Assembly: GCF_016865255.1 (NCBI RefSeq)
Contig: NZ_CP033381.1
Coordinates: 620,001 to 684,000, forward strand
Length of the DNA stretch: 64,000 nucleotides
DNA from: Methylomonas sp. LW13
Lineage (GTDB): Bacteria > Pseudomonadota > Gammaproteobacteria > Methylococcales > Methylomonadaceae
Direction: 5' to 3'
The notes below the pieces were generated by a model. The model was not told where the DNA came from, ran no database searches, and saw only the letters and a list, made by a program, of their open reading frames with translations. Shown piece by piece: positions 1-64,000 of this stretch. The position numbers were made by a program, and so were the translations under genes. Numbering within the stretch: position 1 is the stretch's first letter; each line of letters starts with the position of its first letter.

Positions 1-1
1 C

Positions 2-880
2 GACCATGAGGTGGTGAATAACTGGTCAGATTCCAAAGACCTGAGCGCCGATCCGCGCTACACCGAAAAAAATATACCGACGCTAATTGCCCGCGCCACT
101 AAAGCCTTCCTGGAATATGCACCTCTGCGTCCGCACGATGCCGAAGAATCCGAGCGGATTTATCGCAAAATTTCCTACGGCAAACTATTGGACGTGTTCG
201 TACTGGATATGCGCAGCTATCGCGGCCCGAATACCGCTAATCTGCAATCTCAAGAAAATGCCGAAACCGCTTTCCTCGGTGCCGAGCAAATGGCTTGGCT
301 GCAGGACGAGTTGAAGCACTCTAAAGCCACCTGGAAAGTCATCTCCGCCGACATGCCGATTGGTTTGAATATCGGCGACGGTAACACGGCCCAAGGCCAG
401 GCGCGTTGGGAAGCTGTAGCTAATGGCAATGATGGGCCGGCAGCGGGTCGGGAACTGGAAATGGCTCGTTTGTTGAGTTTTATCAAGCATGAGCAAATCA
501 ACAACCTGGTTTGGCTGACTGCCGATGTCCATTATGCCGCCGCGCATTATTATGATCCTGCCAAAGCGGCATCCAAAGACTTCGCGCCGTTCTGGGAGTT
601 CGTCGCGGGTCCGTTAAATGCCGGTTCCTTCGGGCCCAACAGTACCGACGGTACATTCGGTCCGCAAGTGGTTTTCTCCAAAGCGCCGCCAGCCGGTCAA
701 GCCAATCTGTCGCCTTACGCCGGCTTGCAATTTTTTGGCGAAGTGAATATCGACAAGAAAAGCCGCACCATGACGGTGGATTTTAAGGACATCGACGGCG
801 CTGTGGTCTTCAGTAAAACTCTGGCGGCGGAAGCCGAGCGTGAACGCGAGCACGATCATAACGACCGCGATCACGACTAA
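2..880 (+). CDS. PhoD-like alkaline phosphatase, 3' part
   Basis: The reading frame is open from the window edge, so only the C-terminal 292 residues are present. The first visible residues, DHEVVNNW, match the metal-binding DHE motif of PhoD-type phosphatases. A second metallophosphatase motif, LTADVHYAAAHYY, lies around residue 170. PhoD enzymes are exported Ca/Fe-dependent phosphodiesterases that release phosphate from organic esters. The tail is rich in Glu, His and Asp. A GTG at position 11 is inside the motif and is not the start. The next gene on the same strand is a glycerophosphodiester phosphodiesterase, so the two may form a phosphate-scavenging unit. The family assignment is firm; the exact substrate is not visible. 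Confidence 0.88.
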   Translation, partial: DHEVVNNWSDSKDLSADPRYTEKNIPTLIARATKAFLEYAPLRPHDAEESERIYRKISYGKLLDVFVLDMRSYRGPNTANLQSQENAETAFLGAEQMAWLQDELKHSKATWKVISADMPIGLNIGDGNTAQGQARWEAVANGNDGPAAGRELEMARLLSFIKHEQINNLVWLTADVHYAAAHYYDPAKAASKDFAPFWEFVAGPLNAGSFGPNSTDGTFGPQVVFSKAPPAGQANLSPYAGLQFFGEVNIDKKSRTMTVDFKDIDGAVVFSKTLAAEAEREREHDHNDRDHD

Positions 881-964
881 AGCCAAGTGGCCGGGACGGT
901 ATGTGCCGCCCGGCCATTTCTCTGGTTAAGCCATTTAACTTCAAGCAAAATAAGGACTCTATTC

Positions 965-2200
965 ATGTTGAAACCCACGTTATTGACTATGGCCATGCTG
1001 GCTGCAATCGGTGCGCAAAACAGTGCCCAGGCGCTGCCGCACAGTGAACATCACGAACACGCCAGTGCCGGCCCGCTGGTCATCGGCCATCGCGGCGCGT
1101 CCGGCTATCGTCCCGAACATACGCTGGCTGGCTATGCACTGGCGATTGAATTGGGTGCGGATTTTATCGAACCCGACCTGGTGCTGACCAAGGACGGCCA
1201 AATGATTGCCCGCCACGAACCGATGATAGGCGGCACCACCGATGTGGCCAATCATCCGGAGTTTGCTGATCGCAAAACCACTCGCATGGTGGATGGCGTG
1301 GCCGTGACCGATTGGTTTGCCAGCGACTTTACCTTGAAAGAAATCAAAACGCTGCGCGCCATCCAAACCCGTGGCCGGGACAATTCATATGACGGTGAGT
1401 TTGAAATCCCGACTTTGAACGAAGTGATCGCGCTGGCCAAGCAGCAAAGCGCAAAAACCGGTCGCCGGATTGGCATCTACCCTGAAATCAAACATTCGAC
1501 TTATCACGCCGAACTGCAGAATGCTAAGGGTAAGCCGCTATTTGGCAAGCATTTCTTCGAAGACAAACTGTTAAAAAAACTGCATAAGGAATATGGCAAC
1601 AGTGCCTGCGCGCCGGTGTTTATCCAGTCTTTCGAAGTCAGCAATCTGCAATATTTAAGCCGCAAGACCAACATCAAATTGGTACAACTGATCGATGCTG
1701 ACGACGTCAATGCGGACGGCTCACTATCGCTGGTTGCACCTTACCAACAGCCTTATGACTTTGTGGTAAAAGGCGATCAACGTACTTTTGCCGATTTGCT
1801 GAGCAACGACGGTCTGGATTTTGTTAAATCCTATGCGGATGCAATTGGTCCTTGGAAGCCGTATTTGGTAAAAACGGTGGCCGACGGTGTGGACCGTGAC
1901 GGCGACGGCACTATCACGATCAACGACCGCCGGGTAGAAGGCAGTACCGGCGTGGTGGAAATGGCCCACGACAAAGGCTTGCTGGTGCACACCTGGACTT
2001 TCCGCAACGATGCCAGTGGCTACGGCTTTGCTGATCCGCAGCAGGAAATGACGTATTACTTTGATTTGGGTGTGGATGGCTTGTTTACCGACTTTGCCGA
2101 CACCGGGGTTGCGGCACGTGATGCCTTGGTGCACGGGGATGGCACGCAGGCTGGAGAATGTTGCAGATTGGAGTGGAGTCACCTAGGGAGTCATCGTTAG
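965..2200 (+). CDS. glpQ: Periplasmic glycerophosphodiester phosphodiesterase
   Basis: A protein of 411 residues starts at the ATG at 965. That start gives a clean signal peptide (MLKPTLLTMAMLAAIGA...SAQA), whereas the in-frame GTG at 887 would put 26 unrelated residues before it. The mature part begins with the GDPD catalytic motif GHRGASGYRPEHT, followed by FIEPDLVLTKDG and HEPMIGGTTDV, which supply the active-site His and metal-binding Glu/Asp. The GlpQ family hydrolyses glycerophosphodiesters to glycerol-3-phosphate and an alcohol in the periplasm. Near residue 310 is an EF-hand-like stretch, DRDGDGT. It follows the phosphatase gene by about 85 bp and may be co-transcribed with it. The C-terminus is slightly longer than in the E. 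coli enzyme. Confidence 0.88.
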   Translation: MLKPTLLTMAMLAAIGAQNSAQALPHSEHHEHASAGPLVIGHRGASGYRPEHTLAGYALAIELGADFIEPDLVLTKDGQMIARHEPMIGGTTDVANHPEFADRKTTRMVDGVAVTDWFASDFTLKEIKTLRAIQTRGRDNSYDGEFEIPTLNEVIALAKQQSAKTGRRIGIYPEIKHSTYHAELQNAKGKPLFGKHFFEDKLLKKLHKEYGNSACAPVFIQSFEVSNLQYLSRKTNIKLVQLIDADDVNADGSLSLVAPYQQPYDFVVKGDQRTFADLLSNDGLDFVKSYADAIGPWKPYLVKTVADGVDRDGDGTITINDRRVEGSTGVVEMAHDKGLLVHTWTFRNDASGYGFADPQQEMTYYFDLGVDGLFTDFADTGVAARDALVHGDGTQAGECCRLEWSHLGSHR

Positions 2201-2222
2201 CGCTAGTCGATGATTGTCATTA

Positions 2223-2252
2223 TGTTCTGCAAGCTCCATGGCTTGCGGAGCA
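2223..2252. terminator. Hairpin after glpQ, terminator-like
   Basis: Arms TGTTCTGCAAGC and GCTTGCGGAGCA pair over 12 bp (G-T wobbles included) around a 6-nt loop, 22 bp after the glpQ stop. No T-tract follows, so simple intrinsic termination is uncertain. Confidence 0.45.
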
Positions 2253-2269
2253 TCGCCTTGGTGTTAGGC

Positions 2270-2327
2270 GAACAAGCGCCGGAACGAGTTGTACTTTAAT
2301 TATTGTACGTTAGCGGCGAGCTTGTTC
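2270..2327. repeat. Imperfect inverted repeat between glpQ and parC
   Basis: GAACAAGC at 2270-2277 is the reverse complement of GCTTGTTC at 2320-2327. Weaker inner pairing (GCCG with CGGC) and two GTAC tetranucleotides lie inside. It may be a second terminator or a small interspersed repeat; no gene lies between 2201 and 2646. Confidence 0.4.
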
Positions 2328-2503
2328 CGGCGGATGGTGGTAGTCATTAGTTGGCCTAGTGTGCCGTGCCCGGGCATAACCTCTTCCCCGAAAGGTTAAC
2401 TACGCATGGCAAAGCGTATATGATTTGGATAGCTGGCAAGTTTGTCGGTGTCACGTGATGCCGGCTTGGAGTGGCTAGAATTCTTGATCAGCACGCAACG
2501 AAT

Positions 2504-2550
2504 TTGGCCTTCTCTGGGTTGATTCATCGAATCCACCCAGAGAAGGCCAA
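2504..2550. repeat. Long near-perfect hairpin upstream of parC
   Basis: Two 16-nt arms, TTGGCCTTCTCTGGGT (2504-2519) and ACCCAGAGAAGGCCAA (2535-2550), are exact reverse complements. Inside, GATTC and GAATC pair around a 3-nt loop, leaving one mismatch. The whole 47 nt folds as one stem about 100 bp before parC. No T-tract follows. Confidence 0.8.
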
Positions 2551-2646
2551 TGTCCAGCACCCCATCATGCTACGACTGTGGTATTTTAGCCGCCCTCTAT
2601 TTCGTCGCGGTTCGGCGGCTTTCAACACAGGATTACTCGCAAAACC

Positions 2647-4884
2647 ATGGGTGTACAGGAAAACTTCGAACAACTCCCGCTAAAAGAATTCACCGAAAAA
2701 GCTTATCTGGATTATTCCATGTATGTAATTTTGGATCGGGCTTTACCGCACATCGGTGACGGCCTAAAGCCAGTACAGCGCCGTATCGTGTACGCGATGT
2801 CCGAGTTGGGCCTAACGGCGTTGGCCAAATACAAAAAATCGGCCCGTACCGTCGGTGACGTGCTGGGTAAATACCATCCGCATGGTGATTCGGCTTGCTA
2901 CGAAGCCATGGTGTTGATGGCCCAGGACTTTTCTTACCGTTATCCCTTGATTGATGGCCAGGGCAACTGGGGGTCGCCGGATGATCCAAAATCTTTTGCC
3001 GCCATGCGGTACACCGAGTCTCGGCTGACCGCTTACGCGCAAACCTTGCTTAGCGAATTGGGGCAGGGCACGGTGGACTGGACCGACAATTTCGACGGCA
3101 CCTTAAAAGAGCCCAGCCTCATGCCGGCCCGCTTGCCGAATGTGCTGCTGAACGGCACTATGGGTATCGCCGTGGGGATGGCAACCGATATTCCGCCGCA
3201 TAATCTGCGCGAAGTCGCCAATGCCTGTCTGCAATTACTGGACGATCCTGAAACGCCACTCGAAAATTTGCTGACGCATATCAAAGGGCCTGATTATCCC
3301 ACCGATGCCGAGATCGTCACGGCTAGCGCCGATATTCAAAAAATGTATGCGACCGGCAACGGCTCGATAAAGATGCGTGCCAAATACGAGCTGGAAGACG
3401 GCAATATCGTCATCACGGCTTTGCCGCATCAGGTGTCCGGTGCCAAGTTGCTGGAGCAAATTGCCGCGCAAATGCTGGCGAAAAAGTTACCGATGATCGA
3501 GGATTTGCGCGACGAATCCGATCACGAAAATCCGACACGGTTGTTAGTTATTCCCAAGACCAAGCGTATTGATGTCGATGCGGTGATGTCGCATTTATTC
3601 GCCACGACTGACCTGGAAAAGAATTATCGGGTCAATATGAATATGATCGGCTTGAACGGTAAGCCGCAGGTCAAAAATCTACGGATGATTTTGACTGAAT
3701 GGATCAGCTTTAGAACCGAAACTGTGCGTCGTCGTCTGCAATATCGTTTGGATAAAGTGCTGGCACGTTTGCATATTCTGGAAGGTTTGCTAATTGCCTA
3801 TCTGAATATCGACGAAGTGATTGCGATTATTAGAAGCGAAGATCATCCTAAGCCGGTTCTGATGGCGCGGTTTGGTCTCAGCGATTTGCAAGCGGAAGCA
3901 ATCCTTGAGCTGAAATTGCGGCACTTGGCCAAGCTCGAAGAAATGAAGATTCGTGGCGAACAGGATGAATTGGAGCAGGAGAGACAGGCCTTGGAAAAAA
4001 CCTTGGGCTCTGAGCGCCTGTTGAATCGCCTGATCCGCAAGGAAATCGAACGCGATGCGGAAAAATACGGCGATGATCGGCGTTCGCCCATCGTTGCGCG
4101 GGATGCGGCTCAGGCCCTCGATACCACTGAGCTGATTGCGAATGAACCGGTGACGATTATCTTGTCGCAAAAAGGTTGGATCAGGGCGGCCAAAGGCTAT
4201 GACATAGAAGTCGAAAGCTTGAGCTATCGCGCCGGCGATGCGTATTTATCGTCAGCGAAAGGCCGGACCACGCAATCGGCGTATGTATTGGACTCCACGG
4301 GCCGAGTCTATACCATTACGACTCATGATTTGCCCTCTGCGCGAAGTCAGGGTGAGCCGCTGACCGGTCGGCTTAATCCGCCGCCAGGTAGTTTGTTTAC
4401 CGATGTATTTACTGGGCAACCCGACGATTGGCTATTGATTGCCAGTAATGCCGGTTACGGTTTTCGAGTGCAGTTAAAAGAGCTGCAAAGTAAAAATAAA
4501 GCTGGGAAGGCGTTGTTGAGCTTGCCGACTGGCGCCAAAGTTTTAACGCCGGCGCCGATTCCAACTGGTCACGACTTGCTGGCGGTTGCGACCTTCCAGG
4601 GTAGATTGTTGATATTTCCAGCGTTGGATCTGCCCGGGTTGGCGAAAGGCAAGGGTAATAAACTAATTCAGATTCCTGGCGGGGACTTGGTTTCCGGTAA
4701 GGATGCTGTGGTCGCGGTAACGGCGTTGTCGGCGAGCAGCGAGTTGAAAATCGTCTCAGGCAAGCGGCATGTCACCCTGAAAGCCATGGATATTGCTCAA
4801 TACACTGGCAATCGTGCGAATCGTGGCACAGCATTGCCGCGTGGTTTCCAAAAAGTGGATGGGTTGGAGTGTGTTGTTGCTTAA
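2647..4884 (+). CDS. parC: DNA topoisomerase IV subunit A
   Basis: The protein has 745 residues, the usual ParC length. With ParE it forms topoisomerase IV, which unlinks daughter chromosomes in the cytoplasm. The N-terminal breakage-reunion domain begins [20 protein letters not shown] and contains [11 protein letters not shown] and the quinolone-region segment [15 protein letters not shown]. The catalytic tyrosine is Y122 in [10 protein letters not shown]. The C-terminal third has the beta-propeller-like repeats of the CTD (for example [13 protein letters not shown]). Length and the short CTD favour ParC over GyrA. The ATG at 2647 is used; an overlapping out-of-frame ORF at 2550 is a shadow. 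No parE lies nearby. This is a host housekeeping gene and marks the chromosomal side of the window. Confidence 0.96.
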
Positions 4885-5076
4885 TACTCTGCCGGTGCCG
4901 CACATATTATTGGGAGTTTAAAAGCTTTTTTGGGATTTTTTGTACCAACTATTTGAGGCTCAAAATCGGTTTATCAGATCAGTGTGAAAAAATCTGTTGA
5001 CGTAAGCAATCAATGTCTTTATCATAGTCATCTTTCTGGAGCGCTTCTGCTCTTCGGGATAATAAGAAGGTCAATT

Positions 5077-5153
5077 CGGGGTATAGCGCAGTCTGGTAGC
5101 GCGTCTGCTTTGGGAGCAGAATGTCGGGAGTTCGAATCTCTCTACCCCGACCA
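5077..5153 (+). tRNA. tRNA-Pro (TGG)
   Basis: The acceptor arms CGGGGTA and TACCCCG pair, and ACCA is encoded at the 3' end. The anticodon stem TCTGC/GCAGA encloses the loop TTTGGGA, giving anticodon TGG. The T-arm GTTCGAATC is canonical. First of three tRNAs in a row. Confidence 0.95.
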
Positions 5154-5159
5154 AGATTT

Positions 5160-5236
5160 GCGCTTGTAGCTCAGCTGGATAGAGCATCGGCCTTCTAAGC
5201 CGAGGGTCGCAGGTTCGAGTCCTGCCAAGCGTGCCA
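5160..5236 (+). tRNA. tRNA-Arg (TCT)
   Basis: The acceptor arms GCGCTTG and CAAGCGT pair (one G-T), with encoded GCCA. The anticodon stem TCGGC/GCCGA holds loop CTTCTAA, anticodon TCT. Only 6 nt separate it from tRNA-Pro, so the genes are probably co-transcribed. Confidence 0.95.
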
Positions 5237-5257
5237 TCGCAAAAAATCATCATTATG

Positions 5258-5333
5258 GTGAGCGTAGCTCAGTTGGTAGAGTCCCGGATTGTGATTCCGG
5301 TTGTCGTGGGTTCGAGCCCCATCGTTCACCCCA
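5258..5333 (+). tRNA. tRNA-His (GTG), likely attachment site
   Basis: The acceptor arms GTGAGCG and CGTTCAC pair. G at 5257 can be the G-1 typical of tRNA-His, opposite the C before CCA. The anticodon stem CCGGA/TCCGG holds loop TTGTGAT, anticodon GTG. A minus-strand integrase gene ends only 72 bp downstream, so the 3' end of this gene is the natural candidate for attB/attL. Confidence 0.94.
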
Positions 5334-5379
5334 ATAAAATCAATAGCTTGACATTGTTTGTATCATGCAAGACCAGCAT

Positions 5380-5402
5380 CTACTGACAAAGCTACTGACA
5401 AA
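5380..5402. repeat. Tandem 11-bp repeat, possible integrase arm site
   Basis: CTACTGACAAA occurs at 5380-5390 and again at 5392-5402, between tRNA-His and the 3' end of the integrase gene. Short direct repeats in this position are often integrase arm-binding sites; that role is inferred. Confidence 0.5.
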
Positions 5403-5405
5403 TGG

Positions 5406-6518
5406 TCATTCGTTCGACGGTTTGACCGTTTTCAATTTGACATCATAAACATTCATCATCGAAGCCGTTCGGTGTCCACTCGCATCTAGTTTATTGCCTG
5501 TTGTATCGCTAACACCTTTACGTTTAAGGTCATGAAAAGTGAAAGGCACCCAATTAATGCCTCTTTCTTCAGCTGCTAATTTGGTGGCAACCGTTATTCG
5601 TCCCATAGCCGTTTTAAGACTATCAACTACGATTTTGTCGCCGGTACGTTCACTAATAATGATATGCCTATCCTCGGCACGAATCGGATGAGGCTGTTTT
5701 CGATCTGACAATATCCGGTTTCTTGTTGCAACTGCAAAATCCCACGCATTACGTAGTCGCGGATTCCATTCTGTAATATTGTCACGAGATCCTTTGCGAC
5801 GCTTAATTAATAGGCCTTCCGGCAATTCATTGGCATCGGTAAGATCCAGTACTTCCGACAAACGCATACGGCAAAGATAGGCAATTTCCATTGCTGGCCA
5901 GAGATACCAATAATTTGACTCTTGAGCGATCTTGAGCATAAATTCGTAATCACGATCTTCGGCGTAATGTTGGCGTGGTTTGATTGATAGCTTTTTCACA
6001 CCTAACGTAGGATTGAATTTAATTTTTTCATATTCGTATGCCCATGAAAAAACTCGTTTTATGTATGCAAGCTCTTTATTTGCTCTGCTTTCCGAAGATT
6101 CACCGCGGGTGTCTCGGTATTTTCTAACGAGACCCACTGTCCATTTAGTGACTGGAAGCTCACCAAGAGTGTCATTCGTTGAAATTTTGCGACCACAGAT
6201 ATGCTGATGACAATCTAGATAATCTTTTTGCGTTGATGTAGCCAATTTGCGCCAGATGGGTGTTAGCTGGAAATCGAGACTGATTGATGCGAATGTAGCC
6301 GCCATGGGAGCATTCAGGCTTTCGTATGCTTGCCAAATTTCTGCCAAAGATGATTTTGGACCGATCAATCGCTTTGAACGCCATTTCCCAAGGTCTGGAT
6401 CTTTGTATTTATACATCCATTTACCACTACCTGACTTATCCCACCAGACACCGGTCGGCAGTTTTCTGGCATCAATGTTGGTTGGTACTACAGCCGTTCG
6501 AGCGGGACCTTTAGGCAT
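5406..6518 (-). CDS. int: Tyrosine recombinase (site-specific integrase)
   Basis: The protein has 370 residues with the layout of a tRNA-targeting phage/ICE integrase. An N-terminal AP2/SAM-like part (WWDKSGSGKWMYKYKDPDLG, then a helical core-binding domain) is followed by the catalytic domain. Its Arg lies in YLCRMRLSEVLDL, the His-x-x-Lys/Arg box in FHDLKRKG, a second box in DASGHRT, and the nucleophilic Tyr in MNVYDVK. It would join the element to the tRNA-His gene whose 3' end is 72 bp away, and excise it together with a directionality factor. The gene for the likely factor lies 6 bp upstream. Transcription comes from the side of the FlhDC-like genes, so those activators might drive it. 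No second att copy was seen, so the far end is probably outside the window. Confidence 0.88.
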   Translation of the reverse strand: MPKGPARTAVVPTNIDARKLPTGVWWDKSGSGKWMYKYKDPDLGKWRSKRLIGPKSSLAEIWQAYESLNAPMAATFASISLDFQLTPIWRKLATSTQKDYLDCHQHICGRKISTNDTLGELPVTKWTVGLVRKYRDTRGESSESRANKELAYIKRVFSWAYEYEKIKFNPTLGVKKLSIKPRQHYAEDRDYEFMLKIAQESNYWYLWPAMEIAYLCRMRLSEVLDLTDANELPEGLLIKRRKGSRDNITEWNPRLRNAWDFAVATRNRILSDRKQPHPIRAEDRHIIISERTGDKIVVDSLKTAMGRITVATKLAAEERGINWVPFTFHDLKRKGVSDTTGNKLDASGHRTASMMNVYDVKLKTVKPSNE

Positions 6519-6524
6519 AGACGT

Positions 6525-6737
6525 TTAATCGATAAAATCGATTACCTCTTGATTGGCGTCTGGGGGATCAAATTTTAATCCCATGGCGGCATTAATTGCA
6601 TCTATCGTAGTGAAAATTTTACCCCCTTGCCCGTATAAGTAACGGACACCATTTTTTCTTAGGCATCGCTCAATATCACCGGGTCTATCGTAACCAGTGG
6701 CTATTTTCAGTTGATCAATAGAAACAAGAGTTGTCAT
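6525..6737 (-). CDS. DUF4224-like small protein, probable excisionase
   Basis: A 70-residue protein whose core, LKIATGYDRPGDIERCLRKN followed by GVRYLYGQGGKI, resembles the phage DUF4224 family. That family is found beside integrases and has a short helix-turn-helix-like fold. It ends 6 bp before the integrase start on the same strand, the usual place for a recombination directionality factor. DNA binding and an excisionase role are inferred from size and position. A regulator of int is the alternative. Confidence 0.6.
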   Translation of the reverse strand: MTTLVSIDQLKIATGYDRPGDIERCLRKNGVRYLYGQGGKIFTTIDAINAAMGLKFDPPDANQEVIDFID

Positions 6738-6833
6738 ATCGATTGGTTAGATAGGTTATAACTCTTCATTCAATTTTAATAGCGCAAGCACGGTAGCCCG
6801 GATTTTTTGATAGTTTTAGAATATGGAAAATAT

Positions 6834-7319
6834 TCAACTTATTGACTGTTTTAAAGCGGTTTTACAAACACAACACCGCTCCAGCGACTTTTCGCTGCCC
6901 AAAATGATCAATACCGCTGAATAACAATGACCACATTCCGTCATCAGCAATTTTTTATTTCTCAAGTCTCGTGCCACCAACCATGCCGTGGTGAAATCGA
7001 GGTTGCCACTGGGCAAGGAAATTTTAAAAAAATCGAATGCCTGGATAACGTTATCAATTTCGCCGTGACTGTTTTCGGCTTCAATTGCACGAAATATCTT
7101 GGCGAAGAGCGTGGCTTCCTTGTAGCGTTTTACGTTGTGCGTCAAGCCACGAATTGACTCTTTGATGGGGCCCGAACTACCGGATCGCCCTAGAATCTCC
7201 TTGTAAGTGGCCTTTATCAGTTCTCTGGGGATGGTAGTTTCGCGGACAATTACCGCAATTCTGGCTTGGCGTTGAATCAGGGTAATGGCCAACTGATACT
7301 GTTTTAGCGTTTTGATCAT
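6834..7319 (-). CDS. FlhC-like transcriptional activator subunit (pair 1)
   Basis: A 161-residue protein starting at the ATG at 7319, which has a strong GGAGG 8 nt upstream. The ATG at 7334 overlaps the preceding gene and lies in its last codons. The N-terminal half (ITLIQRQARIAVIVRETTIP, RELIKATYKEILGRSGSSG) has the helical pattern of FlhC. The C-terminus carries two zinc-binding pairs, C129-x2-C132 and C149-x2-C152, as in the FlhC Cys4 site. The middle is divergent and lacks the GMLP motif. It follows the DUF4325-FlhD gene with 4 nt between, so the two products probably form a heteromer like FlhD4C2. FlhC-like proteins control transfer in SXT/R391 (SetC) and IncA/C (AcaC) elements. Confidence 0.68.
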   Translation of the reverse strand: MIKTLKQYQLAITLIQRQARIAVIVRETTIPRELIKATYKEILGRSGSSGPIKESIRGLTHNVKRYKEATLFAKIFRAIEAENSHGEIDNVIQAFDFFKISLPSGNLDFTTAWLVARDLRNKKLLMTECGHCYSAVLIILGSEKSLERCCVCKTALKQSIS

Positions 7320-7323
7320 CTTT

Positions 7324-7926
7324 TTAGCCTCCATGATTCAAGCCCTCCCTTAACGTCAGCAACACATCAACGGCGGTATGTTGCTTGCGATTCATGTACT
7401 CAAAAAAATGATTTGAAATCCTTGGCGCAAAACACAGCCAGCCCGATTGAGCGATATGCTCAATGTCCTCAATTGACAAGCGACCAATGGCCTCAATTAA
7501 CGCCTTATCCGAAATGCCCAACATAAAACCAGCGAACAGAGGGTTATCTCGACAGAGATCACGGGCTTTGATAAGCCATAAACAATTCAACGTCGTTATT
7601 TCTTGGTCAGCACTCTGAGCTTGTGCGCGCTCCAAACAATCAAAATAATCGTCCAATTCACCCATGGCAGACTGTATGATTTGCCTGACGTGGGAGGACA
7701 GGTTTTTTATCTGCAACCATTGATTTAAATAATCCGCGCCAAATTCGTTCGTCAACGGGCACAATAACGCCTGGCAAAAATGCGCGGTAACCTGCTCGAC
7801 GTTGACAAAGTCAAGGATTAAAGGTTGATGGTTGAAAAAGCATTCTCGTGCCAGACGGGCTAAATTTTTTCCTTCCGCCGCATCCAGCTGGGTCCGAGAT
7901 TGAATTGACTGAACTAATAAATACAT
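7324..7926 (-). CDS. DUF4325 (STAS-like)-FlhD fusion protein (pair 1)
   Basis: A 200-residue protein of two parts. Residues 1-90 resemble the STAS-like DUF4325 family: the strand LILDFVNVEQVT, the helix FCQALLCPLTNEFG and the segment IKNLSSHVRQIIQSAM. Residues 113-185 resemble FlhD: NCLWLIKARDLCRDNPLFAG, then FMLGISDKALIEAIGRLS and IEHIAQSGWLCFAPRI. This aligns with the FlhD pattern of LL-AQ helix, FRLGI, L-x3-L and AE-x5-F-R. FlhD proteins are usually about 100-120 residues and stand alone, so the N-terminal domain is an addition. DUF4325 is related to anti-sigma-antagonist STAS folds and could sense a partner or nucleotide. The gene precedes a FlhC-like gene and follows a second flhDC-like pair. 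Function as an activator subunit is inferred. Confidence 0.62.
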   Translation of the reverse strand: MYLLVQSIQSRTQLDAAEGKNLARLARECFFNHQPLILDFVNVEQVTAHFCQALLCPLTNEFGADYLNQWLQIKNLSSHVRQIIQSAMGELDDYFDCLERAQAQSADQEITTLNCLWLIKARDLCRDNPLFAGFMLGISDKALIEAIGRLSIEDIEHIAQSGWLCFAPRISNHFFEYMNRKQHTAVDVLLTLREGLNHGG

Positions 7927-7944
7927 TATGACTCTCCTTGGCCG

Positions 7945-8571
7945 TTAGTAACGGTCAAGACGTATCGCCAAAGTTTTGCCGGCATTTTGTGAAAATGGCC
8001 GCGAAATTCGATGTTTACTCGCTACGCTGCCTGTCTTGTTTTCGCATACGGGACAGCGGGCAGCGTGTTGATCTTCTTGGCGGGAGATCAGGAATCGCGC
8101 TTGACAGCAAAGGCACGTCGCAAAATGCAATGCAGAGGCATGAAATTGTCTTGTCAGTTGCCATGCTCGATTGATATCCAACACTCTGTGGTGTTCGAAT
8201 CCTGCCTCCCGGCTGCACGGCTTGGGATTGTGAGCAACGATGCGGCAGTACAATGCGTATGCATTGCAAAATTGCAACCCAAACTCAGTACCATTGGCAC
8301 GAACGGACGCATAATCCTGAATCAATCCCAAAAATATCGAGGCGTGCAGATTGTTAATGGTTGAACGGCCTATCCAGTGTGGATCCCAAGGCAGCATGCC
8401 TTTAATCGGTGCTTGGTGTTGCGCAAGCCAGTAAATGCGGGTGGCTGTTTTTCGTTTGATACCGCAAAGAGCACAAACCACTGGTGTTCGGGCGCCGTAC
8501 TCGAACAATGTCTTTGCCAACATCAGTTCAGCGCCAAAATGCGACAAGTCAACGAAGCCACCGTTATCCAT
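7945..8571 (-). CDS. FlhC-like transcriptional activator subunit (pair 2)
   Basis: A 208-residue protein. The start at 8571 overlaps the end of the FlhD-like gene by 8 bp; the longer frame to 8616 would run deep into that gene. It is the most FlhC-like of the three: residues 56-84 read IKGMLPWDPHWIGRS, then NNLHASIFLGLI, which matches the conserved GMLP-x-W-NIHAS core of FlhC. Zinc ligands are visible as C153-x2-C156 and C173-x2-C176. FlhC with FlhD activates sigma-70 promoters. In conjugative elements the same family switches on tra, int and xis genes. Its stop is 18 bp before the next gene, so pairs 2 and 1 look like one operon leading to xis and int. Confidence 0.8.
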   Translation of the reverse strand: MDNGGFVDLSHFGAELMLAKTLFEYGARTPVVCALCGIKRKTATRIYWLAQHQAPIKGMLPWDPHWIGRSTINNLHASIFLGLIQDYASVRANGTEFGLQFCNAYALYCRIVAHNPKPCSREAGFEHHRVLDINRAWQLTRQFHASALHFATCLCCQARFLISRQEDQHAARCPVCENKTGSVASKHRISRPFSQNAGKTLAIRLDRY

Positions 8572-8848
8572 GATGATCACCCTGATCATGAGCATCATGA
8601 ACCAGCAAGGCCGCATGAGCGGCGGCTGAAACCGGGTGGTTACCCAGTGGCAGCAAACTGATCACGGCGCGGTTAATCGCCGCCTGTTCTTTAATTTGTT
8701 CCAGCGACAAATCGGCTACATGATCGACCGTCTCCGGAATGACACCAAACCGCCAGGCGGCTTCCATGGGATTGCTGCGAGCACATTCTCTCAATAGCAT
8801 CAGATACTGAAAATTCAGTTGCGTCAGATCGTCTTCTAGGGTGGCCAT
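8564..8848 (-). CDS. FlhD-like transcriptional activator subunit (pair 2)
   Basis: A 94-residue protein with the FlhD core LTQLNFQYLMLLRECARSNP, AAWRFGVIPETVDHVADLSL and EQIKEQAAINRAVISLLPL. FlhD-type proteins lend DNA-binding specificity and dimerise with FlhC. The ATG at 8848 has a purine-rich AGAGAGAAGAG just upstream. The His-rich tail (HDAHDQGDHHG) overlaps the flhC-like start by 8 bp, which suggests coupled translation. It is the first gene of a minus-strand run that ends with the integrase, and it diverges from the transglycosylase gene across a 309-bp control region. Confidence 0.72.
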   Translation of the reverse strand: MATLEDDLTQLNFQYLMLLRECARSNPMEAAWRFGVIPETVDHVADLSLEQIKEQAAINRAVISLLPLGNHPVSAAAHAALLVHDAHDQGDHHG

Positions 8849-9157
8849 GCTCTTCTCTCTAATGAATTACGACATGGGGCAATACTAAAAGACTGGTTTT
8901 GTAATCGTCACGTGCGGAAAGTGGGTGATTTTGGGGTACTTTCCGCGCAAAGCCTTGCAGAATATGGCTTGGCAAGGTGTTAGGCATTGTTTCAGCTATA
9001 AAAAGTGCTTGACAGTGCGTAACTGATTGTATTTTCAAGGAATTGTTTTTATGGAGATCTATAGGAGGCGTAATTAGGTCGAAAGAAGGCCTTTTTTGAT
9101 CGCTCGAAATAGTGAGTTTTTCAGTAGACTCGGGCAACCTTACCTGTCACCTCTACT
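8849..9157. promoter_or_regulatory. Divergent control region between two activator operons
   Basis: This 309-bp gap separates the minus-strand flhD/flhC-like run from the plus-strand transglycosylase-flhDC run and must hold promoters for both. It contains two clear inverted repeats: GCGGAAAGT/ACTTTCCGC (8914-8946) and CCTTGC/GCAAGG (8953-8977). A 92-codon minus-strand ORF spans it (8859-9137) but looks fortuitous. Operator function is inferred. Confidence 0.6.
8914..8946. promoter_or_regulatory. Inverted repeat, candidate operator
   Basis: Perfect 9-bp arms GCGGAAAGT (8914-8922) and ACTTTCCGC (8938-8946) are separated by 15 bp, so equivalent points are about 24 bp (two helical turns) apart. 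It lies 66 bp upstream of the flhD-like start. This geometry fits a dimeric regulator. Confidence 0.5.
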
Positions 9158-9790
9158 ATGAACATTGTCGATTTGAAATCCGGTTTCCGATGGCTATGCG
9201 CCGCTAAACAGCATCATCTCAATCCACTGCCGATTTTGCTGAGCTTTATGGTCTGCAGTGCATCGTGTTTAGCCCATGGCAATGTCAGCCAACAGACACG
9301 AGCGACTAGCGCCGCAAGCACGCTACAAAATACGCTTTGGTGGCAGATTGCAAAGCAGCACCATTTGGATCCTTACATACTGTATGCGGTTGCCTTAAAA
9401 GAATCCGCGAACGATGCCGATCCGACCGCAGTAAAACCCTGGCCATGGGCACTTAATAAATCCGGACAATCCTTGATGCCAGCCTCGCAGCGGGAGGCCC
9501 ATGCCTTGCTCAAGCAATCGATAGACGAAGGCAATCGGTTGGTAGATGTGGGGTTAATGCAAATCAATGTCCGCTGGCATGGCCACAGAGTGAGCGCGCC
9601 GGCGCAATTACTGGATCCGATTACCAATGTACAAATAGGTGCCGAACTCTTAGCAACCGCCATTGGTTCAGCCCCGCATGACTTGGCGTTAGGGATTGGT
9701 CGCTACTATAGCTGGAAGGATGAGAAGGCCGCCATCGCCTACGGACAAAGTGTGATGGCCATAGCCGACCGAGTGAAGCAGGTGATTTGA
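9158..9790 (+). CDS. Lytic transglycosylase, conjugation-associated
   Basis: A 210-residue protein with an N-terminal hydrophobic export segment (LPILLSFMVCSASCLA). The SLT/GH23 domain runs from about residue 60: the catalytic Glu is in YAVALKESAND, and the motif VGLMQINVRWHG is diagnostic. It would cut peptidoglycan glycan strands in the periplasm to let the mating apparatus through. It lies 1 bp before an FlhD-like gene. As far as I recall, an slt gene next to the master activator genes is also seen in IncA/C plasmids. The start at 9158 gives an unusually long N-region; the ATG at 9248 is an alternative. Enzyme family is firm, timing of expression is inferred. Confidence 0.82.
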   Translation: MNIVDLKSGFRWLCAAKQHHLNPLPILLSFMVCSASCLAHGNVSQQTRATSAASTLQNTLWWQIAKQHHLDPYILYAVALKESANDADPTAVKPWPWALNKSGQSLMPASQREAHALLKQSIDEGNRLVDVGLMQINVRWHGHRVSAPAQLLDPITNVQIGAELLATAIGSAPHDLALGIGRYYSWKDEKAAIAYGQSVMAIADRVKQVI

Positions 9791-9791
9791 G

Positions 9792-10106
9792 ATGGAGGAT
9801 AGCCTCTATCATCTGCAATTGGATTATCTGCTGTTAGCACGGGAAATGGTGCTGTCCGGACAAGAAGAACAGGCGATGTTTAGCTTGGGATTAACGCCAG
9901 AAGCCCTGGGTATCCTGAAAAAATTGCAGGTGCAGCAAATTAGGGAGATAGCTCGGCGCGAATGCCTGGCCTTTACCCCTAGATTCAATGCCAGCTTTTG
10001 GGGGCGTTATCTTCAGGTCGATCAGTCAGCGCACGAGGGAGATGCGTGTGATAGCCAGGCGCGTGATTTGCTCATGCTGCTCACAGGATCAGGCGATATC
10101 GCATGA
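9792..10106 (+). CDS. FlhD-like transcriptional activator subunit (pair 3)
   Basis: A 104-residue protein with a clear FlhD pattern: LQLDYLLLAREMVLSGQEEQ, AMFSLGLTPEALGILKKLQV and IREIARRECLAFTPRFNASF. This is close to the FlhD consensus YLLLAQ, MFRLGI and AE-x5-F-RF. It starts 1 bp after the transglycosylase stop and overlaps the next FlhC-like gene by 4 bp. It therefore belongs to a plus-strand slt-flhD-flhC operon. The product likely works with the next gene as an AcaD/SetD-type activator. This is the third FlhD-like gene in 3 kb. Confidence 0.74.
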   Translation: MEDSLYHLQLDYLLLAREMVLSGQEEQAMFSLGLTPEALGILKKLQVQQIREIARRECLAFTPRFNASFWGRYLQVDQSAHEGDACDSQARDLLMLLTGSGDIA

Positions 10107-10660
10107 GTGCTTGGTACACCTACGAAGACCGACTCAGAGATCATTATCTTGCCTATCAATTGCTGAAGCGAAAATTGCGGCCGACGTTCGTTAAAGCGCA
10201 TATTAAAACGATCAGCCAACATGAGCTTAAGGCCATGTACTATGCCATTCACTTTCACGGCCCCTCCAACGGACAACTCCCGCTGGCTAAAACCATTCCG
10301 GCATCACGCGAGTCGTTTCTATATCTGACGTTATTTCTGTCCATCTATCAAATCACCTGCAAGGTTAATCCTCAGTCGCGCATGGACGTGCCGGCCATTT
10401 TGTTTACATGGGATTATTTCCATCGATCCTATGAACACCTTATCCCCGAAGAGCGACCTTACGGCAAAGTTCGACCCGCCAACTTCAACGAAGCCTGGGT
10501 TTTAGCGCAAGGTATGCGCGAAGGACAGGTTGCCTTGAAATATTGCCCCCGCTGTCGACATAATTTTGCGGTATTCTACGAGAGCAAATTCCGGCCGGTT
10601 TGCCAGTTTTGTGAATTGGCAGATGCAAACGTTAACTCATTTCGCCCAAACTCGTCTTAA
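10103..10660 (+). CDS. FlhC-like transcriptional activator subunit (pair 3)
   Basis: A 185-residue protein that follows the FlhD-like gene with a 4-bp ATGA overlap. The N-terminal helices (DHYLAYQLLKRKLRPTFVKA, then TISQHELKAMYYAIH) follow the FlhC pattern, although the GMLP motif is replaced by SNGQLPLAKTI. The C-terminal zinc site is complete: C148-x2-C151 and C167-x2-C170 in KYCPRCRHNF and VCQFCE. It is more divergent than pair 2. Expected role: DNA-binding half of a heteromeric activator of element genes. No terminator was seen between it and the downstream efflux regulator, which has its own inverted repeat. Confidence 0.7.
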   Translation: MSAWYTYEDRLRDHYLAYQLLKRKLRPTFVKAHIKTISQHELKAMYYAIHFHGPSNGQLPLAKTIPASRESFLYLTLFLSIYQITCKVNPQSRMDVPAILFTWDYFHRSYEHLIPEERPYGKVRPANFNEAWVLAQGMREGQVALKYCPRCRHNFAVFYESKFRPVCQFCELADANVNSFRPNSS

Positions 10661-10898
10661 GTCTGGTCAGCAATTGAATTGAACGGTTAACGATTTAGCC
10701 TTTTCACTAAGTTCGGTTTCATATCCATGGCTATCTTGAAAGCGGACATCCAAGATATTTAAATTCACCATGAAACAATTGTCGTTGACGACCCCAAGCC
10801 GCCCTTCACCAACTCCATTAATTAACGACCGTTATCGATACCTTTCCGAACACATTCGAACGGCCTTAACTATTACTTAAATCTTGTTCATTTACACT

Positions 10899-10929
10899 GT
10901 TGACCATCTAAAGAATTTATAAGGTCAAC
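10899..10929. promoter_or_regulatory. Inverted repeat abutting the response-regulator start
   Basis: GTTGACC (10899-10905) and GGTCAAC (10923-10929) are exact reverse complements with 17 bp between them, and the second arm touches the ATG at 10930. It could be an operator for autoregulation or an RNA stem that limits translation. The rest of 10661-10898 shows no gene. Confidence 0.45.
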
Positions 10930-11595
10930 ATGCGTTTGTTATTAGCGGAAGACGATCCGATGATCGGCCAGTCCATCCGGGACGGATTGCAGTTGGATGG
11001 CTTTGTGGTCGATTGGGTGCAGGACGGCGAACAAGCCAAACAAGCTCTATTCAATATGTCGGGAGAGTACGCTCTATTGTTACTCGACTTAGGGCTGCCG
11101 CGTTTAGCAGGTTTGGAATTGTTGACCCTGCTGCGCAAATCCGGCAACACCATTCCGGTATTGATTTTAACGGCGCGCGATGCACTGAGTGAACGAATTG
11201 CTGGACTCAACAGCGGTGCCGACGACTATTTGGTTAAGCCCTTTGCCTTGGAAGAACTCGTCGCCCGTATTCACGCGCTGATACGCCGGAGTGCCGGACG
11301 CGGATCATCCGACATTGAATACGGTGCGTTGCGCATCAATCCGTTGAGCCACGAAGTTTGGTTGCGCGATGCCCTGATTGATTTATCCGCCCGCGAGTTC
11401 GCATTGCTACATGCTTTGATGGAACAGCCTGGCGCTGTACTGTCTCGTCCGCAATTGGAAGAGCGCCTCTATGGATGGGGGCAGGAAGTGGCCAGCAATG
11501 CGATCGATGTCCACCTACACAACCTGCGCCGCAAACTCGGTGCGGACATCATTTTTAATGTGCGTGGCGTTGGCTTTAAAGTGGTGAAGCCATGA
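10930..11595 (+). CDS. OmpR-family response regulator
   Basis: A 221-residue two-domain regulator. The receiver domain has acidic residues in AEDDP, the phospho-acceptor D53 in LLLDLGLP, and K in LVKPFALEEL. The C-terminal winged helix runs from about residue 125 (LSAREFALLHALMEQPGAV, then VDVHLHNLRRKLG). It resembles QseB/PmrA-type regulators. It overlaps the histidine kinase gene by 4 bp, so the two form a pair that most likely controls the efflux genes that follow. The inducing signal, possibly a metal ion, cannot be read from the sequence. Confidence 0.92.
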   Translation: MRLLLAEDDPMIGQSIRDGLQLDGFVVDWVQDGEQAKQALFNMSGEYALLLLDLGLPRLAGLELLTLLRKSGNTIPVLILTARDALSERIAGLNSGADDYLVKPFALEELVARIHALIRRSAGRGSSDIEYGALRINPLSHEVWLRDALIDLSAREFALLHALMEQPGAVLSRPQLEERLYGWGQEVASNAIDVHLHNLRRKLGADIIFNVRGVGFKVVKP

Positions 11596-12917
11596 GCACC
11601 TCTATCCGCAAACGGTTAATTTTTTGGTTAATGCCCGTTTTACTGCTGACCGGCGCGGCGTTTGCAGTACCGACTTGGCTGAACGTGCATGAAGAAATTG
11701 ATGAACTGTTCGACAAGGTGTTGTTGGATGCAGCTTATTCTCTGTCTCGTGCAAACTACGCGCAAGGCGTAAAACCCGATTCTAAAGACCTCGCATTGCG
11801 CGGCGATGGTATTGATTGGGTCAGTCAGATTCGCGATTCAGAGGGGCAAATCCTATTTCAATCCCATCCGTTCTCGCCCATTCCACTAGGCAGAAAATCG
11901 GGCTATGACACCGTTAACTGGCAAAACCAAGCGTGGCGCGTCGTTAATTTAAAAACCGATAAAGGTTTGATTCAGGTCGCTCAAGCTCAGCAAGAGCGCC
12001 GTGAAACCGCCAACGAAATTACCCTGCATTTATTGACGCCGCTGTTGATTTTATTGCCAGCACTGACCTTATGGCTGGGTTGGGCGATTGGTCGTGGTTT
12101 GGCGCCGCTGGCTCAAGTCGCCGATGCCGTGGCGCATCGCAATCCTCATTCGTTAGACCCAATTCCAGACAAGGATTTGCCGGCAGAAGTCAACATTCTA
12201 GTCGGCGCATTGAACGGGTTACTGAACCAATTGAATCAGGCCCTATCAGCCCAACGTCAATTCACAGCCGATGCCGCCCATGAACTGCGTAGTCCGCTCA
12301 CCGCACTGTCCTTGCAGGCACAACTGGCCGAGCGCGCCATTGAACCAGAGCTGCGTGCCCAAGCCTTGCAAAACTTACGACAAGGCATCGACCGAGCCAG
12401 TCATCTTGTTCAGCAATTACTGACCTTGGCTCGTCTCGATCCGGAAGTTGGCGATTCTCCGCTTAAACCTTTGTTCCTGGATGATCTAGCGCGGAACGTG
12501 GTAGCCGATTTTGCCCCGCTAGCCGCCAATCGCCATATCGATCTCGGTTTGACACGGGCAGACCATGTCTCGGTTGCCGGTGCCGAAGAGGCGCTACGGA
12601 TTCTGCTTGGCAATCTGATCGATAACGCCATCCGTTATTCACCAACCAATACACATATTGACGTCAGTGTCGTTAACGATGCCAAGACAGTTCGCCTGGA
12701 AGTCAATGATACCGGCACCGGCATCGCTTTGGATGAGCGCGGTCGCGTGTTCGACCGGTTTTACCGGGTTTTAAATAGCGCCGAATCCGGCAGTGGCTTG
12801 GGCTTGGCTATCGCCAAGAGGATTGCCGATCAGCACCAGGCTAACATTACATTGAGCGATGGGGATGGCGGCGTGGGCTTGAAGGTGATCGTCACATTTC
12901 CGGAGAACCGTGAATGA
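11592..12917 (+). CDS. Sensor histidine kinase
   Basis: A 441-residue membrane kinase. TM1 lies at about residues 8-30 (LIFWLMPVLLLTGAAFAV) and TM2 at about 145-165 (LLTPLLILLPALTLWLGWAI), with a periplasmic sensor of roughly 110 residues between. A HAMP linker precedes the H box FTADAAHELRSP with phospho-acceptor H230. The ATPase domain has N box LLGNLIDNAIRYSP, G1 DTGTGIA and G2 GSGLGLAI. The sensor region is of the two-component 2CSK_N type known from QseC-like kinases. It is co-translated with the regulator gene and overlaps the outer-membrane gene by 4 bp, so the sensor system and pump are one operon. Confidence 0.92.
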   Translation: MSTSIRKRLIFWLMPVLLLTGAAFAVPTWLNVHEEIDELFDKVLLDAAYSLSRANYAQGVKPDSKDLALRGDGIDWVSQIRDSEGQILFQSHPFSPIPLGRKSGYDTVNWQNQAWRVVNLKTDKGLIQVAQAQQERRETANEITLHLLTPLLILLPALTLWLGWAIGRGLAPLAQVADAVAHRNPHSLDPIPDKDLPAEVNILVGALNGLLNQLNQALSAQRQFTADAAHELRSPLTALSLQAQLAERAIEPELRAQALQNLRQGIDRASHLVQQLLTLARLDPEVGDSPLKPLFLDDLARNVVADFAPLAANRHIDLGLTRADHVSVAGAEEALRILLGNLIDNAIRYSPTNTHIDVSVVNDAKTVRLEVNDTGTGIALDERGRVFDRFYRVLNSAESGSGLGLAIAKRIADQHQANITLSDGDGGVGLKVIVTFPENRE

Positions 12918-14236
12918 TGTCTTGCCTATTCAGGCGTTTGCCGTCAGTGGTTTTCGCCGTGACATTGTCGGCTTGCACTCCACAAGGCATGAAACTTAAC
13001 GATGTGGCCAACGAGCTGGAGCAACGCAGCGGTCAGCATTTTGCCGAAACCCGTGCCGACGAAACCGCATGGCCCGCCAATGTAACGTTGGATGACGGTT
13101 TGTCCGAAGACGAATTAGTCAGCTTGGCGCTTTGGAACAATGCGGCCTTTCACGCGACCTTGGCCGATTTAGGCTTGTTCCGGGCCGATCTCGTGCAAGC
13201 GGGTATGCTGCCCAACCCCACCTTCTCGATGCTGGTGCCATGGGGCGCAAAACCCTTGGAACTCACGGTGCGCTATCCGTTGGAAATTTTCTGGCTACGT
13301 CCACAACGGGTCGAGTTGGCCCAATTGGATGTTGAACAAACCGCTCAACGCCTGGTGCAAACCGGATTGGACTTGATTCGCGATGTTCGCTTCGCTTATG
13401 CCGAATTGAGCTTAGCCAAGCGACGCGTGGAATTGGCTGAATCTGCTGTCACACTGAGCCAGGCTATCGCCGAACTCACGCAAGCCCGGTTGAACGACGG
13501 CGATGCCAGCGAATTGGAAGTAACCATTGCGAGAGTCGATGCCCTGCAAGCTCAGGAACAACAAAGCCGTTTGCAACAGGATTTGACAATAGCCAACGAG
13601 CGTTTACGACATCTGGCGGGTTTGAGTTTGGAGCAGTGGCCGGGAAACGTTAATACGGAACTGTTAGCCCATGATGACCGGTTCGATACCGAAAAGCTGG
13701 TCGAACAGGCGCTAATGGCACGTCCCGATCTACGTGCTGCGCAAATCAATGTCGAAGCTGCGGGCGAACGCATTGGCCTGGCGCGCGCCGAAATCTTTAA
13801 TATCACCACCAGCCTCAATGCCAAACAAATCAATGGGCCTTTGCTGGCAGGGCCAGGCTTAGACGTGACATTGCCCATCCTCAACCAGAATCAAGGTGGC
13901 GTCGCGCAAGCCCAGGCTCGCTTTGATAAAGCCGCCAGGCAATATGTTACCACCCGACAACGGATCGCCTTGGATGTCCGCGAAGCCCATGCCCGGCTAA
14001 GACAGGCTAGTGTTAGCCTGAAGCAATGGCAAGAGACTATTCTGCCACCACTGCAAGCCGCCATAAAGGATGCTAGAAACGCCTACGCAGCCGGAAATGT
14101 CACTTACCTGTTCGTACTCGAAACCCAACGCCGTTGGCTGGACGCGCAATTGAAAACCGCGCAAGCCGCCGCCGACTTCCACCGCGCCCGCACGGAACTG
14201 GAACGCAGTGTTGGCCAGCGTCTAAAGCCTGCTTGA
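12914..14236 (+). CDS. TolC/CzcC-family outer-membrane efflux lipoprotein
   Basis: A 440-residue protein starting MMSCLFRRLPSVVFAV and carrying a lipobox (TLSAC), so it is probably a lipoprotein. Two long helical coiled repeats (residues about 150-260 and 330-430, for example LAKRRVELAESAVTLSQAIA) are typical of the TolC trans-periplasmic channel. It would form the outer-membrane exit of the tripartite pump encoded by the next two genes. Its start overlaps the kinase stop by 4 bp. The adaptor gene follows 34 bp later. Confidence 0.85.
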   Translation: MMSCLFRRLPSVVFAVTLSACTPQGMKLNDVANELEQRSGQHFAETRADETAWPANVTLDDGLSEDELVSLALWNNAAFHATLADLGLFRADLVQAGMLPNPTFSMLVPWGAKPLELTVRYPLEIFWLRPQRVELAQLDVEQTAQRLVQTGLDLIRDVRFAYAELSLAKRRVELAESAVTLSQAIAELTQARLNDGDASELEVTIARVDALQAQEQQSRLQQDLTIANERLRHLAGLSLEQWPGNVNTELLAHDDRFDTEKLVEQALMARPDLRAAQINVEAAGERIGLARAEIFNITTSLNAKQINGPLLAGPGLDVTLPILNQNQGGVAQAQARFDKAARQYVTTRQRIALDVREAHARLRQASVSLKQWQETILPPLQAAIKDARNAYAAGNVTYLFVLETQRRWLDAQLKTAQAAADFHRARTELERSVGQRLKPA

Positions 14237-14270
14237 CTGATTATTTCCCGGAATTCAACACTGGACCTAT

Positions 14271-15299
14271 ATGAACCACGTGTCTCCAAACCACAAGCGC
14301 CTGTTGTCGGCTTTAGTATTTGTGACCTGTAAGTTAATGGCCGGCGAAGCCACTGCGCCGCCCGCCAAAATAGAAAACCCGGTCAAGGAAAGTAATCTGA
14401 CCCAAGTCGTCTTGGCACCCGAAGCCGCGCAGCGGCTGGGCATTGTCACCACGAAGCTTGAAAAACGGCGGCTAACGCGCACGCGCTTGTTCGGCGGCGA
14501 GATCACACTGCCAGCCTTGAATGGTTCAGGGAAAGGTAACAAGCAATCGGTTTATACCATCCTGCCATCACTGGCACCGGCCGAACTGGTGCGGTTGGCG
14601 CAATCGCAAATCGACGCCGATGGTCAGGTGGAGCAAGCCAAAGTGCAAGTGCAAGCCGCGCAAATAGCCTTGAGTCGCACTGAACAGATGCGCCGCGACA
14701 AGGTGGGCACCGAACGCTCGGTCGATGATGCCCGAATCCAGCTAGGCCTGGCCGAAGCCAATCTGAAAACCGCGCACGAACGCCGCGATTTGCTCGGTCC
14801 TGCGCTGTTAGACGTCAACAACCGCAGCACGTTTTGGGTGCGGGTGCCGGTCTATGTCGATGATATAACCACATTGAATACCGCCGCCCAGGCGCGTGTC
14901 GGTGGGCTGACAAATTCGTCCGAGAATGCCACTCGTCCTGCCGTACCGGTGGCGGCACCGCCTTCCGCCAATCCGGCTGCCGCCACGGTCGACTTATTCT
15001 ACGAAGTCAAGAATTCGGATGCATCACTACGTCCCGGTCAGCGCGTTGGCGTGTCCATCCCGCAGCGTAGCGAAGACGAGAATCTAGTCCTACCGTGGTC
15101 GGCGCTTGTGTATGACGTAAATGGTGGAAGCTGGATTTATCAAGCTCTGCAAGCCAATGTCTATCAGCGCCGGCGGGTGCAAGTGCTGCGGGTGGTTGAC
15201 GATCAAGCCGCCGTGACGGGCGATATTGTGGCCGGTATCGAGGTGGTCAGTATGGGCGTGGCCGAATTGTTCGGTACTGAATTTGGTGTCGGCAAATGA
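14271..15299 (+). CDS. RND efflux periplasmic adaptor subunit
   Basis: A 342-residue membrane-fusion protein, short for the CzcB/CusB group. The N-terminus has an export segment ([17 protein letters not shown]). A helical hairpin at about residues 115-165 ([20 protein letters not shown]) is followed by barrel segments with [11 protein letters not shown] and [12 protein letters not shown]. It would link the inner-membrane pump with the outer-membrane channel. The lipoyl half around the hairpin appears reduced. Its stop overlaps the pump start by 4 bp (ATGA). A metal-binding Met/His cluster is not obvious, so the substrate is open. Confidence 0.8.
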
Positions 15300-18200
15300 T
15301 GCGCTGGCTGATTTCCGTCGCCTTACACCAACGCATATTGGTGCTGGCTTTGGCGATTGTCCTGGTGATTTTCGGCGTGCAGGCCGCCCGGCAAATGCCG
15401 CTGGATGTGTTCCCGGAATTTGCGCCGCCGCTGGTGGAAATCCAGACCGAAGCCCCCGGATTGTCGACCGAGGAAGTGGAGAATCTGATCACCGTGCCAC
15501 TGGAAAATGCAGTCAACGGCACGGCCTGGTTGAAAACCTTACGATCCAAGTCGGTGCTGGGTTTGTCTTCAGTGGTCTGTATTTTCCAGGACGGCACGGA
15601 TTTGATGCAAGCCAGGCAACTGGTGCAGGAACGGGTTGCCACCATCGCGCCGCGCCTACCGGTTGTGGCCCGCGCACCGGTGATGCTGTCGCCGTTATCG
15701 TCCACCAGTCGGGCGCTGAAGATTGGTATTTCATCGAAAAAACTGTCGCAGATGGAATTGTCCGAATTGGCGTTATGGACCATTCGCCCACGCTTGATGG
15801 CGGTGCCGGGTGTGGCCAACGTGGCTATTTGGGGCCAGCGAGATCGGCAGTTACAGGTTTTGGTCGATCCGGACCGGCTGGCCGCCAACGGCGTGACGCT
15901 GGATGCGGTGGTGCGTGCGACTGGCGATGCAGCCACCATTTCAGCCGGAGGCTTTGTGGATTTGCCTAATCAGCGTTTGCCAGTGACGCATGTGTCGCCG
16001 CTGCAAACACCGGATGATCTGGCGCGCACCGTGGTGCAATTCACCGGCGGTGCTCCACTTCGTTTGGGCGATGTGGCGGACATTGTCGAAAGCCACCCTC
16101 CGCCGATTGGCGATTCGGTGATCAACGACGGTCCGGGGCTACTGCTAATTGTCGAAAAACAACCCTGGGGTAACACCTTGGATGTCACGCGCAAGGTTGA
16201 AGCGACTTTGGCGGCCTTGCAACCCGGTCTAAATGAGGTTGACATCGATCCGACCATCTTTCGTCCGGCAACCTTCATCGAACGCTCGCTGCATAATTTA
16301 AGTGATGCGCTGATATTGGGCTGCCTGCTGGTCGCCGTGATTCTGATCGCCTTTTTGTTCGAGTGGCGTACTGCCGTGATCAGTCTATCAGCGATTCCGC
16401 TGTCGCTGTTGGCGGCAGCCGCGGTGCTTTACCTGCGTGGTGGCACGCTCAACACCATGGTGCTAGCCGGTCTGGTGATTGCGGTCGGTGAAGTGGTGGA
16501 TGACGCGATTATCGACGTCGAGAATATCATGCGCCGACTGCGCTTGAATCGCGCGGCAGGCAGTCCGCTGTCGCCTTTCCGCGTCGTGTTGAAGGCGTCG
16601 TTGGAAGTACGTAGCGCGGTGGTATTCGCCAGCCTGATCGTGGCATTGGTGTTCGTGCCGGTATTCTTCCTGGACGGATTAGCTGGTACTTTTTTCAGGC
16701 CGCTGGCATTTTCCTACCTGTTGGCAATTTTAGCCTCGCTGCTGGTTGCGCTGACGGTGACGCCGGCCTTGTGCCTGATGCTATTACCCAATGCCAAGCA
16801 TCGCAAGGATGACACTCCTCTGACGCGCGTGTTGAAACAGCATTACCGCAAGCTGTTGCCCGTCATCGTCAACCGTCCGCACTGGGCGACAGGTTTTCTG
16901 CTAGCGGCGTTTATATCGACGGCCATCGCGTTACCGCAACTCGGCGAATCGTTTCTACCCAACTTCAAGGAAACCGATTTTTTGATGCATTGGGTCGAAA
17001 AGCCTGGCACCTCGCTGGAAGCCATGCGCCGCATTACGATGCAAGTCAGCAAGGAACTGCGGGCGATTCCCGGTGTGCGCAATTTCGGTTCCCACATTGG
17101 CCGGGCCGAAGTGGCCGACGAAGTGGTAGGCCCGAACTTTACCGAGTTATGGATTAGTTTGGATACGGCGGTTGATTACGACAGCACCGTGGCAAAAATT
17201 CAGGCCGTCGTCGACGGTTATCCGGGGCTTTACCGCGATATACTGACCTATCTGCGCGAACGGATCAAGGAAGTGCTGACCGGTGCCAGTGCGACTGTGG
17301 TGGTGCGCTTGTACGGGCCTGACTTGGCTGTACTCCGGGATAAGGCGGCCGAAGTCAGCAAAACCATCGCCGATGTGCCCGGCATCGCTGATCTCAAAGT
17401 GGAACCGCAAATAGTGGTGCCGCAGATACAGATACGGCTCAAACCGGACGTGGCGGCCAACTTTGGCTTGACAGCCGGGCACGTGCGCCGTGCCGCCGCT
17501 ACCTTAATCAAAGGCAGCAAGGTCGGCGAAATTTACCGTGAACAAAAAATCATCGATGTCACGGTTTGGGGCGCCGAGCGGGTACGCCACGATCTTGCCG
17601 CGCTCAGGCAACTCACTATCGATACGCCATCCGGGGCGCGCGTGCCATTAAGCGAGGTGGCCGACATCGATATTGCACCGACACCAAACGAAATCAAGCG
17701 GGAAAACGCCTCGCGCCGAATCGACGTCACCTGTAACGTCAGTGGTAACGATTTAGGCGGCGTAGCGCGGGAAATTGAAAGCCGCGTGAAGAGCCTAACG
17801 TTTGCGCAAGGCTATCACCCGGAGTTTTTGGGCGAATATGCCGCACGACAAGCATCTAGCGAACGGTTGACCTGGCTGAGCTTGGCTTCATTGCTGGGCA
17901 TCCTGGTGTTACTGCATGTCGATTTTCGCTCGCTGCGATTGGTCTGTCTGGTGGCATTGACCTTGCCGTTTGCGTTGGTCGGCGGCGTTATAGGGGCGTT
18001 TTTAAGTGGCGGCGTGTTGTCGCTCGGCTCGTTGGTCGGCTTTATCACCGTGCTGGGTATCGCCGCGCGGAACGGCATTATGTTGTTGAGCCATTACCGA
18101 CATTTGGAACAGGAAGAAGGTGTCATATTCGGACCTGACTTAGCGCAGCGTGGCGCCGAAGAACGTCTGGCACCAATCCTGATGACAGCCGCTTGCGCGG

Positions 18201-18367
18201 GATTGGCCTTGTTGCCGCTGATCCTGAAAGGCAATGTGCCCGGCCACGAAATCGAATACCCGATGGCGGTGGTGATACTCGGTGGCTTGATGACGTCGAC
18301 GTTGCTAAATCTGTTTTTGATGCCTTCCCTGTATTGCCGGTATGGCAATGCCACCGTCAAAAGTTAA
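15296..18367 (+). CDS. RND efflux permease, CusA/CzcA-like
   Basis: A 1,023-residue inner-membrane transporter with the RND layout: TM1 near residues 12-32, a large periplasmic loop, TM2-6, a second loop and TM7-12. The N-terminus ([20 protein letters not shown]) is typical of the heavy-metal efflux class. The proton-relay region of TM4 reads [15 protein letters not shown] (about residues 397-411), with acidic residues where CusA/CzcA have theirs. It moves a substrate out at the expense of the proton gradient, with the two proteins encoded upstream. The second half has [15 protein letters not shown]. The metal is not determined. The regulator, kinase and pump genes are tightly packed, as in a mobile resistance cassette. 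Confidence 0.87.
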
Positions 18368-18695
18368 AGGACGTTACCCAATATTGAGCGGCAGTTAACG
18401 TGTGAAGTGCGGACCTTTAAAGTGGCGAGTTTAGAGAGTTGCGAGTGGCTCTTTTTGGCCGGGTCTTGCCTGCCAGTTCCTAAAAAACTAGAAAATTCGA
18501 ACGACCGGTTTCGGGTTCAATTCAGTTTAAAAATATCCCGTTTCGTTTTTATTTGGCTGCGTTATGGTGGGTGACCTCTTGAAGTCACAGAACTTCAACG
18601 TCAATGGCTATCAATTCAATTGGATTAAAGCTAACTTGGCAGCTCCAGCCTATTCGCAGTACGATAAGCTCGTTAAGCAAGGTTGGAGATCACCA

Positions 18696-19298
18696 ATGCC
18701 CTCGTTTTCATCACACTCACGTCGCTTAAGACTTTCAACTAAGCCGAACCAAACTGATTCCGTAAATTCGTTATTTTCTGGTCATCATGCCACGGTCAAT
18801 TGTCTCGAATGTAATCGATCCATGGTACCCAGGGTCGTGACGTATTATGGTCAGCCACTGCGATCAATCTGCCCGTTTTGCGGTGCAACTTTTGCGAAGT
18901 TTCCGGGCGGATTTCAGCAATTTTTTCAACGGTTTTCCAAGAAAATTGTTTCGTTCGATGCTTTTAAACGAATAGCCTTGGTTGCTGCTGGCTTTGGTTT
19001 GATTTGGCTTCTTGCAAAGATGGAAATAATCCCTCGCGAGATGGAAGCCCTTGGGATATTTGGTAGCATTATTTTCAGCGCATTCGGCCTTGCTGAACTT
19101 TTTTATCAAACGATCGAATTCATTGCGAAACAGTTTTCACACAACAGTCGCTATTACTGGTCGGCTACAGCTTTGATCGCAATTCTGATTCTGTATGTTA
19201 GAGATGATTTAACCCGTTACGTTGTAATGGCTTCTTTTCTTATGATAGTAAGATGGATACTGGCTGGTTTTGCAGTCGCGAGAAGTCACTCTCATTGA
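18696..19298 (+). CDS. Zinc-ribbon membrane protein beside traG (unknown)
   Basis: I do not recognise a family. The ATG at 18696 is chosen because GGAG lies 8 nt upstream; the in-frame ATG at 18564 lacks a ribosome site. The 200-residue product has a zinc ribbon (C36-x2-C39, C59-x2-C62) followed by four predicted membrane helices at about 92-110, 120-140, 157-172 and 178-195. Its stop lies 3 bp from the convergent traG stop. Entry-exclusion proteins of SXT/R391 (Eex) are small inner-membrane proteins encoded next to traG, so an exclusion role is possible but rests on position and topology only. The region 18368-18695 between the pump and this gene shows no other gene. Confidence 0.6.
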   Translation: MPSFSSHSRRLRLSTKPNQTDSVNSLFSGHHATVNCLECNRSMVPRVVTYYGQPLRSICPFCGATFAKFPGGFQQFFQRFSKKIVSFDAFKRIALVAAGFGLIWLLAKMEIIPREMEALGIFGSIIFSAFGLAELFYQTIEFIAKQFSHNSRYYWSATALIAILILYVRDDLTRYVVMASFLMIVRWILAGFAVARSHSH

Positions 19299-19301
19299 AA
19301 G

Positions 19302-22300
19302 TTAATAGTTTATGCGGCCACGCGCCCGATTGTAATTTCCAATTTGATCGATTAAGTCCATACGACCTTGACCAGCCGCGCTTTTAAGTAGCTTGGCGAT
19401 ATCATTACCATCGATACTGCCTTCCTCATCTATCAACTGGCTTTTAGCAATACCAAGTGTGCCGCCATACTCTCCGGCAACAGCAATCCCCGCAAAGGCT
19501 TCAAACATCGCGGCACGATAATAAGTTTGCTGAGTCGGAGTTAATTTATCTGCAACTTCAATTACTCTTTGATCTGCCCATACTTGAGAAGCCTCCTTAA
19601 ATCCAGAATACGATTGGTTTGAAGCGTATTTTATTGAATCCCAAATTCCCATTCCTTGCGCTTGAGATTGTTGAACAAATTCTGCAAACTCCTTGATATG
19701 TCGGTTACTAACCGATCCTAATGCTTCCAAATTTTTCGCGGAGTTATAAAGACTGCCCCCTAGATAATTGTAAGAAGCCTCTGCGGCCGAAGGAGTTTCA
19801 TTGGCAGCCGCCGCAATCGATTGCCTAAAATGCTCCGCTTTGACATTCGCCAATTGCCCAAAGCCTTCTCTTGAATTTTGTTCACGCTCAGCTAAGTTAC
19901 GATCGTGCTGTGCTACGACACGGGCTTCGCCGCCGGCAATTTTTCCCGTCGCTGAACCAAGCTTTGCCTGAGCGCGCTGATTTAGCGATTCGGTTTCAGC
20001 GCGTGGGTCTTTGAGATGAGCCTGTTCGACGGAGGCTTGAACCTTACCAGTTTCCGGCGCATTGGCTTTCAGCGATTCATTCCGGCTGGCATTCCAGGTT
20101 TGACCGGCCTGCGGCGCATTAAAAGCATCGCCCAACAATTGGTAACCCGAGATGTGCGCCTGGTGCGATTGTTGATCATCCAGCGTGCGGTAACTGGGTG
20201 ACGAAAAACCGGTCAATAACGACATGCCGGCGGCGGCATAGGCTTGATCGGCATCGCTAATCCAACCGGCGGCTTTCCATTGCGAGGCCAGCCGTTGCGT
20301 ATCGCCACGCAGACCATATCGATCCAGGGTTTGATCCAGGCGCTCCATCAATGTGTTGTCATTTGCGATTTTGTAACCCGTTTCCGTCGCGCCGAAACTG
20401 GCTTGCGTTCCAAAGCGTTGTTGAGCCGATAGGGTTTGCTGATAGGATTCGCTAGCAGATACTGCGTCGGATGCGCTGTGTTGCAACGAGGACAACGATT
20501 GATGTTGCAAGCCCATCGACGCCACATTTCGGGTGCCGGTTTGCGCATCCAGTGCCAGGCTTTTTGCCAAGCCGGCTTGATAGCCCTGACTGTCGTTGAC
20601 GGTTTGACTGATGTCGGCGGCAATGGCATCGGACTTGTCCTGACTGACTTTGAAGTCGTTTTGTAACCGTCCGGAGATCGCGCCGCTGAGTTGGTCGTTA
20701 CCGAGCTTGGCCCCAGCGTTGGCACTGCCGGCCACCAACGCCGAGAACTGATCGGCGGAGATACCGGTATCAGCGTGTTTCTTGGCAAAGGCTTCACCGA
20801 ACTGACGGTTATAGGCATCGGTATAACTGGAACTGCTGGCGATTTGATTGCCCAGCGACCGGCTGTCAAAGGCATCGCTGGTGATGCTGGCCGATTTCGA
20901 TGCCGTAGACGACACACTGTGCATGAAGCTGCTGGTCGCCTGTTCCGAAGCGCTGTAAGCCGACGATACCGCCGCACTCATGTCCTTGCCGGCGGTAAAG
21001 GTCGGCAGCACTTTGTCGACACCGGTTTGGGTAACTGCTGAAAGTGGACTGTATTGATGTTGCGCCTGGGCATTCAAAACCGGCGCCGGGCTGATCACAT
21101 CCGGCGTGGCGATTTTTTCGTTCACGTAATCGCCGCCATCCATCCGCCCCAGGAAATGGGTGGCCGTCACCGCGCCACGGTAGATCAGCATCAAGGTAAT
21201 GGCCGGCGTCGATGCCGCCAGCATGCCGCCGATCGACAACCATTGCTGCAATTCCATATCCAGCTGGTAAATACCCATCATCGACGGCAGATTATAAGTG
21301 GCCGTGGTCAATGCCGCCATTTTGCCGGCGGCCGACATCTGGATGAATAGGTTGATGACTGCGAGAATCGGCATCCACAATTGGATCCACAGCAACATTG
21401 AGAAGTAGCCGATATTCATCCGGATGCCGACATTACCCAGCATCACCACGAAGGCCATAATCGGTGCTATGGCATAACTCAAACCTTCGATAAACGCCAT
21501 CATCGGCCGGACGATCTTGGCAAACAGGGTTTGCTCGGCTGCCCATTGGGTATTGCGTTGCTGTATGGCTTGTTCAACCATCGCTGCCTTATTCCAATGT
21601 AAGCCGTCTTCATGCCGGCCAATGACGCCTTTCTCGAACATCGGCATGATGGCCGACATCAGCATGTAATCGGCGGCATCGACCACACCGGGCCCTGCCA
21701 GCGCATCAAAGGCATCCTGGATTTTCGGCACCGTGTCGGCTGCCGCCGGCACGCCCAGAGTGGGTTGCAACAACCCTTCCAGCGCCGTCGCAAAATTGCC
21801 ATTGGCCACCACGCTCAAATCGGCCCAAGCATCGGTACAGGTTTTGGTTTGCGGTTGACCGCCGACAAAGATTTGGGTCATGTAGATATCGGAATCAAAC
21901 CTGATCGCATTCAACGGATCGACATCGCGCAAGATGGCATCTACCGATTTCTGGTTTAGATCGACACCGGTCAAGGTGCATTCCCGCACGTAATTGGCAA
22001 ACGAGGTCTCCATGTCGCTGCCGGCATTCGGCACGTTGGCCGCGCCCAGATTAACCCGCGACAACAAATTCTTCCGTACCGCCGTCAAGGTCTGCAAACT
22101 GTCGGCAAAGCCATTGCCGGTCATGGATGGCGTGCCAAAGCCCTGTTCGAACAGACGTGTAGTGCGATAGCCCATGTTCGACATCACGCTACCGACCACC
22201 GCCGGACCCAATGGTACGTTGTCTACCACCACCACGCTGCCGGTATAGGCATCCTCAATCGACACCCGCACTGACGGCGCATACAGCATTAGCCACAACA

Positions 22301-22499
22301 CATACGCCAACAATAAATCCTGATAACGAATGCCGCGACCATCCCATTGCAACAAGGCTCTAAGCATGACGATGATGACACCGATCAAACCACCCACGGC
22401 TGCCGCGGTACGGTAATCGCCGGTTCCGGAAATCATCGCGATGGCATTGAGGACGGCTTGCAGATAGGCGGAGTCGCCCACGGAAAAGATTTCAAACAT
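19302..22499 (-). CDS. traG: Conjugal transfer mating-pair protein TraG
   Basis: A protein of 1,065 residues from the ATG at 22499 (MFEIFSVGDSAYLQAVLNAI). The upstream frame to 22613 lacks family similarity. The N-terminal TraG_N domain has several membrane helices (VGGLIGVIIVMLRALLQW, then LLLAYVLWLMLYAP, and a block at about residues 355-460 with MAFVVMLGNVGIRMNIGYFS). The C-terminal half is Ser/Ala/Gln-rich and periplasmic. In F, SXT and IncA/C elements TraG stabilises mating pairs and is the target of entry exclusion. It follows traH by 61 bp in the conserved order traF-traH-traG. The C-terminal 350 residues are more polar than the F protein and may set exclusion specificity. Confidence 0.88.
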   Translation of the reverse strand: MFEIFSVGDSAYLQAVLNAIAMISGTGDYRTAAAVGGLIGVIIVMLRALLQWDGRGIRYQDLLLAYVLWLMLYAPSVRVSIEDAYTGSVVVVDNVPLGPAVVGSVMSNMGYRTTRLFEQGFGTPSMTGNGFADSLQTLTAVRKNLLSRVNLGAANVPNAGSDMETSFANYVRECTLTGVDLNQKSVDAILRDVDPLNAIRFDSDIYMTQIFVGGQPQTKTCTDAWADLSVVANGNFATALEGLLQPTLGVPAAADTVPKIQDAFDALAGPGVVDAADYMLMSAIMPMFEKGVIGRHEDGLHWNKAAMVEQAIQQRNTQWAAEQTLFAKIVRPMMAFIEGLSYAIAPIMAFVVMLGNVGIRMNIGYFSMLLWIQLWMPILAVINLFIQMSAAGKMAALTTATYNLPSMMGIYQLDMELQQWLSIGGMLAASTPAITLMLIYRGAVTATHFLGRMDGGDYVNEKIATPDVISPAPVLNAQAQHQYSPLSAVTQTGVDKVLPTFTAGKDMSAAVSSAYSASEQATSSFMHSVSSTASKSASITSDAFDSRSLGNQIASSSSYTDAYNRQFGEAFAKKHADTGISADQFSALVAGSANAGAKLGNDQLSGAISGRLQNDFKVSQDKSDAIAADISQTVNDSQGYQAGLAKSLALDAQTGTRNVASMGLQHQSLSSLQHSASDAVSASESYQQTLSAQQRFGTQASFGATETGYKIANDNTLMERLDQTLDRYGLRGDTQRLASQWKAAGWISDADQAYAAAGMSLLTGFSSPSYRTLDDQQSHQAHISGYQLLGDAFNAPQAGQTWNASRNESLKANAPETGKVQASVEQAHLKDPRAETESLNQRAQAKLGSATGKIAGGEARVVAQHDRNLAEREQNSREGFGQLANVKAEHFRQSIAAAANETPSAAEASYNYLGGSLYNSAKNLEALGSVSNRHIKEFAEFVQQSQAQGMGIWDSIKYASNQSYSGFKEASQVWADQRVIEVADKLTPTQQTYYRAAMFEAFAGIAVAGEYGGTLGIAKSQLIDEEGSIDGNDIAKLLKSAAGQGRMDLIDQIGNYNRARGRINY

Positions 22500-22560
22500 G
22501 GGCGACCTGCCTTTTAAACAACGAGGGAGAAAATCATCTTGGGGAACAGGGAATGAGCGT

Positions 22561-24018
22561 TTAAGGGCTTGGCCAAGCCACCCCAGACGCCGGCAATTGC
22601 GCCACGGTGCCATAGTGTTTCGGCTTCACGGTGGTCATCAATTGCTGGTAAAACGCCATCAAGGTTTGTGGGTTACCGTAGCGGCCGGCAATGGTGACGT
22701 ATTCGTCCTGGATTTGCTCCCTGGCATCCTTCAAGGCATCCATCAGCAATTTGGCGTAGGCATGGTCGTTCATGTGCGCCGCGGTCTGCACGGCATTGAG
22801 TAAATCGTTGACGATCAGTTGTGCCAATTCCAAGGCAATCACCGGTGCCGCTTCTTCGGCCCACAGTTTGGCAATGCCAGCATCTTCCCGTGCCAAGTTA
22901 TGGATCATGCCGCCGATGGCATCCGGCACGGTTTGCATGAAGGCTTTTTCGCTGTCGGTGATCTGGCCGCTGTTGGTTGAGAATTTGTAAATCAAGCCGT
23001 TGCCGGAATTCGCCGAACCCAACAGGATCTCCATCACCCGCTGCTTCAAGCCGACCAGATTGACATTTTGGACAATGGGTTTTAGACACTGATCGGCTTC
23101 GTGACCATCCGAACAGGTGTACATCCTGACGGTCTGATAACTGTTACCGGCATCGTTGCCGTACATCAAATCCTTGATCCGCAACACCGGCGGTGGGGCG
23201 CTGATGGCATTGTTTTCGCCTTTGCCGTCGGGCGCGGCTTGCGGGGCATCGACAATCACTGTACCGGAAATACTCATCGCCGCTTCCAGCAAACTGTTGC
23301 CGCCAAACCGAAACCAACCACCAGCATTTTGATTGACCAAGGCCCGCCAGACTAAATTGCCTTGAATGATCTTGGTCATGTCGGCCGGGTCGTTCTGCTT
23401 GATTTGCTGTACCGGATCGCCCAGGGTACTGGTATTGGTCCAGCTGGAAAACACATCCGATATGCCTTGGGTAAACGAGGCATTGGACAGATTGGTTTTG
23501 CTTTGCAGATCGAAGGCTTTGACCGTATCGTTGACCAAGCCTTGCGCTAACCGGCAGGAGTTGCTGAACATCTGGTTCATTTCCTGGATTTTCTTTTGCA
23601 GGTCGGTCATCACCGACGCACACCAGGGACACATGGCACCCACGGCCAACTGAAACGCATACCCTGCGGCATTGCCAGCCACATTACGCATCAATTGCAC
23701 AAACTGGTTGAAGTTGATGAAACTGAAGCTACCGGCAAACAAGTCGATACCGCCGCAGCCGGCGCTGAACGACGGCGGCACGAAGGAAACCAGGTTGGTA
23801 TTGGTGATGCCGTTGCGCGCCACCAGGCTGCCGCCGGTAATCACGCCGCGGCGCTGCCCCAAATGCGCGGTTGGGGCTGTGACATTGGTCATGGTGCCGA
23901 ACATGCTATCCATTTCCTGTTGCAGGTCGGCATAAGCAGGAACGGCACTCTCAACCAACAGAATCAATACTAATACCTGGCGATATGGGTAACGATAGCG
24001 AAATGAAAACGACATCAT
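22561..24018 (-). CDS. traH: Conjugal transfer protein TraH
   Basis: A 485-residue protein with signal peptide (VLVLILLVESAVPAYA). It contains the TraH core: GGSLVARNGITNTNLVSFVP, FSAGCGGIDLFAGSFSFI and a Cys-rich segment AMCPWCASVMTDLQKKIQEM. The family is periplasmic and takes part in pilus assembly and retraction in F-type type IV secretion. A coiled segment lies near residue 150. It overlaps traF by 4 bp and precedes traG by 61 bp. The repeated Cys residues suggest disulfides, which the thioredoxin-like TraF encoded upstream could form. Confidence 0.9.
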   Translation of the reverse strand: MMSFSFRYRYPYRQVLVLILLVESAVPAYADLQQEMDSMFGTMTNVTAPTAHLGQRRGVITGGSLVARNGITNTNLVSFVPPSFSAGCGGIDLFAGSFSFINFNQFVQLMRNVAGNAAGYAFQLAVGAMCPWCASVMTDLQKKIQEMNQMFSNSCRLAQGLVNDTVKAFDLQSKTNLSNASFTQGISDVFSSWTNTSTLGDPVQQIKQNDPADMTKIIQGNLVWRALVNQNAGGWFRFGGNSLLEAAMSISGTVIVDAPQAAPDGKGENNAISAPPPVLRIKDLMYGNDAGNSYQTVRMYTCSDGHEADQCLKPIVQNVNLVGLKQRVMEILLGSANSGNGLIYKFSTNSGQITDSEKAFMQTVPDAIGGMIHNLAREDAGIAKLWAEEAAPVIALELAQLIVNDLLNAVQTAAHMNDHAYAKLLMDALKDAREQIQDEYVTIAGRYGNPQTLMAFYQQLMTTVKPKHYGTVAQLPASGVAWPSP

Positions 24019-25031
24019 GGCGTACTCCCGAGATGCGCACTGCGTTGCAATGCCTGGATCAGCGATAGTGGATCTTGAGTGACCGCAGGGCTGATGCTAC
24101 CGGCGGCCGGTAACAACATCGGCGTGTTACGGATGCCCTGAGTGGTTTGGTATTGGGAGGCATCGATCCAACCGGCTTCCTTGGCCGCCAGCAGAATCCG
24201 ACCGGTAACTTCTTCTAACGACAACGCGCCTTGCGCCAACGGTACGATTTGCTTGGGCGGTTTCATCAGAAACAGTGCCGGGGTTTGTTCAACGCCCAAC
24301 ATTGCAGCCTGACCGTTATCACGTTTGAACTGACTGAAAAAGCCGTTCGGCATCGGTAAACCATCCAACGACACGGGATAGATTTTGAAGCCGTAGGCAT
24401 TTTCCAACATTGCCAGAATCGGCGCCTGCACATGGCAATAAGGACAATCAGACCGGAAGAAAAACAAAATGCCGGCTTGGGCGGCAATCGCCTTCAAGGC
24501 TTGTTCAGCTACCACACCGGCCTGATGATTGGCTTCATTGGCCGCATAGGTCGCCACTGGTCGGCGCACCGTCTCATCGAGTTGCGGATCCGACATCACC
24601 ACGTAACGGGCGGCGTTGGTAAAGCGCTCGGCTTTATCCATCATCACCCGTTGCAGGTAATAAAACGCGGCCACATTCTCGGGACTGGGATCGTCGATGG
24701 CCTGATTTAGGAAATGCTCCAGGTTTTGCTTCAACCAGGCCGAGGACAGGGGTTGGGGTTCTGCAGAGGGCTGGGCTTGGGTTTTTGGTTCAATTTCAGC
24801 CTGAACGACGCTGGGCTGTTTACTGTCAGGCTTGGGTTTTTCCTGATCGGCTTGACTATCGGCTTGGATGTTTTTGACCGGCTCCGGCAACACCTCATAC
24901 CAAAACCAGCCGCGCTGTTTGTCTTCGAAATACGATGCAGCCGGCCTGTCGACAGACGCATCCCCACAAACCGCCGATGTCGGCAGTAGCAGTACGAGCA
25001 AAAAGGGATGCAGCGCATGATTTGGGTTCAT
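24015..25031 (-). CDS. traF: Conjugal transfer protein TraF, thioredoxin-like
   Basis: A 338-residue exported protein (signal MNPNHALHPFLLVLLLPTSAVCG). Residues about 50-95 are Gln/Pro/Lys-rich and probably unstructured. The C-terminal half is a thioredoxin fold with active site SDCPYCHVQAP and a cis-Pro region (LGVEQTPALFLMKPP). F-type TraF proteins share this fold but often lack the CxxC; here it is intact, as in SXT and IncA/C TraF. It likely handles disulfides of secreted Tra proteins such as TraH. It is the first gene of the traFHG operon, and the hairpin-rich region upstream must carry the promoter. Confidence 0.88.
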   Translation of the reverse strand: MNPNHALHPFLLVLLLPTSAVCGDASVDRPAASYFEDKQRGWFWYEVLPEPVKNIQADSQADQEKPKPDSKQPSVVQAEIEPKTQAQPSAEPQPLSSAWLKQNLEHFLNQAIDDPSPENVAAFYYLQRVMMDKAERFTNAARYVVMSDPQLDETVRRPVATYAANEANHQAGVVAEQALKAIAAQAGILFFFRSDCPYCHVQAPILAMLENAYGFKIYPVSLDGLPMPNGFFSQFKRDNGQAAMLGVEQTPALFLMKPPKQIVPLAQGALSLEEVTGRILLAAKEAGWIDASQYQTTQGIRNTPMLLPAAGSISPAVTQDPLSLIQALQRSAHLGSTP

Positions 25032-25068
25032 AGCTCAATTGTCTACGACACCCAAGACCTGGTCGTCA

Positions 25069-25098
25069 TCGAAATCGCGATAATTTTGGCGATTTCGA
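25069..25098. repeat. Perfect 10-bp inverted repeat upstream of traF
   Basis: TCGAAATCGC (25069-25078) and GCGATTTCGA (25089-25098) pair around a 10-nt spacer, 38 bp from the traF start. A related inverted motif (GATAATTTTGGCG and CGCCGAAATTATC) links this site with 25148-25158. Role as an oriT hairpin or an activator site is inferred. Confidence 0.6.
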
Positions 25099-25489
25099 CA
25101 AAGCGGTCGAAAAAAGTACCCCTGTGTGGTCGGTATCGACGAAACCGCCGAAATTATCCTCCTTTCGCAACCATGCCTCGGGCCCGAATCCCTAAAATCC
25201 GGCTCGGAGTTCCGAAATGTGCCGCAAAAACCTAACAACGCCTGGAAGGCTGAACGCCATGCGCAATCGGGCTTTAAGGGTTAGGCCCTGGCCATGACTA
25301 AACACGGAAAATCCTATTCAGGATTGTTGTCCAAAAGCCTGTATAGGTAAACACCACCGAAAATGTCGTGTAATCACGAACCGGCAAGCCCATGGCCTTC
25401 ATGGGTTAAGGCGCGGCGTGTTGGTATTAGGTCGTACCCTCGATTTTTGACGGTGCCGGAGGCATTGAATAGTCATCATCAAGCTCACT

Positions 25490-25512
25490 AGGTTTTTTGC
25501 CGCGAAAAACCT
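25490..25512. repeat. Inverted repeat just upstream of mobI
   Basis: AGGTTTTT and AAAAACCT form an 8-bp stem with a 7-nt loop, ending 23 bp before the mobI ATG. A third copy of AGGTTTTTT (25525-25533) lies between the ribosome site AAGGA and the start, so the left arm copy could compete in alternative RNA folds. Confidence 0.45.
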
Positions 25513-25535
25513 GTGGTTAAGGATAGGTTTTTTAC

Positions 25536-26006
25536 ATGAATTCGTTAAATGCAGAGCACGATGAATCGGCATTAGCCGATGAACGCGTGATTGAGTGGCT
25601 GGAAGCCCAAGTTGAGAGTTTGCATAGCCAAGCCCGCATGCTGGTCGATGATTATTGGCGACGCGTTAATCTGGAACGCAAAAAGCATCCTGCATCGCTA
25701 CGCGGCAGAATGGGGGTGCGCATTCGTCGGCGGGAAAGCGCTTATTCGTTCACCATCGAGTGGTTTCTGATCGCCTCGCTATCGATCGACGGCAAAACCA
25801 AACCGGTCACCCAGCACATCAAAAAAGGCAAAGGCTATCGCTATCCCTTGCAGCACATTCTGAAAAAAGAACCGGATTGGGAAGTCTCGCTAGTGGAGGA
25901 ATTTGAAAACGAGTTTGTCGATCTGCGCAAACAAATCGATTTATTGGGCAAGTTCCGCGATGCATTTCATCGCTGTCGGCAAAGTTTACGCGACGCTCTG
26001 GACTGA
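25536..26006 (+). CDS. MobI-like conjugative transfer protein
   Basis: A 156-residue soluble, charged protein: an N-terminal helix (RVIEWLEAQVESLHSQARML), a basic centre (RGRMGVRIRRRESAYSFTIE), and a C-terminal helix (DLRKQIDLLGKFRDAFHRCR). Size, the basic centre with an aromatic strand (TIEWFLIASLS), and position next to traFHG and a hairpin-rich gap resemble MobI of SXT/R391 and IncA/C, an accessory factor needed at oriT with the relaxase TraI. The identification is from pattern memory and is not secure. AAGGA lies 12 nt upstream of the ATG. traI itself is not in this window. Confidence 0.55.
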   Translation: MNSLNAEHDESALADERVIEWLEAQVESLHSQARMLVDDYWRRVNLERKKHPASLRGRMGVRIRRRESAYSFTIEWFLIASLSIDGKTKPVTQHIKKGKGYRYPLQHILKKEPDWEVSLVEEFENEFVDLRKQIDLLGKFRDAFHRCRQSLRDALD

Positions 26007-26009
26007 AAG

Positions 26010-26040
26010 TTATCCACAGGGGCGTAGCCCCTTATATATA
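26010..26040 (+). promoter_or_regulatory. DnaA-box, GC hairpin and AT run at the mobI-GMT junction
   Basis: TTATCCACA (26010-26018) is an exact DnaA-box consensus. It is followed at once by the stem GGGGC-GTA-GCCCC (26019-26031) and TTATATATA. The stem plus AT run may simply terminate mobI transcription, or the set may act in replication. Confidence 0.45.
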
Positions 26041-26131
26041 ACCCCATGGCACGATGTACTATTCTAATCAAAATTTTTGCTTTACAGATCCATACTTCAG
26101 AAAGAACCCCATGTCAAATAATAAATAGTAT

Positions 26132-27448
26132 ATGGCCTATACACATAAGATCAGTGTCAACTACAACGATGTGGAAAGTGGTCATCGATATCGATTGCCT
26201 GCAATCTACACCGACAAAGGGCTGGTGATTTCGCATTTACGTTACTTGGCTTGGTATCACGAGAAAAGCGAATCCTGGAAGGAAAGATCTGTATTTTCCC
26301 TGCGTTTATTGATCGATTACATCAACGCTGTTCCAAAAATCAATAAAGCGAGTCAGTTGCTTAAAAACTTTACCCGAGCGTTGGTTACAGGAACAATTGA
26401 CTATGAGTTATTAACTGATCCATTAAACCTCTACTGGCGCCTGCGGGAATTACCTGACGCCAATACCATTCTCTTCCATATTACCCATTACACAGACTTC
26501 CTGGCATTACAGGATGGATATTCCGAAAACGGAATAAACCCATTCCGCGAATCAACTAATTGGGAAGAACGTCTTTATTGGTGCGCCTACTATCAGAAGC
26601 AAGCTAATGTATTCTTAAACCATCTCAGCAAAAAGAGCGAAGCATATGTTAATGCAAAACAAACAAGGCTTGTGGCTCCCATGCTGGTTCCGCATGTTAA
26701 ACAAGAAAAAACAGCCACATTTCCCGAAGAGCACCTGGATAATCTGCTAGAAAATGGCTTTAAAGTGAATGGAAAACAAGATTTTAGATCACAAGCCATT
26801 ACTATTTTATTAAACTATGGTGGTCTTAGAAAAAGCGAAGTTTTTCATCTTTATATATCTGATATAACGCTTCATCCAAACCATCATGACGAGGCTCTCG
26901 TCAGAATATATCATCCTCAATATGGAGCAGCCCCTGATCCTAAATTTAAAAATAGAATGGATTACTTGCAAGCAACTTCATCAGTAAAGCCAAGAAATAC
27001 CTATCGACTGAGCGAAAGGCGTTATGCTGGTTGGAAGAATCCACTACTGACAAGTAAATCGGGATTTTTCGATGTCATCTTTAACCCACCGGAAAAAGCG
27101 AAAGATTTTCTTATTGCTTGGATAAACTATCTGAAATACCAACGGGTTGAGCCAAAGTTGTCGCACCCATTTGCGTTTACAAATTCAATAGGCGAACCAG
27201 AAACCTTAAAAAATTATCAACGTAAACACCGTCGGGCTGTTGAAAGTATTGGATTAAAGTCAAAGAAAGAGCTTGGGACAACCGAACACGGGCATCGTCA
27301 CGCCTATGGTTATCGTGCAAGAAAAAGTGGGCTTAATCAAATAGAAATTCAAAAGGCCATGCATCATAAAAGCCCTCTTTCTTGTCTGGTTTATATTCAA
27401 CCAACAAGTGATGATATACGAAATAAAATGAAGAGTATTGAAAAGTGA
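26132..27448 (+). CDS. gmtY: Gamma-Mobile-Trio recombinase GmtY
   Basis: A 438-residue tyrosine recombinase. Active-site parts are visible in the C-terminal third: Arg in LNYGGLRKSEVFHL, His/Arg in TEHGHRHAYGYRARK, MHHKS and Tyr in LVYIQPT. The gene order of a recombinase of about 440 residues, one of about 900 and a protein of about 200, all overlapping by 4 bp, matches the described Gamma-Mobile-Trio (GMT) modules that carry defence and toxin cargo. Its start follows the mobI gene by 125 bp, so the module probably inserted here. The stop overlaps the GTG start of gmtZ. Base composition looks more AT-rich than the tra genes, fitting later acquisition. Naming rests on recall of the family and on synteny. 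Confidence 0.8.
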   Translation: MAYTHKISVNYNDVESGHRYRLPAIYTDKGLVISHLRYLAWYHEKSESWKERSVFSLRLLIDYINAVPKINKASQLLKNFTRALVTGTIDYELLTDPLNLYWRLRELPDANTILFHITHYTDFLALQDGYSENGINPFRESTNWEERLYWCAYYQKQANVFLNHLSKKSEAYVNAKQTRLVAPMLVPHVKQEKTATFPEEHLDNLLENGFKVNGKQDFRSQAITILLNYGGLRKSEVFHLYISDITLHPNHHDEALVRIYHPQYGAAPDPKFKNRMDYLQATSSVKPRNTYRLSERRYAGWKNPLLTSKSGFFDVIFNPPEKAKDFLIAWINYLKYQRVEPKLSHPFAFTNSIGEPETLKNYQRKHRRAVESIGLKSKKELGTTEHGHRHAYGYRARKSGLNQIEIQKAMHHKSPLSCLVYIQPTSDDIRNKMKSIEK

Positions 27449-30186
27449 ATATCAGTGTCAATAAATTACCTGATGTTTTTGAAAGGCCCGCAACACTGGC
27501 TGAATTAAAGCTTCTCTGCAAGCGGCTCGGGATAAACAATTCAGTTGAATACCGAAAGAGATATCGCGACATCCCAGGTTTAGTCGCGCACCCTGAACGG
27601 GTTTATGCCGACGAATGGGTTAGTTATTGTGATTTGTTTGATATTCCTGAGTTTCTTAGTTACAAAGAACTCAAGAAAACAATAAAACCGCTGGGCCTTA
27701 AGTCTCAGGACGACTACAAAAAATTTGTTAAAAACTCCAATAATCCAAATTTTCCTATCGGCCCCGAAGGTGTTTACAGTCAAGAGTGGGAAAACTGGTA
27801 TCGATTTCTAGGAAAAGAGGAGCCATTCAAGCCACAATTTATACCTGCTAAATATAAAGTATGGGCGGAAAAGATTGATGAGTTCATGAAACAAGCCCTG
27901 GGAGGAGGTACCAAAATTACTCTCCTATGTCGCTTTGTCAGAATATTCATCGAGAAACACGATAAAAGCGCTACGCCCCTGGAGTTACTGACAAAAAAGA
28001 AAGTGGTCATCAAGCCTTTTCGCGATGAGTTAGAAAAGCTTCCCACAGATAACATGCGTAGAAATATCATTTTGGCCGTCAATGAGTTTCTCGATTACAT
28101 TATCGAAAATGATTTAACGCTTGAAGATGATGAGACTGGCGAAATTGTCAGAGTTATGGAGGCTCGAAATCCGTTTTCACTATTGTCAACTGACCAAAGC
28201 ATCTCTAACCCCGTCAGAAGTGAATCGACCAAGCCTTGTTTGCAGTATCACTTCGTGCGCAAAGCTCAGTCGTGGATCGTTCCTGATAAAGCCAGAGATT
28301 TCAAAGATCTAACTCATCTGCATCAGTTCGACACCGACTGGATCAAGATCTCGCAAAAGCAGATTGATTATAGCGATCCTGATTGCGTGGTACGAAAGCA
28401 AGGTAATCAGTATTTTATTTGGTCGCCGATTGACTGGATACATACTTATGCCCTTACCAAGGTTCCGCTTAGGGGAAGACAAATTGCGTACAACGATTCT
28501 GGCGAAGGTGATCTTGAAATCGCCGACATCGATGAAAAGGGCGCCATCCTCTGGGTTAAAAACACCGGATCATTAGCAGGCACCACGAAAAGCCAATCTT
28601 TTGTTAAAAAACTCGCGGATGGGAATTTGGGAATGTTTGTAACCACAAACAAGACCAATAACCATGGTTTAGGTTATTCGATACCTTGGATACCGGAAGA
28701 TTTAGCCTATTGGCTGGTAAAGCTTAGAAAATGGCAACAAAAATACAATGCCATTGACAAACCAACACCCTGGAGTGTTTGCAAGAGAACTCACCTCAAC
28801 GAACTCCAATTGAAAGCCAAAGGCGTAAATTGCTTTTTGTTCAGAGCGTTCGCTGATTGTGAGCCAAAAAACGTCGGATCAGCGTTGACCAATCGCCTTG
28901 CAGCCGCGCTTCACCATATTCAGCCATCTAATTTGCAACTATCGGAATTAAACGGTAGTAACTATTACCTCTCAAATTATCGATCAAAATATACCCCGCA
29001 TTCGATGCGCGTCAGCCTGATTACGGCTTACGTTATGGAAATGGGGATGCCCATTGAAATCGTTATGAAGGTCGTCGGACATTCGTCTATCGTCATGTCA
29101 ATTTACTATTGCAAGGTATCGCAACAGGATATCCGTCAGCGCCTGGAAGAAGGGGAGAAAAGGGCTTTACAATCAAAAGCTCAAGCCACACAACGCCTGA
29201 TTGAGCAAAACAAACTGGAATCAGTCAAAAATCAGTTGATCGCAAAAAATGAAGACTTACTTGCGTCGCTAACCAACGAAGTTCCTGCTGGAAACTTCAT
29301 ATTTCGGGACTATGGTATTTGCCCATTTGCTGCCTCACGTTGTGAAGACGGCGGAGAAGTGATTGGAGGCACCCAGGTCAATGCGCCTACTCCTTCTGGT
29401 TATCTTGGCATGCAGAATTGTCTGCGATGCCGCCATTTCATTACGGGGCCAGCGTTTCTTGGTGGTCTACTTTCTCTGACGAATGAAATCTTACTCCAAT
29501 CCAATGAGCAAGCTGAAGTGTGTTGCCGGCTTCAGGAAAAAATCGATCAAACGACTGAAGCCATTGAGGAACTGGAGAGACAAGAATACGTTTCGAATCT
29601 AAAAAAGCTGGATTTCGATGCCACTAGGCGAGATCAACTAGAAGTACGGCAGAGAAAACTAGAGTCCGAATACGAAAGCGCGGCGAAAAAGATGGATATG
29701 CTGTTGTGCGATTTGCAAGCCGCTTATCAGTTAGTTAAGCTGTCACAATCCATTGTCAACGAGTCAAAGACTGAAGAATCAAAATCGCTTTCTCTTCTGA
29801 AAATGCCCGAATCCGAGATGCGAATTGAAATTGCAGAAGTGTCCCATTTTCAGCAGCTTCATGAGGTGTGTGAAAATGCCACAATCTATGAGTCTGCAAA
29901 TCCAGCAAGCGCCATTGCTCCAAGATCGCAATTATTGGACAGGATGGCACTCTTCAATGACATTTCACCACGGTTATTCACACTCAGCAAAGATGAACAG
30001 CTTGAAGTTGGTAACCAACTTGTAGCCCTTTTCAAAGCCCGATTGAAGTCTTGGAGCCGGGTAGATGAACTTGTCAACTGCGAAATAAGGATTGATGATC
30101 TGCTAGGCCAGGAGAAAATAGAACGGTCAGAAATTGAACTCATCACTATGTCGCAAATACAAATTTCAACCCGAGTTTCGTCATGA
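27445..30186 (+). CDS. gmtZ: Gamma-Mobile-Trio integrase GmtZ
   Basis: A 913-residue protein that starts at a GTG overlapping gmtY by 4 bp. The N-terminal part has two repeats of a short plant-like/integrase repeat (LAELKLLCKRLGINNSVEYR and YKELKKTIKPLGLKSQDDYK). A core-binding part follows, then a catalytic domain with HSMRVSLITAYVMEMG, VGHSSIVMSIYY as His and Tyr boxes near residues 515-555. After it comes a Cys pattern (ICPFAASRCEDG, then MQNCLRCRHF) likely binding zinc, and a long coiled coil (about 680-760). With GmtY and GmtX it should mobilise the module and its cargo. It is the largest of the three, as expected. Confidence 0.8.
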   Translation: MNISVNKLPDVFERPATLAELKLLCKRLGINNSVEYRKRYRDIPGLVAHPERVYADEWVSYCDLFDIPEFLSYKELKKTIKPLGLKSQDDYKKFVKNSNNPNFPIGPEGVYSQEWENWYRFLGKEEPFKPQFIPAKYKVWAEKIDEFMKQALGGGTKITLLCRFVRIFIEKHDKSATPLELLTKKKVVIKPFRDELEKLPTDNMRRNIILAVNEFLDYIIENDLTLEDDETGEIVRVMEARNPFSLLSTDQSISNPVRSESTKPCLQYHFVRKAQSWIVPDKARDFKDLTHLHQFDTDWIKISQKQIDYSDPDCVVRKQGNQYFIWSPIDWIHTYALTKVPLRGRQIAYNDSGEGDLEIADIDEKGAILWVKNTGSLAGTTKSQSFVKKLADGNLGMFVTTNKTNNHGLGYSIPWIPEDLAYWLVKLRKWQQKYNAIDKPTPWSVCKRTHLNELQLKAKGVNCFLFRAFADCEPKNVGSALTNRLAAALHHIQPSNLQLSELNGSNYYLSNYRSKYTPHSMRVSLITAYVMEMGMPIEIVMKVVGHSSIVMSIYYCKVSQQDIRQRLEEGEKRALQSKAQATQRLIEQNKLESVKNQLIAKNEDLLASLTNEVPAGNFIFRDYGICPFAASRCEDGGEVIGGTQVNAPTPSGYLGMQNCLRCRHFITGPAFLGGLLSLTNEILLQSNEQAEVCCRLQEKIDQTTEAIEELERQEYVSNLKKLDFDATRRDQLEVRQRKLESEYESAAKKMDMLLCDLQAAYQLVKLSQSIVNESKTEESKSLSLLKMPESEMRIEIAEVSHFQQLHEVCENATIYESANPASAIAPRSQLLDRMALFNDISPRLFTLSKDEQLEVGNQLVALFKARLKSWSRVDELVNCEIRIDDLLGQEKIERSEIELITMSQIQISTRVSS

Positions 30187-30791
30187 CGCCCAGTGAGATG
30201 TTAGAGAAACTCAAACAAGACGCGACACCAAGAGCAGTGGCCACATTGGAAGCTATTTTTGAAATCTGTATCGAGCAAAAGGAAAGAGGCATAAACGATT
30301 TTTCGATCGCTACCATTGCTAAACTGGGTTACAAGCGAGGGGTGCCGAGAGCACAAAGTCTTCGAAATAAGACGGGGGAGTGTTATCGAGCACTGATCAA
30401 ATGCTTTGCCGACGCCAATGTAGCCGGGGCCAACGAAAAGCCACAGGTACAATCAAAAGAGGACTGGATAGAAGAAATATCCAATCCCAAGCACAAACTG
30501 CTTGCCCGAATCCAAGCTGCAGAACTCTCCGCTGCTCAATCTAAAATTCGCGAATTTGTTCCACCAGGAACTCGAATTGACGTATACGACCATAGAGGAT
30601 CGCTTGATGACTCTGAGGCTAAACTAACTTCGCAGGAACGAAGGGCGCTCGAATACATTATCTCCAAAGAATTCCAGCAAAAATGGAATTTTTCCGAGAC
30701 CGTTTACGGGGAGCTGGTTGATTCTAATAACAAAGTAGTGCTGAAAGCAGCAACGGTAGACGCCGTCAAAAAAGCACTTAATCACCTGTGA
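30183..30791 (+). CDS. gmtX: Gamma-Mobile-Trio protein GmtX
   Basis: A 202-residue protein overlapping gmtZ by 4 bp. The N-terminal half (FSIATIAKLGYKRGVPRAQS, then NKTGECYRALIKCFAD) looks like a helix-turn-helix segment. The C-terminal half (LTSQERRALEYIISKEFQQK) is helical. GmtX is the third, non-catalytic member of GMT modules and probably assists DNA recognition; its role is unknown to me in detail. It lies 4 bp before a greB-like gene, which may be the first cargo or an extra component. Confidence 0.75.
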   Translation: MTPSEMLEKLKQDATPRAVATLEAIFEICIEQKERGINDFSIATIAKLGYKRGVPRAQSLRNKTGECYRALIKCFADANVAGANEKPQVQSKEDWIEEISNPKHKLLARIQAAELSAAQSKIREFVPPGTRIDVYDHRGSLDDSEAKLTSQERRALEYIISKEFQQKWNFSETVYGELVDSNNKVVLKAATVDAVKKALNHL

Positions 30792-30795
30792 ACCG

Positions 30796-31278
30796 ATGAA
30801 AACTAATCTTGTTACGCGTGAAGGTTACGAAAATCTTCAAAAAGAACTGGATTTCCTATGGCGGAAGGAACGTCCTGAAACCACCGAAAAAGTTACCTGG
30901 GCCGCCAGTCTCGGCGATCGCTCGGAGAACGCGGACTATAAATATAACAAACAACGGCTTCGAGAGATTGATCGCCGCATTCGATATTTAACAAAGCGCC
31001 TCGAAGAAATTCGAGTGGTGGATTATGACCCCTGTCAGGAAGGAAAAATTTTTTTCGGCGCTTGGGTTGAGTTGGTGGACGATGAAGAATTGACCCTAAA
31101 GTTCAGAATTGTTGGCCCGGACGAAATATACGGAAGAAACGACTATGTCTCGGTTGATGCCCCGGTCGCTCGTGCCTGTTTAAAAAAAGAGGTCGATGAC
31201 GAAGTGGTAGTCAAAACACCGCTTAGTGTGAAGACCTGGTACGTTAGCAAAGTTTGGTATGACAGACCGATTAGATAA
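30796..31278 (+). CDS. GreB-like transcription elongation factor
   Basis: A 160-residue protein with the Gre layout: an N-terminal coiled coil (LVTREGYENLQKELDFLWRK; LGDRSENADYKYNKQRLREI) carrying the acidic tip around residues 41-48, and a C-terminal FKBP-like domain (VELVDDEELTLKFRIVGPDE). GreB stimulates cleavage of backtracked transcripts by RNA polymerase. The host will have its own copy elsewhere, so this is a mobile paralogue. It begins 4 bp after gmtX. The usual PxSPLG motif of the C-terminal domain is altered here, reading SVDAPVARACLKKEVDDEVV, which suggests drift or a new role. Confidence 0.85.
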   Translation: MKTNLVTREGYENLQKELDFLWRKERPETTEKVTWAASLGDRSENADYKYNKQRLREIDRRIRYLTKRLEEIRVVDYDPCQEGKIFFGAWVELVDDEELTLKFRIVGPDEIYGRNDYVSVDAPVARACLKKEVDDEVVVKTPLSVKTWYVSKVWYDRPIR

Positions 31279-31285
31279 TTTTGAC

Positions 31286-31312
31286 CTGCAAGGTGCATTT
31301 CCACCATTGCAG
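31286..31312. terminator. Hairpin between convergent greB-like gene and qatD
   Basis: CTGCAA and TTGCAG pair, with inner GGTG/CACC, around a short loop. It sits in the 97-bp gap between two converging genes. No long T-run follows on either side, so termination is only likely. Confidence 0.45.
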
Positions 31313-31375
31313 ACAACAGCTTTTGGTACTAGTGAAAATTGCATTCAAACAATTACCGAAATGCATTACATATCT

Positions 31376-32137
31376 TCAAATATAAGATGTTTGTGTTAAA
31401 TCTGAATGAGCTAATTGCCCTAAGGATCTGAGATTTAACGCAAGCTGTTGTTCAACATCAGACACACTTTGGTCCCAAATGTTACCTAGTTGGGAAATAA
31501 CGTTAGCCGCTTCCCATGGCCAAGCAGATCGACCATCTACTTGAACGAATGGGCCATCTGACTCCGTAAGAATTCGATCCCGTGGCATGCGTCTAACAAG
31601 ATCTTGACCTTTGGATCCTCTGAGCATCCCTGGACCGACGCTAAACCAACACCCAAGCGCAGAAGCCCTATCTAGCTCAGACTTATTGCCGGAGAACCAG
31701 TGAAGGATGGGCGTACCAATCGGTGACCGTTTTTCGATCTCATCCAGAACTGCTGTAGCTGCTCGACGGCTGTGGATTGAAAGCACGCGTCCACCAGCGG
31801 AACAGCATATATCCAGCGCTCGAGTGAACACTAACATCTGGTCTTCCCAGTATCGTTTGAATTCAGGAGTACCATCTAGCCCGATTTCGCCGACGTATCG
31901 TGTTTGTTCGATGAGCTGCTCAAACAACGGTAGTTCCTGTTTTCTTTTATGTGCGAGCTGGGGATGCAAGCCAAGAGCGGTACGTATTCGAGGGGCCCCG
32001 GTCGCAAGGCTAAGAGTTCCTGTCCAGGCAGAGGGTGTAGTTGTTACCGACAGGACGTATAGTCCACGGTCTATACACTCTTTCGCAACTGAATAAGGAT
32101 CAGGATAAAGGTCGAGATGACAGTGAAAGTCGATCAT
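31376..32137 (-). CDS. qatD: QatD, TatD-family DNase of Qat defence
   Basis: A 253-residue metal-dependent hydrolase of the TatD family. The metal ligands are visible as FHCHLD near the N-terminus, Glu in GEIGLDG, His in LSIHSRRA and LHWFSGN, and Asp in TESDGPF. It is the last gene of the four-gene qat block. The Qat system (QatA ATPase, QatB, QatC QueC-like, QatD) is an established anti-phage system. QatD probably acts on DNA, but the mechanism is not settled. It overlaps qatC by 4 bp. All catalytic residues seem intact. Confidence 0.9.
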   Translation of the reverse strand: MIDFHCHLDLYPDPYSVAKECIDRGLYVLSVTTTPSAWTGTLSLATGAPRIRTALGLHPQLAHKRKQELPLFEQLIEQTRYVGEIGLDGTPEFKRYWEDQMLVFTRALDICCSAGGRVLSIHSRRAATAVLDEIEKRSPIGTPILHWFSGNKSELDRASALGCWFSVGPGMLRGSKGQDLVRRMPRDRILTESDGPFVQVDGRSAWPWEAANVISQLGNIWDQSVSDVEQQLALNLRSLGQLAHSDLTQTSYI

Positions 32138-33420
32138 CTGACATTATTGAATCGGTGAAGCGCAGCTAACTCTTTCAAGCCACGATCAATAAGTTCACGA
32201 ATAGGTGCAATGTCCCCAATTCTTGGATAGGATAGTGCTGCCCCCAGCCAAGTATTCAACCCATCAGCACCAACCTCAGCAATTGCCATCGCGACAGAGC
32301 GCACATCGTCGAAATTCCTATGTTCCGCATCATTCTTGCCGAGCAATGCATATTTATAGAATGTTGTGTCCAGTTCTCCCCAAGCAAGAAATGCTGCGCG
32401 TCTTACTTGGCATGGTACACAGCGACCACAGTGCTTGTAATTAAATACTCGATACCGACCGCAGCTAACGGATTGAGCTGCGAGGTTCTTAAGTAAGGCT
32501 TGGTCTCGGCACTCCTTCAACATTTCCCCTTTTGTCTTGTATTCGTAGGGGTTTACTATCCGAACACGTAAGGCTGCTGAGAAAAGAATTTCTCGTATCC
32601 TGTTCAGAAACTCCGGATGAGCCGTTCGGGTACTTAGACTACCAATACGTCCCCCAGTCAAGGATGGATTAATCGCAATAAAACCGTTCTCGCAAACGTA
32701 GAGGGGAACTTCGCCACCGTCATGGTATCTCTTCAATGCCGTAGCGGCGAGCACACCGAATGCGATAAAGATTAATGAGCGTGCACGTTGGGATGGTTCT
32801 TTTTCCCAAGGTGGAGTGGCATTGTGGTTAAGCGCGACATGTCGGAGTCCTCCGCCGATTGAAGCAGCGAATAGATCTTGGTTGTCGCCGTCACCCCGTA
32901 CGATGTTGCTGACCGCGAGCACCTTCCGGCCTTCTTTTGCGAGGTCTATTGCGCCGATTAAACTGTCAAGCCCACCTGACAACAAAGCGACACAATCCTC
33001 AGGTGGGCGCAACGGGTCGCGAGGAGGTGGCGGCAGAAATCCTCCGTCTTCAAAGCGCAACCGCCAGCGATCGGTTGTCAGAAATTTCAGCGCTGCCTCC
33101 AACGCGTCGGTCTGAGTTCGCCAAAATTCGGGATCGGCAACGGCGATCGACAAATCAAATTCACGGGTCCAGTTATCGGCGCTTGCTGACCGCTGACCAG
33201 CAAGATCGGCAGTAATGATCGACAATGCAACAGATAGGAAATCCCATGCGCGGGGGGCGGCCTCGTATCCGGCTTTCAAAAAAGCGGATTTTGCCGCTTG
33301 ACCTGCACTCGCCCGTGCGGAGCGTCCTGGCTCTATGGCTCCCGGTTGTCCATAAAGAACGACGTTTAATGTCCCATCTTCGGGGAACTCGAAGTCTTCA
33401 AGTGCGCAAGCTAATTTCAT
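32134..33420 (-). CDS. qatC: QatC, QueC-like enzyme of Qat defence
   Basis: A 428-residue protein. The PP-loop ATP-binding motif SGGLDS is at residues 148-153. A C-terminal Cys cluster (SCGRYRVFNYKHCGRCVPCQ) resembles the zinc site of QueC, the enzyme of 7-deazaguanine synthesis. In Qat systems this enzyme family is used for defence, probably modifying a protein or nucleotide. It overlaps qatB and qatD by 4 bp each. The N-terminal 130 residues are an extension not found in housekeeping QueC. No queDEF genes lie near, arguing against a biosynthetic role. Confidence 0.9.
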   Translation of the reverse strand: MKLACALEDFEFPEDGTLNVVLYGQPGAIEPGRSARASAGQAAKSAFLKAGYEAAPRAWDFLSVALSIITADLAGQRSASADNWTREFDLSIAVADPEFWRTQTDALEAALKFLTTDRWRLRFEDGGFLPPPPRDPLRPPEDCVALLSGGLDSLIGAIDLAKEGRKVLAVSNIVRGDGDNQDLFAASIGGGLRHVALNHNATPPWEKEPSQRARSLIFIAFGVLAATALKRYHDGGEVPLYVCENGFIAINPSLTGGRIGSLSTRTAHPEFLNRIREILFSAALRVRIVNPYEYKTKGEMLKECRDQALLKNLAAQSVSCGRYRVFNYKHCGRCVPCQVRRAAFLAWGELDTTFYKYALLGKNDAEHRNFDDVRSVAMAIAEVGADGLNTWLGAALSYPRIGDIAPIRELIDRGLKELAALHRFNNVR

Positions 33421-34238
33421 TCTGCGTATCCCTCAAAAACTTCGAAAGTCTCACGTAATGCGGTTCGCACAACTTCACTTATCCGTCCCGCCGTCAACTT
33501 TCGTCCAGCATCTCGCACCTTTCGAAATGCTGCTGCCACTGTCTCTTTGACATAGTCTCTCGCTTGTTTGAGCCTCGATAGTGCAACAACCGCGTTCGGA
33601 GCCTTATCGCGGATGGTCTGGCCTACATCGAGGTCGAAACGGCGAAACACATCATGTGCAGTGTAGCGTTCGATAGCGAGATCGCGCTGATCTGATGTTA
33701 AATTTAAAAGGTCAGCATCTGGAAAGAGAGTGAGCAGTTCTGTTAAAGAATCCCGAATCGCGGCGCGCGAAGCCTCTGCGTCCTGCGTCCCATCAACGGG
33801 GCGAACCGCTTCTACCACAGCATTCATAATTTCGTCGGCCGAACGGCCCGCCAACAATGCGGGATCCAACGAACTATCAGGTGCTGGTTGACCGCTAGCT
33901 AGCCCTGCCAATACCCCACTAAATGTTCCCGCGGTTGCCGCAGTGCCGCCCATACGTTGGGTAGCAGTCGCACTGCCACCGTAACCGTTACGTACATATT
34001 GCCCAAGACCACGTTTCATTGCTCTGCTGTCACCAGTCCTAGCGTATTCGCCGAGACTACGGTTCACTCCAAGCCAACGCCGATCAGGCGCGACTGGTGA
34101 TGGCGGCACAACTTGTGAGTCCCCGTTCTCCACCGGTGCTTGATCGCCTGTCGGTGCTTCCGCCGGGGGATCATCTACCCACGAAGGTACCATGGGAACA
34201 CCCGCTCCGGCACCTTTACTAGATTGGGATGTTCCCAT
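33417..34238 (-). CDS. qatB: QatB, Qat defence protein of unknown function
   Basis: A 273-residue protein from the ATG at 34238, which has GGAGGG just upstream; the ATG at 34262 lacks one. The first 70 residues are Gly/Ser/Pro-rich and low-complexity. Around residue 80 is a Gly-rich segment (YGGSATATQRMGGTAATAGT), and the rest is helical. The position between QatA and QatC identifies it. Its biochemical role is not known to me; the QueC-like partner may act on it. It overlaps qatA by about 20 bp and qatC by 4 bp. Confidence 0.85.
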   Translation of the reverse strand: MGTSQSSKGAGAGVPMVPSWVDDPPAEAPTGDQAPVENGDSQVVPPSPVAPDRRWLGVNRSLGEYARTGDSRAMKRGLGQYVRNGYGGSATATQRMGGTAATAGTFSGVLAGLASGQPAPDSSLDPALLAGRSADEIMNAVVEAVRPVDGTQDAEASRAAIRDSLTELLTLFPDADLLNLTSDQRDLAIERYTAHDVFRRFDLDVGQTIRDKAPNAVVALSRLKQARDYVKETVAAAFRKVRDAGRKLTAGRISEVVRTALRETFEVFEGYAE

Positions 34239-36084
34239 TTTCCCTCCGTCTCTTGATAGCATTCTTTACCGGTGTGCTGACAGCGGCATTTTCCCAAGCA
34301 TCGAATACGCTGGCAGCCCATGGTTGATCACCAATTTTTGGCACAATATTTGGCTCGATTTGCACTGGTGGTCGCTCGCGAAGAAAGGCCGCCAGTCTTG
34401 TTCCCTGCACTGGATCGGCCTCCGACAGAACAAGGCAAGCCTCAAAGATTGGTGGAACGCCCCATGCTTGCTCTTGGCGCGCCCGATCGAGAAGGCGGTC
34501 CATCATCACTGTTGATTCTGTCCGTGACACCTTAGCCAGTCGCTCCTTGAGGGCCTTGGCCATATCAGGATGTTGAAGTAGTCCGGAAAGAAGATCTGCA
34601 GCCTCAGATGACAAACGATCCTCTGGCGTGATTAGCGGTGCATGCTCACGACTAACGTAAAGGGCCCCACGCAAGTCGACGTCAGCGAGTGCCGGAGGGA
34701 GTGTAAGCCATCCCAATATGAAATCATCATCCCAAGGAGCATCGAGCTTGAGCTCTACTCCGGCAGCGACTTTTGATTCCCACTCCGCTAGAAAAGCTGG
34801 CTTGCCTTCTTCGCTCGAACTCGCGGCAGAGATCAGTTCCGCATAGGCCTTTGGGTTCGCGAGACGTTCGAATAGAAGCAATTTCGCTAGCACTGCTTCA
34901 TCCACACCAACCCCCTGTGCTTTGGAGATTGTCATACGGATCGACAGCGCATTCAGGAAGCGTTTTATAAGGCGGGGATTACCTGATATTCCCGTGGCAG
35001 TAGTCATTAGCGGTGCTAGGCGATCGGCTGTATCTAGCTTACCTATCAATTCGTCTGGAAAATTATTGATTAATGTCTGTACAAAAGCACGGTCGACTCG
35101 CTTACCCTGCCAAGTTTGGCGAAGTTGCATACAGATACCGGCGCGGACCTTTTCTTTGTCATCATCACACAGATTACTGTTCTCGACGAATAGCATCATT
35201 ATGTAAGCTCGTACCTCCTGCGTACCAAGTGCAGGAACCCGAATCGGAACCTGGATCAACTTATCGAAGTAGTTGGTGACGAGCAGATCGTCATTGACGC
35301 CCTCGAAATGTTTGCGAACTGCATGTTTGATCATATCGTTATCAGCCGCAATGACGAAAGCTGTGTGCTTCAGGAACAAGAACAGCCGGATCGCTTCCAG
35401 TGTCGAAATAGTAGTCGGCGGTAAGCAGCGATCAAGGTCATCGATCAATACGATCAGCGTGACGCCCAGTTCTTCTAAAACCTCCTCGAAACTGTCTCGG
35501 AGCGCCTGAATTTCCTTCGGCGGCGAACTATCAGACTTGGGTGATAGAAGTTCACCTGAAGCATCTTTGACCTCTTTCGCAACAGCTTTTGCCTCTTGTA
35601 ACTCTCCATGCTCGATACCATCGAATAGTCCTTTGCCGGAGTTTATGAGTCTACCAAGCAATCCCCCTGTGGGCAGCCCAAGCGCGAGAGCTGCTGCATC
35701 GCCCGCTACAAGCTTTGCGAGACGTAACCAGCTTACGCGTTTGATGATGTCAGACACTTTGTCGATTGCAGTCTTACGTTTCTTTGCCTCTTCTTGTAAT
35801 TTACTAGCGATAACATCCATAAGCGCGGCGCGAGCGTCGTCGTAGCCTTGATATAACCAGGCATTGAACTCGACAAAGATGAATTCACGGTCGCTTTCTT
35901 GGCTTGGTCGATTACTCAACGAGGCTTGTGTCAGCTTGATTAATGACGATTTACCGATACCCCAGGCGCCTGAAATTCCGATTGAAATAGGGCGACCTTT
36001 CGCTTGCACAATAATCTCGGCAACCGTATCGGCGACACCACCAAAGTTCAAGTAATCCCGTTCTGTTTCATTGTCAGCCCACAT
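34219..36084 (-). CDS. qatA: QatA, KAP-family P-loop ATPase of Qat defence
   Basis: A 621-residue ATPase. The start at 36084 has AAGGAGA 8 nt upstream; the frame to 36171 would overlap the upstream SIR2 gene by 43 bp. Walker A is GAWGIGKS (residues 39-46) and Walker B is VLIDDLDRC (about 217-226), typical of KAP NTPases. A hydrophobic stretch near 140-165 (VAGDAAALALGLPTGGLLG) sits between them, where KAP proteins often insert membrane segments. It is the first qat gene and lies 44 bp after the SIR2 gene, so it is probably read from the same promoter as the restriction genes. Confidence 0.9.
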   Translation of the reverse strand: MWADNETERDYLNFGGVADTVAEIIVQAKGRPISIGISGAWGIGKSSLIKLTQASLSNRPSQESDREFIFVEFNAWLYQGYDDARAALMDVIASKLQEEAKKRKTAIDKVSDIIKRVSWLRLAKLVAGDAAALALGLPTGGLLGRLINSGKGLFDGIEHGELQEAKAVAKEVKDASGELLSPKSDSSPPKEIQALRDSFEEVLEELGVTLIVLIDDLDRCLPPTTISTLEAIRLFLFLKHTAFVIAADNDMIKHAVRKHFEGVNDDLLVTNYFDKLIQVPIRVPALGTQEVRAYIMMLFVENSNLCDDDKEKVRAGICMQLRQTWQGKRVDRAFVQTLINNFPDELIGKLDTADRLAPLMTTATGISGNPRLIKRFLNALSIRMTISKAQGVGVDEAVLAKLLLFERLANPKAYAELISAASSSEEGKPAFLAEWESKVAAGVELKLDAPWDDDFILGWLTLPPALADVDLRGALYVSREHAPLITPEDRLSSEAADLLSGLLQHPDMAKALKERLAKVSRTESTVMMDRLLDRARQEQAWGVPPIFEACLVLSEADPVQGTRLAAFLRERPPVQIEPNIVPKIGDQPWAASVFDAWENAAVSTPVKNAIKRRRENGNIPI

Positions 36085-36128
36085 GTTCCATCTCTCCTTA
36101 CTATTAGCAACGTCCTGTCGTTTGTCTC

Positions 36129-37991
36129 TTAAAGTTTTGGTAATAAAACCCACTTCAGTTTGTTCAACCATCCAGTTTCCAGCGGCTTATTAAAATTATC
36201 CCAAGCGTTTTTACATAAATCGTTAATGTCTCCGGTTAGCATTTCATCCAAGCGATCTGGGGTGGCGAGATTAAATTTGCTTGATAGCGATAAAGCCAGA
36301 TAATCGCTGAATTCCATGTTCACCGATGCGGGTAATTCACAGTACTTTTTTGGGGAATGACGTTGGCTACGACCGTGATTGAGTAAGGCAATGATCAACC
36401 TAACTGCGCGAATGTCCAGTTCAGATTTGACTGTCTGCGACTTAACGACCTCTTCAAATTGAGTCAATGGTATGGTCAATAATTCGCGAAAATCCCAAGC
36501 GAGCTTTTCATCAGCGTAATTGCGAGCTTCGATGCTTTGTAGGTATGATTGAAAATAAGCAAATGCACTACCAAGTTTGCCGTGAGTGTAACCGTCAAAT
36601 TGCGGATTGTTCGAAAGCGCTCTCAGGAGGAAATCCAGGCCATGTATCAAATTTGGGTCGGTTTGCTCTGTGAATAGCGAATAAGCATGAAACACGCGCT
36701 GCATAGCATGTAAGTAACGGCTGGTAGCACTTTGCGGAACTCGTCGGTGTAACCAATACAACAGCGGCATAATATCCACGAAATCACGTAAGAAATGACT
36801 TAGCTCAAGGTCTTCAATCTCAGGTTCGGGTTCTTCGACCGACTTAACGCCACGCTGATCGGGTTCCTGGCTACGGCGGTGGTTTAGTTCGTCTCGGGCC
36901 AGTTCCAACAGCTTTTCGACCAAATCGAAGCGGTCTTTTTCGAACCATATCGCGGTGATGCCCAGATTCTCCAACATGGCGTTGCGTTCGGCCATGGCTT
37001 CCGGGTTGTCGCAGGCTTGCTCGAAGGAAAAATGCTGCGGAAATTCGGCGTCGCCCGCTTGTTGGCGCACGGCGCGGAACACTTGCACGGTGCGGTCGTT
37101 GTTCAAACTGCAACCCAGGAACAGCAGACTGGTCGTTTGATAATACTGGCTCAGTAAACTCGGAATCGGCCGAGACAAATCCAGCGCATCGGCGCCGTAG
37201 GCGTCGTCGTATTGATTTTTACTGAGGATACATTTGCCGGGCTTGGTGATGTCGCCGTGCAACTTGACGATAGTGGTGCGCTTGGCGTCCGGTTGTTCGC
37301 TACGCAGCAAGGCGTTGATGATTTGTAAGCGATCTTCCCGGCCCGCGCCGAAGGCTTGTTCCAGTAGTCGGTCGTAATTGGTGGTTAAAACCGTATCGTT
37401 GAACAACTCGGTCAAGCGCCAAACCGCATCGGGGACCGTGCCGCTTTTACCGAACACGTCGCGGATTTCGGCAACGAATACGTCGCGACCGCGCTTGGCT
37501 TCGATGTCGGCGATGATGGTTTCGAATTCGCCGGCCGTTAGCAGTGCTTCTATTTGCTCGCCGGGAATGTTGGCGGTTTTGCCTTGCTGCCGTAGATGGT
37601 TTTGCCAAGTCGGGAAGCGGCCGCCGACCGATACACCGGCGCCGACGAAGGGCAGTACGTTGCCCTTGGCCATTTGCAGCAGCAATTGTTCGAAATGTTC
37701 GACATTACGCTCGAACCAGTGATCGTCGCCGGTCAAGGGTTGCAGAGTGTCGCGGCTTAACAGCTCTTGTCGACGGTTGGTTTTGTATTGTTCGAAAGCT
37801 TGGTCGTACTGGGCTTTGTCGCCGGCAAACAGAGCTTTGGCCGGTTGCGACAGGTTGTCCAAACCCAAATCATCGCGCAGGCTTTGCGCGTCGTCGCTGT
37901 CCTCCAGCCAAGTGTTGAAGTCGGCGTAGTGATCGAAAAAATGATGCTGATCCTTTTCGCACCAGGATGAGGTTGAACTAGCCAAGCTCAT
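36129..37991 (-). CDS. SIR2-domain protein in the restriction operon
   Basis: A 620-residue protein. The SIR2-like NAD-binding motifs are LPFVGAGVS (residues 113-121), VLTTNYDRLLE (N205, D207), KLHGDITKP (H245) and LLFLGCSLNNDRT. SIR2 proteins in defence systems usually degrade NAD upon infection (Thoeris, DSR, pAgo-associated). Residues 1-105 and 390-620 are helical and of unknown function; the C-terminal part could sense the trigger. It starts 3 bp after the hsdS stop, inside the operon and before qatA. That location suggests either a backup abortive system tied to the restriction enzyme, or simple clustering. The NADase activity is inferred. Confidence 0.82.
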   Translation of the reverse strand: MSLASSTSSWCEKDQHHFFDHYADFNTWLEDSDDAQSLRDDLGLDNLSQPAKALFAGDKAQYDQAFEQYKTNRRQELLSRDTLQPLTGDDHWFERNVEHFEQLLLQMAKGNVLPFVGAGVSVGGRFPTWQNHLRQQGKTANIPGEQIEALLTAGEFETIIADIEAKRGRDVFVAEIRDVFGKSGTVPDAVWRLTELFNDTVLTTNYDRLLEQAFGAGREDRLQIINALLRSEQPDAKRTTIVKLHGDITKPGKCILSKNQYDDAYGADALDLSRPIPSLLSQYYQTTSLLFLGCSLNNDRTVQVFRAVRQQAGDAEFPQHFSFEQACDNPEAMAERNAMLENLGITAIWFEKDRFDLVEKLLELARDELNHRRSQEPDQRGVKSVEEPEPEIEDLELSHFLRDFVDIMPLLYWLHRRVPQSATSRYLHAMQRVFHAYSLFTEQTDPNLIHGLDFLLRALSNNPQFDGYTHGKLGSAFAYFQSYLQSIEARNYADEKLAWDFRELLTIPLTQFEEVVKSQTVKSELDIRAVRLIIALLNHGRSQRHSPKKYCELPASVNMEFSDYLALSLSSKFNLATPDRLDEMLTGDINDLCKNAWDNFNKPLETGWLNKLKWVLLPKL

Positions 37992-37994
37992 GGC

Positions 37995-39713
37995 TCAGGC
38001 CACCGCTTGCTCGACAATCGCGTCGGCGAGCTGGACTTGCGTGGTTTGCGCTGCGGCGATGCGGGCTTTGAGGGAATCGCAGAGGGCCATTAATTCATCG
38101 ACTTTGGCGACGATGCGCTGTTGTTCGTTAATTGGAGGTAATGCAAAAACTAAATTTCTCAGGAAGCCCAATGAAACAAAGGGCTGAGCACCCCCAATTG
38201 CTTTTTCCTGCAAATCCAGTGCAAGATGTTCCATGTATTTTTTTACAAAAAATGGAGAGGTTAATTCTTTACTGTAGTACTTAAAAAGCGCAACGTTTTT
38301 GACACTAAATTCACGATCATCCTTAACCATTACCTGATTTCCTAAATTGCCACCGATCATAGAAAACAAAATGTCGAATTTCTCAACTAAAGAACGTTTA
38401 GAAATCTCAAAATGATCTTCGGCTGAAATCCGCCTAGCACCTTCAAAATCAATATCTCCATTGTTGAAATTTTTGCTTGTAACTAATGGGTAGGTATTCG
38501 GGCCAAAAGCATCTTTTGGTGAATCATGCGTGCCGTCTCTCACATCAACAACATCTTGTAACCTTGCCCATACCCAATTTTTCGGCAAGGGAAATATCTT
38601 TTCCTCATCAGTTACTTTAGCTAGCAGAGATTGTTTTTTGATTTTTCCTGATTCAATTAGCTGAGCTTTTTCTGCCGCAATTTTTTCTAGCAACACATTT
38701 GCAGGTTCATCATACGAATCTTGCGGAACCAGTTTGCCCATGACGGCGAGTTGCAGGAGGGTTTGTTTGAGTTGATCGATGCTGGGTACGGTAGTGAACA
38801 AGGTGTCGAAGTGGTCGGTGATGCGGCTCCAGGCTTGCTCGAATTTGGCAGCGTCGGCGGCTTGAGTCAGCGTATCGAGCAGGGTTTGCACCAGGGTTTG
38901 ATGGGCGGCTATGCTGTCGGTTTGCTGTTGCTCCAGTTGATCGCACAGTGCCATTAATTCATCGACTTTGGCGACGATGCGGTGTTGTTCGGTGAGCGGA
39001 GGAATTTCCAAAATCAATTTTTCCATACGCTCTTTCGTCATATGAATCATTGCAATTCCGTTTCCTGATGCCTTAATTTTTTCAGTTATCGATGTAAAAA
39101 AATAAAACAAAAACTGCTTATCAAGGCATGAAGGATCATAGAGGTCTAATTTCCAAATATGGTAGTGGTATATGGCTTTTCCGCCTTGCCAAATAAACGG
39201 TCCGAAAGATGCTGACCACGCGTAAATCAAATCGCCATTATCTATGTACTTATCTGGCTCGAGTTCTAAATCTGAGTAGTACCATTCATTTGATGTAAAT
39301 AGATTTCCAACCCTCAATAGAGGTGTGCCTTCCTGCAACATCTCATGTTTTTTATATGCTCGCCCGTTAAGTACATTGATTATCTTGCCAAGTCTGACCA
39401 ACTCCCAGCCAGTTGGTAAATGAGGGGGCATTTCTTCCTCTGAAATTTCAGGAAGACATTTCTGTGGTTTTAGTTTTCCTTCATCTATCAATCGCGTTTT
39501 TTGAAGGTCAATTTTATCCAATAAGGTTCTTGCGGGCTCGTCATTTGGGTCTTGTGTAATCAACTTTCCCCGCACCGCCAATTCCAAAATCAATTCGCGA
39601 AGTTTTTTTATGCCGTACGCGGTTTGCTTATCGCTGATGCCGCGTCCGGCGGTGCTTTTGTTGTGCATCGCCGACGACCACAAATCTAAATTCTCGGTAA
39701 TAACAGCAACCAT
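37995..39713 (-). CDS. hsdS: Type I restriction specificity subunit HsdS
   Basis: A 572-residue subunit with two target-recognition domains. Each is followed by a conserved helical spacer: EIPPLTEQHRIVAKVDELMA near residues 235-255 and ALPPINEQQRIVAKVDELMA near 525-545. The first TRD spans about 95-235 and the second about 385-525. Each half starts with a similar segment (ILELAVRGKL and LLQLAVMGKL), reflecting internal duplication. The two TRDs would read the two halves of a bipartite DNA site. The start shares one base with the hsdM stop (TAATG). The TRD parts look richer in A+T than the spacers, in line with recombination. Confidence 0.93.
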   Translation of the reverse strand: MVAVITENLDLWSSAMHNKSTAGRGISDKQTAYGIKKLRELILELAVRGKLITQDPNDEPARTLLDKIDLQKTRLIDEGKLKPQKCLPEISEEEMPPHLPTGWELVRLGKIINVLNGRAYKKHEMLQEGTPLLRVGNLFTSNEWYYSDLELEPDKYIDNGDLIYAWSASFGPFIWQGGKAIYHYHIWKLDLYDPSCLDKQFLFYFFTSITEKIKASGNGIAMIHMTKERMEKLILEIPPLTEQHRIVAKVDELMALCDQLEQQQTDSIAAHQTLVQTLLDTLTQAADAAKFEQAWSRITDHFDTLFTTVPSIDQLKQTLLQLAVMGKLVPQDSYDEPANVLLEKIAAEKAQLIESGKIKKQSLLAKVTDEEKIFPLPKNWVWARLQDVVDVRDGTHDSPKDAFGPNTYPLVTSKNFNNGDIDFEGARRISAEDHFEISKRSLVEKFDILFSMIGGNLGNQVMVKDDREFSVKNVALFKYYSKELTSPFFVKKYMEHLALDLQEKAIGGAQPFVSLGFLRNLVFALPPINEQQRIVAKVDELMALCDSLKARIAAAQTTQVQLADAIVEQAVA

Positions 39714-41188
39714 TAACGGGCTCCCGCCAACGCTTGTTGCAGAATGCCTTTGAGCTGATTACGTAATTGGCTAATTTCGACTTGCTCTTGGGCGTAGCGT
39801 TGCAAAAGTTCGTCCGGGTCGTGGCTGATTTGTTCGCCGACGTGCGGGTTTTTGATGTCCAGGTTGTAGTTGCGGGCTTTGATGTCGTCAATCGATACCG
39901 GCCAGGTTTGTTCGCTGGCTTTGCGGCTGGCGTAGCCGTCGGCGGCGCTGCCCCACCAATCGATTTCGGTTTGAAACTCCTCAAAACGCATCGGCTTGGT
40001 TTTGTTGTAGCTTTTCACGCCGTCCGGATACGGGTGTTCGTAATACCAGACGGTTTGGGTTGGTGTGCCTTTGTCGAAAAACAGGATGTTGGTTTTGATG
40101 CCGGTGTAAGGGTTGAACACGCCGTTGGGCAGGCGGACGATGGTGTGCAGGTTGCATTCGGTGAGCAGGCTTTCCTTAAGGCGGGTTTTCATGCCTTCGC
40201 CAAATAGAAAGCCGTCCGGTAACACCACAGCGGCGCGGCCTTTGTCTTTAAGCAGTTTGATAATCAAGGCCATGAACAAGTCGGCGGTTTCGCGGGTGCG
40301 CAAATTGGCCGGAAAGTTATTTTCGATGCCGTCTTCTTCCATGCCGCCAAACGGTGGGTTGGTGATGATGGTATCGACTCGGTCGGCGTTGCCGTAGTCT
40401 TTGTAGGGACGGCTGAGGGTGTTGTCGTGGCGAATGTTGGTGGGCGTGTCGATGCCGTGCAGAATCATGTTGGTGACGCAGAGCATATGCGGCAGGGCTT
40501 TTTTCTCGACGCCACGGATGGAGGCTTGCAGGGTTTGTTCGTCTTGTTCGGTTTTGACGTAGCGTTCGCGTTTGTGGTCAATGGCGCAGCTTAAAAAGCC
40601 GCCGGTGCCGCAGGCCGGATCGAGCACGGTTTCGTGCAGTTGCGGGTCGATGCGGTTGACGATGAATTGGGTGACGGCGCGCGGGGTGTAAAACTCGCCG
40701 GCGTTACCGGCGCTTTGCAGGTCTTTGAGGATTTGTTCGTAGATGCTGCCGAAGGTGTGGCGGTCGCCACTGTTGTTGAAGTCGATTTCGCCGATTTTAT
40801 TGATGACCTGGCGCAGCAAGGTGCCGGATTTCATGTAGTTGTAGGCGTCTTCAAACACATCGCGCACGACTTGGGCGCGCTGTCCGGCGGGGCCGTGCAG
40901 CGGCAGTTTGTCTTTTAGCGTGGGGAACAGTTGCAGGTTGACGAAATCGGCCAGATCATCGCCAGTCATGCCCTCCGGGTCTTGCGCCCAGTTGCGCCAA
41001 CGTAAATGGTTGGGCAGCGGTGATTGGTAGTCGTCTTCGATCAGTTCCAGTTCTTGTTCGCGGTCATCGAAGATCTTTAAAAAGAACAGCCACACCAACT
41101 GACTGATGCGCTGGGCGTCGCCATCGACGCCGACATCCTTGCGCATGATGTCTTGGATGGATTTGATGATGCCGGAAACGTTACTCAT
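39713..41188 (-). CDS. hsdM: Type I restriction methyltransferase HsdM
   Basis: A 491-residue N6-adenine methyltransferase. The N-terminal helical domain ([20 protein letters not shown]) is followed by the SAM motif [11 protein letters not shown] (about residue 184) and the catalytic motif NPPFGG (about residue 277). With HsdS it methylates the host site; with HsdR it forms the restriction complex. It overlaps hsdR by 4 bp and hsdS by 1 bp. Length and motifs are complete, so the enzyme should be active. Confidence 0.95.
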
Positions 41189-43554
41189 GCAGATTGGTCC
41201 TGTTTGTACAATTCTTGTTCTAATTCTTGGATGGCGGTTTCGTATTGCTCTTTGCCGCCAAAGACTTTGTTGATGATTTCGACCGGGGTACCAATGTCGC
41301 TGAACGGTTTGAGTTTGAGGACTTTGGCGCTTTCGATGGTGCTGATGCCTTCGTCGGCGTATTTTTCCAACAGGGCATGCAGCACAGCGCGTGCTTGTTC
41401 GCCGTATTTGGTGAAGTAGTTGCGCTTTTTGACGTTGTTAGCGCGTTCCTGGCGGGTTAACGGCGGCTGGTCGTAGGCGATGTGGGCGATAAGGTCGAAA
41501 TCGCCATAATCCTTGCCGACTTCGGCGGCCAAGTTATCCAGCACGATGCCGTAGTCTTCCAGCAAGTCGATGATGGCCTGTTTTTTCTTGGCGCTATTCC
41601 AGCGTTGCAGAAAGTCGTCCAGCGAAGCGAACTCGGTTTGAATCTGTTTGCGAGTAAAGTCGCGGTAGGATTCGGTAATCAGGGTGCCGTCCGGGCCTAG
41701 GTATTCGACGCGCTCTGCGATGATTCTGACTGGTACGCCGCTGACGCGGACTTTATAGGTGCCGACGGGTTCTTCGATGTCGTCGCCATCTTCTTCGTCT
41801 CCCGGTTCTGGATCGGGCGGCACGGGGTCGTCGCCATCGTCAGGTTCGTAAATCACCACCGGTTCATCATCGAAATCCGGATCGCGGAACAGCTCGGTGG
41901 CTTTTTTGAAGTCCATGATGGTGAAGAAAAACTTGCCAAATTCTTCATCAATGCGCGTGCCGCGACCGATGATTTGTTTGAAAGTGGTCATGGAACTGAT
42001 GGTTTTATCTAGCACGATCAGCTTGCAAGTTTTGGCGTCGACGCCGGTGGTTAGCAGCTCCGAGGTGGTGGCGATGACCGGGAAACTGCTTTCCGGGTCG
42101 ATGAAGTTATCCAGTTCGGCTTTGCCTTCTACGCTGTCGCCCGTAATGCGCATCACGTATTTGGGATTGTCGAGTGCGAGCTGACCGGCGGCGTTGACGA
42201 TGGCGACGCGCATGCGTTCGGCGTGGTCGATGTCTTCACAGAAAATGATGGTTTTGGAATAGGGATCTGTCGCCAGTAAATATTGCATGACGCGCTTGGC
42301 AACCAGTCTAGTACGCTGGTTGAGCACCAAAATCCGGTCCATGTCGGCTTGGTTATAAGTGCGGCTTTCAATCGGTTTGCCAAGGTCGTCGGTCATGCCT
42401 TGCGGCGGAGTCCACCCCTGGATGTCTTTGTCGATGTCGATACGTACCACTTTATAAGGAGCCAGAAAACCATCGGCAATGCCTTGTTTGAGGCTGTAGG
42501 TGTAAACAGGATTGCCGAAGTAATCGGTACTGGACACATATTTTGTTTCTTTAGGTGTAGCGGTTAAGCCCAACTGAATAGCATCTTTGAAATATTCCAG
42601 TATTTCTCGCCAAGCCGAATCGTCGGCAGCACTGCCGCGATGACATTCGTCGATGACGATCATGTCGAAAAAGTCGGGCGAGACGTTTTTGAAAATTTTG
42701 TCTTCTTCCGCTGGGCCGGTGATGGCTTGATACAGACCCAGGTAAATTTCATAAGCAGGATCGATTTTACGGTTTTTGATTTTGGTCATCACCGAGCCGA
42801 ACGGCTTAAAATCGTTGACCAGGGTTTGATCGACCAGTATGTTGCGGTCCGCCAGAAACAGGATGCGCTTAACCTGCTTGGCCTTCCACAATCGCCAGAT
42901 GATTTGGAAAGTGGTGTAGGTTTTGCCGGTGCCGGTGGCCATGACCAACAGCACGCGCTTTTGATGGTTAGCGACAGCTTCAATGGTGCGGTTAATAGCC
43001 TCGACTTGGTAATAGCGAGGTTCTTTGCTGCTACTGTCTTCGTAATAGGGCTGAACGACCAGTTTTTCGTTTTGGTCGGCTATGCCGCGATAGTGTTTAT
43101 AGCGTTGCCAAAGTAGTTCGGGTGGTAGAAACGCATCGAGTGCAAATTCAGTTTCTATATCGTCGCCGGGATTTGGCACCTTGTTATGGGCGGCAAAGGC
43201 GTCGCCGTTGGAACTGAAGGCGCTGGGTACTTGTAGAATATCTGCGTAGCCCAAAGCTTGTTGCAGGCCATGACTGGCGGTGTGCTTGTTGTCTTTGGCT
43301 TCGATGACGGCAACTGGAACGCCGGGTTCCCAAAACAGCACATAGTCGGCGAACTTCTTCTTTTTCTTGTTGCGAGACGACATGTTCCCACGCACAACGA
43401 TGGGACCGGGGGTTAGAGTGACTTCGCGGCGGATTTGTCGGATGGCATCCCAGCCTGCTTCCCGGATAGCGGGGGTTATAAACAGGTCACAAATGTCCGT
43501 TTCGCTGAGGGCTTTTTTATCTTTGCAATCCACTAAAGATATCCTTTCATTCAA
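41185..43554 (-). CDS. hsdR: Type I restriction endonuclease subunit HsdR
   Basis: A 789-residue motor-nuclease. The N-terminal nuclease site is D70 with IEAK at 84-87. The helicase has Walker A ATGTGKT (206-212), DEAH-like box [10 protein letters not shown] (about 303) and [12 protein letters not shown] (motif VI, about 555). An acidic linker rich in Asp/Glu/Pro follows near residue 600. It translocates DNA and cuts unmodified invaders. At 789 residues it is of the shorter EcoEI-like kind. Its start overlaps a serine recombinase gene by 4 bp, which is unusual for this operon type. Confidence 0.95.
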
Positions 43555-44171
43555 GTGTTGGTAGCATTCGAATCAGCATTTATCCTGGTTTCTGATACCG
43601 CAGGATTCAACGGGTAGCCTTCACGTTTCAAAGCCTCATTCAAGGTCATTCTGGTGGTGTTAAAGTGTTCGGCTACTTCCGTTTTCGTAACGGTTGGATC
43701 GCGCAGCATCGCCGCCGCTTTTTTGACATCTGCCTTACTCAGTTTTGGCTTACGCCCCCCTTTGCGACCCCTTGCGCGTGCGGCGGCAAGTCCAGCTTTT
43801 GTTCGTTCTCGAATCAAGGTGTGTTCAAATTCCGCTAATGCGCCAAAGATATGAAATATCAGCTTACCGCCCGCACTGGTCGTATCGATTTTTTCGGTAA
43901 TTGAACAAAAACCAACTGTCCGGTTTTCGAGCTCTTGAATGATTTCCACTAAATCTTTAAGTGAGCGGCCAAGCCGATCCAATCGCCAGACGATTAATGT
44001 GTCATCTTTACGCAACATGCGCCGACAAGATTCCCACTCTGGGCGAACTTTTATCCCACTACCGGAAACCTTCTCGACAAATACTTGCTCACAACCAGCC
44101 TTCTCGAGCGCATCAAGTTGGAGATCAGGGTTTTGATCTTGTGAGGAAACACGCGCATAACCAATGAGCAT
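43551..44171 (-). CDS. Serine recombinase of the resolvase/invertase family
   Basis: A 206-residue protein from the ATG at 44171 ([10 protein letters not shown]); the longer frame starts at a non-standard ATT. The resolvase domain has the nucleophile Ser9 in YARVSS and the arginine motif [15 protein letters not shown]-terminal helix-turn-helix is visible ([20 protein letters not shown]). It is the first gene of the defence operon and overlaps hsdR by 4 bp. It may invert or resolve a DNA segment, or regulate the operon. Three TCTATAC repeats lie upstream. No invertible hsdS cassette was seen nearby. Confidence 0.88.
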
Positions 44172-44186
44172 AGAAAACGTAGCCAA

Positions 44187-44290
44187 TCTATACTTAGAAT
44201 AATGGACGGGATTCTATACACGCAGTTGCACGATAACAAGTAATTTTGGGGAGTTAACCGCGATGTATAAAAAATGAAGGTTTTCTATAC
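44187..44290. promoter_or_regulatory. Three TCTATAC repeats upstream of recombinase operon
   Basis: TCTATAC occurs at 44187-44193, 44213-44219 and 44284-44290; the last two extend to TTCTATACAC. The repeats lie in the 239-bp gap before the recombinase gene. They could be a res/crossover site or an operator. Promoter elements of the 12.8-kb operon must be here. Confidence 0.4.
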
Positions 44291-44410
44291 ACTTGAAGGG
44301 AATGCAATCTCAATCTGGGCTAAGTGCTCGACAACTTTTTAGCTGGACGATGGGAGTCTTGAAATTGAAGAGCTTCGCTAGATATTATGGCTTGCGGACT
44401 AACCAGGAAA

Positions 44411-44650
44411 TCAGGCAGTTTGATCGAACAGAAACAATTGATCTGGTGTGACCGATAGCGCTTCTGCCAATCGGAAGATATTCAGTAAAGCGATATTTCT
44501 TTTTCCGCGTTCCACCCCTCCTAAATAACTGCGTGCAACGCCGCTCTCCAGTGATAAGCGCTCTTGAGACCAGCCGCGCTGTTTGCGCAGTTGAATAAGG
44601 CGTTCGCCGAATAATATGCGCGGGTCGATATTTGCAGGACTATTAGACAT
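44411..44650 (-). CDS. XRE-family HTH regulator
   Basis: A 79-residue protein that is almost entirely an XRE/Cro-type DNA-binding domain: FGERLIQLRKQRGWSQERLS, then LESGVARSYLGGVERGKRN and IALLNIFRLAEALSVTPDQL. The recognition helix is around residues 38-47. It diverges from the first of two paralogous unknown genes across a 100-bp gap and precedes the recombinase-defence operon on the same strand. It may repress one or both. Similar small XRE proteins act as control proteins of restriction systems. The target is inferred from position. Confidence 0.85.
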   Translation of the reverse strand: MSNSPANIDPRILFGERLIQLRKQRGWSQERLSLESGVARSYLGGVERGKRNIALLNIFRLAEALSVTPDQLFLFDQTA

Positions 44651-44750
44651 ACCCGCATGCTACTGACCTGAATTCTATGAGGCCACGCTCTATGAGTGAC
44701 AATTGTCACTTGTCGCTTTACTATTGGGTGATTTAGTTTATGCCTGTGTT

Positions 44751-45884
44751 ATGTCGGAAATTCCAACCCATCGAAAACTTGCTCATCTTTCCCCTGGAGA
44801 ACTTGGCGAGCTTATCGATCAGTATTACGCAAAGAAATCTATCGCTAGCCTGATCAGTCGGTTTAGTATCGACTGCGTACCCAGTCAACTCTATAAGCTC
44901 CTGCCGCCGGAAATCAGTCCAGAATCCTGCCCGAATTGTGGCGGACTCATGATTTCTGAACGACGGGCACGAAGTACCAACAACTCCTTGCAAAAGTCTG
45001 GTTTTTATTGTCGAGACTGTATGCATTCTGGATTTGTTGGCTGTCGTTGCGCATATTGCCAAGGTAGAAATCGGCAAAAGACGAATAGATCCGAACGACA
45101 CATCATAAAAGCAGCCGATTTAACGTTGGAACAAGCTGTTGCATTGTTGTCATTTATCAGTTGCTATCCGAACAGAAACGTTCGGCATCGAGGTCGATTT
45201 AGTCCAGCCAAAATCCTCAACACGCCATTCGCACCTTCTGGCGATTATGGGGATAACGTGATAACTCGCCTAATCGAGGCAGGTCTGCTCAGGCAAAATA
45301 ATCAGTCTACCTCTGCACTCGGATTTAGCCTCCACAACGGCAAATGCTTGCCGGCGCAATCTAGCGAAATTAGCCTGACAACCGACATCACTCCAGTGCT
45401 TATAGAAGAGCTGGAATCTCTAATTTCGCAATGCGATTGGCCAATGCATTGGTTCGAAGACTTTGTTGATGTGGCAGTGAATTTAGCAGCAGCCGAGTGT
45501 AAAGAATTCTATAAATTTTGTGCGGCCGAACGTGATTTTCCACCAATTGAAGACAGGTTGATTGACCCAATTATCTTAGATGCATTGGAAGACTTTTCGC
45601 CAGGCCAATGCATGCGCATTATTTTGTCCGGTGCACAGTACGCTTCCGATTTTCTAGTCAAACGTTCGGCAACACCAAGAATGGCAGCCAGATACATGCT
45701 AGAAGCGTGTCAGCGCTTCATGGACAAAGCCCGAAAGGAAAGATGGGAATTACAATCGCTACGTCGAAGCTTTTATTGTCCGCGGAGCATGATCAGCGTC
45801 ATTTTGTATGACCACATCTTGCAGACCAATGACCAAGGGTTAAACGCTGTAATTGCGTTACTCCAGCTGCCGCAAAAAGGATGA
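44751..45884 (+). CDS. Unknown zinc-ribbon protein, paralogue A
   Basis: I do not recognise this family. The only ATG is at 44751; a TTG at 44703 is possible. The 377-residue product has an N-terminal helix (LSPGELGELIDQYYAKK), Cys pairs C60-x2-C63 and C87-x2-C90, then C98, C100 and C103. A helical segment LTLEQAVALLSFISCYPNR is followed by a winged-helix-like stretch (DNVITRLIEAGLLRQNNQS) near residue 180. The C-terminal half is helical with DFVDVAVNLAAAECKEFYKF and ends near ERWELQSLRR. The next gene has the same order of parts, with the two Cys pairs spaced alike. The gene diverges from an XRE regulator. Not membrane-bound; no catalytic motif seen. Confidence 0.75.
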   Translation: MSEIPTHRKLAHLSPGELGELIDQYYAKKSIASLISRFSIDCVPSQLYKLLPPEISPESCPNCGGLMISERRARSTNNSLQKSGFYCRDCMHSGFVGCRCAYCQGRNRQKTNRSERHIIKAADLTLEQAVALLSFISCYPNRNVRHRGRFSPAKILNTPFAPSGDYGDNVITRLIEAGLLRQNNQSTSALGFSLHNGKCLPAQSSEISLTTDITPVLIEELESLISQCDWPMHWFEDFVDVAVNLAAAECKEFYKFCAAERDFPPIEDRLIDPIILDALEDFSPGQCMRIILSGAQYASDFLVKRSATPRMAARYMLEACQRFMDKARKERWELQSLRRSFYCPRSMISVILYDHILQTNDQGLNAVIALLQLPQKG

Positions 45885-46113
45885 AGATCGTTAAATAACA
45901 GTTCTGTCATCGCCGACAACTGATCAAAAAAACTGCAGATATGGCTGACAACACGTGATAGGATCCGTTAGACTGATTGTTTTCGAATAGAACTACTGGG
46001 GCTGCTCAATTAGAAGTATTTCCAGGCTTTTGATAGAAGAGATTGGTGATTTTTAGCCAGATTAGTTCGCCAGTTGCATTACATTGTCGAATAACATTTT
46101 TAATGGGAATAAA

Positions 46114-47388
46114 ATGAGTGTCGGAGCGATAATTTGCTATCTCAAACCGCTTTCAGAAGATGAAATCATTTCGATCAACAAATATTGGACTTTGAATGAT
46201 AGTAACAGGAATCAATTCAAATACACATTAAAGCAGATCGATTCGCAACGACATCCAAAAACTCGGTGTGTGAGTGCACTAGTTATTAAATCTTCATTTC
46301 TTATAAAGGATCCAGCTTTTTTTTGCAGAGTATGCAAGCAAGCAAAGCCTGTCAAAAGTCGAATGGAATTAACGGCGCGATTAAGGCATAGTTCTTTTCA
46401 ATGTCGAGAATGCGAGCAGCAACAATTAAGTGTTCTAAGAGAAGAAAGTATTGAAATTCTTAGGAACTTCTTTAGTGATGTATTGAAAAAAACTGATTAT
46501 TTTCACAGACTTTCATATATTGACAAGCTTATACTTCTGGCGGTTTTACTCGATAATTATCAAGAGAAAAAACCAGTTGTTTCCAGCGGTTCTAGAATAA
46601 ATATAAGTGGTTCGGAAAATGTTGATATGACAGCGCTATCTAGATTAGTAAACATAGGCGCTTTAGTGAAAATTGTTGATCTTCCTGAAGAAGTGGCACT
46701 CGCAGAAACAAGATTACATGAGTCATCGGTGACTACTACTTCTAGGTCCTCTAGGTTACGCCGAGCCGGACATTTGCATAGAACGCAGCGAAATCAATTC
46801 GCCATAGAGAGAGGGATTTATTTTTCCTTACCTCTAGGATTCAATAATTCAGCTGAATTCATTGAAAAAATTTATAATGATATTGTGAGTGGCGGAATAG
46901 CCGCTCACGAAGTAACAGATTTAAAGAGGATGGTTATCGATATGAGGATCGAGAATTTCTACCGGTTAATTGATCATATTGCTCACGACTTTAATCTGGA
47001 CATATCTAATAGTGTTCCCCTTAGTGCGCTCTTAAGCCACTTGGCTGAACGGTACCCGATTACCAAGTGCTATTATACGTTTCATCGTTATGCAAAAGAG
47101 GTTGTTTTATATATGCATAAGAATGAACCGCCTTCATATTCCAGGTGTCATTTATTTACTAAGTTTGTCAGCAATTATATTCAAAATGTTGAGGAGAGAG
47201 GGTGGGAGTTAAGTTTCACCCGAACACTGCCTGAACCCGTTTTTACTTCTAATTTGGAGGCTTTGGTATCCCGTAATTTCATAGACGGCCATTTCAACTG
47301 GCATAGTCTCACGGCAACCGAGGTTATCGATCGTTGGCTATCGAAAATCACAATACACGACTCCCCAGCTTATCTTCCAGCATCCTAA
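46114..47388 (+). CDS. Unknown zinc-ribbon protein, paralogue B
   Basis: Start at ATG 46114, with GGGA upstream; the TTG at 46084 is an alternative. The 424-residue product mirrors paralogue A. It has an N-terminal helix LSEDEIISINKYW, zinc pairs C71-x2-C74 and C97-x2-C100 (22 residues between, against 23 in A), LSYIDKLILLAVLLDNYQE, a short helix-turn-helix-like part (DMTALSRLVNIGALVKI), and a helical C-terminal half with DLKRMVIDMRIENFYRLIDH and ending near ERGWELSFTR. Low identity but matching order suggests old duplication. The insert at about 200-235 is Ser/Thr/Arg-rich. It is AT-richer than its neighbours. It follows paralogue A on the same strand after 229 bp. No function can be named. 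Confidence 0.72.
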   Translation: MSVGAIICYLKPLSEDEIISINKYWTLNDSNRNQFKYTLKQIDSQRHPKTRCVSALVIKSSFLIKDPAFFCRVCKQAKPVKSRMELTARLRHSSFQCRECEQQQLSVLREESIEILRNFFSDVLKKTDYFHRLSYIDKLILLAVLLDNYQEKKPVVSSGSRINISGSENVDMTALSRLVNIGALVKIVDLPEEVALAETRLHESSVTTTSRSSRLRRAGHLHRTQRNQFAIERGIYFSLPLGFNNSAEFIEKIYNDIVSGGIAAHEVTDLKRMVIDMRIENFYRLIDHIAHDFNLDISNSVPLSALLSHLAERYPITKCYYTFHRYAKEVVLYMHKNEPPSYSRCHLFTKFVSNYIQNVEERGWELSFTRTLPEPVFTSNLEALVSRNFIDGHFNWHSLTATEVIDRWLSKITIHDSPAYLPAS

Positions 47389-47400
47389 CCATAAAGTGCA

Positions 47401-47412
47401 AACGCATGCGTT
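47401..47412. repeat. 12-bp palindrome after paralogue B
   Basis: AACGCATGCGTT is a perfect palindrome 13 bp after the stop codon. It may bind a regulator or be chance. The following 47413-47609 shows no gene and ends at the intron. Confidence 0.35.
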
Positions 47413-47609
47413 CACACGTCATGTAAATTTGCGTAGTGCAACGAAATTCGCCGCCGACTCTAATTTTCAAACGGCTAGGCAGCCATACATAAACCGCTAA
47501 TGGCGCCGATGGAATTTGTAAGTTTGAATGCTAGGGCTGGCCAGAACCGGCAGCTGATGATGGTGGCGAAATTTTCTATCCCAAACTTCAAGGAATGACC
47601 GCTTTGCGG

Positions 47610-49598
47610 GTGCGCCGTGCTAAGGCGGCGTTATTCCAGTGGGTGAGAGGCCCACCCGGCTACTGCTCCGGCCGGAAGCAACCGAAGCAGTCAGGGAGGT
47701 AACGAACTGGCTGAAGCCTTCGGTGAAACTGTCACGATATACGGTGATGGTGGTGCGAGTGTGCAGGCCGTAATGCGAGTGAACGCCGAGCAAGCCTCGA
47801 AAAGGTCGATGTGCAGGCTGACCCGAATCTACAATCGGGGAAAGCTGATACAACTGGGGAAATTGAGCAAATGACGATCCCAGTTGCTGCACCGGGGTAT
47901 TGGCGACAGCATGTACACAAGGAATACGCGCGCAACACGGGAAGCCCCATTGCGTGGCCGGGGACGGTCAACCGGATGCCCGCGAGGGACAGGCTGGGCG
48001 CTTTGGGGTGGCGGAGAGGTTCGTAGTACCGAGGAAGCCTGGTAATGCGGGTGGAGGGAAGGGACCTTAGTTCAAGATCAACGCAACAAGTGGAAAAGGA
48101 CGGGAGATTGGGCAACCTATCAACTCCGATAAGCGTTCAGAAACTACAGATGGCGTTACACGCAAAAGCGAAGGCTGAAGCCGGTTATCGTTTCTACGCG
48201 CTGTACGACAAGTTATACCGAGAAGATATCTTGGCGCATGCCTATGCCCAGTGCCGCTCAAACAAGGGAGCACCCGGTGTGGATGGTCAGGATTTCGAGG
48301 ATATTGCGGCGTATGGTGTTGATCGGTGGCTCGGCGAACTGGCGCTTGCGCTTAGAGAAAAGACCTATCGGCCGGAGCCGATAAGACGAGTGTTTATACC
48401 GAAAGCCAATGGTAAGCTCAGACCGTTAGGAATTTCAACGTTACGAGATCGGGTTTGTATGGCCGCAGCGATGCTGGTACTGGAACCGATTTTCGAAACG
48501 GATCTTCCTGATGAACAGTATGCTTACCGTCCGGGTCGCAATGCCCAACAGGCGGTAATTGACGTGGAAGAGCGGCTGTTTCGAGGCCGACCCGACGTCG
48601 TTGATGCCGATTTGGCGGACTACTTTGGGAGCATTCCTCATGCCGAATTGTTAAAGTCGGTGGCGCGTCGTGTGGTTGATCGACGGCTGCTGAATTTGAT
48701 CAAGCACTGGCTGGAATGCGCCGTCGTAGAAACCGACAAACAAGGTCGGAAGACACGGACGACCGAGGCCAAGGATAATCGCCGGGGCATTCCTCAGGGT
48801 TCACCCATTTCACCCTTACTGGCCAATATTTATATGCGCCGGTTTGTGTTGGCGTGGAAGAAACTGGGATTAGAGCAACGCCTGGGTAGTTGTATCGTTA
48901 CCTATGCAGATGATCTGGTGATACTGTGCCGCCGCGGGAAAGCTGAACAAGCTTTACAGTGGTTGCGCGTAATCATGAGGCAGCTGAAGCTCACGGTTAA
49001 CGAAGAAAAGATACGAATCAGTCAATTTCCGGAAGACGAGTTTGATTTTCTAGGTTATACGTTTGGGCGGCTGTATTCGGCGCGTACTGGCAAGGCTAGA
49101 TTAGGCCAGCGACCGTCGAAGAAGAGTATCCACCGGATGGTGAGTACCGTTCGTGAGATCACTGCGCGCCAAACGACATGGCAAGAAACCACACAGGTGG
49201 TTGCGAAATTGAATCGTTCATTACGCGGATGGGCGAACTACTTCAGTGTAGGAACCGTGAACCAAGCGTATCGGACGCTCGATAATTACACCGCAGTGCG
49301 GTTGCGCCGGTGGTTGCGACGTAAGTATAAAGTCAAGGGCCGACGAGGCGGGGCCTATCCACTCTCGCATCTCTACGGCTATTTCGGACTTGTCCGCTTG
49401 ACTGCGCTGGGACGTGACCAGCCGTGGGCGAAGGCGTGATGTCTTGTCCGAGAGCCCAGTGCCTGAGATAGGCTCGCTGGGTTCGATGAGGGGGATGTGG
49501 AAACGGGGCTATGGTTCGGCTATTGAGGCACCGCCAAACGAAAGAGGCGGAAACAGATAGGCTAAACCCAACGCTACCGCGCCACATCTCTACTCTAC
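47610..49598 (+). mobile_element. Group II intron, complete
   Basis: The 5' end reads GTGCGCC, matching the GUGYG consensus. The reverse transcriptase lies inside. Domain V is at 49452-49484 (GAGCCCAGTGCC ... CGCTGGGTTC with a 4-nt loop). A 3-nt linker leads to domain VI, whose basal stem pairs 49488-49500 with 49582-49595 and leaves a bulged A at 49592, 7 nt from the terminal TAC at 49598. This geometry fits the branch point of lariat-forming introns. An unusually long insert of about 80 nt sits in domain VI. The 5' exon ends GACCGCTTTGCGG. The 3' end is inferred from this folding by eye. Confidence 0.8.
48045..49439 (+). CDS. ltrA: Group II intron reverse transcriptase/maturase
   Basis: A 464-residue multifunctional intron protein. 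RT motifs: [46 protein letters not shown] and the catalytic TYADDLVIL near residues 286-294. The maturase domain ([20 protein letters not shown]) follows, and the end is a KVKGRRGG-type basic region. No HNH endonuclease domain is seen. It promotes splicing and retrohoming of the surrounding intron. The ATG at 48045 lies in the loop of intron domain IV, as expected. The frame is intact, so the intron may be active. Confidence 0.93.
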
Positions 49599-49851
49599 AG
49601 AGGAACTTTCTGAACTGATTGGCTTGGCCCGGCCACTAGCGGCCATTCCACGAGCAAAATTTCAAGCTAGCGAACGACCGCTTCTTGCCATATTACAGAC
49701 GTTTGGACTCCGAAACTAAGACGAGATTATCATCCAACCCAAAAGCCGGCTTCTGTTAGTAGGCTAATCATCCAATACCCATCACCCACTAACAGACTCC
49801 GTCAGTTTTAAATTTCAGTAGCTAAATTTCCAAGGAAATAACTTCCCACCA
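49599..49851. other. Gap between intron and giant gene
   Basis: No gene is seen in these 253 bp. An inverted repeat CTGTTAGT/ACTAACAG spans 49753-49795 with 27 bp between the arms, and could help terminate the minus-strand giant gene. GACCGCTTC near 49677 resembles the 5' exon motif of the intron. Confidence 0.4.
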
Positions 49852-52800
49852 TCACCTCACCACCCCACCAAACACTTTGGTGTTGTAGGTAAAGCTGTTA
49901 CCTGATGCATAAACAAACTGCACAGTTAACGAAGCCGACTCGCCCGGCTTCAGCAATTGATTGGCCACTTCCAGATACGTGCGGCCATTCTCATCAACCT
50001 TGGCCCCCTGCAGAGTTACATTCGGGTTGTTCAATTCAAACACCACCCTAATCGGCGCTTTGACGTCCAGCGCTGACTTATTGGTCAGGGTCAACGTCGC
50101 GGTACTACTCATTTTCCGCGTCAAGCGGTCCAAGGCCGTTTTCTGAGCCGACGAAACCACCTGCACCAAATCGCTGATTTCTTGATAACGCAAGGCCGGC
50201 AAGACTTTGACCAACACGTTGTCGGTAGCGCTGGCCTCGCCGTCAGACACACTCAGTTGCAAAACGTAGTCGCCCAACACATCCGGTACAAAGCCTGCTT
50301 TTGCCGGATTGTTCGGATCGGTTTTAATCAGCGCATTCAACAGTTGGCTGTTGGTTGGTAAGGACACGAAGGTCCAGGCATAGCCCAAGGGTGAAGGCAA
50401 CTGATCGGGATCATGGCTCGCAACGCCGGACAAGGTCACCGTGTTACCCAATTGCACAGCCAAATCCTGCCCGGCATCGGCGACTGGCGGCACATTGGCC
50501 GGCGTGACGCTAACGATAACGGTATCTTCCGCAGCATCCTTGCCGTCGAAGACGCGCAGGATTAATGCATAGTCTCCCGCCGCATCCGCACTAAACGACA
50601 ACTTGGCAGAAGTCGGATTGGTTAAGGTCGCATGTGTACTTTGTGCGGCATCGCTCAACCGCCAGGCAAATTGCAAGCTTCCCGGGCCACCATCGGGATC
50701 GATAGAACCGCTACCATCCAGAACGACAGTAGCACCTACCGCAACCGATTTATCCTGACCGGCATTGGCATTCGGTACAACGTTGGCTTTCGCCGCAATC
50801 ACATCCACCGTATCCGGCTCGCTATCCAATTGGCCGTCAGAGACAATCAATTCCAGACTATAGGTACCCGGAAGGTCCGGCGTAAAGCGTGGGTTTGGTG
50901 TACCGTTGTTCTCCAGCGTCGCATCATCAACGATGCTACCAACCGGCACCGCTACAAAATGCCAACGATAGTCGCTGAGCAAATTACCATCCGGATCGCT
51001 GGAGCTAGAACCGTCCAGGGTTATCAGTGAGCCGGTCGAGACGTTCTTATCCGCCCCGGCGTTCGCCAACGGCGCTTGATTCGCCGCACTGCTCACCGTC
51101 AACTGCGCGGTAACAGAGCTTTGTATCGTTGCATCCGAGTTAGAGACGATAGCGACCGTCACCGTGCCGGTTTCCCGTTTGGTATTGCTCAACGTCAAGT
51201 TGAGACTACCCGTCGCCAAGCCCGGTAAACGGAACAGCGGAATCTGCTGGGTCGGGTTACCATCCAGCCCTTGCAAACTAGCCGACAGCGAACCGGTTTT
51301 GCCGGTGATCACCGCAGAGTAGTTGTCTTCGACATTGCCGGTATTTTTTACCTCAATGGCAAAGCTGGTCGATCCCGGATCAGCCAAGGTCCGCGTAGCC
51401 GGATTCAGCGTTGCCGACATGGCTTTTTTCGCCGCAACATTGACCGTTGCGACCGCCCTTGCCACCACAGACTGATCGGATCGCGAAGTTGCTTGGCCGA
51501 TTAGCGCTAATGCGCCTGGTAAGGACCAATCGTAATCCTTCACGGTGACAAAGGCTTCCCACGAAGCGCCCGCCGCCAGCGCGACACTGGTTTGGCTCAA
51601 GCTCGCCGCTATCGCACCCACGCCACCCAGGCTCAGGTCAAAAATATCGGCCACGCTGCCGGTATTGGTCACCCACAAGCCAAACACCGTATTCGGTCCG
51701 CCCTGAGTCGGTTCGAACGCTAAGCCAACCCCGAATTCGGAAACCGTCAAAGAACCCTGCACCTGTTTGGTTATCGCCGGGTTAGTCGTGGAAACCGCCG
51801 TAAACAGCACCGGATAATTACCTTTAACAACACCCACCGGCGTGGTAATCGTTACCCCGACCTCGCGGAAGTTGCCGATACCCGTCCCTACCGTGACCGT
51901 GTCATCGGCAAAGGTTGTGGTAAAACCGCTCGGCAAGCCGGATGCCGACAAGCGATACGTTGCCACATCACTGCCCATATTGGTTACCCGCAAGCGGAAT
52001 GCTCCGGATGTACCTTGACCGGCTGCACTGAAATTATTGATCAGGCTCAAGTCCAAGGCTTCGCTACCCAAGCTGACAATAGGCGTTTCGCTGGTGTTTT
52101 CGGTAACACTTAGGACAGCGCTCGCGGCATCTTTAACCCCGAGACTGGACTGAATCGATATCGACAGATTCAAGTCACCGGCCAAGCTATTCACCGGCAC
52201 AGTCACCGGCAATTGAATGCTGGTCTTCCCACCTGCCGCTAAGGTTACTGGTGAAGGCGTTACCGCGCTGCCGTCCGGCAAACCATTCAGGCTGAAGCTG
52301 AAGGTATCGCTTTGATTCAGCAAATTGTCCAGCGTCACGGTTAAGCTCGCCGCACTGCCGGCCACTACAGTGCTCTGCGCCGGAGTGACATGCAAAATAT
52401 GCTGGGCACTCAGATACAAGGGTTCCAATTCCACTTTGCCGCTGCCGGCAACGCTGGAATAGTTCACCGTGGTACCTAAACTGACTTGCCGCACTTCGCC
52501 GGGCAGCATGTCCCGCAATTGCGATACCAGCGAGAAACTTTGGCCAGCATCGTTATTCAGCAATGCGTTCCAATGCGCAGTAAATTGCCCGCCGGACTGG
52601 GTTTGCTTATCCAACACCGGATTGAAAGATCCAGCCAGCGGCTCAGCTTTGCTGCCCAATGGCACGCGATGGTCGACTCCCACGGTAAGAGACGCCAGGT
52701 TTTCGAATATCGTTGGCAACGCGATTTGGACCCAAGTAGTTGAAGCCAACCGCTGCGAAAGTCCATTCGGCGCTTTCCATGAGCCATCATTCAATTGGGA

Positions 52801-55800
52801 CTGCATCAAATACTCAGCTCCGGAAACGATAGACGGATCACTACTATTCTGCGAACGTAACAACAAGGCTTCCAAAGCATGCGCAGACGGCAACGCTTGC
52901 GGCAATCCGCCGTCATCTTCACTCCAACTGCCGTCATCATGTTGAATATCACGTAGATGCTGCTCTGCCGCTACGATACGCTCCAACGCCGTCGTTGAAT
53001 CAGTACCGTTTAAATAAGGCAATGCGGCGTTTAAACCAATGATAGTTTGCGCCGTTGTACGCGTGCTGCGCGCGAATGGCCAATTCGCGGATGAGAGAGT
53101 ATTCGCTACCTTGGCAATGGCATTGCGATAATTCTGAGCGCGATCAGCCACCCGATATCCGATCTTAACTCCGCTGACATTCACAAATTGACTGCTAAGC
53201 GATGGATTGGGGTCAGTGGTCACCTCGATCTTGAATTTTTTGAGTTGGTGATTAGGGTACAACTCCGTAATTCGTAAGCTATCGATACTGACTGGATTAG
53301 CAAATCGCCACACACCGCTAGCGGGTTCATTACGGCTATCCTTGGGGTAGTATCCCCATCCGTTGTTCTCATTATTTTTTACGCCATCGATAGCATCAGC
53401 AATCGGAAGATTAGATTGCTCGAAATTGGCAGATACCCCGTTAAAAGCAACGCCTAAATTGCCATTAAAGGCCTCCAACTCGCTGAGCACGAAATTACCA
53501 TTGCCCGCATAGGTATCGTTTACGGTGATCCGAACTCCGGTAATATTATTTATGGCATCGAAACTCACATCAAAAGATTGCCCTGGATTGTAGTTGGTGA
53601 CAATCTCCGCCCCATTAACCAAGGCTTCATCGGTTGGAAGTTCCACAATCGAATGGCCTGCCATGAATTCCAAAGCTTTAGCCATCGAAGTAATGTTATT
53701 GGCGGTCAGCCCGGCAGCAGGGGCGCCATCGGTATAAATTAAATCCGAACGGCCGTCGCCCGTATCGCTCCAGGTTCCGTCATCATTTCTTTTGGTCAGC
53801 AACCAATCCAGTGCTTGCACGAATCGTGCTGACATTAGATCAAAATGGCTTGATTCAAACTTAGCCACTGCCCAGGTCCACAGGCTGGTTTGTGATATGC
53901 CGATCCGATCAACGTCAAAACCGGCCCAACCGCGTTCTTTGTTTTGCCAGGCTCGGTATCCTTTAAAAAACTCTTGCTGCAAATTGCGGTCGAATGGTAA
54001 CTCGGATAGTTTTTTATGGGATATATCCAAGCCAGAAGACGCCTGAGCTTGCACATGGCAACCGAAACAATCGTAATTAGACTTTTCCGTCCAGTTATTC
54101 CAACCGGCAACGTCAGTCTGCTCCCACATTACGCTACGCATCATCGCATCCCGAATCCGCACCGGTAGCGAATCGTTTGGCCCGGAAATTTGCCGGATTT
54201 CAAACGTCTCTTCACCACGGTTATCCCTGGCATCGCTATCGTAAATCCAGAAATGCACATCGGTTTGCGCAGGTACATAAAGCTTGAAGCGATGCGCGCC
54301 GACCGCATTTTCCACATCGGACTCCGCCGGATACCACAGCACCGGATCTGCCTGATAGTTTTTGAATGGCATTGAGGCCCGTAATGCATAAGACCAGGTT
54401 TTGCCATTATTATTGCTGTCGTCCGAATACCAGGAGACAGCACCGCTTTGCCGGGTTACCTCGTAGACACCCGCATTCAGCCTGAGCTTTTTACCAACAT
54501 TAAAATTCGGCCCACCGTTGTCGACACCATTCAAAGTCACGGACTGGATAGCCATCGGCTGGCCGGTGCCATCGCCAATCGCCATGATTTCGTCGTACAG
54601 ATAAAACGTCGAGCCATCGCGACTATCAAACAAGCCGGTAATCTTGATATAACGCACTTCCGTCGGCTGGAAGCTGAGACGCTGTAAGCCTCGTTGCTCA
54701 CCTGATGACTTATCCGCAAGAGGGAAAAAGGTCTGATTGTCCAAAGAACCTTCCACCCGATAGCGCGCATAGCGGTCGTCGCCATCCCAAAGGTGGAATT
54801 GCAGCGTATCGATGGTACGCGCTTGGCCCAAATCCAGTAGGAAGCTACCTGCCGGGTTGGCGTTCCAATTCACACCCACCCAATGACTAAAGGGATCAAC
54901 ACTCGCCAATTCATCGATCAAGGCACTGGCTGTACCGTTGATATTTCCGGGGCTAGTCAAGCTAATGCTGCTGCCTTTACTGGCCGCCGCCCAGTTGATC
55001 CTATCCAGACTCATATCGGTCGGCTCTAGCCCCACCGTGCCGCCCAAACCGGTGTAACGCGGTTCGACGTTAATGTGGGTGGTAACCTGACTATTGCCAG
55101 GCGGCACCAGGATCGGGTTGGCCGAAGCCGTGGCTTTGATCGGCGTGCCGACATTCAACGTGCCCACGCCTTGGCCGCCGGGTAAGGCTTGCCCCGCAGT
55201 ATTGCTAAGGCTTAACTCGATGCTGTAACTTTCTTCCGCCCAGCCGGTGGCTTTCACCACATCCAGCTCCAGCGGAATATTGCTGTCGCTATCCGGAATA
55301 TCCAGCACAATCGGCGCCGGACTTTGATAGACGCTATCGCCGTTGGCGTTTTTGATATTGACCACGGCTTTAGCTTTAGTCGGAATACCGGCGGTATTCG
55401 CTACTAAAGCTTTGATCTGGGTTTGACCGCCTTTCAGAATGTAAGCCGGCGAACCACTAACCGACAACACATTCACCGCCGCCTGGCCGCTAATCAATTG
55501 ACCGGCGGCTTTGACTTTCTTATCGAAACCCGCCACTTGCGCGACCGCGTTGAACGCGTAACGTCCCGCCGTAGCCGGCGTCAAATTCAAGTCCACCGTC
55601 TGGCTGGCCCCGGCAGCCAGTTGCACATTGCCGGTCAACAAATTCGCCGTCACATTGGCTGGCAAACCTTCCAAGCCCAGATTCAGAGCAGCGGGTTTTT
55701 TACCGCGATTTTTCAAGGTCAAATGCGTGGTAATGGTCTCGCCGGGTTGAGCGAAGCTGGCATTCGGCGAGAACGACGCCACCACCGCCAGGGCGCTGGC

Positions 55801-58800
55801 TTCGGCCAGCCCTTCGAACAACGGCGGCAGCAGGGTTTGGACACCCGCCAGATTGCAGCTTTGCGCCAAACTGCGCAAACCGCTGACGTTCGAGGCATAA
55901 CCCGACAACAAAGCATCGCCGGCCACCAATTTACTCAGGTTATCCACCTGCAACTTGGCCCGCTCGCAATAGCTGGAGTTAGTCGGCGTTGCCGCCCATT
56001 GCTCCAACGTGGTCCGTAAATCCGACAATACGGTCGGCAATTGGGTATTGCTGCCGTCTAGTGCTTGTTGCACTGCGTTGTCAATGGTGACGCCTTGGGC
56101 GGAACGCAGGTTGACGCGCAACGTGGTGCTGCGTTGGCTGGGTTGCGGCGCGCCGGCCAGATCGGCGTTGATCGCCACATCCAAACTTTGGCCGATGCTC
56201 AAGCCGGAATCGGTTTGTACCGTGACGGGAAAGCTTTTGGTTTCGCCGGCTGCCAGGGAAACGGATGCCGGTAGACCGGACAGTTGCACTCCATTGGGTA
56301 ATTGGGCTTGCAAAGTTAACTGCTCGGCAACGTTGCCGCTGGAGGTGATGCTTAAATTAGCCGTTCCAGTTTCGCCTGGCTTCACGCTGACAGCTGTACG
56401 ATCCAAGGTTAATGAGGCCTCATGCAAATCTGGAATTTCCACCTGTGCTTGGCCTGTGCTTTTCACACCGGGATTACTGGTACTGATCACGTCCAGTTTA
56501 AACGGCACTGTTGTACCGGCTGGTGGAACGGTGGAACTTTCCGGTTTGATACAGACACCCACTTCGGCGGTATAGCCGGCAGGAATGGTGACTTCAGGGA
56601 TACTGCTTTGAGCTTTATAACCGGCGGGGACGTTAGAAAATGTCAGTTTGAAGGTATCGGTTGAAGGACCAGTGTTTTGGATTTGGGCTTTGAAAACAGA
56701 AGGAATCTCAGCACCGTTTACAGGAACTGTGAATAACGTATCTGACGGTAAATTGACTGATATTCCGGCTTGTATATTAGGAACAATGGCGTCTGGAACT
56801 GGTGCCAAGTCGCTGGAAAGAAATGAGAAAACAGGCGGATCAAATGGCAGATTTCGATTAATCCATTTAAATCCAACATCTACGCCCTTTTTAAAACCTT
56901 TAATAAATTCATCTATATAACGCGATAAAGCTTTCCTGTTGTTCTTTTTGAAATCTTCTAGTAATTTTTCTATGTCATTTAATGTATTTTTTGTGTCGAT
57001 TTTTGCTTTTTTTACTATCGCGGAAAGCTCTTTAGTATTGTCCGTATTATACCCATCCAACAATTTTCCTATAAATACTAACTGCGTAGCTGAAAACCCA
57101 TGCATTTCACCGATAAATTTTACTGCTGCTTTAAGTGCTGGGCTATTTAATAATAATACGTATTCACCTGCAGCAGGATGACTTCCATCTTCTCTGACAC
57201 TAATTACGTGACCAGAAACCTTGTCAACCTCAAGCCATGCTATGACCTCAAGGCCTTGTAAGTTAACCATTTTCCCAGGAGTAATCACTACTTTATTTTT
57301 TGAAATCGCATTTTGGATACGCGCTTTTACTTCCGCTGACAATTCCAAAGTATCCAGTTCTTCTTTGGAGTCAATCTCTATTACATCTAAAAAGTTTCCC
57401 GGTTGCAGTTGCTCAATTACTTTAGAGAATGAAATAGATTCAACACCATATAGAGATTGTAGTATTGATCCTTCCAATGTACTTTCAATTAAGCCTCGAG
57501 CAATTTCAAAGTTTTGAGTATTACCTACTTGTCCTGGATAAGGCATAGATCGCAGTTCATTTTTTGCCAAATCCAGTATAAACCTTATCTTATCTCCTTC
57601 TGCTTTAGTCTGAGATAAAATAAGTCTCGAAGCCTTGTAATATGCTTTAGTTAAGTATCCACGCTCTAACTGTCTCAGTGATTCGTCCGAAGTCAGCGAG
57701 AAAGTCAAGCCAGTAGTTTCTCCTTGGGCGATGGCCATATTTCTGTTAATTGTGGCACCTTGAGCTTGCGCTCTTTTTTGTTCATCGTTATGTGGGCCAT
57801 CAACTGGGGTTCCATCTAATACTTCCTTGATTGTATTGTACTGATCCTGCAGTTTCTGCAAACGATCCTGCTGCTGCTTCAACGCCAGCGGTTCCTGCAA
57901 ACCGGGCAAAATGTTTGCTGTAATGACATCTAGCTCGCTAATAGTTGGTCCACCGTCCCCAGTACCTCCAACGGTCACTTTTTGGCCATTTTGTCTCACT
58001 GCAAAACCCACTCGATCAACCATCGCGCGTTCGTATATCTGGGCGTTACCTCTTGCATCAAATATTTCATATTCAGCAAACAATCCGGAAAGAATTTGGC
58101 TACCCAAGATGCCGCCGAAAAGCGAGAATGTTTCCTGATAATCTTCCCCCCGAATTATTTCATCATCAGTGATATTAGCGTCACCCTGACCGACCAATAA
58201 ATAAGGCGAATAATTATGACTTTGCCCCCAAAAGTTTGCGGAGCTGTTGACGAAATGGCCAATCGACAGGGGTTTGCCAACCAATTCCACCGAAGTAAAG
58301 GTGTGTTCCAAAACTACTTTAGTATCCCTATCGTTTGGACCACCGAGCGGCGCGTCATATTCGCGTTTTAAACGCACGGTGACTTTGTGCTGAAGGGCAT
58401 CCGGCACTTGGTTGAAACGCTCAACCGCTGTAATAGCGGGCGTGCCAATTCCCAACTCGGCAAAGCTAGGGTCTGCGGCTTGAAATCCGGCCCCGAATTC
58501 GACCCAGTAATGCTCACGCGCTTCCGCCAGTAAATCGGCATTTTTGTCCGGCTCAGCACGCTGGGCGCTTTCATCCGGGCAACCCACCACGTTCAACGGC
58601 ATCTTGAACATGGAATTGATGATTTGTTTGGCCTTATCATCCGGCAAAGTTGCTGCTGCATATCGAGCCGGAATATTGGACGCCCGCAACAACGCAATCA
58701 TCAAACTGGCTTTATCCAGCGCATTGCCGGCCTTGCTCCACAAGGTGCCGCGCGCGCCGCGCAGCGAGCCTTTGTAAACCTCATTGGCGATTTCATCACG

Positions 58801-59145
58801 GACGAAAGCAAAGATCAGTGCCGGGTCGTGATTCAGTTCGGCGGCTTTTTGGGTGATGTAAGGGTCGCTGGTGTTGGCTTCCACGGTGGAGCCCAGATAA
58901 TCGTCCGGAGCCAATTGCGGCGGCAATACCGGTGCGGCTTTGCTGACGGTGGTCGTTGTTGAAGGGGTTGAACTGCTGGGTGGTGTGGCTGGCGTGGTAT
59001 CGGCTGCGGCTTCGTTAAACCCTACCGGCCATCGAAATCCGTTGGGGCCATAACCGAAACTGGCCGGGTTGACGGTCTGAAAGTAAAAACTGATCAGTAC
59101 CAGTCTGCAAATGGTTTTGAAGGTAAACGATTCTTGCCAGCCCAT
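49852..59145 (-). CDS. Giant exported multidomain protein (about 3,100 residues)
   Basis: The ATG at 59145 follows AAAGGA by 8-9 nt; 59163 is an alternative. The N-terminus (FKTICRLVLISFYFQTVNP) looks like an export signal. From about 90 to 225 there is a transglutaminase-like fold (WSKAGNALDKASLMIALLRA, YWVEFG) in which the usual Cys is missing. Repeated Ig-like/CARDB domains fill 800-1350. A discoidin-like (F5/8 C) domain lies near 1418-1522, a DCFGCH haem-like motif near 1690, and prenyltransferase-like repeats (LDWLLTKRNDDGTWSD; LMQSQLNDGSWKAP) near 1790 and 2110. Then come more Ig-like domains and three PKD-like repeats (NAGADKNVSTGS, NAGQDKSVAVGA, DAGQDLAVQLGN) near 2700-2900. It may be a surface or matrix protein. 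The PEP-CTERM gene is upstream on the same strand. Confidence 0.85.
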   Translation of the reverse strand: MGWQESFTFKTICRLVLISFYFQTVNPASFGYGPNGFRWPVGFNEAAADTTPATPPSSSTPSTTTTVSKAAPVLPPQLAPDDYLGSTVEANTSDPYITQKAAELNHDPALIFAFVRDEIANEVYKGSLRGARGTLWSKAGNALDKASLMIALLRASNIPARYAAATLPDDKAKQIINSMFKMPLNVVGCPDESAQRAEPDKNADLLAEAREHYWVEFGAGFQAADPSFAELGIGTPAITAVERFNQVPDALQHKVTVRLKREYDAPLGGPNDRDTKVVLEHTFTSVELVGKPLSIGHFVNSSANFWGQSHNYSPYLLVGQGDANITDDEIIRGEDYQETFSLFGGILGSQILSGLFAEYEIFDARGNAQIYERAMVDRVGFAVRQNGQKVTVGGTGDGGPTISELDVITANILPGLQEPLALKQQQDRLQKLQDQYNTIKEVLDGTPVDGPHNDEQKRAQAQGATINRNMAIAQGETTGLTFSLTSDESLRQLERGYLTKAYYKASRLILSQTKAEGDKIRFILDLAKNELRSMPYPGQVGNTQNFEIARGLIESTLEGSILQSLYGVESISFSKVIEQLQPGNFLDVIEIDSKEELDTLELSAEVKARIQNAISKNKVVITPGKMVNLQGLEVIAWLEVDKVSGHVISVREDGSHPAAGEYVLLLNSPALKAAVKFIGEMHGFSATQLVFIGKLLDGYNTDNTKELSAIVKKAKIDTKNTLNDIEKLLEDFKKNNRKALSRYIDEFIKGFKKGVDVGFKWINRNLPFDPPVFSFLSSDLAPVPDAIVPNIQAGISVNLPSDTLFTVPVNGAEIPSVFKAQIQNTGPSTDTFKLTFSNVPAGYKAQSSIPEVTIPAGYTAEVGVCIKPESSTVPPAGTTVPFKLDVISTSNPGVKSTGQAQVEIPDLHEASLTLDRTAVSVKPGETGTANLSITSSGNVAEQLTLQAQLPNGVQLSGLPASVSLAAGETKSFPVTVQTDSGLSIGQSLDVAINADLAGAPQPSQRSTTLRVNLRSAQGVTIDNAVQQALDGSNTQLPTVLSDLRTTLEQWAATPTNSSYCERAKLQVDNLSKLVAGDALLSGYASNVSGLRSLAQSCNLAGVQTLLPPLFEGLAEASALAVVASFSPNASFAQPGETITTHLTLKNRGKKPAALNLGLEGLPANVTANLLTGNVQLAAGASQTVDLNLTPATAGRYAFNAVAQVAGFDKKVKAAGQLISGQAAVNVLSVSGSPAYILKGGQTQIKALVANTAGIPTKAKAVVNIKNANGDSVYQSPAPIVLDIPDSDSNIPLELDVVKATGWAEESYSIELSLSNTAGQALPGGQGVGTLNVGTPIKATASANPILVPPGNSQVTTHINVEPRYTGLGGTVGLEPTDMSLDRINWAAASKGSSISLTSPGNINGTASALIDELASVDPFSHWVGVNWNANPAGSFLLDLGQARTIDTLQFHLWDGDDRYARYRVEGSLDNQTFFPLADKSSGEQRGLQRLSFQPTEVRYIKITGLFDSRDGSTFYLYDEIMAIGDGTGQPMAIQSVTLNGVDNGGPNFNVGKKLRLNAGVYEVTRQSGAVSWYSDDSNNNGKTWSYALRASMPFKNYQADPVLWYPAESDVENAVGAHRFKLYVPAQTDVHFWIYDSDARDNRGEETFEIRQISGPNDSLPVRIRDAMMRSVMWEQTDVAGWNNWTEKSNYDCFGCHVQAQASSGLDISHKKLSELPFDRNLQQEFFKGYRAWQNKERGWAGFDVDRIGISQTSLWTWAVAKFESSHFDLMSARFVQALDWLLTKRNDDGTWSDTGDGRSDLIYTDGAPAAGLTANNITSMAKALEFMAGHSIVELPTDEALVNGAEIVTNYNPGQSFDVSFDAINNITGVRITVNDTYAGNGNFVLSELEAFNGNLGVAFNGVSANFEQSNLPIADAIDGVKNNENNGWGYYPKDSRNEPASGVWRFANPVSIDSLRITELYPNHQLKKFKIEVTTDPNPSLSSQFVNVSGVKIGYRVADRAQNYRNAIAKVANTLSSANWPFARSTRTTAQTIIGLNAALPYLNGTDSTTALERIVAAEQHLRDIQHDDGSWSEDDGGLPQALPSAHALEALLLRSQNSSDPSIVSGAEYLMQSQLNDGSWKAPNGLSQRLASTTWVQIALPTIFENLASLTVGVDHRVPLGSKAEPLAGSFNPVLDKQTQSGGQFTAHWNALLNNDAGQSFSLVSQLRDMLPGEVRQVSLGTTVNYSSVAGSGKVELEPLYLSAQHILHVTPAQSTVVAGSAASLTVTLDNLLNQSDTFSFSLNGLPDGSAVTPSPVTLAAGGKTSIQLPVTVPVNSLAGDLNLSISIQSSLGVKDAASAVLSVTENTSETPIVSLGSEALDLSLINNFSAAGQGTSGAFRLRVTNMGSDVATYRLSASGLPSGFTTTFADDTVTVGTGIGNFREVGVTITTPVGVVKGNYPVLFTAVSTTNPAITKQVQGSLTVSEFGVGLAFEPTQGGPNTVFGLWVTNTGSVADIFDLSLGGVGAIAASLSQTSVALAAGASWEAFVTVKDYDWSLPGALALIGQATSRSDQSVVARAVATVNVAAKKAMSATLNPATRTLADPGSTSFAIEVKNTGNVEDNYSAVITGKTGSLSASLQGLDGNPTQQIPLFRLPGLATGSLNLTLSNTKRETGTVTVAIVSNSDATIQSSVTAQLTVSSAANQAPLANAGADKNVSTGSLITLDGSSSSDPDGNLLSDYRWHFVAVPVGSIVDDATLENNGTPNPRFTPDLPGTYSLELIVSDGQLDSEPDTVDVIAAKANVVPNANAGQDKSVAVGATVVLDGSGSIDPDGGPGSLQFAWRLSDAAQSTHATLTNPTSAKLSFSADAAGDYALILRVFDGKDAAEDTVIVSVTPANVPPVADAGQDLAVQLGNTVTLSGVASHDPDQLPSPLGYAWTFVSLPTNSQLLNALIKTDPNNPAKAGFVPDVLGDYVLQLSVSDGEASATDNVLVKVLPALRYQEISDLVQVVSSAQKTALDRLTRKMSSTATLTLTNKSALDVKAPIRVVFELNNPNVTLQGAKVDENGRTYLEVANQLLKPGESASLTVQFVYASGNSFTYNTKVFGGVVR

Positions 59146-59277
59146 CTGATTTTCCTTTCCCATGCTCCACGGGATATTTGAGATTTTTATTATTCGCTTA
59201 TGTGTTTAACGGTATTGGTATCTTGCATTTGCGCTTTGTCGGCAGGTGTAAAATAATCCGACAGTACCAGCCAAAAA

Positions 59278-59299
59278 AATCGGGCCAATGAGCCCGATT
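59278..59299 (-). terminator. Rho-independent terminator for the PEP-CTERM gene
   Basis: AATCGGGC and GCCCGATT form an 8-bp stem with loop CAATGA (plus-strand text). On the minus strand it is followed by a run of seven T. It sits 18 bp after the stop of the PEP-CTERM gene, so the giant gene likely has its own promoter in 59146-59277. Confidence 0.85.
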
Positions 59300-59317
59300 C
59301 TTTAAATTACGTGTTAG

Positions 59318-59977
59318 TTAAGCCTTCGCTAGCCGGCTGCGACTAAAACGATAGGCCGGCAAGCCAATCAGCCATAACAGCAGGCTGGTGGGCTCCGGCA
59401 CAGTGCTGGTCGGTGCCGAAGAAATCACCACGTTATCGATCAACACCTGACTGTCGCCATCGGCGGCGTTGAGGTTGAACAGCTCAAAGGTGGGTATCGC
59501 AAAACCGTAACTGTTGTTGAACAATATCGAGAAATGAAACCAGTCGCCGCCCAATGCGCTAGCGCTGATCGCGCCGTTGTTATTAGCGACACCGCTGTAA
59601 TCCAGATCAAACAAAGCCAGAGCGCCATCGAAAATGCCATTGGCAAGATCGAATTGATTAAGGTCGTTAGCAAAGTACAGCGAGGCGAAAAATACGTCCG
59701 GAAAATTGCCGTTGGGTATGTCGCTGGACAGCAGATTACGCGCGTCGAACTCCAGGGTGTATTGGCCGCTAGCCAGCGCTACCCCTTGGTAAAGACTGCT
59801 GTCGCCGCCCTGGTTGTCGGTTAACTGTGCGGCCTGGGCTACCGTACCCACCGGCCCGGAGGTAACCCAGCTATCCAGATTGCTGGAAAAGTCACCGTTG
59901 AGTGGTGCGGCTTGGGAAAGTTGTGTGGAAAGAGCGAAAATACTGACTGCAAAGCTGATTTTGATGAAAAGTGTCAT
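59318..59977 (-). CDS. PEP-CTERM exported protein
   Basis: A 219-residue protein from the ATG at 59977, which gives a good signal peptide (MTLFIKISFAVSIFALSTQLSQA); the frame to 60034 adds 19 unlikely residues. The C-terminus ends STVPEPTSLLLWLIGLP followed by basic residues, a clear PEP-CTERM sorting signal handled by exosortase. The body is a beta-rich carbohydrate-binding-like domain (SGQYTLEFDARN, GDWFHFSILFNN). Such proteins go to the outer surface with exopolysaccharide. The terminator lies directly behind. The exosortase gene is not in the window. Confidence 0.85.
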   Translation of the reverse strand: MTLFIKISFAVSIFALSTQLSQAAPLNGDFSSNLDSWVTSGPVGTVAQAAQLTDNQGGDSSLYQGVALASGQYTLEFDARNLLSSDIPNGNFPDVFFASLYFANDLNQFDLANGIFDGALALFDLDYSGVANNNGAISASALGGDWFHFSILFNNSYGFAIPTFELFNLNAADGDSQVLIDNVVISSAPTSTVPEPTSLLLWLIGLPAYRFSRSRLAKA

Positions 59978-60589
59978 AAAGATTCCGTATCGAACACTGC
60001 GTGGTAAATTGAGTTTATATCTAACAAGCAGCATCCGTGCCGAATCGGAGTTTTATTGACTTTTCAATGGTGATTTTATTGTCGGGCGAAGGTCTGAAAT
60101 GATTTGCTTTCAATGCTTTGTAAAAAAATCGGACAGATTGAAATCGAAATATTGAACTTTTTTAAATGCTTGCTTTTGCGCTACTTGAAAATGACTGGCA
60201 GCTTTATGGCGATAAGTTGTCATTTGTTAATTTGAAGGTGGGTGTCCGCAACGGGTCGGTTTGGCACTGTGGCGATCGGCCGCTTTCAGGTATCGGCATT
60301 TAACGACCGCTTTGCGGCGATGAGTCTGAAAAGACGACGGTCATCACGCGACCCTCTACTGACCTTCGGTATCTTGACAATCCAATGACCGTTATCAAAG
60401 TGGACCAGTCATCGACAATAGGACGGTCAAAGCCTTCATCCAAGCATTAAACCTCAGTGGTTAATTTTACATTCTAAGATCCTCGGTGTTCTTTAGAAAC
60501 TCAATGAGATTCGGATGTTTTTTATGCATATTCACGAGAAGGACGCATGATAAAATTTGATTTTATTCATATTGTAATGAGCAAATTTA
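59978..60589. other. Gene-free stretch with interspersed repeat
   Basis: No gene is seen. GACCGCTTTGCGG at 60305-60317 is identical to the 13 bases before the intron at 47597-47609, and several GACCG/CCGCTT words surround it, as in a degenerate interspersed repeat. The AT-rich part after 60480 probably holds the promoter of the next gene. Confidence 0.4.
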
Positions 60590-62836
60590 ATGAGTGAAAT
60601 TGTAGTCAAACTACATCAATGTGTAGCCTCTGGAGAATTTGATTTAGGGATTCTTAATTGTCTTGGCGCAGACGATGTATTTCTCCAAGAATGTGAAGTA
60701 TTGGACTACAAACAGCAGTTACCAACCAATGACTTCGAGTACGCAAAAACAGTACGTGATCTGGTGGCAATGCATAATTCATATGGGGGCTTCCTGATTT
60801 TTGGAATACGCGAAACCGAAAAGGATCGGGGCTTTCGGCTTGTAGGTGTTGAACAAAATATCCAGCTAAATAAGCTTCGTGATATGACTCTTAATTATTT
60901 AGGTACGGATTTGCGAATCTCTGCTTCCACGAAAACAATAGATGGGTTATCCATCGAGATTATTTGGGTTGCAAAACGTGCTAATGGTGATAAACCGTTA
61001 AAATTTAAAAAAAATGGTCCGGAAGAATCTCGAGGAAAGCTATGTTTTAAACGTGAACAAATTGTTTTTCGTCGCATGGAGAGCAATGCGATCGCAGAAC
61101 AAGCTGATGACTATGATTTTCTTTATTCCGCTAGGCGTCCGCCATCAATTGAGATGTCGCTAACGGGATTTGGAAACGAAGAGCCTCTAGAGCATAATTT
61201 GCCAGATCGCACCTTCATATGCTCCCGTTTTGTTGGTCGAAAAGATTATCTCTATAACCTATGGACTTGGTTGGAAGATGACTTTTCTCGGGTCCGACTT
61301 ATCGCTGGGGAAGGCGGGCTTGGCAAGACAAGCTTGGCCTATCGTTTTGCTGAAGAGGTTGCATCTCGTCGAATAAAACCATATGAGCAAGTTGTATGGC
61401 TAACTGCAAAAAAGCAACAGTTCGTTGCGTCAGAGGATAGCTATCGCAAAAACTCTGGGATAGATTATTTCGATGCTCCATCTCTTTTTATTGCAATAGC
61501 AACTGCACATGGATGTGTTGAGTCTGATTTCAAAGATTGTGATTCGCGAGAATTGCAGCAGTTGGCTTTGGAAAGCTGCGCTGCTGTACCAAGTTTCGTT
61601 GTGATTGATGATATTGACTCTCTGTCTCCCGAAGATCAGCAGCGCACTCTCGAATTTGGTATGCGGATTCCAGCTAAGACAAAAATATTACTAACTACCC
61701 GTGTAAATTTGTCGTATTCCCCCGACAACGTTCTGAAGCTTAACGGGTTGTTAATCAACGAATTTCGAGAATATATACGGTTAACGAGAGAGAGGTATGG
61801 ATTAACTTTAATCAAAGATTCTAAGATTGCCCATATCCACGATTTAAGTGGTGGCTCACCGCTTTTCACCGATTCTATGCTACGCCTTGAGCGGAGGGGG
61901 CTTTCGCTGGAGCAAGCAATCAAACAATGGACCGGAGAGAAAGGGCTTGAAGCCCGGAAGGCGGCCCTTGAACGCGAAGTTCAGCAACTTAGCCGAGAAG
62001 CAAAGCGTGTTCTCTACGTCATTAGTCTGGAACGAAATGTAAGTTATGTTGAGCTTAAGCAAATTCTTTCTTATACGGATCAAACTATTGGAGATGCAAT
62101 TCAGGAATTAAAAGGTCTTTTTCTTGTAAGTGCTCCCTCGATTGCTAAAGAAGCTCGCTATACAGTGGAGCCTAATACAGGGCTTCTCGTGCTTGAGTTA
62201 GGACAAAAGCTTGGCATTGACCATACGGCTCTTAATAAGTCAGCTAAGAGCGCTCGTACTGACGCAATTGGGCTCTCTCTTCAAAAGCGTTCAGGAATTG
62301 TAGGACAAGCCATTTCACAAGCAGTCGCGCTGCTTAAAAGTGAAAACCCCAGAGATGCTTTGAAAACAGTTACAGACGCATCTAAGAAATTGAATAAGCC
62401 CCATCCTGACTTATTACTTGCTATAGGTCGTTTTAGTCTCAAGCAAGACCCTCCAAATCAGGATCAGGCAAGCAGTGTGTTTGAGCAAGCGTACTCACTA
62501 GGTCAGCGTAAGCCTCTATTATTTGAGCTCTGGTTTGACGCTGAATTCGGAAGAAACAAATTTGATTCTGCACTTTTTGTGGCAACGGCGGCTATTGAAC
62601 TTCAGGTTGGAGATAATTTCAGATGGTATGAACGACGTGCCCAGGTACACGTTGCACTTGTTAACAGATCGGACTCAAGGATTACGGTTGACGCAGCAAT
62701 TCGGGAGATAGATTTGGCTATTGCGGATCTGCAGAAGGCAAAGGATTTCAATGATAATCGCATCATGTGCTACCAGGTGGATCAACTTATTCATCAGGTG
62801 TCGAGCCTTCGATATAAGTTGCTAACGACAGTATGA
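60590..62836 (+). CDS. AlbA_2/Schlafen-like plus P-loop NTPase protein, putative defence
   Basis: A 748-residue protein in three parts. Residues 35-160 resemble the AlbA_2/Schlafen AAA_4 fold (EVLDYKQQLPTND, then VRDLVAMHNSYGGFLIFGIR). Residues 210-480 are a STAND-like NTPase: FVGRKDYLYNLWTWLEDD, Walker A GEGGLGKTSLA (about 240-250), Walker B SFVVIDDIDSL (about 334) and sensor-like ILLTTRVNLS. The remainder is helical with TPR-like repeats (ALKTVTDASKKLNKPHPDLL, ASSVFEQAYSLGQ). STAND ATPases with a nuclease-like N-terminus are typical anti-phage proteins, and Schlafen-like domains in bacteria can be RNases. The defence role is inferred. The gene stands alone between gene-free stretches in the accessory region. 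Confidence 0.75.
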   Translation: MSEIVVKLHQCVASGEFDLGILNCLGADDVFLQECEVLDYKQQLPTNDFEYAKTVRDLVAMHNSYGGFLIFGIRETEKDRGFRLVGVEQNIQLNKLRDMTLNYLGTDLRISASTKTIDGLSIEIIWVAKRANGDKPLKFKKNGPEESRGKLCFKREQIVFRRMESNAIAEQADDYDFLYSARRPPSIEMSLTGFGNEEPLEHNLPDRTFICSRFVGRKDYLYNLWTWLEDDFSRVRLIAGEGGLGKTSLAYRFAEEVASRRIKPYEQVVWLTAKKQQFVASEDSYRKNSGIDYFDAPSLFIAIATAHGCVESDFKDCDSRELQQLALESCAAVPSFVVIDDIDSLSPEDQQRTLEFGMRIPAKTKILLTTRVNLSYSPDNVLKLNGLLINEFREYIRLTRERYGLTLIKDSKIAHIHDLSGGSPLFTDSMLRLERRGLSLEQAIKQWTGEKGLEARKAALEREVQQLSREAKRVLYVISLERNVSYVELKQILSYTDQTIGDAIQELKGLFLVSAPSIAKEARYTVEPNTGLLVLELGQKLGIDHTALNKSAKSARTDAIGLSLQKRSGIVGQAISQAVALLKSENPRDALKTVTDASKKLNKPHPDLLLAIGRFSLKQDPPNQDQASSVFEQAYSLGQRKPLLFELWFDAEFGRNKFDSALFVATAAIELQVGDNFRWYERRAQVHVALVNRSDSRITVDAAIREIDLAIADLQKAKDFNDNRIMCYQVDQLIHQVSSLRYKLLTTV

Positions 62837-63359
62837 CCGAGATGTATTCCTGCTGGCTTGGAACAAGAGTTTGCACAGGTAGAATCAGTTAGCTGTACGG
62901 CAGTTATTATGATCGGAGCAGTCGCTCAAATGACATATTTCTCTATGCCTATAACTTCTGCTTTTGGCCGTTTGATTGAGGTCGCCAATGGCCGCTTTGT
63001 TGATCTCCAACCTGCACACTCTGGATTTTACTGACTGGCCAGTTTGGAGAAACGCGACAGGCAGGAGTTGGTCGATTTCCATATTACCCACATTTAAAAG
63101 CCGCCTTTCATCCCCGTCGTAATCGCCTCGGGGTTAAGGGCAGTTTTGCGATTGCAATCATTGACCGACATTTAATCGCAACGGGTAGCTGGTTTGCAGC
63201 GGAATACGCATAATGCCTGCTCAAGGTAATCGCTACTTTTTTAGGACGAAGCTGAAAATCGCAGACTTTCGTCCAGAAATTGCAGACTCAGCCTTTGCAA
63301 GGTTCGACTTTTCCGTTGAACACTTATTTTACAAATCGACCAATCTTACCTTGCTAAAA
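62837..63359. other. Gene-free stretch before the replication region
   Basis: No convincing gene is seen. The short minus-strand ORF at 62885-63091 has the look of a translated interspersed repeat (words such as GGCCGCTTTGTTGATCTCCA). No strong inverted repeat was noted. Confidence 0.4.
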
Positions 63360-63384
63360 AATGGAAATCGCAAATATGCATGAT

Positions 63385-63418
63385 ATGTACTAATAGTACA
63401 TGTTAATAGTACATGTAC
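63385..63418. repeat. Tandem 13-bp repeats and GTAC palindromes
   Basis: TAATAGTACATGT occurs twice in direct tandem (63391-63403, 63404-63416). ATGTACT/AGTACAT (63385-63401) and GTACATGTAC (63409-63418) are palindromes. The surrounding 63360-63520 is strongly AT-rich, a plausible DNA-unwinding element beside iterons. Confidence 0.65.
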
Positions 63419-63541
63419 CATTATACTAAGTCATATATATCATGCTGTTATAACTATATAGTACGTAGTGGAGGGTTACTTGATGTATAAGATTAAAAAA
63501 AGATTATAAATAGATTAGCACCCGATTTTTCGAGTCGTTGA

Positions 63542-63582
63542 AAATCGCTGTAGGCCACGCCTAACATGGCTTACAGCGATTT
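63542..63582. repeat. Large inverted repeat next to the iterons
   Basis: AAATCGCTGTA (63542-63552) and TACAGCGATTT (63572-63582) are exact reverse complements; GCC/GGC extend the stem across one mismatch. It lies 17 bp before the first iteron. Confidence 0.7.
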
Positions 63583-63599
63583 CAAAAAATTGACCAAGC

Positions 63600-63796
63600 G
63601 TTAGTCGAATGCCGTGTGTTTTGTCAGCCGAATGCCGTGCTTTGCGTTAGCCGAATGCCGTGGGGTGTCAGTCGAATGCCGTTACCTTGTTAGCCGAATG
63701 CCGTGCCTCTGTCAGTCGAATGCCGTGTGCCCGTCAGCCGAATGCCGTGTCGGGGCGGCATCGACCGGGCTAAAAGTGCGTCAGTCGAATGCCGTG
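63600..63796. repeat. Eight iterons, candidate replication origin
   Basis: Eight 17-bp units with consensus GTYAGYCGAATGCCGTG start at 63600, 63623, 63646, 63667, 63689, 63711, 63733 and 63780. The steps are 21-23 bp for the first seven (about two helical turns) and 47 for the last, as if one unit had decayed. GTTAGYC and GTCAGYC variants mix. The array sits beside AT-rich DNA and the 3' end of a rep-like gene, which is the make-up of an iteron-controlled plasmid origin. Confidence 0.85.
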
Positions 63797-63805
63797 CCAT
63801 TTTGG

Positions 63806-64000
63806 TTAATGTTGCCTGAGTTCGAGATGCCGTTTTTGCGTGGGTGTGGGTTGTTTTTGGACCTTGACGACATCCTCATCGATTTCAAAGTGCTCAATAG
63901 CGCCGATAGTGACCAAGGCCTGCAAGGCTTTACGCATCCGCAGTTTGAAGTCGCGGGGATTTTGGGTGCTACTGCCACTGAGTTGGTAAAGCGTTTGCAG
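63806..64000 (-). CDS. Replication initiator protein, C-terminal end
   Basis: Only the last 64 residues are in the window; the 5' part lies beyond 64000. The visible part reads LQTLYQLSGSSTQNPRDFKL, then RMRKALQALVTIGAIEHFEI and DEDVVKVQKQP. A helix-turn-helix-wing pattern with LY-x-LSGSS and RKALQALVTIG resembles the C-terminal winged helix of plasmid Rep/TrfA-type initiators, which bind iterons. The stop is 10 bp from the last iteron. A 65-codon minus-strand ORF in another frame (63781-63978) is a shadow. Assignment rests on a short piece and on the adjoining iterons. Confidence 0.65.
   Translation of the reverse strand: MQTLYQLSGSSTQNPRDFKLRMRKALQALVTIGAIEHFEIDEDVVKVQKQPTPTQKRHLELRQH

Follow-up and report, generated by a model that had tools for sequence, protein, structure and literature searches.

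SXT/R391 elements insert in prfC. A single activator pair drives xis, int and tra of SXT according to the available text of PMC4344509, and the accessible part of PMC4542580 names one pair per element type for SetCD, AcaCD, SgaCD, AqaCD and AsaCD. Two related pairs are able to act in one cell, namely SgaCD (the FlhDC of SGI1) and AcaCD of IncC, which lie on two elements and act at the same sites in the available sections of PMC5058578. In ICEclc, an integrative element, the heteromeric activator BisDC works with positive feedback (PMC7423338, text available in part). An FlhC gene in a Methylococcus genome is mentioned, without the context reported here, in the accessible portion of PMC8527097.

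The window analysed here comprises 64,000 bases (620001-684000) of the 5.23-Mb Methylomonas genome and covers one end of a conjugative element, element A, which is inserted in tRNA-His and carries three FlhD/FlhC-like pairs. Pair 1 (slt-D1-C1) occupies the SetDC position of SXT-type elements: the order slt-setD-setC-eex-traG-traH-traF of the SXT/R391 element R997 corresponds to its context, and MobI and F-type transfer genes are common to both. The same context, slt-acaD-acaC, is present in the IncC plasmid pECY53 (its record types it as MOBH and MPF_F), and the pair of plasmid pUP202 lies in it as well. An slt-D-C unit next to traG, accompanied by MobI and MOBH transfer genes, is found for pair 1 only; in element A, cargo separates C1 from traG. 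In contrast to SXT, there are three pairs here, the excisionase operon lacks the palindrome named box I below, and insertion is in tRNA genes. Moreover, AcaCD is a single pair on a plasmid, and AcaD resembles two tandem FlhD-like repeats (by eye, L082:4333-4941), whereas D3 of the window has a STAS-like domain instead. Among the open-licence literature matches listed, including PMC4207636, PMC4344509, PMC5058578, PMC7423338, PMC13381706 and PMC8527097, the available text describes neither a three-pair element nor a STAS-FlhD fusion.

Elements and gene context

Element A is ~135 kb long, because its ends are marked by a 26-bp repeat from the tRNA-His end, which occurs at 625308 and 760469 (genome coordinates). 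A tyrosine integrase gene (5406..6518, minus strand; weak Pfam Int_N and Phage_integrase matches below cut-off) lies 72 bp from the tRNA-His gene. The transfer genes traF-traH-traG (19302..25031, minus) and mobI (25536..26006, plus; Pfam MobI 1.6e-30) are recognized by Pfam, and a MOBH TraI is encoded just beyond the window. The genome holds four such elements (A-D), and direct comparison finds all six regulator genes in each. The ends were delimited for three of them: B is marked by a tRNA-Asn repeat (~104 kb) and D by a 15-bp repeat of tRNA-Ser (~121 kb), so that A, B and D, with their tRNA repeats, depart from the prfC insertion of SXT/R391. The slt-D1-C1 and D2-C2-D3-C3 operons adjoin in A and D; they are ~97 kb apart in B and ~109 kb apart in C, close to opposite ends. 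In SXT/R391 the CI-like repressor SetR lies beside setDC, and in A and D the divergent D2-C2-D3-C3 operon (the tetrad) occupies that place.

Several other gene groups are present in these elements. Judged from the reading frames alone, the stretch directly behind C1 (10930-18367) appears to encode a response regulator and a histidine kinase, along with outer-membrane and RND metal-efflux-like proteins. At 26132-31278, a further tyrosine recombinase gene heads a run of genes that ends with a GreA/GreB-like protein, and adjacent KAP NTPase and SIR2-like proteins at 34219-37991 form a possible defence cluster. An open reading frame of 3103 aa spans 49852-59163. All four elements have counterparts of a group (L046:3108-8009) in which genes for a CbbQ-type AAA ATPase, a DUF3150 protein and CobT/VWA proteins lie close to ssb and YqaJ exonuclease genes.

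Regulator proteins

The first-pass annotation had described three FlhD/FlhC-like pairs at 6834-10660, each with an FlhC-like partner bearing a Cys4 site, and both descriptions hold. All six proteins match the FlhD or FlhC family by Pfam or profile: D1 (9792..10106, plus; Pfam FlhD 6.1e-9), C1 (10103..10660, plus; Pfam FlhC 7.3e-7), D2 (8564..8848, minus; Pfam FlhD 2.3e-7), C2 (7945..8616, minus; Pfam FlhC 1.7e-20; likely true start ~8571 by alignment), D3 (7324..7926, minus) and C3 (6834..7331, minus; Pfam FlhC 9.5e-17). Four cysteines are invariant in the C1, C2 and C3 alignments. D3 alone falls below the Pfam FlhD cut-off. Sequence profiles, together with a predicted model of modest quality that matches solved FlhD and STAS folds, support an FlhD-like fold for part of it and identify it as a fusion of a STAS-like (DUF4325) and an FlhD-like domain, which was absent from the earlier description. 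A contig of Methylomonas sp. SURF-1 is identical to the window across D3. All three units thus have the paired FlhD- and FlhC-family genes of an FlhDC-type activator. In contrast, a ParB domain is part of BisD and DUF2857 part of BisC; Pfam finds neither in C1-C3, D2 or D3 at E<=1, and D1 matches DUF2857 only at E=0.085.

E. coli FlhDC belongs to the same fold family. Unlike it, the FlhD (nine) and FlhC (11) matches of this genome at E<=0.001 all lie inside the four mobile elements; at this threshold Pfam FlhC detects only three of the four own C1.

Operon layout and the excisionase slot

As previously read from the sequence, the genes form two opposing operons. On the plus strand, slt (9158..9790; lytic transglycosylase, Pfam SLT 8.7e-9) precedes D1 and C1; on the minus strand, the tetrad runs into a small excisionase-like gene (6525..6737), a xis-like recombination directionality gene of DUF4224 type (Pfam E=0.0049, below cut-off). 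A small DNA-binding, excisionase-like gene lies 3' of the tetrad in all four own elements, and a small DNA-binding gene is found behind C3 in 16 of 20 loci fetched from other genomes (judged by eye). Of eight such genes scanned, three were own and five from other elements; seven match AlpA, HTH_17 or DUF4224 (one at no better than E=0.022), and the eighth is without any match. The regulators persist while the type of excisionase-like gene changes between elements.

In elements B and D (L019, L022, L021, L048), an integrase-like gene (putative in D) lies at the far end of the element from the tetrad and shares its strand. By geometry alone, transcription of the tetrad operon could continue across attP into int in the circular form of B and D.

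Promoter elements

Box I emerged from a motif search over 26 hand-chosen operon heads of the four elements as the one repeated palindrome besides ribosome-binding sites. It lies upstream of traF and traL and, divergently, of traI/c685 and ssb/c742; these four places are occupied in every own element. A, B and C have a weaker second copy between traF and mobI. In the window, the traF copy is at 25067..25100 (minus strand) and the weaker one at 25137..25170. A held-out site was ranked the best place by the other three sites of its element in 15 of 16 tests. Three kinds of arm occur, one in A, one in D and one common to B and C. With a profile made from strong sites only, true sites score 40-52, and the stretches upstream of the tetrad, slt and int and between C3 and the excisionase gene contain none in the four elements (best score 1.0). 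The first-pass annotation had proposed comparing the upstream regions of tra, int and slt: box I is present at tra and absent at slt and int. Unlike the SetCD/AcaCD operator, which is shared by tra, xis and int, box I of the four elements is therefore not common to all three.

Across 24 promoter instances, the mean hexamer score is highest at +27 from the box I centre (A-rich) and has a second peak at +39, which is the -10; none of 5000 permutations reached the peak at +27, the orthologous promoters not being independent. In 19 of the 24 instances, the three best hexamers include a -10-like one at 39-40 bases from the centre. Box I is thus a candidate common operator before the tra operons at a fixed -10 distance, and this spacing agrees with class II SetCD/AcaCD promoters. 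In other genomes, 30 of 31 TraI matches were examined, and a box I-like palindrome lies ~185-212 bases 5' of the relaxase match in 20 loci, three of which have palindromes that barely exceed background (11 of 16 pairs). A clear box I at traI is absent from the other ten, which include other plasmid types; in G024, G052 and one locus of G199 the pairs are present, yet no clear box I was seen at traI. pUP202, with a single FlhC by Pfam, carries a long palindrome of its own at traL and at mobI/parM, both divergent sites, and a weaker one at traF, with none at slt.

The D2 operon promoter has its own conserved element, box II, an inverted repeat (8912..8948, minus) distinct from box I. A -10-like TAGTAT follows at 8882..8887 (minus), and 26 of 28 D2 promoter rows, some of which represent the same genome twice, have TAGCAT or TAGTAT at the corresponding position. 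The box II profile, which the own promoters fed, has one clear best place per own element, the D2 promoter; scored as a strict palindrome, box II is low in most promoters and strong in a few. Its CCCAAAA centre resembles the AcaCD core GCCCAAAATGGGC given in the available text of PMC5058578. The slt promoter has a conserved stretch, the tentative box III (9072..9098, plus, by eye), before TARACT; the -10-like TAGACT of the window is at 9125..9130 (plus), and TAGACT/TAAACT recurs 5' of slt in relatives, by eye. Box I varies among elements whose box II remains more alike, and this suggests two DNA specificities.

Among 16 elements, box I distance tracks pair 1 when the tetrad is held constant (partial r=0.55, p=0.0002), and it does not track the tetrad when pair 1 is held constant (r=-0.19, p=0.95). 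TraI relatedness tracks box I better (0.86). With TraI controlled, pair 1 explains nothing of box I (r=0.004, p=0.48); the value for C1 alone is 0.175 (p=0.067), and 0.228 (p=0.017) when slt is also controlled. Because the TraI control removes the effect of pair 1, linkage alone could explain the agreement between box I and pair 1. As read from these comparisons, box I is part of a transfer backbone that includes pair 1, and linkage is indistinguishable from recognition. The palindromes of pUP202, by contrast, favour pair 1 as the reader.

Distribution and history

A search of the GTDB collection for the D3 pattern gave 15 loci, 13 of them in Methylococcales genera; the remaining two are in one MAG labelled simply as gammaproteobacterial, and their contig positions agree with genome G017, of the same family as the source. 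Within the family, 32 of 201 genomes match the D3 profile, and these belong to 13 of 29 genera (53 match rows, including four own). In the order sample the profile matches 39 of 201 genomes, seven of them from another family with weak matches, five of which span the FlhD part only. In the class sample of 369 genomes it matches the own genome only. C1 and MOBH TraI are present in all 15 tested of the 32 D3-positive genomes. Twenty loci were fetched from the 49 non-own match rows, and D2, C2, D3 and C3 are all present in 18; one of these, L110, has a complete tetrad but with D2 ~2 kb away. All three pairs are present in 17 of 18 compiled elements, the eighteenth being without D2/C2 within the stretch fetched.

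The maximum-likelihood tree unites the four own C1 with support 100 (79 with pUP202 included), C2 forms a clade with support 96 that joins E. coli FlhC at 95, and the C3 clade has support 100. The placement of C1 relative to SetC/AcaC has supports of only 23-79. The D2, D3 and C3 trees largely mirror the branching of C2, with L060 shifting. Because the C clades are separate and the trees of the tetrad largely repeat one another, the three pairs are old and inherited together and not recent copies.

The megaplasmids YRD-M1 and AM2-LC have the tetrad near tra genes, and pair 1 was not found on them (on YRD-M1 by Pfam FlhC alone, the search that missed one own C1); the tetrad would thus not serve solely for excision. 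AM2-LC also has an extra D3-C3-like pair apart from its tetrad (L075:24440-25508).

Proposed control and alternatives

What is observed are the genes, how they are ordered and conserved, the STAS fusion in D3, excisionase-like genes that exchange between elements, and separate promoter elements. The reading that we prefer, with a probability of roughly 0.5, is an SXT/IncC-like family of Methylococcales in which the single FlhDC-type switch is divided among three old pairs, pair 1 acting on transfer and the tetrad on excision and on itself, and then on pair 1. Pair 1, the SetDC/AcaDC counterpart, would most likely activate the transfer genes by binding box I. D2-C2 and the STAS-fused D3-C3 form one operon leading into the excisionase gene, which would be co-transcribed with them. 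The tetrad operon most likely activates itself via box II, and excision would then be committed separately, with positive feedback. The tetrad probably then switches on pair 1, so that excision would come first and transfer second; a signal may enter via the STAS-like domain of D3. The first-pass annotation had suggested split control of excision and transfer, or a relay and mixed heteromers. Separate control is supported at the sequence level by the separate promoter elements, the tetrad operon running into the excisionase gene, and the position of pair 1; a relay between the pairs is plausible. A more elaborate form is tentative and rather unlikely in full: three private activator-operator pairs in relay, in which the STAS-fused D3C3 senses a signal, the tetrad locks on via box II, makes the excisionase and then induces pair 1 via box III, and pair 1 induces the transfer genes via a fast-evolving box I that prevents cross-activation between co-resident elements.

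The tetrad may alternatively be the true master activator of transfer too, with D2C2 or D3C3 reading box I and pair 1 minor. The two megaplasmids, where tetrads lie near tra, speak for this. The reading is nonetheless unlikely, as pUP202 combines one pair-1 type activator with a tra palindrome, box I does not track the tetrad, and a common box sought at the tra genes of AM2-LC was not found. That the pairs are redundant, any one of them driving every promoter of the element, is less likely still: the pairs are all of the FlhDC family and sit together in one element, and SGI1 FlhDC substitutes for AcaCD at the same sites in the available text of PMC5058578, but the C clades are old and separate, all three pairs are kept in 17 of 18 elements, and the promoter elements differ among the operons.

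It is doubtful, though worth weighing, that boxes II and III are repressor operators, or box III an attenuator, with the tetrad switched by de-repression. Box III of the window overlaps a terminator-like stem, and many D2 promoters have a GGGACA-like hexamer ~17 bp 5' of the -10 (by eye). On the other hand, box III is not rich in GC in elements B and C, and the distances from box to -10, ~42 for box II and ~40.5 for box III by eye, are near the 39-40 of box I. The preferred reading, a switch divided among three pairs, places this family apart from the studied FlhDC-type activators of conjugative elements, in which one pair runs excision and transfer jointly. The presence of three old pairs, of a STAS-FlhD fusion and of promoter elements that are separate suggests a decoupling of the two steps here. 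Moreover, four elements in one genome with three kinds of box I offer a natural system for how related activators stay specific.
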